This document shows, piece by piece, positions 1-38,237 of a DNA stretch of 38,237 nucleotides (position 1 is its first letter; each line of letters opens with the position of its first letter). This stretch comes from Rhizobacter sp. GTDB lineage: Bacteria > Pseudomonadota > Gammaproteobacteria > Burkholderiales > Burkholderiaceae_C. The notes under the pieces were generated by a model. It was not told the origin of the DNA, did not search any database, and saw nothing but the letters and a program-made list of their open reading frames with translations. The stretch lies in NCBI GenBank assembly GCA_025355545.1, contig JANXZN010000267.1:1-38237 (forward strand), given 5' to 3'. A program made the translations under genes and the position numbers.

Positions 1-665
1 GTCTGCTCGAGCAGCGCGAGCTTGATCAGCTTGGACATGCCCGCCACCTCGGCCTTCAGCACGAAGGTCGTCGCACCCGCCTCGAGGACGCAATGTCCGG
101 GGTAGTACTTGGTGCTGCCGCCACCCAGTTCGTCGGCGAGCATCTTGCGTCGCGCCGGCGGGATCGGCTTGCGCGACAGCATCACCACCACCTGCTTGCC
201 GCTCTTGGCCACCAGCGCCTGCATCGTCACGCCCCTGGCCACCTGTAGCAGCAACGGCTTGAGCTTGGTCGTCAGCAGACCGGACGGGTCTTCGTCGTCG
301 CCCTCGCCGTCGCCTTTCTTCGCCGCTTCGGCTTGCGTTTTTTTCTCCGCCTCGGCCTTGGCCTTGGCTGCCTTGTCGGCCTCGGCCTTGGCCTTCGCGA
401 CCTCACGTGTCGCGGCCTCTGCCGCCGCCGTCAGCTCGTCGAGATACTTGCCCGCCGCAGGCGCAGTCTTCTTGTCCTTCTGCAATTGACCTGCGAGCTT
501 GATCGCGTCGTCGAGCAGCTTCAGCGCGTCGTCATGCTTGTCGTCGTCGACTCGCTTGAGATCCGGCAGCTTCTTCAGCAGGCTCAGCAGGCCGTTGTCC
601 TTGACGTTGTTCTTGGCCGCGATGTCTTTCCAGCCGCTGTCACTCAGGAACTTGGAGTTGCTCAT
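1..665 (-). CDS. Uncharacterised protein, 3'-truncated by window edge (MSNSKFLSDSGWKDIAAKNNVKDNGLLSLLKKLPDLKRVDDDKHDDALKLLDDAIKLAG...KLIKLALLEQT...)
   Basis: My reverse-strand translation from the ATG at 665 is open to base 1. It is absent from the ORF track, probably because it runs off the edge. The N-terminus resembles that of the neighbouring 824..1669 gene (SGWK...K..V.DN.L...DDKH...LE.LD). Contains a Lys/Ala/Glu-rich segment. Confidence 0.8.
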   Translation of the reverse strand, partial: MSNSKFLSDSGWKDIAAKNNVKDNGLLSLLKKLPDLKRVDDDKHDDALKLLDDAIKLAGQLQKDKKTAPAAGKYLDELTAAAEAATREVAKAKAEADKAAKAKAEAEKKTQAEAAKKGDGEGDDEDPSGLLTTKLKPLLLQVARGVTMQALVAKSGKQVVVMLSRKPIPPARRKMLADELGGGSTKYYPGHCVLEAGATTFVLKAEVAGMSKLIKLALLEQ

Positions 666-718
666 ACTTTTTCCTTCGTCTTGTGACGCTAACGCGACTG
701 CAGGCCACCTCGCCAGAT

Positions 719-826
719 CTACTTGAAATCCTTGACGGTCGGGAACCCGTACTTGACCTCCCATTCGACCTTAAGCTTCGAGGCCGCGCCTGTACGGTGT
801 AGTGCCGCAGCAGAACGCGGCGCTCA
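719..826 (-). pseudogene. In-frame continuation beyond the stop of 824..1669 encoding ...ASKLKVEWEVKYGFPTVKDFK*, a residual C-terminal coding segment
   Basis: Reading through the TGA at 824-826 in the same frame gives a protein-like tail ending at TAG (719-721). The adjacent frame also contains protein-like PVTERRVLLRHYTVQA, suggesting compensating indels. Confidence 0.4.
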
Positions 827-1669
827 GTAACCGGCCGAGTACAGGTGCGAACTATCTTTGGCGAGGTTGCCCACGTGCGTGACGAATTCATCCACCGAGG
901 GCCCGAAGGCGCTGCCCCCGCCGACGGCATCGCCGGCGCTCTGCACACGGGACATCTCGTTGATCGAGTAGAGGATTTGGCCGTCCATCCACGTCAGGAA
1001 TGTCACCAGATCCTTGTCAGGGCAGCCCTTGCGGCAGGCGTTGTTGAGCGACGCTTCGAATGGGAAAATCTGCCAGTCACCGTGACCAGAATCGCCTTTG
1101 AAAGGGAGCTTGCCATTCGTTGCCTTCGTCATCTTGCGCCGTTCCTCTTGACCGGTGTGGAACTGCACAAAATGCGCCGCGGCCTCGTAGTTGTAGAACC
1201 AAAGTGACTTGTAGCCACTGCTGCCTTTCTTCGCCGCGATGGCCATCACCTTGCGCAGCCGGCCGCCGGCCGAGCCGGAGATCGTCTGCGCGACCGTGAC
1301 AAGGCGATCGAGCATCGGTGGCTCGGGCGCTTTCGATTGCGCCGCGCCCTTGTCCTTGGCAGCTTCGATCAGCTTGCGCTCGGCCTTGCTTGCCTCCATC
1401 ACCTCGGTGAGGTAGTCGATCGCTGAAGTCAGGTTCTTCGCCACCTCGGGCTTGGCCTTCTGCGCCTTGGCGGTCTTGACGCCATCGGTCAGCAGCGTCT
1501 TCAGCTTGCTGGCCAGCGTGTCGACCGAGTCGAGCGCCTCGAGTCGCTCCTTGTGCTTGTCGTCGGCGAGCTTCTCGTAAGCGGCCAGGGCCCGCTGCAG
1601 GTTATTGTCGGTGACCTTGAACTTCTGCACGACGGCCTTCCAGCCGCTTTCGGTGAGGTACTTGTCCAT
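824..1669 (-). CDS. Uncharacterised protein (MDKYLTESGWKAVVQKFKVTDNNLQRALAAYEKLADDKH...), paralogous N-terminus to 1..665; 3' end possibly frameshifted
   Basis: Long ORF. The start was chosen at MDKYLTESGWK because it aligns with MSNSKFLSDSGWK of the downstream gene. The region upstream in the 824..1834 ORF looks non-coding. Confidence 0.75.
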   Translation of the reverse strand: MDKYLTESGWKAVVQKFKVTDNNLQRALAAYEKLADDKHKERLEALDSVDTLASKLKTLLTDGVKTAKAQKAKPEVAKNLTSAIDYLTEVMEASKAERKLIEAAKDKGAAQSKAPEPPMLDRLVTVAQTISGSAGGRLRKVMAIAAKKGSSGYKSLWFYNYEAAAHFVQFHTGQEERRKMTKATNGKLPFKGDSGHGDWQIFPFEASLNNACRKGCPDKDLVTFLTWMDGQILYSINEMSRVQSAGDAVGGGSAFGPSVDEFVTHVGNLAKDSSHLYSAGY

Positions 1670-1905
1670 GGCAATCGTTCCTCGTGGGGTGGGTGACTTC
1701 CTTTGCTCCGATGCCGGCAAGCTGTTGCCCGCATAGCCACAAGTGTGTCGCAGTCGCGGTTGTGGGTCTATAGGCACACTTGGGGGGCGGAGCTTGGCTG
1801 ACGCCACCTGATCAACGTCCGGTGCGCGACGCAATTCCTCAGTCCTGGGGATGTCGACACGGCGCGCGACGAAGACAATGCGAGCCGACCGACATGGGAG
1901 AAGCC

Positions 1906-2820
1906 ATGAGCAGCAGCAACCAGACCCATAAAGTGTCCAAGGGTGAGACGCTCGACGGCATTGCGAGAAAATATCGCGCCGACCCGAAGACTCTCTGGAA
2001 GGCGGCGGAGAACAAAGCCTTAGTGACCAAGCGTGGCAAACCAGAGGGGCTGTTGCCGGGGGACGTGATCGTCATTCCGCCAAGCGAAAAGGAGTTGAAG
2101 GAGGCGACACAGAAGCTCGAACAACTGCGCAAGATGCGCGACGCTGCCGGCAAGCTGCTGGATGTGCTCGAGAAAGAGGATCAGCGCACCCAAAGGCGCA
2201 TCAAGGTCTACAGCGAGCTGATCGTCGACAACCGCAAGTCGACGATCGAAGTCGTCGGCGAACTGAAGAAGACGCTCGCTGACATGAAGGGTTGGGCCGA
2301 CGGTGTCGGTGCCGCGGCCACTGTGGCGCACATTACCGCCTCGATGACGCAGATTTGCGCCAAAGGCATGCAGGCGACCAAGCTCAGCGGGGCGACGCTC
2401 GAGGAAATGAACAAGGAGCTGACCAAGGACGTTCTGATGCTGCCGGCCGATCAGCTCAAGGACGTGGGCATCAAGGTCACTGGCCAGCTCAAGGAACGGG
2501 CCGATTCGCCACTGGGGTACATCGGCATCGTGGCCAATTCGTGGGAGAAGATGATGGCGCCTTCTTTCTGGGCCAACACTTTCGTGCAGATCACGCAGAA
2601 CGGCAAGAGCTGGTCGGACGCCGTGGCCATGGATGTCGGCGAGGACATTCAGGAGCGCATCAAGAGCGTCGTCGCCGAGGGCATGAATCAGGTGCAGAGG
2701 CTGGATCAGCAGCTGGCCTCGGCACGCAGCCAGCAGGCGGAGAACCGAACGCTGACGGCCGAGTGCCAAGCTCGAATCAAGTGGTGTGAGCAAGAGGCCA
2801 CCAAATTCTCGGTGTGCTGA
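1906..2820 (+). CDS. LysM-like domain protein with long coiled-coil/helical C-terminal region
   Basis: N-terminus THKVSKGETLDGIARKYRADPKTLWKAAENKAL...GLLPGDVIVIPP matches the LysM pattern. ATG at 1906 follows a GGGAGAA-like ribosome-binding region. Confidence 0.8.
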   Translation: MSSSNQTHKVSKGETLDGIARKYRADPKTLWKAAENKALVTKRGKPEGLLPGDVIVIPPSEKELKEATQKLEQLRKMRDAAGKLLDVLEKEDQRTQRRIKVYSELIVDNRKSTIEVVGELKKTLADMKGWADGVGAAATVAHITASMTQICAKGMQATKLSGATLEEMNKELTKDVLMLPADQLKDVGIKVTGQLKERADSPLGYIGIVANSWEKMMAPSFWANTFVQITQNGKSWSDAVAMDVGEDIQERIKSVVAEGMNQVQRLDQQLASARSQQAENRTLTAECQARIKWCEQEATKFSVC

Positions 2821-2906
2821 CGGGTCAGCGCAATGGCTCACTGGTTGTTGCACGGGGATGGCAGACGACCGGTGCGCGTACGGGTCGCCGCCAGCGCCGT
2901 CGGGAG

Positions 2907-3313
2907 TTACAGGGTCTTGCTGTCCGCCTTCATCAGCGCGACGGCCTTGTCTATCGCGGCCGAACCGCGTCCTCGACCATGCGATCGACGTCCGCCTGCA
3001 CGAGTTTCGCCGCATTGACCTTCCCTTTCGCACTGTTCGGCGGCTTGCTGGCATGCAGGAACTTCTTGCTGCCCTGCTTGATCTGCACGATCACGCCGCA
3101 ACCCGCGTCGAGTTCCTGGGACTTGTTGTCGAGCGTCACGGTCAGGTTGAGATCGACCGACCAATAGCGGGCCTGCTTGTCCTTGGGCACCTCGAGCGCG
3201 AATTCCGCCTTGAGAGCGCTCTCGGCCACGCGCCCCGCGGTTTTCATCACCCCGGCCTCGAACTTCTTGTCGAACACCTTGCCCTTGACGACATCCACTT
3301 CAGCACAGGTCAT
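2907..3313 (-). pseudogene. Uncharacterised ~135-aa protein, apparently split by a single-base frameshift near 2961-2965
   Basis: The frame from MTCAEVDVVKGKVF... ends ...VQADVDRMVEDAVRPR*. The overlapping frame immediately continues with protein-like AAIDKAVALMKADSKTL* (ends 2907). One extra base in ggc|cgaacc restores one ORF. Confidence 0.6.
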
Positions 3314-3471
3314 GGCGGCGCTCCTACGCATGATGGTGTGTCGCGAGCCTAGCGCATTGCGGCCGCCAAGGGAATTCGATCGCTATGGGATCGCGCTTGC
3401 GCGGTCCGGTCCGCCTGCGTACATTGGGAAGCGTCCGACCGGCACCTCATAGCCAACCGAGGAGAGAGCAC

Positions 3472-4272
3472 ATGGGTTCGCTCAGCGCAGCGGCAATCAA
3501 TGCACGCAAGATCTTCCTGGCCAAGGTCAAGCCGAGTGCGGACGAGACCATCAAGAGGAACCAGGACATGTTCGATTCGGTCAAGATGAGCGTTTTCGAG
3601 ACCGACACCCTGATCGAGAAAGCGCAGGTCGCCCCGATCGAGCTCCACGTCACAAAGGTCAAGGCGCTGACTGCCAAGGTCGAGGCGAGCATCGTGGCCC
3701 TCGACGGCTGCCTGGCCAAGGTCAAGACTTTCGCCAAAGAGAACAAGGGCGTGCTCGCCGAGCTCGACGATGTCACCAAGGTCGACGACGCTCTGGCCGA
3801 AGAACGGCGCAAGGCGACGACGCGCATCCCGGCGCTCAAATCGTCGCAGAGCAAGGCCGAGAAGGCCCTGAAGGACGTCGCCGGAAGCCGCTCGGAGCTC
3901 AACGCGCAGTGGGCCGTGATCGAGAGCGATGCGCGCAAGGCGCACCAGGAGGTGCTGGCCGAGGTCAAGAAGGTCTACGGGTACCGCGACCAGGCGAGTG
4001 CCGCGGCCAAGTCGAAGGACGCCAAGGCGCTCGCCGACGCGAAGAGCAAGGCCGAGATGATGCCCAACCCATACCTGTCCGAGTGGCCGACCAAGATGAA
4101 GAAGAAGCTCGCCGACTTCGCTGCCCGCTACGAAAAGCAGCCCACGGTGGACAAGACCGTGCTGGACCAGCTCGCGCACGACAAGACCGAGCTGAACGGG
4201 GTGCTGGAGCGCGTCGCGCTGAACGCCAAGCTCATTGAAAGCGTGAAGCGCGAGATCGCCGGTCAGAAGTAG
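3472..4272 (+). CDS. Uncharacterised Lys/Ala-rich, predicted coiled-coil protein (MGSLSAAAINARKIFLAKVKPSADETIKRNQDMFDSV...)
   Basis: ORF of 266 aa preceded by GAGGAGAGAGCAC. Confidence 0.75.
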   Translation: MGSLSAAAINARKIFLAKVKPSADETIKRNQDMFDSVKMSVFETDTLIEKAQVAPIELHVTKVKALTAKVEASIVALDGCLAKVKTFAKENKGVLAELDDVTKVDDALAEERRKATTRIPALKSSQSKAEKALKDVAGSRSELNAQWAVIESDARKAHQEVLAEVKKVYGYRDQASAAAKSKDAKALADAKSKAEMMPNPYLSEWPTKMKKKLADFAARYEKQPTVDKTVLDQLAHDKTELNGVLERVALNAKLIESVKREIAGQK

Positions 4273-4362
4273 GCCAGCGGCCACCGGCACGCTGGACGGC
4301 AACCACGCGGCAGGGCATATTCATTCCGTTCGCGAGTCCCATTTCAACCGAGGAGCACTCCG

Positions 4363-4797
4363 ATGGCAGCCGACCAGCCCAGCGACAAGGACATCAAGAA
4401 GGCGACACAGCAACTCAAGGATATCCGGGCATTCCTGAAGGAACTCGAGGACGCGGGTATCGAGGTCCCACCGGCGCTGAAGAAATCGCTCAATCGCCTG
4501 CAGGTAGCGCTTAACACTGCCGAGGATCTCGGTGCCGCGTTCGACGAGGCGAGCAAGGCCCTGGCGACACTGGAGAGCGACCTGATGAGCGCGTGTTCGA
4601 AGGTCGACGCCGAGATGCGGGGTGTCTGCGAAGCTCAGGTGACCCGGCAGTGGCAGGCCCGCTCGGTGAAGTTCACCCTCGACTACAAGAATCCCGACTC
4701 GGTGAGCGCGGGCTTCATCAAGAAGACGGTGCAGCGCTACACCCCGGGCCTGATCTGCAAGCACTGGGATTACTGCAAGAAGCAGGCAGGCAAGTAG
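4363..4797 (+). CDS. Uncharacterised 144-aa protein (MAADQPSDKDIKKATQQLKDIRAFLKELEDAG...)
   Basis: ORF preceded by GAGGAGCACTCCG; gene is collinear with 3472..4272. Confidence 0.75.
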   Translation: MAADQPSDKDIKKATQQLKDIRAFLKELEDAGIEVPPALKKSLNRLQVALNTAEDLGAAFDEASKALATLESDLMSACSKVDAEMRGVCEAQVTRQWQARSVKFTLDYKNPDSVSAGFIKKTVQRYTPGLICKHWDYCKKQAGK

Positions 4798-4886
4798 TCC
4801 TGCGGTCGGGTTCAGCGGGCGCTCGGCGGCAGCGCTCGATGTTCGCCGTGCAGCATCGGCACGAGTTCGCGCCCGAGCCTCGCGCG

Positions 4887-6758
4887 CTATCCCAATGACT
4901 TGAGCAGTGCCGCCAGTTCGGGGTCCATCGGCGCCGGTGCCGCCGGTTCGTCCGCGGTCGGCCCCTCCGCAGTCGGCTCGTCGAGGCCTGCCAGCAGCGT
5001 GGCCAGTTCGTTGTCAGGCGTGTCTGCCTCGACAGCGGAGGCCCGAGGCGCTGGCTCTTCGACAACACCCCCGGATTCCGCCGTTCCATCCGTCGGTTCG
5101 TCTGCCGGTTCATCCGACGCTTCTTTCGACGCTTCTTCCGGCGCCTCCTCCGCAGGCTCATCTGTCGGTTCATCTGCCGCCGCCGGCACCCCGCTGCTGG
5201 CCTTGCACACCATGGGCGTCACGTCGGCGTCGACCTGCGTACCTGCGGTATTGATCTTCGATTGCACCGCGAAGCGCGTCTCGCCCGACACCCTTCGCGG
5301 CGTCGCGCTCGCAGTCGCCAGGCCGTCGCCGTTGATCGCTTCGAGCCCGCTGAAGCGCACCAGCGCTTCTCCCTTGTGCGCCATCACTGCGTTGATGCCG
5401 ACCTCGCGCAGCAGCGAGGCCACGTTGGTCGAGATCATCCGGTCCGTGCAAGGCAGCGCGACGGAATCGCCGTCGTCGTCGACGTAGTGGTGGAACGGCA
5501 GGTCATCGATAGTGAGCGGCGCGCCGCGCTGGGCCAGCACGGTCAGCGCCAGCAGCGCCGGGTGGCCCCAGAGCATGCCGCGCAAACCGGCTTCGCGGCT
5601 GAACTCCTCAAAGGCGAAGGACGAGATTGGGTCGCTCTTCTTGCCGTACGGATGACGCAGCAGGAAGCGGGGCCCCAACAGACCGAGGAACGACGCCGCA
5701 GGCAGCTCGCGCAGCGCCGCAAACGCTTCGCGCACGAGACGATGTGGCAGTTCCTTCCGATCGGCAAACGGGTCGGTGTTGATGCCGGTAAGAAGCGACG
5801 CATTCGCATGCGAGGCGATCTGCGCGGCGCGGCCGAGCAGTTCGGCGTGCGGCGGCGTTGCGTCGAACTGGTAGCAACCGGCGACATAGGTGTAGCCACC
5901 GTCAGCATGCTGCGACGGCGTCTCGACGAGCAGCTTGTACAGCCCGGTGTCACAGAGGTCCTGCGCCCCGCTGAGATCGGCAGCAAATTCCTCCGCGCTG
6001 ATGTCGAACAGGTGCACCTGCAACTGGTGGCCGGTCTCGAGCCGGCGCAGCACGAAGTCGACGCCGCGCCAGAGCGATTCGATGTTCTGGAAGTCGGCGT
6101 GGTGCAGCAACGCACGCATCGCATCGCTCAAGCCCGCATCGACGGCGGCGACGAGCGTGTCTTTGTTCGGGCTCGCCGCCGCGTGCACGAACGGTCCGAC
6201 GACGCGCCGCAGCAGGCCTGCGACCGCGTCGTCACGCCGGGCGAGGCTCGTCGGGCGGCCGGTCAGCCTCGCAAAGTCGTCGAGCGTCGCGCCGCGTGAC
6301 GGTGCGCCGCCGCGAGCGCCCGCCCTGCGCGCGATGCTCGACGCGCGCGGACCCGCGTTCTCGGCCCACGCCATGACCTCGGCCGCCGCGGCGGCAAACT
6401 GACTCGTCTGGTTCAAGCGCTTGCGCAGCGCCGCGAGTTCGGCGAACAGAGGCACGCCCGCGTAGATCGTGTCGGGATGGAACGCATCGAGATCCGCGAG
6501 CTCGATCGCCACCGGCGCGCCATCCGCGCCCAGCGGCAGGGTCAACGAGAGCTGCAGCCGCTGCATCGCGTCCTCGAGGGTATCGAACTCGACGTTCAAC
6601 GGCTTGCGCTTGCCGAGATCCGCACCCGTCTGCAGCCGTCCGTGACTGGCGCCGGCGCCGAAGTCGCCGAGAATGGCGATGCGCAGTGGGCGCTTGGCAT
6701 TCCATGACGGCGCCTCGGCTGAAAGGCTGCCGAAATCGGGGGAGTAGCTGTCGCTCAT
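4887..6758 (-). CDS. TssB-TssC (VipA-VipB) fusion-like T6SS sheath-related protein with acidic DEP-rich C-terminal tail
   Basis: N-terminal region RPLRIAILGDFGAG...KPLNVEFDTLEDAMQRLQLSL...IELADLDAFHPDTIYAGVPLFAELAALRKRLNQ has the TssB layout. The following DFQNIESLWRGVDFVLRRLETG...LYKLLVETPS...Y.FDATPPHAELLGRAAQIASHANASLLTG aligns by eye with TssC DFQKLESAWRGLHYMVNNTET...LFKKLYEEEY...YHFDHSPPDVELLGEMAKIAASAHCPFITG encoded at 31753..33243. Start set at MSDSYSPDFG. Confidence 0.8.
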   Translation of the reverse strand: MSDSYSPDFGSLSAEAPSWNAKRPLRIAILGDFGAGASHGRLQTGADLGKRKPLNVEFDTLEDAMQRLQLSLTLPLGADGAPVAIELADLDAFHPDTIYAGVPLFAELAALRKRLNQTSQFAAAAAEVMAWAENAGPRASSIARRAGARGGAPSRGATLDDFARLTGRPTSLARRDDAVAGLLRRVVGPFVHAAASPNKDTLVAAVDAGLSDAMRALLHHADFQNIESLWRGVDFVLRRLETGHQLQVHLFDISAEEFAADLSGAQDLCDTGLYKLLVETPSQHADGGYTYVAGCYQFDATPPHAELLGRAAQIASHANASLLTGINTDPFADRKELPHRLVREAFAALRELPAASFLGLLGPRFLLRHPYGKKSDPISSFAFEEFSREAGLRGMLWGHPALLALTVLAQRGAPLTIDDLPFHHYVDDDGDSVALPCTDRMISTNVASLLREVGINAVMAHKGEALVRFSGLEAINGDGLATASATPRRVSGETRFAVQSKINTAGTQVDADVTPMVCKASSGVPAAADEPTDEPAEEAPEEASKEASDEPADEPTDGTAESGGVVEEPAPRASAVEADTPDNELATLLAGLDEPTAEGPTADEPAAPAPMDPELAALLKSLG

Positions 6759-6790
6759 GGTTCGGCTCGCTCTCTGACGTTGAAACTCGG

Positions 6791-7354
6791 CTAGAGATGG
6801 CCGGCGAGCAGGCGGGCGAACGCGTCGGCTTCCGGCAACCCGGTTGCCGAGACGGGCGGGGACAACTGGCCCTCGCGCTCGCACCACCAGAGTGTCTGCC
6901 CTTCCTGCGGCCAGGCCGGTCCACTGTCGTTCGCGTCGTCGAGACCACCGAGCTCTGCATCGAGTCGCTCGGCATCCCAGTCGCCGTTCAGTGCCGCCAC
7001 GGCGACTTCCTCCAGCGACCGCAGCCAGGCCGCCGGCGCAACGTCCTCATGACGGCCGCGCGGACGAACAACGGTGAGCGGAAAGTAGCGGCCGACCCGA
7101 TCGACCGAGGGCATCAGCACGCCGGCATAGCCAGGGCTGAGTTCGAAGGGCACGCCGGCACCAAGCGCGAAACGCCTCACCGGGGCGGCCAGAAATGCGT
7201 CAAGCCAGGCCTCGTCGCTCTGGCGCCAATGGCCCAGGCCCGCGGCCAGCCAGCGATCCCATGGTTCGACGAACAGCGGTGGCAACCGGCGGCCCGCGAA
7301 GTCGCCCAGCGCCGGCAGCTTGCCGTACCAACCGGGTAGAACGGCAGCCGGCAT
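6791..7354 (-). CDS. tagF: TagF-like T6SS-associated protein (DUF2094 family)
   Basis: MPAAVLPGWYGKLPALGDFAGRRLPPLFVEPWDRWLAAGL...GVLMPSVDRVGRYFPLTVV matches the TagF N-terminal signature; adjacent to tssM. Start chosen at 7354. Confidence 0.85.
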   Translation of the reverse strand: MPAAVLPGWYGKLPALGDFAGRRLPPLFVEPWDRWLAAGLGHWRQSDEAWLDAFLAAPVRRFALGAGVPFELSPGYAGVLMPSVDRVGRYFPLTVVRPRGRHEDVAPAAWLRSLEEVAVAALNGDWDAERLDAELGGLDDANDSGPAWPQEGQTLWWCEREGQLSPPVSATGLPEADAFARLLAGHL

Positions 7355-7420
7355 GTCAGCGCCCGCCCGGCCGCCACAAGCCGCGAGGTCGCCCACTCTC
7401 GTGAACCAACGGCCCCGAGC

Positions 7421-7450
7421 GCCGCCGCGGGGGGCAGCGAACGAAGTGAG
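7421..7450. repeat. REP-like motif copy 1 (gccgccgcggggggcagcgaacgaagtgag)
   Basis: Shares ggggggcag-gaacgaagtga with 14406..14440; lies in the gap between tssM and tagF. Confidence 0.5.
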
Positions 7451-7467
7451 CTTGTGCGCAAACCATA

Positions 7468-10400
7468 TCAGAGCAAGTCGGGACAACGGAAGGTCTGCAT
7501 CTCGCGCAAGCGCAGCGGATTCAGTGCGCTGGCCGAAATGACTTCGAGCTTGGCGCGGCGGCCGTCGACGTTGAGCACGACGGTGAAGCGTTCTGGTTGC
7601 GGCGACGGCTGAACCTCGTGCTGACCGAACAGCCGGAACAGCGCCCACGGTCCGTCGAAGATCTCCTGCCCTCCACTCAGATCGAGCTTGAGCTGCGAGG
7701 CCACGCGCGTGCTCGGCCAGGTGATTGTCTGAGCGGCGGTGTTGCCCGCGGTGAACCGCAGGACCTGGCCATCGATGCTGAGCACCAGCTCCTTGGCAGG
7801 GGGATCCATCTCCAGCACGCGCATATCGACCTTGAAGCCCGGGGTCTTGCCACCGGCCCGGAAGAAGGCTTCGCGGATCTTGGCGGCGCGCTGGAAGTCC
7901 GCCAGCGCCGCGCCGCCGGGCGGCTTGGTGCCATCGGACAGCGGGCGGTAGGCCCAGGGCGTGACGCCGACGTCGACGACCGCGGCCAGCCGGCGCTGGA
8001 AGAAATCATCGAGCTGGCCGCCGACACCGAACATCTGGCCGAAGTCGTCGGGCAGCACGTCGGCGCGACTGCCCAGCGCAAACGGATAGCGCCCCGCGAT
8101 GGTCTTGATGCATTGCTCGGCGAGCGGTTTGATCTCGGCGCTCAGCCCTTGGCGTTCGGCGACCCGGCCTTGCGTCGCACCGGCATCGGCGAGTGTCGTC
8201 AGCATCGACTTGATCGGCTCGGGCTGCATGGCCGCGGCCGCCTTCGCCGCCGCGCCGCCCCCGCCGCCGGCCGGCGGTGCTGTCTTGGTCTTCTGCGCCG
8301 CATCGATCGCGGTGAGGTTCACGAAGACCTCGTTGAAGAGCTTCATGGTCTCGTCGATGGGTGGCGGCGTGCCGCTGACCATGCGCTGCAAGGCCGCAAA
8401 GTGATCGTCGACGAGCATCTCCAGCGGCCTGCCCGGCGTCTTCACGTCGTCACCGCCCGTGGCCTTGCCGACCACGGCGGCGATGTCGTCCTTGGCCTTG
8501 CTCAGCTTCTTCAGCGCCGGGGTGCTGAACTTGATCGAGCTGCCCGCTGCGGGCGCCGCTGTCGCCGCCGCCGCGGCAACCGCGGCGCCGAGCTGGGTCT
8601 CGCGCGCCACCGCACGCAGGTACGACGTCAACGGCGAATCCGGCGCAGCCAGCAGCCCGGCCACCACGAGGCTGCGGTCCAGTCCCCCCAGTTTCACCAG
8701 CCGGACGTCGGCGATGTACTGGTCCCAGACCTTGATGTACTCCCCCAGATACAAGCGCTGCACCCGTGCTCGGAGTTCGGGATCGATCTTGCCGACACCG
8801 AGCACGCCTGCGGCCGCCTGCTTGAGCGATTCGGCAGGCGCGCTAACGCCGAGCACCCAGCGCTCCTCTGCCGCCAGCACGGTCGCCACCTTCGTGATGG
8901 CCGGGTTGAAGCCCTTGACGTAGCCATCGCGGGTGAAGAGCCCGGGAATGCCTTTCGTCAGCGGCTGGCCGCTCGCGCGCTCGAACACCCGCACCGCGTC
9001 GGGCCCGCCGGCAGCGGCCGCGCTGAAGTCCGGCACGTCGCCGCCGACGCGGGTGCGCTTCAAGCGGCTGAAGATGCGGTATTCGAGCGGGTAGGCGATT
9101 AGCATCTCGCGCACGTTGGCCACCAGCGTCTTGTCCATCTGCGTCGGTGCCTTGGGGGCGCCTTCGGAGACCGCGGCGTCGAGATGCTGGGCCAGTGCAG
9201 CGCGTTGATCGACCGACATCGTCGAGGCGAGATTGGCGTCCCAATCGAACGCGACCCAGCCCTTGAACGACTCCGCATCGAAATGCTCGGGCGTGTAGAG
9301 CATCAGGTAGCCCTTCAGCGCTTCGTAGGCAAGCTCGAGGTTGTCCCGGTTCACGGCGCGCAGCCGCTCTTCGAGCCGACGTGCCACGCGCGGCATCAGG
9401 CCGTTGTCGAGCAGCTTGTGATAGCCGATGTCCGCCCCGGCCGCGACGTAGGGGCCCTGGTACAGGCCGAGCCTGTTCACCAGCGGCGGATCGTCGAGCG
9501 CGAATGCCGATGGGGTGGCCACTGCGGCGATCTTGTCCAACGCATTCGGCAGGACCGACAGTTCGGCGCCGGTGGCCGGCGGCACCGCGGCGACCGCGGC
9601 CTGGACCTCGGGCAGGCGCTCCTTCACCTGCGCGAGATAGGCCACGTTGCGTTGGTAGCCCAGGCCCCAGACGGCGACCAATCCCACCGCCACGACGAGC
9701 ATCGTCGCGAGCGCGGCAACGCGCCAGCGTCGGCGCCGGGTCTCGGCCTGTAGATTCCTGCCGACCAGGCCTTGTTCGGCAAACACCACTTCCTTCAGCA
9801 GGCGCGTCAGAAAGAAGGACTTGCCGCGCCACGCGGGCACCGCCGCCGCACGCTGCTCGACCCCGAACGTGCGGCCCAGCGTGCCGAGCACGCGGTCGAT
9901 CGGCGAGCCTTCCTGCGTGCCGCTGGTGAAGTAGATGCCGCGCACAAAGGCCCGTTCCTCGAGGTCACCCCCGCCTTCGAACACCTGCTCAAGGAAGCCG
10001 CCAAGCAACCCTTTCAAGCCTTCGAACTGCTGCGGAAAAGTGAAGACCGCGGCGCGCCGCAGCACGTCCGGCTCGGCCTGCATGCGCACGATCAGGCTGT
10101 CTCGCAGTCGCTTGCCGAGTGCCGTGAACTCGCTCGAGAAACTTTGCAGCGGCGTCGCACTGGCGGCGTCGGGTTCCTTGGGGTCGTGCGGGAACGAGAA
10201 GCCCCAGACCTGGTCGCGCTCCTCGCGGCCGAACTCGCCGAAGGTTTCGTTGAAGCCGGCAATCAGATCGCACTTGGTGACGAACACGTAGACCGGCGGT
10301 CGCACGCCGAGTCGTGACTGCAGCTCCTGCAGGCGCGTGCGCAGCTTCTGCGCATGGTCCTTGCGGTCGGCCGGGCTCTGGCGCAGCAAGTCCTCGATGT

Positions 10401-11076
10401 TGACCGTCAGCAGCACACCGTTCAGCGGCTGACGCGGCTTCGACTTGCGCAGCAGTGCGAGGAAGGTTTCCCAGGCCGCGGCATCGACGGCCGAATCGGA
10501 ATCCTGCGAGGTGTAGCGGCCCGCGGTGTCGATCAGCACCGCCTCGTCGGTGAACCACCATTCGCAGTTGCGCGTGCCGCCGACCCCACGCACCGACGCC
10601 TGGCCCATCTTGCCGGCCAGCGGGAAGGTCAGCCCGGCGTTGAGCAGCGCCGTGGTCTTGCCCGAGCCCGGTAGGCCGATGAACATGTACCAGGGCAGCT
10701 CGTACAGGAACTGCCCCCGCTTGAGCCACGACGACTTGCCGCTCTGGCGGGCACTCTCCCCCAGCACCTTCAACGCCTGGCTGAAGCGCTCCTGCAAGGC
10801 TTGCGCTTCGCGCTCGACGCTGTTCGGGCCGGCGGCCAGGCCGGCCACCAGGCGCTGGTTGGTGCGCCGGCGCCGCCAGGCGCGGATGCCGAAGACCACC
10901 GCGAAGACCAGCAGCAAGATGACGAGCGCAACCACTCGTTCGCCGATGCCGTCGAGCGGATGCTCGCCACGCAGTTCGATCAGCGGGCCCGCCCACCAGA
11001 TCAGCGCCGCGAGCAGCAGCAAGCCGATCACGGCCAAGGTCACCGGGTGCAGCAGGGCGGAAAGGAAACGCTTCAT
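7468..11076 (-). CDS. tssM: T6SS membrane complex protein TssM (IcmF)
   Basis: 1202 aa; N-terminal transmembrane segments, Walker A GLPGSGKTT, IcmF-type region (GGTRNCEWWFTDEAVLIDTAGRYTSQDSD). Confidence 0.97.
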   Translation of the reverse strand: MKRFLSALLHPVTLAVIGLLLLAALIWWAGPLIELRGEHPLDGIGERVVALVILLLVFAVVFGIRAWRRRRTNQRLVAGLAAGPNSVEREAQALQERFSQALKVLGESARQSGKSSWLKRGQFLYELPWYMFIGLPGSGKTTALLNAGLTFPLAGKMGQASVRGVGGTRNCEWWFTDEAVLIDTAGRYTSQDSDSAVDAAAWETFLALLRKSKPRQPLNGVLLTVNIEDLLRQSPADRKDHAQKLRTRLQELQSRLGVRPPVYVFVTKCDLIAGFNETFGEFGREERDQVWGFSFPHDPKEPDAASATPLQSFSSEFTALGKRLRDSLIVRMQAEPDVLRRAAVFTFPQQFEGLKGLLGGFLEQVFEGGGDLEERAFVRGIYFTSGTQEGSPIDRVLGTLGRTFGVEQRAAAVPAWRGKSFFLTRLLKEVVFAEQGLVGRNLQAETRRRRWRVAALATMLVVAVGLVAVWGLGYQRNVAYLAQVKERLPEVQAAVAAVPPATGAELSVLPNALDKIAAVATPSAFALDDPPLVNRLGLYQGPYVAAGADIGYHKLLDNGLMPRVARRLEERLRAVNRDNLELAYEALKGYLMLYTPEHFDAESFKGWVAFDWDANLASTMSVDQRAALAQHLDAAVSEGAPKAPTQMDKTLVANVREMLIAYPLEYRIFSRLKRTRVGGDVPDFSAAAAGGPDAVRVFERASGQPLTKGIPGLFTRDGYVKGFNPAITKVATVLAAEERWVLGVSAPAESLKQAAAGVLGVGKIDPELRARVQRLYLGEYIKVWDQYIADVRLVKLGGLDRSLVVAGLLAAPDSPLTSYLRAVARETQLGAAVAAAAATAAPAAGSSIKFSTPALKKLSKAKDDIAAVVGKATGGDDVKTPGRPLEMLVDDHFAALQRMVSGTPPPIDETMKLFNEVFVNLTAIDAAQKTKTAPPAGGGGGAAAKAAAAMQPEPIKSMLTTLADAGATQGRVAERQGLSAEIKPLAEQCIKTIAGRYPFALGSRADVLPDDFGQMFGVGGQLDDFFQRRLAAVVDVGVTPWAYRPLSDGTKPPGGAALADFQRAAKIREAFFRAGGKTPGFKVDMRVLEMDPPAKELVLSIDGQVLRFTAGNTAAQTITWPSTRVASQLKLDLSGGQEIFDGPWALFRLFGQHEVQPSPQPERFTVVLNVDGRRAKLEVISASALNPLRLREMQTFRCPDLL

Positions 11077-11088
11077 CGCAGCCTCCCT

Positions 11089-12411
11089 TCAATCGGCCAC
11101 GAACAGCGTGACTTCGACGCGCCGGTTGCGCGCGCGCCCCGCGGGAGTGGCGTTGTCGGCGATCGGCTGCGCATCGGCAAGCCCTTCGGCGCGCACGCGC
11201 TCGGGTCCGACCTGCCGGACGAGTTCGGAACGGACGGCTTCGGCGCGCTCCTTTGACAAATGCCAGTTCGACGGGAACCGCGCGGTACGAATCGGCTGGT
11301 TGTCGGTGTGGCCGCTGACCAGCACATTGCCCTTGAGCGTGGCCAGTGCCTGGCCGATGCTCGGCAGCAAGGGCCTGAAGGCCGATGCGACGACCGCGCT
11401 GCCCGGCTCGAAGAACCCGTCGCCCTTGATGACCACGATCGAACGGTCGACCAGATCCTGCACCTCCACCTGGCCCGCCTTGATCTGCGGGGCCAACAGG
11501 CCCGCTAGCCTCGGCTTCGGTGCCGGCGGTGGCGGTGGTGGTGGCGGCGCGGCGAGCTGGACCTTCTTCGCGTCCAACTGGGCGAGCTTGTCGAACAGGC
11601 CGTCGGCCGAGTTGGCGAGCGACCAGCGAAAGCCCGCGTAGATGATCGCCAGGAGCACCAGGATGGCCGACGCGATCAACCACAGCGGCACACCGTCGAC
11701 GAGGCGCTGGCCGCGCACCGCGACCCCCTGCCAGCGCGGTGACAACGTCCGCTCGGAGGAACGGCCCTGGCCGAGCATCTGCGCGAGGCGCTGACGCACG
11801 CTGTCGAGTTGCGCTTCGCCGTTCTCGATCACCCGGTAGCGGCCCTGGAATCCAAGCCCCAGGACGACGTAGAGCAACTCCAGCAGGCTGCGATTGGCCT
11901 CGACGTTCTCGGCCAGCTTGCTCATCAGCTGGAATACTTTCTCGCCCCCCCAGGACTCGTTGTGGAATTGCACCAGCAAGCTGTTGCCGGACCAGACGCC
12001 GGAACCGCCCCAGGGCGTGCTCGCCGCCGATTCGTCGAGCAGCGTGCACAGGATGTAGCGCCCGGCCACCACCTGCTCATTCGGCAGGCCCTGGGCGCGG
12101 GCCTGCGATTCGAACTTGCGGATGCCCTCCGAGAGCGCATCGCGCAGCCCGGCCGGGTTCGGGTGACGCGCCGTGTGCCGCACACGCGGTGCGGCGGCCA
12201 GCAACGGCATCGCCGCGTTGACCAGCGGGTTCAGGCTCCCGCTCATCATCGTGTCCAGCGACAGTGGCACGTCCTTGCCGGTCGAGCCCTGGGGCGCGGC
12301 CGGCGAGGCCGGCGCTGCGGCGGCGGCCGCCGCCCCGCCCCGGCCCGCGCTCGGCTTGATGACCGTGCGGTCGGAACCGAAGGCGGCGAACGGGTCCCCG
12401 GTGTCGCTCAT
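11089..12411 (-). CDS. tssL: T6SS membrane complex protein TssL (DotU) with C-terminal OmpA-like peptidoglycan-binding domain
   Basis: DotU region (YILCTLLDESAASTPWGG...WSGNSLLVQFHNESWGGEKVFQLM), a single predicted transmembrane segment, then OmpA-like VLVSGHTDNQPIRTARFPSNWHLSKERAEAVRSEL...RRVEVTLFV. Confidence 0.96.
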   Translation of the reverse strand: MSDTGDPFAAFGSDRTVIKPSAGRGGAAAAAAAPASPAAPQGSTGKDVPLSLDTMMSGSLNPLVNAAMPLLAAAPRVRHTARHPNPAGLRDALSEGIRKFESQARAQGLPNEQVVAGRYILCTLLDESAASTPWGGSGVWSGNSLLVQFHNESWGGEKVFQLMSKLAENVEANRSLLELLYVVLGLGFQGRYRVIENGEAQLDSVRQRLAQMLGQGRSSERTLSPRWQGVAVRGQRLVDGVPLWLIASAILVLLAIIYAGFRWSLANSADGLFDKLAQLDAKKVQLAAPPPPPPPPAPKPRLAGLLAPQIKAGQVEVQDLVDRSIVVIKGDGFFEPGSAVVASAFRPLLPSIGQALATLKGNVLVSGHTDNQPIRTARFPSNWHLSKERAEAVRSELVRQVGPERVRAEGLADAQPIADNATPAGRARNRRVEVTLFVAD

Positions 12412-12421
12412 CGAGATGCCC

Positions 12422-12590
12422 AGGGCCTGTTAACGCTATGGGAAGGCATCGGCCCTGCGGGTGATCTCAGCAAACAACCGCCCGCCGCGTTGCAAATGCT
12501 CGCCGTAGGCGCGGCTACGCCTGCGCTTTGCGCCTTGCGGGCGGCTGTTTGCTGAGTCACGCGTGTCCTCCCATAGCGTTAACAGGCCCT
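12422..12590. repeat. Nested inverted-repeat (MITE/REP-like) element between tssK and tssL
   Basis: Outer arms agggcctgttaacgctatggga (12422-12443) / tcccatagcgttaacaggccct (12569-12590) are perfect over 22 bp. Inner arms ctcagcaaacaaccgcccgc (12466-12485) / gcgggcggctgtttgctgag (12537-12556) match 19/20. Central cgtag-gcgcgg-ctacg hairpin. Confidence 0.85.
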
Positions 12591-13926
12591 AGTTGCGCAC
12601 GGCCCAGAACTCGATCTCCAGCCCGGGGAAATCGCCGGCCACGTGCATGGCCATGCCGCCGGAGCTTTCCAGCTGCTTCCACATGTCGTTGCCGCGGGTT
12701 TCGAGTTCGAAATAGGTGAAGCCGGCGTGGTACGGAATTTGCCGCGGCGCCACCGGCAGCGGCCGCATCGACACCCCCGGCAACTGCAGGTTCACCAGGT
12801 CACGGATGCGCTCGACCGTGCCGATCTTGACCTGCGTCGGGAAACGGGCACGCAGAGCGTCGCCGGGCAGCTGCGAACTCACAGCGAACACGAACTGCGC
12901 GTTGCGCTGCAGATCCACGTCCGGAATCATCGCAACGCGCACGCCGTACTTGCGGTCCTGAAGTTCGATCGGGATTGCGGTCTGTTCCATCACCATCGAC
13001 AGCGATTGCCGGACCTCGTCCATCAGCGGCTTGAAGCAGATCGCCGGGTCGTCATGCCCGTAAGCCGGGATGTTGCCCGGGCGGCGCCCCTCACGGAAGG
13101 TCGACATCTCGCCGATCAGAGCGACGACGAAATAGTAGAAGTCCTTCGGATGCAGCAGCGACGCCTGGCGGAACTGTGCAATCACCGGTTCGTTGCGGTT
13201 GATCAACAGCAGCATCAGGAAGTCGGCGATCTCGCCGACCCCTGCGCGCCCCGGCTGCGCCAGCCGGGCCGCCAGCGCCTCGCCGCGCTGATGCAGCAGC
13301 CCGTGCAGGTCGCGCAGCTGCGACGCGAGCAGCTCGTTGCCGCCGCAATGCAGCGTCGGCGGGATGTACGCGGCATCGAGCACCAGCTTGTTATCGGCAC
13401 GGCGCTCGACCACCTTGCACAGGCCGATCGTCACCACACCTTCGCCGGCGTCGCGCGCGAGCACGATGCGCAGATTCATGCGGCCGATCTGGATCGGCGC
13501 GGCGCGCTGTCCGCTCGCATTGGTGTCACCGACCTCGACTTCCGCGGCTCGGAATCGAGGCGGCATCGAACCGGCATCGGATTCGGCGTCGGTCTCGGCA
13601 ACGCCGGGGCGCTGCAGCGTGATCGCCAGCACCACGAGTTGGTCGCGCGTGTCCGGTGGAACATCGAATGCGGCCGGCGCCGGGTCCTGCCCGGGCACGT
13701 CGAACGCGAGCCCGTCGGGCATCACGCCCTGCGCCGCGATGATTGCCACCTTGCCGAGATTCAGCGCCGAGCTGTCCAGCGTCAGCGACAGGTGCCCCCA
13801 GCAATACGGCGCGGTCGCGGCGAGGCGCATCTGCGCCTGCTGTGCGAGAAAACGGTCATGCTGCTGCAAATGCTGCGGCTGGAGGAACATGCCCTCCGTC
13901 CAGATCACCTTGTTGGTCCAGGTCAT
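12589..13926 (-). CDS. tssK: T6SS baseplate protein TssK
   Basis: MTWTNKVIWTEGMFLQPQHLQQHDRFLAQQAQMR... is the characteristic TssK N-terminus; 445 aa. Confidence 0.97.
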   Translation of the reverse strand: MTWTNKVIWTEGMFLQPQHLQQHDRFLAQQAQMRLAATAPYCWGHLSLTLDSSALNLGKVAIIAAQGVMPDGLAFDVPGQDPAPAAFDVPPDTRDQLVVLAITLQRPGVAETDAESDAGSMPPRFRAAEVEVGDTNASGQRAAPIQIGRMNLRIVLARDAGEGVVTIGLCKVVERRADNKLVLDAAYIPPTLHCGGNELLASQLRDLHGLLHQRGEALAARLAQPGRAGVGEIADFLMLLLINRNEPVIAQFRQASLLHPKDFYYFVVALIGEMSTFREGRRPGNIPAYGHDDPAICFKPLMDEVRQSLSMVMEQTAIPIELQDRKYGVRVAMIPDVDLQRNAQFVFAVSSQLPGDALRARFPTQVKIGTVERIRDLVNLQLPGVSMRPLPVAPRQIPYHAGFTYFELETRGNDMWKQLESSGGMAMHVAGDFPGLEIEFWAVRN

Positions 13927-13939
13927 GCCTTGTGCTGCT

Positions 13940-14332
13940 TCACGGTACGTTGTGGGTAACCTGAGCCGGGAACGTGATGCTGATCACTCCTCCCAACGCG
14001 CAGGTCAGGGTGCAGGTGTTGTCGAGCACGGGAATGTTGGCGATGAGCACGTTGGGCACGCCGGGCGCCCAGGGCGCCGGCGTCACCGGCGTGCAGGGCA
14101 CCGGCGTCGGTACGCCAAGCGCCGCCGAAGTGGCAGCGATGAACGCGGGGTTGGACGGCGAACAGCACATCGGGAACGGCACAATGTTGGTGAACGGGAT
14201 GTTGTCCATGATGACACCGTTGATCAGCGAACTGCTCATGACCGGACGCGGCGTCGGAATGAATGTCGAGGGCGCACCTCCCAGCGAGAAGGTGCAGGCG
14301 GTCACGGCAGTCATGGCGACTTGTTGAGGCAT
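13940..14332 (-). CDS. PAAR-like protein (DUF4280 family), putative T6SS spike tip
   Basis: CTFSLGGAPSTFIPTPRPVM...NIPFTNIVPFPMCCSPSNPAFIAATSAALGVPTPVPCTPVTPAPWAPGVPNVLIANIPVLDNTCTLTCALGGVISITFPA; Cys/Pro pattern and repeated short strands of DUF4280 proteins. Confidence 0.85.
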   Translation of the reverse strand: MPQQVAMTAVTACTFSLGGAPSTFIPTPRPVMSSSLINGVIMDNIPFTNIVPFPMCCSPSNPAFIAATSAALGVPTPVPCTPVTPAPWAPGVPNVLIANIPVLDNTCTLTCALGGVISITFPAQVTHNVP

Positions 14333-14365
14333 GGTGTGGTGCTCTCAGACGCCGCCGGGCCGCCG

Positions 14366-14395
14366 AGGGCCACGCAGGGGCCCCTGCGTGGCCCT
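14366..14395. repeat. Perfect 30-bp palindrome (agggccacgcagggg|cccctgcgtggccct)
   Basis: Self-complementary with no loop; between pppA and the DUF4280 gene. Possible REP element, terminator or attenuator. Confidence 0.8.
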
Positions 14396-14405
14396 TGCGG
14401 CTGAG

Positions 14406-14440
14406 CTCCCCCTCGGGGGGCAGGAACGAAGTGACGTGGG
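14406..14440. repeat. REP-like motif copy 2 (ctccccctcggggggcaggaacgaagtgacgtggg)
   Basis: Shares ggggggcag-gaacgaagtga with 7421..7450; adjoins the 30-bp palindrome. Confidence 0.5.
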
Positions 14441-14450
14441 GGCTGTCATC

Positions 14451-15242
14451 TCAGGGCTCGCCGACCCAGACCGCGATGCCGCTGAAGTTGTCGTGGCCGG
14501 TCTTGCCAGCCTCGGCCGCATGCAGCAGCACGAGTTGTTCCATTCCCGCGAGCCACGCGCCCGGATCGGCGGCGGCGCTCAGGCAGGCACACATCTCGGC
14601 CTCGTCGACGTATTCCCACAGCCCGTCGGTGCACAGCAGAAAGACATCGTGCGGCTTCAGTTGCCAGGGCTGCGTCGCGGTCGAGACGAGCAAGTCTTCG
14701 GGGCGCGTCCCCAGCGCCGACTGCAGTTCGCTGCGCCGCGGGTGCGTGCGCATCTGCTGCGGCATCAGCAGACCGGCGTCGACCATGGTCTGCACGACGC
14801 TGTGGTCGCGCGTGTGCGACAGCATCAGGCCATCGCGAAACAGGTACAGACGCGAGTCACCCGCGTGGCCCCACAGCGCCTCGCGACACCCGAGGTCGAC
14901 GAACAGCGCGACGACGGTGCTGTGCATGTCTTTCGTCTTGCCGGACTCGGACTGATGCCGCCGCAAATGCGCATTGGTGTCGATCAGTAGGTCTCTGACT
15001 TCGTCGAGGCGCGCCAACGGCGCCAGCGAGACCTGGTCGATGATGTGGCGCACGACCAGCTTCGAGGCGATGTCGCCGCCGCCATGTCCGCCGGCACCGT
15101 CAGCGACCACACAGCACAGGCGCTGTTCGCTCTGCCAGTGCCCGCAGGCGTCTTGGTTGTTGGCGCGTCCGCCCTGTCGCGACAGGGTCGCCAGCTCAAT
15201 GTGCCCGGTGTGTTTGTCCTCGCGCTCCAGAACATCGCTCAC
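14451..15242 (-). CDS. pppA: PP2C-type serine/threonine phosphatase, T6SS post-translational regulator (PppA-like)
   Basis: PP2C motifs: NNQDACGH, VVADGAGGHGGG, WGHAGDSRLYLFRDG, LLCTDGLWEYV, GHDNFSGIAV. GTG start at 15242 abuts the tagH stop; an upstream ATG (15299) overlaps tagH. Confidence 0.92.
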   Translation of the reverse strand: MSDVLEREDKHTGHIELATLSRQGGRANNQDACGHWQSEQRLCCVVADGAGGHGGGDIASKLVVRHIIDQVSLAPLARLDEVRDLLIDTNAHLRRHQSESGKTKDMHSTVVALFVDLGCREALWGHAGDSRLYLFRDGLMLSHTRDHSVVQTMVDAGLLMPQQMRTHPRRSELQSALGTRPEDLLVSTATQPWQLKPHDVFLLCTDGLWEYVDEAEMCACLSAAADPGAWLAGMEQLVLLHAAEAGKTGHDNFSGIAVWVGEP

Positions 15243-15243
15243 C

Positions 15244-16881
15244 TCAGACCTCCCGGCGCTCGGCGTCGCGCTGATCGTGCAAGCGATCGACGTGCGCATC
15301 GTAGGCTTTCAGGAACGCCTTGCCGAACACACCCTGGAAGTCGTCAGCGGCTTCGTTGCGGATGCGGGCGTAGTGCTCGGTGAACAGCTCCCACAAACGC
15401 GCGCCACGGCTCGCCGGGAGCAGGCTTTGCAGCAGCGAACGGTCGCCGAGCTGGCCTTCGAGCGTAGCCGGGTCGAAGCGTTGCAAGCCAGCCTCGAGCA
15501 CCGCCTGCATGCCCGCGACGAACGCGAACTGATGCACGCGCAAATCGTTGTAGGTGTCGCGCATTGCTGGGGCCGCCGCCATAAAGCCGCGGGCCGGCGG
15601 GGCGAGCAGATGCTGCAGCGCCACGTCGACGTTCGGTGAAAACTTCAGCGGGTTGTTGCTTTTCGCGCCAATGGTGGTGACCTCGGCGCGCAACTCGTGC
15701 TTGACGGTGCTGCGGGCGCGCACCAGATCGACGGTGCCGCCCACGGCCTCGCGCAGGAGCTGGCCGATCAACTCCATCAGTTCGGACGTCAGCGCGGGCA
15801 ACTCGAGGGTTGGCGCATTGAGCCCGCGGCGCAATGCTTCGAACAGTGCGCCGCTGTCTTCCGGCCGCGGTATCGCCGATGGTCGTGCAGCGGGCGGGGT
15901 GTGCAGCGGGAGCGGCAGCTCGGCAGGGGCGAGCGCCGGCGCTGCCGTCGTGTGCACCGCGCTGACCGGCACTGCCTCGAGGTTCACGTTTGTGTCCCGC
16001 GACCGCCCGGCGCCATCCGCCGGCAACACGACCTTGGCCGGCGCAGCAGGCTTGATGAACGTCGGCGGAATGAACGGGCGATTCAGGTCCGACAGCTGAT
16101 CGGCCTCGCTCGCCGCGCTGGCCCTCGGTGCGCTTTTCAACGACCGCAGCGGGTCGGCGTCGGCGGCCATGTTCGGCTGCGCCATAGGGGCATCCAGCAC
16201 CGAGTCCTTGAGCGGGTCGCCGCCGCTCACGGGCGAGAGACCGAACAACTGATCGAGCGAGCTCGGCTGCGCCGACGGCGAGTTCAGTCCGGGCACAAGC
16301 TCCGCGGGCGCCGCACCGCCCAGCTCGAGCCCCAAGGCATCGCGTCGCGGCGCCGCACCGGGCGCGACGATACCCGGCGAGCGGGGGGCGAACGGATCCC
16401 AGTCCATCGGGATACCGCCGGCCTGCGGCGCCGCGGCCGGTGCAGCGGACTTGGCCGCGCCACCTTGCCTGACCAACGGGTCGAACGGTGGTCCGCCGGC
16501 CGATGGCATCGCCGTGGCGGGGCCGAGCAGCCCGGCGAAAGGATCGATGGCAGTTGCCGCGCCGGCGCCACCGCCCATCGAGACGCTCAGCTCGTAGCCG
16601 CAGATGGCGAGGCGATCGCCCGCGGCGAGCGGCGCTTCGCGTCCACTGGCGAGCGCTCGCCCATTGAGCGTGATGGGGTTGCTGCCGCGGTCGATGATGG
16701 CAAAGCTGCCGTTCCGGTACACCACCTGCGCCGCCACGCGCGACACCATGCGCTCGGGATCGGGCAAAACCAGCTGGTTCGTCTCGGCACGCCCGATCAA
16801 GCCCCCGAGCTCGTCGAAATGGGCCCGCAGCGTGCCGTCGGCCGGCGTGTCGTTCAAGGCGATGACGGTAAGAGTGATCAC
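15244..16881 (-). CDS. tagH: T6SS-associated FHA-domain protein (TagH/Fha-like)
   Basis: N-terminal FHA domain (GGLIGRAETNQLVLPDPERMVSRVAAQVVYRNGSFAIIDRGSNPITLNGRAL) plus a C-terminal helical domain found in T6SS FHA proteins. Confidence 0.92.
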   Translation of the reverse strand: MITLTVIALNDTPADGTLRAHFDELGGLIGRAETNQLVLPDPERMVSRVAAQVVYRNGSFAIIDRGSNPITLNGRALASGREAPLAAGDRLAICGYELSVSMGGGAGAATAIDPFAGLLGPATAMPSAGGPPFDPLVRQGGAAKSAAPAAAPQAGGIPMDWDPFAPRSPGIVAPGAAPRRDALGLELGGAAPAELVPGLNSPSAQPSSLDQLFGLSPVSGGDPLKDSVLDAPMAQPNMAADADPLRSLKSAPRASAASEADQLSDLNRPFIPPTFIKPAAPAKVVLPADGAGRSRDTNVNLEAVPVSAVHTTAAPALAPAELPLPLHTPPAARPSAIPRPEDSGALFEALRRGLNAPTLELPALTSELMELIGQLLREAVGGTVDLVRARSTVKHELRAEVTTIGAKSNNPLKFSPNVDVALQHLLAPPARGFMAAAPAMRDTYNDLRVHQFAFVAGMQAVLEAGLQRFDPATLEGQLGDRSLLQSLLPASRGARLWELFTEHYARIRNEAADDFQGVFGKAFLKAYDAHVDRLHDQRDAERREV

Positions 16882-16894
16882 GGTGAACAGACTT

Positions 16895-17692
16895 TCATCG
16901 CAACACGTAGAACCGGCCCTCGACCACGGAGAGCTTCAGCGGCAGCGCCAGCGTGTTGCCCGCCTTGTCAGGCATCGTGGTCAGCGCTGCGCGGCCGTCG
17001 CCTCCCAGGCACTCGAGCAGGCGACCACCGGCCAGCGGACGCAATTGCATCTCGTCGAGCATCAAGGGCTGCCACACCAGGCACGACGAAGCATACATCT
17101 GATCCAACCACTCGCTCAGGCGCAGCGCCTCGGACTCGGGGCTGCGCTGGTAGGCGATCGCGAGCTCTTCGGTGCGCAGCCGTGTCGCGGCCATGAAGCT
17201 CTCGGTCTGGCCGCGCGCCAGATCGCGCGCCAGGACGCAGACGAATGCGTGCACCTGTTGCACAAGCGTTGGCGTGGGTTGCGCGACCGGCGCGTCGAGC
17301 CAGCGCCAGCGCGGAAAGCGGATCGGCAATTCGGCATCCTGCACGCGCCGCGCAGGCAGCGTCAAGGGGTCGCCGGCAGCGCAACTCCACTCGAGCCGCG
17401 CCAGCGTCCGTGCCTGGGCTTCATCGATCGCATGGTCCATGCGCGGCAGCAACAGGTGCAGCTGCGCGACCATCGCGTGCGGCGCGGTCCCCAACAACGC
17501 AGCCGCACCGGGAGCGCCGCCATCCGGCCCGACCACCAGCTCGAGCCGATTGGTGCCCACCAGCGCCGCCTCGTGCACGGGCACGACCGACGACGGCGTC
17601 AGCGGCGTCACGCGCGCCACCGGCAGGCCGTTCAGCCAGGCCTCGGCGGTGCATCCCTGGCCGTCGAGCTTGATGACCATCAAGCGTTCCAT
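16895..17692 (-). CDS. Uncharacterised 265-aa protein of the vgrG-DUF4123 gene group
   Basis: MERLMVIKLDGQGCTAEAWLNGLPVARVTPLTPSS...; ATG overlaps the stop of 17692..19434 (ATGA). The N-terminal half of the 16895..18586 track ORF is a frame shadow of the upstream gene. Confidence 0.75.
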   Translation of the reverse strand: MERLMVIKLDGQGCTAEAWLNGLPVARVTPLTPSSVVPVHEAALVGTNRLELVVGPDGGAPGAAALLGTAPHAMVAQLHLLLPRMDHAIDEAQARTLARLEWSCAAGDPLTLPARRVQDAELPIRFPRWRWLDAPVAQPTPTLVQQVHAFVCVLARDLARGQTESFMAATRLRTEELAIAYQRSPESEALRLSEWLDQMYASSCLVWQPLMLDEMQLRPLAGGRLLECLGGDGRAALTTMPDKAGNTLALPLKLSVVEGRFYVLR

Positions 17693-19434
17693 CAGCACAG
17701 GCTCCAATCGACGAGTGCCTGCGCCGGCAGCAAGGGTTGCTGCAGCATCTGCACACCGAGCAGCGGATCGACGAGGCGCAGTTGCGCAAGCACAGGCTCG
17801 ACGCCGAGGCGCACGAACCAGCGCAGCCCCGGACCGTCGGGTCGCTGCTCGAGGCCGACGGCACCGCTGATCGCGCCCTTCAGCCATCCGCAGGACGCGA
17901 GGACGGCGAGGCCGGCATCGGCGAGTGGTTGCACGGCCAGCTGAAAGACCTGCCGCACAGGACGCTGAAGTTTGGCAGCGACGGCGAACAACGCAGCGTC
18001 CTCGGGCCCGCGCTGCCACGCTCCGGTCAGCGCGGCGCTGCCGTCGGTGGACAGCGTCAGGAGCGAGCGCGAACCGCCACGCGCAAAGGCACCCGTGAAA
18101 CGCAGGCCGAGCCGGCACGCGACAAGGTCCAGCAGCCCCTCCAGCCGCATGTAGGGCGGCGCGGCGATGCCGCTCGGTCCTTCGGCCCAGCCCCAGGTGA
18201 TGCCGGCGCTCCCGACGAGCAATGCCGCGTCGACATCGAGCTTGCCATCGCTGACGCCGCTCTCCCGCTCCCACGCCGTCAGTAGGCGCGCGACGCCCTG
18301 CTGCAGCTGCATGTCGAGATCGTGAAACCCGCGCAGCCAGGTCGATGAATCCTCGAGCTGGCCGTCGGCCTCGCGACGGCAGCGCGCGGGCGCGATGGCC
18401 GGCGGCGCGTCCGCCGGAAGCTGCCAGGCGGCGACCGGCTCGCGCCGCCAGGCGATCAGGTGCTGCATGGCATCGTAGGCGGCGAGCGTGGTCGAGAGTT
18501 CGGCCATCGGCACACCACGCGCACGCAAGCCGCAACTGGCCACGGTCAGCATCGAGTAGTGGGGCGAATCCTCCGCACCCATGCATGGTGGCAGCGTGTC
18601 GCTCTCAACGTCCGCCGCGTGGGCGTGAACCGTGAACGTGGTGTCGACCGCCATGTCGCCGCGCAACGATCTTGGACCCGACGGGTCCAGCCATTGCACC
18701 AGCGGGTGCAGCAGCGGATCGCAGCGATGTTCCGTCTTCACGCGAACGCGCAGCTTGGCAGCCGTATCACCCGTGGCCGGGCGGCTGAGCAGCGTGACTT
18801 GGCCTGGAAGGCGCGGCGCGGCGTCGGCCAGCGCGTCGTGCACCAACGTCACGCTGCTGACCTGCGGCGCGCAGGCTTCGCGCCGCCAGGAGCCGCCTTG
18901 CGCGGTGTAGTGCTGGCGCCATGGGGCATCGACCAGCCGCAATTCGATCGCGTCGACATCGCAGGCCGCGCCGAGCCGGATGCGCTCGCGCGGCAGCAGG
19001 CTCGCGAGCGTGCCCGCGCCGGCGAGCTGGTCGTCGAGCTGTCGCAGCGCGATGGCGAAATCGGAGGGCGCGGGCTGACCCGCCTGTGCCGCGCTGCGAA
19101 GCTGTTCGAGCACGCGCACGCAAAGCTGATAGGCCTTGGCGCCCTGGCTGCGCTTGCCGTCGGTGAGGATGGCGGCAGCCCAGGGCTGGTGCGATTCGAA
19201 TTCGGCGCCGCAGGCGACCCAGCAGGCGAGAAGACGTGCGGCGCACAGCATGTGAGTCAGACCGTAGGCGGCCGCACGCACGGCACCGTACTCGACGAAC
19301 TCGTTCCAGCGTTCGCCGAGGCGGCCACGGGCCTCGGCGAAGGTGATCGCCAGCGCGTCGCCGATGCGCCGCAGGTCACGGCCTCGCTGCAGCGCGCTCA
19401 GGCGCGCGGCCTGCTCGGGGCTCAGCGACCACAT
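17692..19434 (-). CDS. Uncharacterised 580-aa protein downstream of the DUF4123 adaptor; candidate T6SS cargo or accessory protein
   Basis: Long ORF starting 14 bp after the DUF4123 gene; no family recognised. Confidence 0.75.
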   Translation of the reverse strand: MWSLSPEQAARLSALQRGRDLRRIGDALAITFAEARGRLGERWNEFVEYGAVRAAAYGLTHMLCAARLLACWVACGAEFESHQPWAAAILTDGKRSQGAKAYQLCVRVLEQLRSAAQAGQPAPSDFAIALRQLDDQLAGAGTLASLLPRERIRLGAACDVDAIELRLVDAPWRQHYTAQGGSWRREACAPQVSSVTLVHDALADAAPRLPGQVTLLSRPATGDTAAKLRVRVKTEHRCDPLLHPLVQWLDPSGPRSLRGDMAVDTTFTVHAHAADVESDTLPPCMGAEDSPHYSMLTVASCGLRARGVPMAELSTTLAAYDAMQHLIAWRREPVAAWQLPADAPPAIAPARCRREADGQLEDSSTWLRGFHDLDMQLQQGVARLLTAWERESGVSDGKLDVDAALLVGSAGITWGWAEGPSGIAAPPYMRLEGLLDLVACRLGLRFTGAFARGGSRSLLTLSTDGSAALTGAWQRGPEDAALFAVAAKLQRPVRQVFQLAVQPLADAGLAVLASCGWLKGAISGAVGLEQRPDGPGLRWFVRLGVEPVLAQLRLVDPLLGVQMLQQPLLPAQALVDWSLC

Positions 19435-19447
19435 GGCGCTGGGGCCC

Positions 19448-20011
19448 TCATGCCACGCCGTTGGCCTGGCGCACCAGGCCTGCGCCGCTCACCGACCAAC
19501 GCGTCCAGCGGTCTGCGCTCATCGTCACCAGCGTGTCGAACCCCGCATATACGCGCTGGAGCTGGTCGGGCGCAGCCACCGGCAACAAGGCTTCCATCAC
19601 GTCCGGGTCCATCCAGTCGATGCGGATCGCCTGGCCGTTGGGCAGCTGCGCCTTGCACAGCGCCCGGGCATGGGATCGCATCGCCAGGAACGGCAGCCGG
19701 CTCTGGGCGATCGCGCCCCAGTCGGCGAAGCTCGCGGCGGCCTCGAAAAGCAGCCAGTCGGTGAACACCGACTGGCGCTTCAAGGTCACCAGCACCGGTG
19801 CCGCGGCGCGCTCGGCGGCGTCGAGTTCGCCGGTCCACAGGCCGTCCCAGTCGTCGACGCCGCCCTGCGCGATCCGCTCGCGCAAGCCCGGCACTTTCGC
19901 AGTCACCACCACTGCGTACACACGCTGCTGCGCGTCGCCCCAGAGCGACTCGCGCTGCTGTTCCGCGGACAGCGTGTTCAAGGGTTGGGGTTCGCGCGTC
20001 GTCGTCGCCAT
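19448..20011 (-). CDS. DUF4123 domain protein (putative T6SS effector adaptor/chaperone)
   Basis: RVYAVVVTAKVPGLRERIAQGGVDDWDGLWTGELDAAERAAAPVLVTLKRQSVFTDWLLFEAAASFADWGAIAQSRLPFLAMRSHARALCKAQLPNGQAIRIDWMDPDVMEALLPV follows the DUF4123 pattern; ATGA overlap with vgrG. Confidence 0.8.
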   Translation of the reverse strand: MATTTREPQPLNTLSAEQQRESLWGDAQQRVYAVVVTAKVPGLRERIAQGGVDDWDGLWTGELDAAERAAAPVLVTLKRQSVFTDWLLFEAAASFADWGAIAQSRLPFLAMRSHARALCKAQLPNGQAIRIDWMDPDVMEALLPVAAPDQLQRVYAGFDTLVTMSADRWTRWSVSGAGLVRQANGVA

Positions 20012-22086
20012 CAGGGCAATGGGTCTTTCTTGTGCACGATCTGGGCAGGCGCCTGCGGCGCGGTGGGACTGGCCTTCGCGGCGCTGCTGGCGCTGCCGCC
20101 CGATCCGCCCGAGTTGTTCTTCACCATCGGGCCGACGATCGACACGCCCGACGGATCGAGCGTGATGAAGGTGCCACCCACCTTGATCGAAAGCGACATG
20201 CCACCGTCGATCACCACGCCGCTGGCGGCCTTGATGTGCACCGAGCCCGCCGAACTGATCGTCAACGACCCGCCGGCATCGACGTCCATCGCGCCGCCGG
20301 AGGTGACGGCCAGCGTGGCGCCGCTCTTGATGTCGAGCGCCCCGTCGACCTTCAGTCCCGTGGCGCCCACCACGGCCATGTTCAGATCGCCCAGCACCTT
20401 GACACTGGCATCGGTGCCGATCTCGAGCTTGGCGGCCTTGCCAATCTTCAGGTCGTAGGCCTCGCCCACGGATGCGGTGTGGTTCTTGCCGATCTCGACC
20501 TGGTTGTTCCGGACCACCTCGTCGGTGGCGTCATGCTTGACGAAGCGGTGGAAGTCCTTCTCGGCCTGCAGCCACACATATTCACTGCCCGTCTTGTCGT
20601 CGAAGCGCAGCTCGTTGAAGTTGGCCGCGCCGCCGCCGCTGCTCGAATGCGAGCGGATGCCGCTGACGGTGGACTGCGCCGGCAGCGCGTAGGCCGGCAG
20701 GTTGTCACCGTTGTACACGCTGCCGGTGATCAGCGGGCGGTCGGGGTTGCCTTCGAGGAAGCTGACGACCACCTCGTCGCCGATGCGCGGGTGGCCGATC
20801 ATACCGTAGCCCTTGCTCGCCCACGGCGTCGCGACTCGGACGAAGCAGGTGTCCTGCTCGTTCTTCTTGCCGACACGGTCCCAGCGAAAATGCAGCTTCA
20901 CGCGGCCGAGCTTGTCGACGTGGATCTCGCGGCCGGCGGGCCCGACGACCACCGCCGTCTGCGGCCCGTTCACGATCGGCTTGGCGGTCAGCGCTTCGGT
21001 GGCAAACGGCGCTGACTGCGGTACCAGCTGCACGCGCGCCGAGAAGCCGAAGCCGCGCGTGGCGTCGGTTGCCTCCTGGTCGCCGACGTCGACTTCGAAC
21101 GTCACGCCGGTCACGAGATAGGCGCCGGCGTGTTGCGGGTGGTCCGAGAAGTTGAACGTCATGCCCGGGCTGATGGAGCGACAGGGCGTGACGGCGCTGG
21201 CGACCAGGTGGCCGCTCTCGAAGCGGTTGACCTCGAGCTTGGCCTTGGCCGCGCCTTCCGGCGCGTTCTTGCTGTCGCCGGGATAGGCGAAGGTGCCTGG
21301 CCAGTCGTAGGCCTCGAGGTCGCCGGGTTTCGGATAGCTCACCGTGCGCTGGTCGCTCTTGAGCAGGGGGGTCGCAGGCGACTCGTGGTCGTAGTCGTCG
21401 TGCGTGAACTTCATCGAGCGCAGCTGCTGCTTGTAGCGCCAATCGGTGATGATGTCCTCGCGCGTGTGGTCGTCCTTCTGCACATGCGACCAGGCCAGCG
21501 TGCGTTCGGGCAGCGCGACGTGTGCACTGGCCGCGTTGCACAACACCAACGTGTGCTGGCCGTCGACATGGGTGAAGTGGTACCACAGTCCTTCTTCCTC
21601 CATCAGACGGCTGACGAAGTTGAAGTCGCTCTCACGGTACTGGACGCAATACGGCCGTGTGCGCAGCGTGCCACTGAGCTTGGTGGCATCGACATTGGCG
21701 CTGCTGTAGTCGGCAAACACCGCTTCGATGACCTGCAACGCGGTCTTGTCCTGGAAGATGCGGCAGTCGGCGCCGAGCGTAAGATGCCACAGCCAGGGCC
21801 GCAGCTCGATGCGGTAGAGATCGTAGCGTCCGACCGCGCCGCCGAGATCGACGGCGGTGATCCAGCCGTTGATGAACCGGAACTGGTCGTGCGCGCGCTG
21901 GATTTTCACCGTGGCCTGGGTGCCGAGCAAGTCCTTCGCGACGATCGGGTCGAGGCGCTGGGCGCGCATCAATTCGAGCCGGTAGGACGAAAGCCGGCCG
22001 AGTTCCTCGAAGGCCTGCAGGCGCCGGAACACCAGCGCGTCCTCGCCGAGGACGCACTTGAACCAGGCTTCGTTGGTGACGGCCAT
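20011..22086 (-). CDS. vgrG: T6SS spike protein VgrG (TssI)
   Basis: gp27/gp5-like regions (YCVQYRESDFNFVSRLMEEEGLWYHFTHVDGQHTLVL; VHVDKLGRVKLHFRWDR-type; VRVATPWASKGYGMIGHPRIGDEVVVSFLEGNPDRPLITGSVYN; NELRFDDKTGSEYVWLQAEKD). No fused effector domain seen; ends in a short Ser/Ala/Pro-rich tail. Confidence 0.97.
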   Translation of the reverse strand: MAVTNEAWFKCVLGEDALVFRRLQAFEELGRLSSYRLELMRAQRLDPIVAKDLLGTQATVKIQRAHDQFRFINGWITAVDLGGAVGRYDLYRIELRPWLWHLTLGADCRIFQDKTALQVIEAVFADYSSANVDATKLSGTLRTRPYCVQYRESDFNFVSRLMEEEGLWYHFTHVDGQHTLVLCNAASAHVALPERTLAWSHVQKDDHTREDIITDWRYKQQLRSMKFTHDDYDHESPATPLLKSDQRTVSYPKPGDLEAYDWPGTFAYPGDSKNAPEGAAKAKLEVNRFESGHLVASAVTPCRSISPGMTFNFSDHPQHAGAYLVTGVTFEVDVGDQEATDATRGFGFSARVQLVPQSAPFATEALTAKPIVNGPQTAVVVGPAGREIHVDKLGRVKLHFRWDRVGKKNEQDTCFVRVATPWASKGYGMIGHPRIGDEVVVSFLEGNPDRPLITGSVYNGDNLPAYALPAQSTVSGIRSHSSSGGGAANFNELRFDDKTGSEYVWLQAEKDFHRFVKHDATDEVVRNNQVEIGKNHTASVGEAYDLKIGKAAKLEIGTDASVKVLGDLNMAVVGATGLKVDGALDIKSGATLAVTSGGAMDVDAGGSLTISSAGSVHIKAASGVVIDGGMSLSIKVGGTFITLDPSGVSIVGPMVKNNSGGSGGSASSAAKASPTAPQAPAQIVHKKDPLP

Positions 22087-22100
22087 GGCGTTGACAAGCC

Positions 22101-24791
<2,691 letters not shown>

Positions 24792-24809
24792 GGTTCTACG
24801 TCCTGGTCG

Positions 24810-25940
24810 TCATGCGTGCCCTGGCGCGCCTTGCAGCGGCCATGGCGAGAAGTCGGCCTGGCCCGGCAGCGTGCTCGGCGCCACGCGTGCCGCGCGCGAG
24901 CGCTCGACGTCGATGCACAGATCGTCGGCGTCGCCGGCGCGCTGAAAGCGACCGAGCCAGGCGCCATGGCCCATGCCCATTTGACGCGCGCCGAGTCGAA
25001 ATCTCGGCACCTCGGCGCACAACAGGATGAGCTTCAGGTCCCACGCGAACTCGATCCCGACCCAGCTGCGCACCAGCGCCTGCAAGCGCGGCAGGTCGTC
25101 GCCACCGGGCAGGAAGCGCCGGTACTGATCGAGCCGCAACGGGCCCATCACGATGCGGAACTTGTGCTGCACGTCCCAGACGCTGCTGCCCAGCACCGCG
25201 CTTCGGCCGAGTACCGCACCGCCGCGCCGTCCGAGGCGGCTGCGCTCGTCTTTGGCGAGCGGCATCCAATGGCCGCACCACTGTTCGATGACCACCGGCA
25301 CGTCGAACTCGCTGCGGCACCACGCCAGCAGCCCGTCGGCGTCACGGGTCTGTCGCGACAGTCGGCCCACGAAGTGCAGCTTACTGGTATCGGGCAGCGC
25401 GTCCCGGTCCTGCAGGCTCGGCAGACCGATGCCGATCAGCGCCCCGAGCCGGTTGAAGTTCGCCTTGTTGCCGGGCCGGTCCAGGTTCACCGTCGGTTGC
25501 GCCTCGGCCCACGCGCGATAGAACATCAGCGCGAAGCGGTGTGTCAGCATGTCGAGAAAGCGCTGCAGCGTGACGTCGCCGTGGTGGGTGGCGCGCTCGC
25601 GCGCGTACTCGGTGATGTGCAGCGGCAGTGCGCCGTTCGGGCCGAGCATGCCGAACAGGCGCTGCAGTAAGCGGGGCGGGGCCCCCTCCGGCCGCTCCAG
25701 GCTGTGCAGCGACGCCGGCGCGAAATCAAGCTCGGCCGGCTGCGCGACGCGTAGCGGCTCGTCCTTCGGGCGCAGCGCTTCGCCCAGCGGCGGCAGCTGC
25801 GGATGCGCGCTCGCGACGCGGCGCATGGCCTGATAGAAGTCGAACCTGTACGCCGCCGACGCGACGCGCGACAACCAGGCCTCGTAGGCTTGACGACGAA
25901 GTTCGGCAGTGATCTCGGGCGGCGACGTGGACATGGTCAA
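24810..25940 (-). CDS. tssG: T6SS baseplate protein TssG
   Basis: FDFYQAMRRVASAHPQLPPLGEALRPKDEPLRVAQPAELDFAPASL...LFGMLGPNGALPLHITEYARER; overlaps tssF (ATGA-type). Confidence 0.96.
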   Translation of the reverse strand: MTMSTSPPEITAELRRQAYEAWLSRVASAAYRFDFYQAMRRVASAHPQLPPLGEALRPKDEPLRVAQPAELDFAPASLHSLERPEGAPPRLLQRLFGMLGPNGALPLHITEYARERATHHGDVTLQRFLDMLTHRFALMFYRAWAEAQPTVNLDRPGNKANFNRLGALIGIGLPSLQDRDALPDTSKLHFVGRLSRQTRDADGLLAWCRSEFDVPVVIEQWCGHWMPLAKDERSRLGRRGGAVLGRSAVLGSSVWDVQHKFRIVMGPLRLDQYRRFLPGGDDLPRLQALVRSWVGIEFAWDLKLILLCAEVPRFRLGARQMGMGHGAWLGRFQRAGDADDLCIDVERSRAARVAPSTLPGQADFSPWPLQGAPGHA

Positions 25941-27805
25941 CCCGCGGGCCGCGCGCCCAGCCTGGGCCGCCAGCGCATCAGTTCACCGCGCGTGAGCGAG
26001 TGCAGCACCGTCTCGACGTGGCTGTTCATCGACGCGTGGCGGGCAAAGAAGTGATTCAGAACCGCGCCGAACATCACGGCGCTGCCACCCTCGTGCCCGA
26101 GTTCGTCCACCGTCAACTCGATCTGCAAGCCGCGCGAAAACGCGATCGGACCCGCCACCGGATGACGGCGAACGACCGCCTGCGCACTGATCTTCTGAAT
26201 GGATTCGATCAGTCGCCGTTGTACCGGCTCCCCCGCCATGGGCAAGCGACCGAGCAAGTCGCGCAACGTCGCGGCGCCCTCGCCGCCGCCGGTGTCCAGC
26301 AGCGACAGGTAGTTCAGTGACAGCAGGTTGATCAGACGCCAAGCGACACCGCCTTCGTGCAGCACGCCATGGGGTCGCGACGGGCCTGCCACGGCACGCA
26401 CCGCCGCGATCGCAGCGCCGGCCTCGAGCGAGAACGGCGAGACGGTGTCGCCGGCGACGAGGAACACTGGGAGGTCGCGATTGGTACAGCGCGTGCGCAC
26501 GCCGAGCTGAGTCAAGGTGTGCGCGATCGGCGCATCCTCCGGATCGACCAGCGACAGGAAGACTTCTGATCCGATGTAACCCGACCGCGGCCCCTCGCGC
26601 CGGGCTTGCTCCGACAACAGCCGCGGCTCGCGCCAGATGCTGTAGTACGCGGGCAGTTGTGTCGACGGGCTGTGATCGGGTGCAAACAGAGGCAGGAAAT
26701 TGCGCTCCTGGCCCTGGTCGTCGAAGCCGGTGGCCGACAGCACGTCGTACACCTCGAAGTCCAGCGGCGCGGTGCGCTCCGGGACGACGTGGAACTCGTG
26801 CCCCCCGTCGTCGAGCGCGATGCGGTTGGCGCTTTTCGGAAAGAGGTTGATCGCCGGCACGCAATGCAGGCTGAAATGAGCGGCTTCCACCAGGCCGTCG
26901 AGATCGATGCCGGGACGGGAGAACAGGAACTGCAGTTCCAGCTCCGAACCGGGCAGCGCCGGCAGCAACGCCCGCAGGCCCGCAAGGTCGAAGAACAGGA
27001 AGCGCGACGGGAACGCGAAATACTCCTGGAGCAGCCGCAGACCCGACATCATCCGGTACTGGACCGGCAGCATCGCGTCGGCATCATCGAAGCCGATCGG
27101 TTGCAGCTGATCGGCGTCGAGCATGCGCCGCGTTTCGGGCCGACCGGGGGCGCCGACCAGCACGCCGACCAGCGCGGTGGTCAACAGCTCGTGCAGGCGC
27201 TTGGCCACGTCCGGCTGGCCGCCGAGGAAGAAGCGCAGATCGTTCGCCTCGAACTTGGCCAGCGGCATGCCTTCGGGCAGGCGCAATCGCACGCGCACAC
27301 CGGAGCGTGGCCGCTCGGGCAGCACGAAGCTGGTGAGACCGAGATCGGTGAGGTTGCGAAAATACTCGGCGGATTCGGTACTCAGCGGCGTGAGTTGCAA
27401 CTCTTGCGCGGTGCGGAATTCGCAGCGTGTTCGCGAGTGCACGGGCGGCGTCGCCAGAAGCTGCGTGTCGCGCGGCACGCGCGGCGCCGTGAGCAAATTA
27501 GCGTCGGTGCGCACCGGATCGACCTGCGCCACCATCATCGAGGGCATCGGTGCCAGCAGGTTCGGATAGACCAGCTCGAGCAAGCGGTGCGAGAGTCGCG
27601 GAAACTCGGCATCCTGCTTGAGTTGCACGCGCGCGGCGAGGAAGGCACAGCCCTCGAGCAAACGCTCGACATAAGGGTCGGACACCTCCAGCGAGTCCAT
27701 CCCCAACCGCGACGCGATCTTGGGAAACTCCTTCGCGAATTCGCCGCCCATCTCGCGCAGGTAGCGCAGTTCCTGGTTGTAGTAGCGAAGCAGGCGCGGG
27801 TCCAT
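25937..27805 (-). CDS. tssF: T6SS baseplate protein TssF
   Basis: MDPRLLRYYNQELRYLREMGGEFAKEFPKIASRLGMDSLEVSDPYVERLLEGCAFLAARVQLKQDAEFPRLSHRLLELVYPN... Confidence 0.97.
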   Translation of the reverse strand: MDPRLLRYYNQELRYLREMGGEFAKEFPKIASRLGMDSLEVSDPYVERLLEGCAFLAARVQLKQDAEFPRLSHRLLELVYPNLLAPMPSMMVAQVDPVRTDANLLTAPRVPRDTQLLATPPVHSRTRCEFRTAQELQLTPLSTESAEYFRNLTDLGLTSFVLPERPRSGVRVRLRLPEGMPLAKFEANDLRFFLGGQPDVAKRLHELLTTALVGVLVGAPGRPETRRMLDADQLQPIGFDDADAMLPVQYRMMSGLRLLQEYFAFPSRFLFFDLAGLRALLPALPGSELELQFLFSRPGIDLDGLVEAAHFSLHCVPAINLFPKSANRIALDDGGHEFHVVPERTAPLDFEVYDVLSATGFDDQGQERNFLPLFAPDHSPSTQLPAYYSIWREPRLLSEQARREGPRSGYIGSEVFLSLVDPEDAPIAHTLTQLGVRTRCTNRDLPVFLVAGDTVSPFSLEAGAAIAAVRAVAGPSRPHGVLHEGGVAWRLINLLSLNYLSLLDTGGGEGAATLRDLLGRLPMAGEPVQRRLIESIQKISAQAVVRRHPVAGPIAFSRGLQIELTVDELGHEGGSAVMFGAVLNHFFARHASMNSHVETVLHSLTRGELMRWRPRLGARPAG

Positions 27806-27811
27806 GGCGGG

Positions 27812-28339
27812 TCAGCGGCGCGTATCGTGCACGGTCGTGCTGCCGGTTTCGAAATCGACCTCGGCGGACAGCAGAAGCTCCAGCGGCACCGGCTGCGCCC
27901 ACATGCTGCCGCGGATCGTGAGCTGCATGGTGTTGTGGTGGTTCCTGGAGGCGATCTGGATCGTCACCGACAGCGTCTTGGCGATGATGCGCGGCTCGAA
28001 CGTCACAATCGCCTGCTTGATGGCTGCTTCCATAGCCATCTTGTCGAGAGAAGACTTGGTGCTACCGGCAAACGCAGGCATGCCGAAGTTCAGAACCGAG
28101 CGGCAGGCATGCGGGTAGGGCCGCCAGAGTTCGAGCTCCTTCAGCCGGACGGATGCCATCTCCGGCTCGGGGCGAATCGCATTGAAGAGCCACGACAGAT
28201 CGCGTGTGATGGCCGCGCGCAATTGCTGTCGCGTCAGCACCCGTGCCTCGACGGTCTCTTGGCTGTCCAGAGGGTGGTCGTCGGTCAGCCGGTCGAGCAG
28301 CGAGGGTTGCAGGCGGTCGCGCGAGCGAAGTTCAACCAT
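27812..28339 (-). CDS. tssE: T6SS baseplate protein TssE (gp25-like)
   Basis: LQPSLLDRLTDD...VLTRQQLRAAITRDLSWLFNAIR...SVLNFGMPAFAG; gp25-like. Start at MVELRSRDRL. Confidence 0.93.
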   Translation of the reverse strand: MVELRSRDRLQPSLLDRLTDDHPLDSQETVEARVLTRQQLRAAITRDLSWLFNAIRPEPEMASVRLKELELWRPYPHACRSVLNFGMPAFAGSTKSSLDKMAMEAAIKQAIVTFEPRIIAKTLSVTIQIASRNHHNTMQLTIRGSMWAQPVPLELLLSAEVDFETGSTTVHDTRR

Positions 28340-29201
28340 GGCCGGCCTCGGCCGGTTCGGGCGCCGGGACGCCTGGCATCGCTTCGAACTCGATCGATCG
28401 GACCGACAGCAAGTCGTGTTCACCTTCGTCGGTGATCAGCACACGCTGCCCCAGGCCCAGCCAGCGCTCCTCGCCGCCGCCCTCCGCCAGCCGCCACTCG
28501 GTCTTGCGCGCCATCAGAATCTGATCATCCTCGCTGCGTTCTGACCCGGCGTAACGCGTAGGCAGCATCGCGATTGCCTCGCCGCCATTAGCAAACTGGA
28601 GTTGCGCCGGCAGCCAAACCATGTCGCGCAGATCGGTGGGCACCTCGATGCCCACGCGCGACAAACGTGCGAACGGGATCCAGCAATAGCGGCCATTGAC
28701 CATCGCCTCGAGCACCGGCCCGAGGCGCGAATCGGCGTCCGCGATCCATTCGAACGGAGCGCCATTGATTTGGCCGCGACTGGTCGGGGCAGCCGCCAGT
28801 GCACTGGAGCCCAGGTCACTCGCCAGCGCGGCCTCGCCTGCGCCGGCACGCAGCATCGACTCGATCAAGCTTGCCAACCATTCTTCGGGCTCGCCAAACA
28901 GCATCGGTGAGCGGCGGCCTTCGAAGACCGCGGCGCGGATCTTCTCGCAGCGCAGCGCATGGCCGACCATCTCGCGCATCGGGGCGGCGGCAGGATCCAT
29001 CTCGGCCACGACGTTGAGTTGCGTGTGCGCGCGCTCCCACTGGCCGAGGACGCAAAGCAATTGCGACAGAAAGATGCGCAGCCTTGCGTTCGCCGGCGAG
29101 GCTTTGACCGCTGCGGTCAGCGATGCCAATGCGGCGCGCGGCGTACCGGCTCGAATCGCTGCTTCCGCTGTGGCCAGGGGATCGTTGGACTCAGAAGCCA
29201 T
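28332..29201 (-). CDS. tagJ: TagJ/ImpE family T6SS accessory protein
   Basis: TPR-like N-terminus and IRAG.PRAALASLTAAVKASPANARLRIFLSQLLCVLGQWERAHTQLNVVAEMDP...; WIPFARLSRVGIEVPTDLRDMVWLPAQLQFANGGEAIAMLPTRYAGSE typical of ImpE. Adjacent to tssE. Confidence 0.9.
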   Translation of the reverse strand: MASESNDPLATAEAAIRAGTPRAALASLTAAVKASPANARLRIFLSQLLCVLGQWERAHTQLNVVAEMDPAAAPMREMVGHALRCEKIRAAVFEGRRSPMLFGEPEEWLASLIESMLRAGAGEAALASDLGSSALAAAPTSRGQINGAPFEWIADADSRLGPVLEAMVNGRYCWIPFARLSRVGIEVPTDLRDMVWLPAQLQFANGGEAIAMLPTRYAGSERSEDDQILMARKTEWRLAEGGGEERWLGLGQRVLITDEGEHDLLSVRSIEFEAMPGVPAPEPAEAGHG

Positions 29202-29781
29202 GGCCGCAATCCGTGCAAAAGCGCGCCGCGCGCATGCACATCGTGCCGCAACCCGGACAGGACTTGTGCGTGGAAGCCATGTCGAAGCCACACTCAGCGC
29301 AAAAGCGGCCGCCGCCGAAAGCGGCCTGGCAGTTGGGGCAGGCCATGCCCGCGCTGGCATTGCCGCCGCCGGACGAGGCGACCGACGGCGAACCGCGCTC
29401 CGCGGACGGCTGCTCGCCCTTGCCGCCGCAGGCCTCGCAGTGCTGCGTGCGCGGATTCCAGCAGTCTTCGCAGACCGTCTTTTGGCAACTCCGGCATTCG
29501 TGGTAGCGCAGTTCGGCCAGCGCGATCGCATCCTGCAACGCGGCTTCGCGGGCGCCCTTTTCGCCGGTCTCGGACGCGAAGCCCAACACCCGCGCCAACT
29601 TGCTGTAACCGGGAAGATAGTAACCGTACTTGTAGATCAGCCCGGCAAGGCGGCCGCGGCGGTAGGGTGCGTAGGGGCTTTTCCACCGGCGCGCGCAGTT
29701 GCCGCAATAGAACTCGAACTGGAACCCAGCGCTGATGCTAGACCCGACCTTGCTCAAGTCTTGATAGTTGGTGAGGCTCAT
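29191..29781 (-). CDS. Multi-zinc-ribbon protein embedded in the T6SS locus
   Basis: Repeated CXXC pairs: CGNC, CRSCQKTVCEDC, CEACGG, CPNC, CAECG, CPGCG, CTDCG; overlaps the tagJ start. Confidence 0.85.
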   Translation of the reverse strand: MSLTNYQDLSKVGSSISAGFQFEFYCGNCARRWKSPYAPYRRGRLAGLIYKYGYYLPGYSKLARVLGFASETGEKGAREAALQDAIALAELRYHECRSCQKTVCEDCWNPRTQHCEACGGKGEQPSAERGSPSVASSGGGNASAGMACPNCQAAFGGGRFCAECGFDMASTHKSCPGCGTMCMRAARFCTDCGHGF

Positions 29782-29810
29782 CAGTGTCGTATCCGGCCTG
29801 CGGTCGTTAC

Positions 29811-30464
29811 CTAGCCGCGCTTGCCTTTGGCGCCGGCGGCATAAGCGGCCGCATCTTGCCTGAGTTTCGAATTCTCCTTCATGAGCTCCGCGACGCTAGG
29901 TACGGACTTGCTGGCCCCTCCTTTGGTCGATCCCGGGTTGCGCTTGAAGCTGGCGCTCAATCCTCCTGCGCTCTTGTAGTCGAACGAGATCGTCGTGTAG
30001 TTCAGCCCCCACGTCTCGTCGAGATCGACGCGGTGTTCGGCCGCGCGTCCGCCAAGTTTGTAGCTCACGACGGTGACCTTCTCGAGCACGACGAGCAGTC
30101 GGAACGGGTTCTCGACGTCCACCATCTCTTCGACAAGCTCGAAGGTCGCCCGCTTGAGCGCTTCGCCGCTGTACATTGCCTTCATCAGCGCGGTCGTAGC
30201 GCTGTCGACCGGCTTCGTGAACGTGACCAGCGACGGATCGATGCCGACCTCATCGGTGCCACCTGCCGAAGCCTTTGTCTGACCTGCGGCGGCGCCCCCG
30301 CTCGCCAGGTTCTTGGATGCGGTCGGATCGGCCGACTTGTCACTCACGGCCCAATCCCAACCTTTGACATCGATCTGGCCCTCGTGGCCGAGACCTTCTG
30401 ACTCACCATCGATCGGAAAATCGTCCCGCTCGATTTTGAGGTAGTGGGATGCCACGAGTGCCAT
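29811..30464 (-). CDS. Hcp-family protein with C-terminal basic extension (third Hcp-like paralog)
   Basis: YLKIERDDFPIDGESEGLGHEGQIDVKGWDWAVSDKSAD...VTFTKPVDSATTALMKAMYSGEALKRATFELVEE matches the Hcp fold pattern; extra tail FKRNPGSTKGGASKSVPSVAELMKENSKLRQDAAAYAAGAKGKRG. Confidence 0.8.
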   Translation of the reverse strand: MALVASHYLKIERDDFPIDGESEGLGHEGQIDVKGWDWAVSDKSADPTASKNLASGGAAAGQTKASAGGTDEVGIDPSLVTFTKPVDSATTALMKAMYSGEALKRATFELVEEMVDVENPFRLLVVLEKVTVVSYKLGGRAAEHRVDLDETWGLNYTTISFDYKSAGGLSASFKRNPGSTKGGASKSVPSVAELMKENSKLRQDAAAYAAGAKGKRG

Positions 30465-30473
30465 GCTTGACTC

Positions 30474-31031
30474 TCAGTCCTGCGGTTGCGTTGTGTAGTC
30501 GGTCTCGAACCAACGCTGTTTGTCCCGATAGTCACTCTTCTTGTTGTTCGTCATTCCCCTGTAGTAATACTCGACGGCAAAGTTGCGGAACGAGAACGAA
30601 ACAGTCTCCTTAATCGACGCCCCCTTGTTGTCCTCCGAGACGCTCAAATTGATGTCGACAATCCTGGCTCGCTTGAGGTGAAAGACGATGATCGCGTTCT
30701 GCGCCTTCCCGACCTTATCCTCGTAATCCTCGAGCTGCTGGTCGACGGTGATCCGCACTTCATGGATCTCCTCGCGGTCCTGCAACAAGGCCGCCAGGCT
30801 CATCGAGGCCCTGTCGAAGTACTTGGTCACCCGCAACGGGGTGAAATGCAGGTGCTTGTCGTCGTCCTTCTTTGGTTTCGCCGGAGCCTGCAGGTTGGCG
30901 TCCATCCCGAAGTCGAAACTGTCGATCTGTATGCGGCCCGCATAGCCTCCGACCTGGCCCTCGGCTTCGACGAAGTCGTCCTCGTCATCGCTGAACTGGA
31001 CCTTAAGAAAGATCTGGGTTGTTGATTCCAT
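30474..31031 (-). CDS. Hcp-family protein (second Hcp-like paralog)
   Basis: IFLKVQFSDDEDDFVEAEGQVGGYAGRIQIDSFDFGMDA...LHFTPLRVTKYFDRASMSLAALLQDREEIHEVRITV...VSFSFRNFAVEYYY. Confidence 0.8.
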   Translation of the reverse strand: MESTTQIFLKVQFSDDEDDFVEAEGQVGGYAGRIQIDSFDFGMDANLQAPAKPKKDDDKHLHFTPLRVTKYFDRASMSLAALLQDREEIHEVRITVDQQLEDYEDKVGKAQNAIIVFHLKRARIVDINLSVSEDNKGASIKETVSFSFRNFAVEYYYRGMTNNKKSDYRDKQRWFETDYTTQPQD

Positions 31032-31118
31032 ATCCGACCTTCACCGAGCCCGTCCCAGCTGGGTGAGAACAGGCTCGCGCGGCCGGACCCACGAGGCCGC
31101 GCGACGATCACAGAATTG

Positions 31119-31655
31119 CTACTTCGGATCGAAGGGCGCGTGCGGCACGTCGGCGGTCTGCATCTTCCCGATGTCCCAACCGAACGGGACGTCACCATCC
31201 AAACCGCCGCCTGTCAACTTCTGCGGCTTGTAGCCCACGGCGATCACTTTGAAGACCATCTCGATGTCCTGAGTGACCGAGCCGTCCTCGGCGCCTTTGC
31301 TCGACACCTTGGTGATGAACGCCTCGTCCATCGCCATCGCGAAATACGGCTCTCCTTGACCATCCTCGGCGCCGGTCTGCTTGAGCATCACGATATAGAC
31401 CTTCGCGAAGTGCTTGCCCTGGACGATCTTCTGCATGATGACCGGGGACGCCCTGTCGTAATAGTGCGAGAAGGAGAGCGATCCCGGCTGCGGCTTGCCG
31501 ACCGACGCGCCGGCGCCCTTCAGAAAGCTAGTGTCGGCCTCGATGTCCCAACTCCAGTCGCTGATCTCGATCCAGCCCTTCTCGCCGTTGTTCGACGAGT
31601 GGGTAGACTCGCCGGTCTTGATCGTGTCGAACTTGATGAACGCATTGCCTGGCAT
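31119..31655 (-). CDS. hcp: T6SS tube protein Hcp (TssD), canonical
   Basis: MPGNAFIKFDTIKTGESTHSSNNGEKGWIEISDWSWDIEADTSF...GSLSFSHYYDRASPVIMQKIVQGKHFAKVYIVMLKQTG; strong ribosome-binding site (AGGAGTGATGTCACATG). Confidence 0.95.
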   Translation of the reverse strand: MPGNAFIKFDTIKTGESTHSSNNGEKGWIEISDWSWDIEADTSFLKGAGASVGKPQPGSLSFSHYYDRASPVIMQKIVQGKHFAKVYIVMLKQTGAEDGQGEPYFAMAMDEAFITKVSSKGAEDGSVTQDIEMVFKVIAVGYKPQKLTGGGLDGDVPFGWDIGKMQTADVPHAPFDPK

Positions 31656-31752
31656 GTGACATCACTCCTGTAAGAATTGCACCGAGCCAAAGGGCGGCGG
31701 GTGCGAGTGGGTGGATCTGCGACCGTGGCCGGTCATCGTAACTGCGCCATCC

Positions 31753-33243
31753 TCAGCCCTTCTCGGACGGCAGCTTCGACACGAGCCGAAGCGAAACGGT
31801 GAGCCCTTCGAGCTGATAGTGGGGCTTGAGGGCGAAAACCGATCGGTAGTAGCCCGGCGCGCTTTCGTCCTCCTCGACAGTAACTTGAGCCGCGGCAAGT
31901 GGCCGCTGCGCCTTGGTAGTCTCGGTCGAGTTCGTCGGGTCGCCATCCACATAGTTGAGGATCCACTTGTTGAGCCAGCGCTCCATGGCCTCCCGCGACT
32001 TGAACGAGCCGACCTTGTCGCGCACCATGCACTTCAGATAGTGCGCAAACCGGTTGCACGCGAACAGGTACGGCAGCCGCGCTGCCAGCGCGGCGTTGGC
32101 GGTGGCGTCCGGGTCGTCGTATTCGATGGGCTTTTGCAGCGACTGCCCACCGATGAAGGCAGCGAAGTCGGAATTCTTGCGGTGGATCATTGCGAGGAAA
32201 CCGGCCTTCGAAAGTTCGGCTTCGCGGCGATCGGAGATCGCGATCTCGGTCGGGCACTTCATGTCGACACCACCATCGTCGGTCGGGAAGGTGTGCGTCG
32301 GCAGGTTCTCGACGGCGCCGCCGGATTCGACGCCACGGATGCGCGAACACCAGCCATAGAGCTTGAACGAGCGGTTGATGTTGGTGGCCATTGCATAGGC
32401 CGCGTTGCACCAGGCGTACTTGTCGTGGTCGGCGCCGACCGTGTCCTCCTCGAAGTTGAAGGCTTCCACCGGGCTCGTTTTTGCGCCATAGGGCAGTCGG
32501 CCGAGGAAGCGCGGCATGCACATCGCGAGGTAGCGTGAATCGTCGCTTTCACGCAGCGAGCGCCATGCGGCGTATTCGGGTGTCAGGAAAATCTTGGTCA
32601 GATCGCGCGGGTTGGCCAGTTCGCTCCACGACTCCATCTGCATGACGGTGGGTGAGGCGCCGGTGATGAATGGGCAATGTGCCGAAGCGGCGATCTTCGC
32701 CATCTCGCCCAGGAGTTCGACGTCCGGCGGGGAATGGTCGAAATGGTAGTCGCCGACGATCGCGCCGAACGGCTCGCCACCGAACTGGCCATATTCCTCT
32801 TCGTACAATTTCTTGAACAACGGCGACTGATCCCAGGCGGTGCCCTTGTAGCGCTTCAGTGTCTTGCCCAGATCCTGCTTGGAGATCGCCATCACGCGAA
32901 TCTTCAGGAACTCGTCGGTCTCGGTGTTGTTGACCATGTAGTGCAAGCCGCGCCACGCCGATTCCAGCTTCTGGAAATCGGGCGTGTGCAAGATTGCATT
33001 GACCTGCTCGCTGAGCTTGCGATCGATCGCGGCGATCATCGCCTCGATACTCTGGACCGTGTCGGTTCCGATCAGCTTCGTGTGCGCAAGCGCCTGCGCC
33101 GCCAAGGTCTGAACCGCGGCCTCGACCGCCGAGCGCGCCTCGTCGGATTTGGGCTTGAATTCCTTCTTCAGCAAATTGGCAAAGTCGTTGCCTTCGAGCG
33201 TGACGCCGGCAAACGAGGAGCCTGCAGCCTGTTGTTCCGCCAT
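31753..33243 (-). CDS. tssC: T6SS sheath large subunit TssC (VipB)
   Basis: HTPDFQKLESAWRGLHYMVNNTETDEFLKIRVMAISKQDL...FGAIVGDYHFDHSPPDVELLGEMAKIAASAHCPFITGASP...FAHYLKCMVRDKVGSF...WLNKWILNYV. Confidence 0.98.
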   Translation of the reverse strand: MAEQQAAGSSFAGVTLEGNDFANLLKKEFKPKSDEARSAVEAAVQTLAAQALAHTKLIGTDTVQSIEAMIAAIDRKLSEQVNAILHTPDFQKLESAWRGLHYMVNNTETDEFLKIRVMAISKQDLGKTLKRYKGTAWDQSPLFKKLYEEEYGQFGGEPFGAIVGDYHFDHSPPDVELLGEMAKIAASAHCPFITGASPTVMQMESWSELANPRDLTKIFLTPEYAAWRSLRESDDSRYLAMCMPRFLGRLPYGAKTSPVEAFNFEEDTVGADHDKYAWCNAAYAMATNINRSFKLYGWCSRIRGVESGGAVENLPTHTFPTDDGGVDMKCPTEIAISDRREAELSKAGFLAMIHRKNSDFAAFIGGQSLQKPIEYDDPDATANAALAARLPYLFACNRFAHYLKCMVRDKVGSFKSREAMERWLNKWILNYVDGDPTNSTETTKAQRPLAAAQVTVEEDESAPGYYRSVFALKPHYQLEGLTVSLRLVSKLPSEKG

Positions 33244-33267
33244 TGGGATCCTCCGGGATTTGCGGTC

Positions 33268-33762
33268 TTATTCGGTGGGTTTGGGCGCGGCGCCGACGCT
33301 TTGCAGCAGCGCGGAGTCCTTCAGCACCTTGGAGATCAGCTCTTCAGCGCCGGCCTTGCCATCCATGTACGTGACCAGGTTCGCCAGTTGCCCGCGCGCT
33401 TCGAGCAACTGCTTGAGGCCGTCGACCTTGGCGGCCACCGCTGCAGGCGAGAAGTCGTCCATGTTCTCGAAGGTCAGATCGACCGCGAGGTTGCCCTCGC
33501 CCGTGAGCGTGTTCGGCACCATGAAGGCGACGCGCGGCTTCATGGCCTTCATGCGTGTGTCGAAGTTGTCGACATCGAACTCGAGAAACTTTCGATCCCC
33601 CACCGCAGGCAACGGCTCCTCGGGCTTTCCGGCCAGATCGGCCATCACGCCCATCACGAAGGGAAGCTGCACCTTCTTCTCGGCGCCGTAGAGTTCGACG
33701 TCGTATTCGATCTGCACCCGGGGCGCCCGGTTGCGGGCGATGAACTTCTGGCTGCTTCCCAT
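33268..33762 (-). CDS. tssB: T6SS sheath small subunit TssB (VipA)
   Basis: RVQIEYDVELYGAEKKVQLPFVMGVMADLAGKPEEPLPAVGDRKFLEFDVDNFDTRMKAMKPRVAFMVPNTL... Confidence 0.98.
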   Translation of the reverse strand: MGSSQKFIARNRAPRVQIEYDVELYGAEKKVQLPFVMGVMADLAGKPEEPLPAVGDRKFLEFDVDNFDTRMKAMKPRVAFMVPNTLTGEGNLAVDLTFENMDDFSPAAVAAKVDGLKQLLEARGQLANLVTYMDGKAGAEELISKVLKDSALLQSVGAAPKPTE

Positions 33763-33868
33763 GCGGTTCTCCGTTCCTGGGCCAACTACGGCCGCCCCGA
33801 TTGGCGACCTGCGCTACGGCACAGTGCGCAGCGATGATGCCTTGGACACGCCGATATTCATAGTGGGT

Positions 33869-34924
33869 TCAATTCTGATCACTTATTGAAGCGGGGTCGA
33901 CCCCCATGATGCGGGCCACATCCTTGATCGAGTCGGGCGCCAGCTCGTGCACCAGCTCGAGGAAGTTCTTGTCGATCACCCGCGCGGCCCTGCGCAAGAA
34001 CAGCTGGGCCGGGTTGGTGGGCTCGCTGCGCTCGAGGTAGGTACAGACCAGCTCGATAGCACGGATCGCGTCCTGACGGGTTTCGACACTGTGCACGCCC
34101 CCCACCGATCGCTTGGGTGCCGAGGCGACCTGCAGTTCGTTGCTATCGGCGCCGCTCCCGGTCTGCTCGGATTCGACAACATCGGAGGCGACCGCAGGCA
34201 CAACCGACTTGATGCCTGCAAGCATGGCCCGCACGGTTGCCAGATCGACGCTCAAGTCCGGCCGGAAACGCTGACCCATCAGCGTCTGGATCTGCGTGAG
34301 CGAATCCAGCGCCGCATCGGCCTGCGCACCCAGCACAAAGGCGGCATCCGGGTCCTCGGTCAGCATGCCAACGACATACGCCTGCGTCCGCGGCGATTCG
34401 TCGGGCCGGGGACTCAGCTTGCCGAGCGCCACTTCGACGTCGCGAACACGCATGCCGTCGAGCGCCCCGTCGCTGGAAAGCTTCGAGGCGCGAATGTCGC
34501 CCAGCAGGCTGTTGAGTTTGTCCAGCCCGCCGATCACCGACAAGCGCGCGAGCGCTTCGGGCTCGTCAGCATCGGGCAGCGGGTGCAAATGATCCCAAAA
34601 GCGCTCGAGCAGCCCGTGAAGCAGCGCGAGCGTGACGGGCAAGGTGGAGAAGCCCTCGAGGTTGAGCTTCGCGCGCCCCCACCACAGGGCCACACGCAGA
34701 TCTCGAGTGCGCATCAGCAGGGATTCGGACAATTCGCGCACGCGCCCCCAATCGGGCGGCTCGCCGGACCTGAACTGCGATTCGGGTTTGCCGGCGCCCG
34801 CATGTGTCAGTTCGAGGAATTCGGGGTCGTATTCGAGATCGGCTCCACAGGGCTGCGCATCGTCCAGCGGCAACAGCCAGCGGTCTGCCGGGGGCGGGAG
34901 GTCGTTGTCAAGGGCGTCAGGCAT
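33869..34924 (-). CDS. tssA: T6SS baseplate/cap protein TssA (ImpA N-terminal domain)
   Basis: PCGADLEYDPEFLELTHAGAGKPESQFRSGEPPDWGRVRELSESLLMRTRDLRVALWWGRAKLNLEGFSTLPVTLALLHGLLERFWDHLHP. Confidence 0.95.
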   Translation of the reverse strand: MPDALDNDLPPPADRWLLPLDDAQPCGADLEYDPEFLELTHAGAGKPESQFRSGEPPDWGRVRELSESLLMRTRDLRVALWWGRAKLNLEGFSTLPVTLALLHGLLERFWDHLHPLPDADEPEALARLSVIGGLDKLNSLLGDIRASKLSSDGALDGMRVRDVEVALGKLSPRPDESPRTQAYVVGMLTEDPDAAFVLGAQADAALDSLTQIQTLMGQRFRPDLSVDLATVRAMLAGIKSVVPAVASDVVESEQTGSGADSNELQVASAPKRSVGGVHSVETRQDAIRAIELVCTYLERSEPTNPAQLFLRRAARVIDKNFLELVHELAPDSIKDVARIMGVDPASISDQN

Positions 34925-35158
34925 TGGCGGGGCTCGCGAAGCTGTGTCAATGTACCATCTGTAACGGGGAACGCAGGGGCCATGCCGAGCCTGCGATCAT
35001 TGTGAGATGCGGCACACGCAGCCGTCGCGGCTGGCGCCACGGATTGGGAGACTCGTCACGCGTGGTTTGGCAACTATCCTGAAAACAGGCGCGTCGCACC
35101 ATTGAGTCGCCCTGCGAGTCTGAGTAGTTCAACGCACCAACTTCTAGGGGGTTACCTC
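34925..35158. promoter_or_regulatory. Divergent intergenic region, presumed to hold the T6SS leftward promoter and the promoter of 35159..35803
   Basis: ~230-bp non-coding gap between divergent genes. I could not assign convincing -35/-10 or -24/-12 boxes. Confidence 0.4.
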
Positions 35159-35803
35159 ATGAGTGCCTACGAGAACGAGATCAGTCCCGACGACTGGCTG
35201 GTTTCCGACATGAATGCGAATGCGGACGACGACCCGGAAGTGTTTGAGCGCAAGCTGAGGAAGAAGTACGACAAGGTGAAGAGCGACACAAGCTCCATCG
35301 ATGGCCTGAGTATCAAGACGCCCGATTGGGCCACCGTGATCTCGACGAAGAAGCGCGAGAAATCGAGAGCCGTTTCATTCGATCTCAGCCTGAAGAAGTC
35401 GGAGCTGGTTCTCACCGCTGGGACACCCACGGGGACGCGATTCATCCTGGGCAAGAAGGCGGTCCCGTCGGACGTCGAAGAGTACCGGACGTTCCTGGAG
35501 GGGCTCATGAATTGGTCCGACAGCGACCACCCTCTGGTGACGGAGGCCGACTTCAAGGACTGGAGCAAGAAGAATCCGAAGAAGCCGGAGAAGCCCACCG
35601 TCTACAAGACCTACGACGAGATGGTCAAGAAGAGCAAGGCGGACGCCGAGGCGTTCAGGAACTGGGCGAAGACCAATGCGGCGGGCAAGAAGGCCTTGGA
35701 CGAGCTGACCAAGACGGACAAGCTGAAACCCGCCGACCCGGCGCGCGCCAAGGCGCTGAAGGCCGCGGACGCGGTGCTTCCGGCGTACTACAAAACATTC
35801 TGA
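35159..35803 (+). CDS. Uncharacterised ~214-aa Lys/Asp-rich protein (MSAYENEISPDDWLVSDMNANADDDPEVFERKLRKKYDKVK...)
   Basis: ORF with a strong G-rich ribosome-binding site (TAGGGGGTTACCTC) upstream of the ATG at 35159. Confidence 0.8.
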   Translation: MSAYENEISPDDWLVSDMNANADDDPEVFERKLRKKYDKVKSDTSSIDGLSIKTPDWATVISTKKREKSRAVSFDLSLKKSELVLTAGTPTGTRFILGKKAVPSDVEEYRTFLEGLMNWSDSDHPLVTEADFKDWSKKNPKKPEKPTVYKTYDEMVKKSKADAEAFRNWAKTNAAGKKALDELTKTDKLKPADPARAKALKAADAVLPAYYKTF

Positions 35804-35893
35804 TTCGTTGACGACGCTGGCGGACAAGACCCACAACAACCTGTGCCGGCGCCGAGCGCCTTCACTGCAGGCGCTTCGGCGGAGGATGCAGGC

Positions 35894-37312
35894 ATGACAC
35901 CGACGGCGGACAAGCGGGGCTGGAACTTCGAGTTTCCAACCCAGCTCGGTATCACGCACTCGAGATACGAGGTCACCGACGGCGCCCTGCGTTTTCAGTC
36001 CGACGACGCGTTCGGCGGCAGCGAAGACGTGCGCTGGGATTCTGTTCAGGGCGGAGGCACGGCGGCCATGGCTGGCATGGGTGGCCGTGGCGGCCCGGAT
36101 CTGCCGAATTGGGTTCCGGCGCAACTCGAATGGCTGATCCTGTCCCGCACCGAGGGCGGCGGAAAGCCATTCATGCGGGTGCTGCCGCAGGGAGCCGACC
36201 GCGAGGCCATCGTCGCTGCTGTGCAGCAACGCCTCGGCTCTCGGTGGATCGGCGCGCGACTGCAGCTGAAAGAGGCTCGGCAGCAACTCGGCATCACGTC
36301 GGGCACCTGGAGCACACTGAAGGTGGCGGGCATCGTTGTCGCGGTCATGGGCTTGCTGGCCGTTCTGATCGTCTTGTTCGCCTTGCTGCTGCATCCTGTC
36401 ATCACCGTGCCGGCAGGGTTCGCACTGGGCATCTGGATGTGCCGAAAGGCGCTCCTGGGCCTGCGCGACGGAATCGCCGTGGCCAACACGCCGACCGCCC
36501 GGGCCAGCAGTGCGGCCCTGGGCCTGGTCGAACTCGAAGGGCGCGCAGTCACCGACGCCCCCGTGCTCGCGGGAATCACTGGCCGGTCCTGTGTGTGGTG
36601 GGACATCGCCGTTCATGTCTGGTACGACGAAGGCTCGGGCGATGGCGAATGGCGCCAAGTCGCGGCGCGCCACGGTGGGACCATCGGCGTCGTCGAACTG
36701 GAAGACGACAGCGGAAAGGTGCCAGTGTGGCTCGCGGGTGCGATCATGCTGCTGGACAGTCGCGTTTGGGATTCGCGCAAGGACCCGTTACCTGAGCCCG
36801 GAACGGCCTTGCTCGATGAAATCGGGTTCTCCTGGGGAAGCAACCGCCACATCCGCGTCACCGAGACCTGCGTCGCAGCGAACCAGACGCTCTACGTGCT
36901 GGGCACTCTCGACGAGCGCCGCAACGTGCGCGAGCCTTCCGAGGCCAGCGCAATTGAACGCGGCCTGCTCATGTGGCGTACCGGACAATGGCGACGGGCG
37001 CTGGTGAGCGCGGTGCCCGGGCCGGCGCGCATCGTCGTCGCGGTGCTGATCGGTTACCTCGACATGGTCAGCAAGATCGGCACTGGCGGAGAGCGCCCAT
37101 GGCGACCGGAGCTGGCCGTGCCCCCGGCCATGGCGCCCACGTCCCTGTTGGTCTGGCAGGGGCGCGACGGTCGACCTTTCGTGGTCTCGAATCAGCCGGA
37201 AAGCGCCGCGCTGGCCGCCTTGCGCAAGCGTTCCCTGTGGACGTTTGGCTTCGGCACCGTGGTCCTGTGCTTCACGCTGTACCAGCTCGTTGAACTTCTT
37301 TGGGGGAAATGA
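35894..37312 (+). CDS. Membrane protein with GIDE-type domain (E3 ligase-like GIDE family)
   Basis: VELEGRAVTDAPVLAGITGRSCVWWDIAVHVWYDEG...VPVWLAGAIMLLDSR...HIRVTETCVAANQTLYVLGTLDE pattern; paired with lemA. Start chosen at MTPTADKRG. Confidence 0.75.
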   Translation: MTPTADKRGWNFEFPTQLGITHSRYEVTDGALRFQSDDAFGGSEDVRWDSVQGGGTAAMAGMGGRGGPDLPNWVPAQLEWLILSRTEGGGKPFMRVLPQGADREAIVAAVQQRLGSRWIGARLQLKEARQQLGITSGTWSTLKVAGIVVAVMGLLAVLIVLFALLLHPVITVPAGFALGIWMCRKALLGLRDGIAVANTPTARASSAALGLVELEGRAVTDAPVLAGITGRSCVWWDIAVHVWYDEGSGDGEWRQVAARHGGTIGVVELEDDSGKVPVWLAGAIMLLDSRVWDSRKDPLPEPGTALLDEIGFSWGSNRHIRVTETCVAANQTLYVLGTLDERRNVREPSEASAIERGLLMWRTGQWRRALVSAVPGPARIVVAVLIGYLDMVSKIGTGGERPWRPELAVPPAMAPTSLLVWQGRDGRPFVVSNQPESAALAALRKRSLWTFGFGTVVLCFTLYQLVELLWGK

Positions 37313-37890
37313 CCATGGCGTGGGTCGCTGTCTTCGTGCTCGCAGTCCTGATACTTGGCGTCGGTATCGCCGTGCAGGGCGTGTCGCTCTACAACGGTCT
37401 GGTCCAGGTCAAGCACCAGGTCGACCAGTCCTGGTCGAACATTGACGTGCTTCTCAAACAGCGGCACGACGAACTGCCCAAGCTGATCGATGCGGTCAAG
37501 GGCTACATGTCACACGAGCGGGAGCTGCTCGAGAAAGTCACCGACTTGCGCACGCGTGCCCAAGTGAGCGAGGGCAGTGCGCTGCGGCTGCCGGCCGAGG
37601 AAGCGCTTTCGCAGGGGGTGTCACGGCTGCTCGCCGTGGCCGAGGGCTACCCGCAGCTTCGAGCCAGCGAAGTCTTCATCGACCTGCAGCGGCGAATCAC
37701 CGCCTTGGAAGAGCAGATCGCGCACCGACGCGAGTTCTACAACGCGGCCGTAAACATCAACAATGTGCGCATGGAGCAATTTCCGGACAGCCTGCTCACA
37801 TCGCTTGTAGGGCTTGTGCCCCGGCCGCTCTTCGAGTCCAAGCAGGCCGAGCGGGACGACGTGGACGTAGCGGCCCGGCTGGGCTCGTGA
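37309..37890 (+). CDS. lemA: LemA family protein
   Basis: N-terminal transmembrane helix then YNGLVQVKHQVDQSWSNIDVLLKQRHDELPKLIDAVKGYMSHERELLEKVTDLR...FIDLQRRITALEEQIAHRREFYNAAVNINNVRMEQFP; ATGA overlap with the upstream gene. Confidence 0.95.
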   Translation: MTMAWVAVFVLAVLILGVGIAVQGVSLYNGLVQVKHQVDQSWSNIDVLLKQRHDELPKLIDAVKGYMSHERELLEKVTDLRTRAQVSEGSALRLPAEEALSQGVSRLLAVAEGYPQLRASEVFIDLQRRITALEEQIAHRREFYNAAVNINNVRMEQFPDSLLTSLVGLVPRPLFESKQAERDDVDVAARLGS

Positions 37891-37905
37891 TTCGGCTGGC
37901 CATGG

Positions 37906-37921
37906 CGACATTATTTTGTCG
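37906..37921. repeat. Short inverted repeat downstream of lemA (cgaca-ttattt-tgtcg)
   Basis: 5-bp perfect arms around a T-rich loop in an AT-rich patch; possible terminator or mobile-element end. Confidence 0.3.
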
Positions 37922-38131
37922 GCAGCGTAGACGCACACGGCAAGAGCTAGGATCTCTCAATCGCACATGTTCGTTGGCCCCCAACCCGATGGGAGTCCGT
38001 CCTCCTTGATGCCTCGGGCAAAGGACACGTCGCCCGATCTTCGCGCCACGACAAGAAGTCGTGATACGGCCCCAAGGGCCCTGGGTCATCATTCGGGATC
38101 CTCTCAAGAAACAGTAACGGGGGCTGGGTCT

Positions 38132-38237
38132 TCATGCCGGCACTGAGGACAGTTTGATCTCGAAGCCGAGCGCGGCGGCGCGGCGTTTCAGTGCGGCGAC
38201 GCTGCGCTGGTGCTGCTGCTCTTCGTAGTGCTGTTGC
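38132..38237 (-). CDS. C-terminal fragment of an ORF truncated by the window edge; possibly a transposase C-terminus
   Basis: Translates as ...QQHYEEQQHQRSVAALKRRAAALGFEIKLSSVPA*. Not in the ORF track because it runs off the edge. The transposase guess rests only on the general look of the C-terminus. Confidence 0.4.
   Translation of the reverse strand, partial: QQHYEEQQHQRSVAALKRRAAALGFEIKLSSVPA

What the first reader, a model, noticed from the sequence alone, without database searches (positions are those of the whole stretch)
4887..6758. Second sheath-like gene: an apparent TssB-TssC fusion in a locus that already has tssB and tssC
Seen: the N-terminal ~110 aa align by eye with TssB (ILGDFGAG..KPLNVEFDTLEDAMQRLQLS.. 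versus VMADLAGK..KFLEFDVDNFDTRMKAMKPRV..) and the middle aligns with TssC (DFQNIESLWRG.., PPHAELLGRAAQIA..LLTG). Canonical tssB/tssC are present at 31753-33762. The fusion ends before anything resembling the TssC C-terminal segment (RFAHYLKCMVRDKVGSF...WLNKWILNYV...). Inference: it may not polymerise as ordinary sheath and could act as a cap, initiator, assembly brake or specialised baseplate/sheath adaptor. Extra TssC-like genes in some T6SS groups are familiar to me in general terms, but I cannot verify how this fusion relates to them.
Basis: partly seen in the sequence, partly recalled or inferred. Interest (0 to 1): 0.85.

Follow-up and report, generated by a model that had tools for sequence, protein, structure and literature searches.

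The report
Non-polymerising TssB-TssC sheath-mimic protein
Next to a complete bacterial type VI "harpoon" lies an extra gene whose protein joins both halves of the harpoon's contractile sleeve but has lost the part that links sleeve subunits together; relatives occur in many bacteria alongside a normal sleeve, so it is probably an accessory that acts on the sleeve and not a building block of it.

Summary
The gene lies on the minus strand at 6758-4887 and encodes 623 aa. Residues 24-117 match TssB/VipA (PF05591) and residues 200-472 match TssC/VipB (PF05943), both above Pfam cut-offs. The TssC C-terminal handshake domain (PF18945) is absent, and canonical tssB and tssC in the same locus are complete. 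An AlphaFold model (mean pLDDT 82) shows a sheath-protomer fold; best PDB match P. aeruginosa TssC1. The family is under purifying selection, and its TssC part falls outside canonical TssC and ImpD in the tree. It is patchy in Gamma-, Beta- and Alphaproteobacteria and in Planctomycetota and Verrucomicrobiota MAGs. Canonical TssC was found in 30 of 32 fusion-bearing genomes checked. A longer relative, "TssCL", was published for roseobacters in 2022 (PMC9515649). The window gene is the short form of its C-terminal module, so such fusions are neither unpublished nor, as proposed there, restricted to roseobacters and recent. New here: the missing handshake domain, the broad range, and a motif (D[PA][DE]LxALLxxL) at the extreme C-terminus of 75 of 77 tailed members. 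I think it is a non-propagating sheath accessory whose tail docks a T6SS factor. That mechanism is inferred, not shown.

The parts
4887..6758 (-). TssB'-TssC' fusion gene (short form of the TssCL C-terminal module), 623 aa
6690..6758 (-). N-terminal segment before the TssB-like fold (residues 1-23); in relatives a short alternating hydrophobic stretch (MEYSVNFG, RIEFEVGF) sits where TssB has its donor strand; equivalence is inferred
   Evidence: hhalign does not cover it
6408..6689 (-). TssB/VipA-like domain, residues 24-117 (PF05591 positions 27-122 of 155)
   Evidence: hhalign family vs TssB probability 98.3, E 1.4e-14
6162..6407 (-). [quoted passage not shown]
   Evidence: alignment A3, model helix 159-165
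5343..6161 (-). TssC/VipB N-terminal domain, residues 200-472 (PF05943)
   Evidence: Foldseek 5n8n_B E 3.3e-14
4890..5270 (-). Acidic, low-complexity, predicted disordered tail, residues 497-623; occupies the place where VipB_2 (PF18945) would be
4983..5015 (-). Upstream tail motif copy DNELATLLAGL, residues 582-592
4893..4925 (-). Terminal tail motif DPELAALLKSL, residues 612-622, helix with pLDDT about 88
33268..33762 (-). Canonical tssB, complete, with the QKFIARNRAPRVQIEYDVEL N-terminus
31753..33243 (-). Canonical tssC, complete (VipB plus VipB_2)
33157..33186 (-). Canonical TssC N-terminal helix DFANLLKKEF, the EFASLL-type motif of the P. aeruginosa H1 class
6791..7441 (-). tagF, directly upstream of and co-directional with the fusion (32 nt gap)
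7468..11076 (-). tssM
11089..12411 (-). tssL (long form, OmpA domain)
12589..13926 (-). tssK
14451..15299 (-). PP2C phosphatase (PppA type)
15244..16881 (-). FHA protein (TagH type)
22101..24791 (-). clpV; N-domain closest to P. aeruginosa ClpV1 (4uqw)
28332..29531 (-). tagJ/ImpE (real start probably inside this ORF)
   Evidence: PF07024

Best explanation
It is an accessory sheath-protomer mimic of an H1-like (group 3) T6SS, the short form of the C-terminal module of roseobacter TssCL. Shown by sequence and model: it carries a TssB-like and a TssC-like part in one chain, keeps the outer and middle layers of a sheath protomer (domains 2 and 3), lacks the handshake domain, is under purifying selection, and accompanies a canonical sheath instead of replacing it. 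Inferred: it cannot propagate a sheath and cannot line the Hcp tube, so it associates with the sheath, or with sheath subunits, from the edge or the outer face. There its one to four C-terminal helical motifs dock a T6SS factor, most plausibly the machinery that reads the TssC N-terminal helix or turns the sheath over (ClpV/TagJ). In roseobacters the link to the sheath is covalent: a near-canonical TssB is fused in front through a long acidic repeat spacer. Identity as a non-propagating sheath mimic: about 0.95. The docking/turnover mechanism: about 0.35.
For: Domains and missing VipB_2. Handshake anatomy (TssC beta11-13 plus TssB beta1): PMC5807055. Fold: mean pLDDT 82, best hit 5n8n_B. Selection. 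Canonical TssC in 30 of 32 fusion-bearing genomes with an intact fusion ORF against 79 of 387 class genomes with any TssC-like match. Tail motif at the extreme C-terminus in 75 of 77 tailed members, 0.085 expected in shuffled tails; 2.2 copies per tail against 0.019 expected. The motif resembles the TssC class motif EFASLL: the canonical TssC helix ranks 11th of 11,044 seven-mers in the other window proteins scanned. ClpV, TssC and TssB of this locus are all of the P. aeruginosa H1 class. Fourteen roseobacter ORFs start with a TssB in frame with the module; those inspected are 69-79% identical to the window TssB.
Against: No interaction was tested. The motif match to TssC was found post hoc and ten other seven-mers score higher. 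Gammaproteobacterial members in loci with an EFASLL-class TssC (G188, G277) have no tail, so tail and TssC class do not covary. In P. aeruginosa the HsiC1 N-terminus is not required for ClpV1 binding (PMC4239648), so that helix may not be a ClpV ligand in this class at all. Most H1-like T6SS in the sample lack the protein, so it is optional.
Confidence: 0.4

Rival explanations
1. Sheath cap or assembly brake: a dead-end protomer that binds the growing edge and limits sheath length or the number of sheaths.
For: It lacks the acceptor strands and the TssC C-terminal arm, while an alternating hydrophobic N-terminal stretch could still act as the TssB donor strand. That is the geometry of a chain terminator.
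Against: Without domain 1 it cannot contact the Hcp tube, and without the TssC C-terminal arm it lacks one of the two arms through which canonical protomers join. It does not explain the conserved tail. The short tssA, the usual distal-end factor, is present.
Confidence: 0.25
2. VgrG or baseplate adaptor: it helps load a particular spike, or joins baseplate and sheath.
For: Recurrent vgrG neighbourhood in unrelated lineages: directly upstream of vgrG in roseobacters; divergent from vgrG in gammaproteobacteria G188, G277, G467, G312 and G171; near vgrG in planctomycete loci L099 and L120.
Against: In Burkholderiales, the window included, it is tagF-linked and vgrG is more than 13 kb away. Several orphan copies have no vgrG detected within about 9 kb. 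A sheath fold without domain 1 is no obvious VgrG binder.
Confidence: 0.15
3. Soluble chaperone or antagonist: it holds free TssB/TssC or blocks premature polymerisation in the cytosol.
For: Domain 2/3 surfaces are kept and handshake strands are missing, so it could bind but not extend. tagF, a posttranslational repressor gene, lies next to it in Burkholderiales.
Against: Its own TssB' and TssC' halves are in one chain and should satisfy each other. TssCL with a full TssB suggests a sheath-bound role in at least one lineage.
Confidence: 0.15
4. Decaying duplicate of sheath genes without function.
For: Low identity to canonical sheath proteins and patchy distribution.
Against: Core dN/dS 0.04-0.27 in ten pairs, invariant residues across phyla, conserved C-terminal motif.
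Confidence: 0.02

Closest known systems
TssCL of roseobacters (Leisingera sp. ANG-M7; PMC9515649, 2022)
   Same: Diverged VipA plus VipB domains in one chain, about 26-31% identical to the canonical subunits; canonical tssB and tssC also present; group 3/H1-like T6SS. The window protein aligns with the C-terminal half of the Leisingera protein at 38-41% identity, and both lie in one clade with 100/100 support.
   Different: TssCL carries an additional near-canonical TssB and a long acidic repeat spacer in front; the window protein does not. The paper found TssCL only in Alphaproteobacteria and took it for a recent event. The passages read do not mention the missing VipB_2 domain or the tail motif.
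ImpD / TssC40 (Atu4340 of A. tumefaciens; second tssC of rhizobia)
   Same: A second TssC homologue beside canonical TssC, essential for Hcp secretion in A. tumefaciens (PMC3702570); role unexplained (PMC5813230).
   Different: Has PF18945 and no PF05591, lies directly after tssC, and branches with canonical TssC. Some genomes hold both it and the fusion.
Canonical TssB/TssC (VipA/VipB) sheath subunits
   Same: Fold of domains 2 and 3; PF05591 and PF05943 above cut-off.
   Different: One chain; no PF18945; below both TIGRFAM equivalog cut-offs; acidic tail with motif.
TssE/gp25 sheath initiator
   Same: Also a partial sheath-protomer relative: the Pfam name of the TssC C-terminal domain is 'gpW/gp25-like'.
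   Different: The complement: TssE is the handshake-type domain alone, the fusion is the protomer without it. Comparison by domain names only.
TagA / long TssA with partner protein (sheath-end anchors)
   Same: Accessory factors acting on the distal sheath end (PMC7545191, PMC7896307, titles and abstracts only).
   Different: Different protein families; no sheath fold.

Membership tests
TssC/VipB | VipB N-terminal domain PF05943 | tested here: met
   118 bits, cut-off 27
TssC/VipB | C-terminal handshake domain PF18945 | tested here: not met
   absent by protein scan and by six-frame genome search
TssC/VipB | NCBIfam equivalog TIGR03355 cut-off 271.5 bits | tested here: not met
   115.5 bits
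TssB/VipA | PF05591 above cut-off | tested here: met
   33.2 bits, cut-off 24
TssB/VipA | NCBIfam equivalog TIGR03358 cut-off 97.25 bits | tested here: not met
   28.7 bits
TssB/VipA | Canonical N-terminus (TagJ-binding KF motif and donor strand) | tested here: inconclusive
   KF motif absent; a strand-like stretch is present in relatives but not aligned by hhalign
ImpD/TssC40 | PF05943 plus PF18945 without PF05591 | tested here: not met
ImpD/TssC40 | Groups with ImpD in the tree | tested here: not met
   ImpD lies with canonical TssC, split from all fusions with 100/100 support
TssCL (roseobacter) | Diverged VipA-VipB module in one chain next to canonical tssB and tssC | tested here: met
TssCL (roseobacter) | Additional full-length TssB at the N-terminus (two VipA domains) | tested here: not met
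   one VipA domain only; the ORF upstream is tagF
H1-like (group 3) T6SS, host system of the gene | TssC EFASLL-type motif, ClpV1-type N-domain, TagJ, TssB KF motif | tested here: met
Sheath cap / initiator / brake | Location at sheath end or effect on length | not testable with these tools
   needs imaging or complex structures

The most novel reading that the evidence does not exclude
The conserved C-terminal motif is a multivalent copy of the class-specific TssC N-terminal helix. The protein is then a sheath-attached platform that presents one to four such helices (about a dozen or more in roseobacter TssCL with its spacer) to ClpV, TagJ or an unknown reader, setting where or when the sheath is recycled. 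This would be a previously undescribed layer of T6SS control.
Probability: 0.22. Interest if true: 0.75.

Novelty: new variant of a known kind. Interest (0 to 1): 0.55.

Why it matters
T6SS sheaths are described as a two-protein lattice. A conserved family that copies both proteins in one chain, drops the part that makes the lattice, and always travels with the real sheath implies an undescribed accessory step in sheath assembly, ending or recycling. It gives a clean handle: one gene to delete and a 12-residue tail motif to remove. It also corrects the record. The published TssCL fusion is a lineage-specific extension of an older and much wider family, and databases label these proteins plain 'sheath large subunit', which can confuse TssC-based T6SS counts and trees.

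Tried and rejected
(1) ImpD/TssC40 identity: rejected by domains and tree. (2) Degenerate or decaying gene: rejected by dN/dS and conservation. (3) Replacement of a broken canonical pair: rejected. (4) Single-sequence AlphaFold: useless, pLDDT 41; the 74-sequence alignment fixed it. (6) A strict position matrix for the tail motif put the TssC helix only 104th of 12,027 windows; a similarity-weighted 7-residue version put it 11th of 11,044. Both are reported; the link is suggestive only. (7) Tail versus TssC class: no covariation (G188, G277), which weakens the mimic idea. (8) A first tree failed through a bad anchor pattern. In the second many fusions from the locus set were labelled 'TssC_oth' and some canonical TssC rows were dropped; the canonical-versus-fusion split was read from row identities, not from those labels. 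(9) Six searches for earlier work on TssB-TssC fusions in the open paper library: the relevant paper surfaced but was recognised only after and reading it. The library lacks most subscription papers. (10) A resemblance of the motif to CheY-binding peptides of CheZ/FliM came to mind from memory and was not tested.

Full report
WHAT IS THERE. The finding's interval holds one gene on the minus strand, 6758 to 4887, 623 codons, starting 32 nt after tagF. Its protein matches the small sheath subunit family (PF05591) at residues 24-117 and the large sheath subunit family (PF05943) at 200-472, both above the curated cut-offs, and nothing matches the C-terminal domain of the large subunit (PF18945). 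It falls well short of both NCBIfam equivalog cut-offs, so it is neither an ordinary TssB nor an ordinary TssC. The same locus has complete tssA, tssB, tssC, three hcp genes, tagJ, tssE, tssF, tssG, clpV, vgrG, an FHA gene, a PP2C gene, tssK, tssL, tssM and tagF. A six-frame search of the whole genome finds PF18945 once, inside canonical tssC.

FOLD. With an alignment of 74 relatives AlphaFold2 gives mean pLDDT 82, above 90 over most of residues 11-480. The only strong PDB matches are T6SS sheath large subunits, P. aeruginosa TssC1 (5n8n) first at E 3.3e-14; a TssB chain matches weakly. A profile of the family matches TssB, and TssC up to but not through the C-terminal domain, in PDB sequences. 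In the P. aeruginosa sheath, the handshake sheet that builds the tube consists of TssC beta11 and beta12, TssC beta13 of a neighbour and TssB beta1 of another neighbour (PMC5807055). Mapping the absent PF18945 onto beta11-beta13 is inference from that description. If it is right, the fusion cannot accept strands and lacks the TssC donor arm. Whether it keeps the TssB donor strand is open: relatives begin with a short alternating hydrophobic stretch in the right place (MEYSVNFG, RIEFEVGF), but profile alignment starts just after it.

FAMILY AND RANGE. In the window's own neighbourhood the gene is rare: 3 of 101 relatives. In an even sample of the class, 17 of 387 genomes carry it, plus one contig-edge fragment; a family profile separates fusions (E at most 5e-126) from canonical pairs (E no better than 2e-97). 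In a phylum sample one other intact copy and one copy with an internal stop were found besides the window. A scan of GTDB species representatives returned 80 named loci: Burkholderiales, Rhodobacterales, Rhodospirillales and Acetobacteraceae, other Proteobacteria, several Planctomycetota MAGs and one Verrucomicrobiota MAG. Canonical TssC (PF18945) is present in 30 of 32 fusion-bearing genomes with an intact fusion ORF; the two exceptions are drafts. No PF18945 hit lies at a fusion gene. Core dN/dS is 0.04-0.27 in ten pairs. In a tree of the TssC part, all canonical TssC classes and ImpD lie on one side of a long branch (100/100) and all fusions on the other; the tailed fusions form one 100/100 clade. 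The root is not known, so 'old' means at least older than the spread across these classes, barring extensive transfer.

THREE FORMS. (i) Minimal, about 460-516 aa, in Gammaproteobacteria, often as an orphan gene among unrelated genes or divergent from vgrG. (ii) Tailed, about 515-680 aa, the window's form, linked to tagF in Burkholderiales and to clpV or tagH in alphaproteobacteria. (iii) Long: in many Rhodobacterales the same ORF begins with a full TssB (69-79% identical to the window TssB in those inspected, with the intact QKFIARNRAPRVQIEYDVEL start), then a spacer rich in acidic repeats and LDxLLxxL-like motifs, then the tailed module; 14 loci have all this in one frame, up to about 1,620 aa. 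RefSeq start sites in two plasmids (L053, L054) cut off the first part. Form (iii) is the published TssCL (PMC9515649). Short forms L090 and L091 branch near the base of the Rhodobacterales clade, so the long form looks derived from the tailed form. The paper's suggestion of a recent alphaproteobacterial fusion is therefore not supported for the fusion itself.

THE TAIL. In 75 of 77 complete tailed members the protein ends in D-[PA]-[DE]-L-[ADE]-A-L-L-x-[SD]-L within four residues of the stop; shuffled tails give 0.085 expected. Tails carry 2.2 copies on average against 0.019 expected. The members are not independent, but 36 different terminal 10-mers are represented. No other gene product of the window that was scanned has the motif, apart from one loose match in TssE. 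AlphaFold makes both copies in the window protein helices, the last with pLDDT about 88. The canonical TssC of this class has a similar N-terminal helix, [DE]F-x-x-LL-x-[KR]-E-F (21 of 21 listed), known in P. aeruginosa as EFASLL, in place of the ClpV-binding LLDEII of other classes (PMC4239648). By similarity scoring this helix ranks 11th among 11,044 seven-residue windows. I treat the likeness as a lead: it was found after the fact, it does not covary with tail presence, and in P. aeruginosa that helix is not needed for ClpV1 binding.

HOW IT PROBABLY WORKS. Shown: a sheath-protomer fold without the lattice-forming domain, kept by selection, found alongside a working-looking sheath. Inferred: it touches the sheath or its subunits without extending it. 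In roseobacters the attached TssB should let it enter a real protomer, leaving the module tethered outside the wall, which speaks for an outer-surface or edge role. Inferred with less confidence: the tail motif recruits a T6SS factor, with sheath turnover (ClpV/TagJ) my first choice. Cap or brake, VgrG/baseplate adaptor and soluble antagonist stay open.

NOVELTY. The fusion architecture is published for roseobacters; its function is not. Hence 'new variant of a known kind'.

Noticed in passing
L053:1513-6144 and L054:18009-21701: The RefSeq/PLSDB annotation of these roseobacter genes starts too late; the open frame includes a full TssB and a long repeat spacer upstream.
   Followed up: yes
window 29811-31655 (-): Three tandem Hcp paralogues of different length (217, 185 and 178 aa), all with PF05638; Eleftheria terrae (L052) has four at the same place.
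   Followed up: no
window 824-1666 (-): Protein of unknown family whose relatives turn up in fusion-bearing loci L055 and L084 (a Verrucomicrobiota MAG); possible T6SS-linked gene.
   Followed up: no
window 1909-4797 (+): Three genes convergent with the fusion: a LysM protein with a helical tail, and two small unknowns with only weak matches to helical or coiled-coil families; unknown relation to the T6SS.
   Followed up: no
window 16895-20011 (-): Downstream of vgrG: a DUF4123 adaptor, a 580-aa protein without Pfam match and a further unknown; looks like a VgrG cargo module. Kept in Eleftheria (L052) and G040.
   Followed up: partly
L054 and L053: An ion-transporter gene sits just upstream of the TssCL gene in these roseobacter T6SS clusters, and a caspase-family gene lies nearby.
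   Followed up: no
L052:35247-37346: Cluster of RebB-type R-body genes about 14 kb downstream of the fusion on the same plasmid of Eleftheria terrae.
   Followed up: no
L120, L084, L098, L099, L085: MAGs labelled Planctomycetota or Verrucomicrobiota carry both the fusion and canonical TssC with PF18945; either T6SS there or binning error.
   Followed up: partly
G801:C30:179893-181416: A fusion relative with one internal TAA; may be a broken copy or two separate genes.
   Followed up: no
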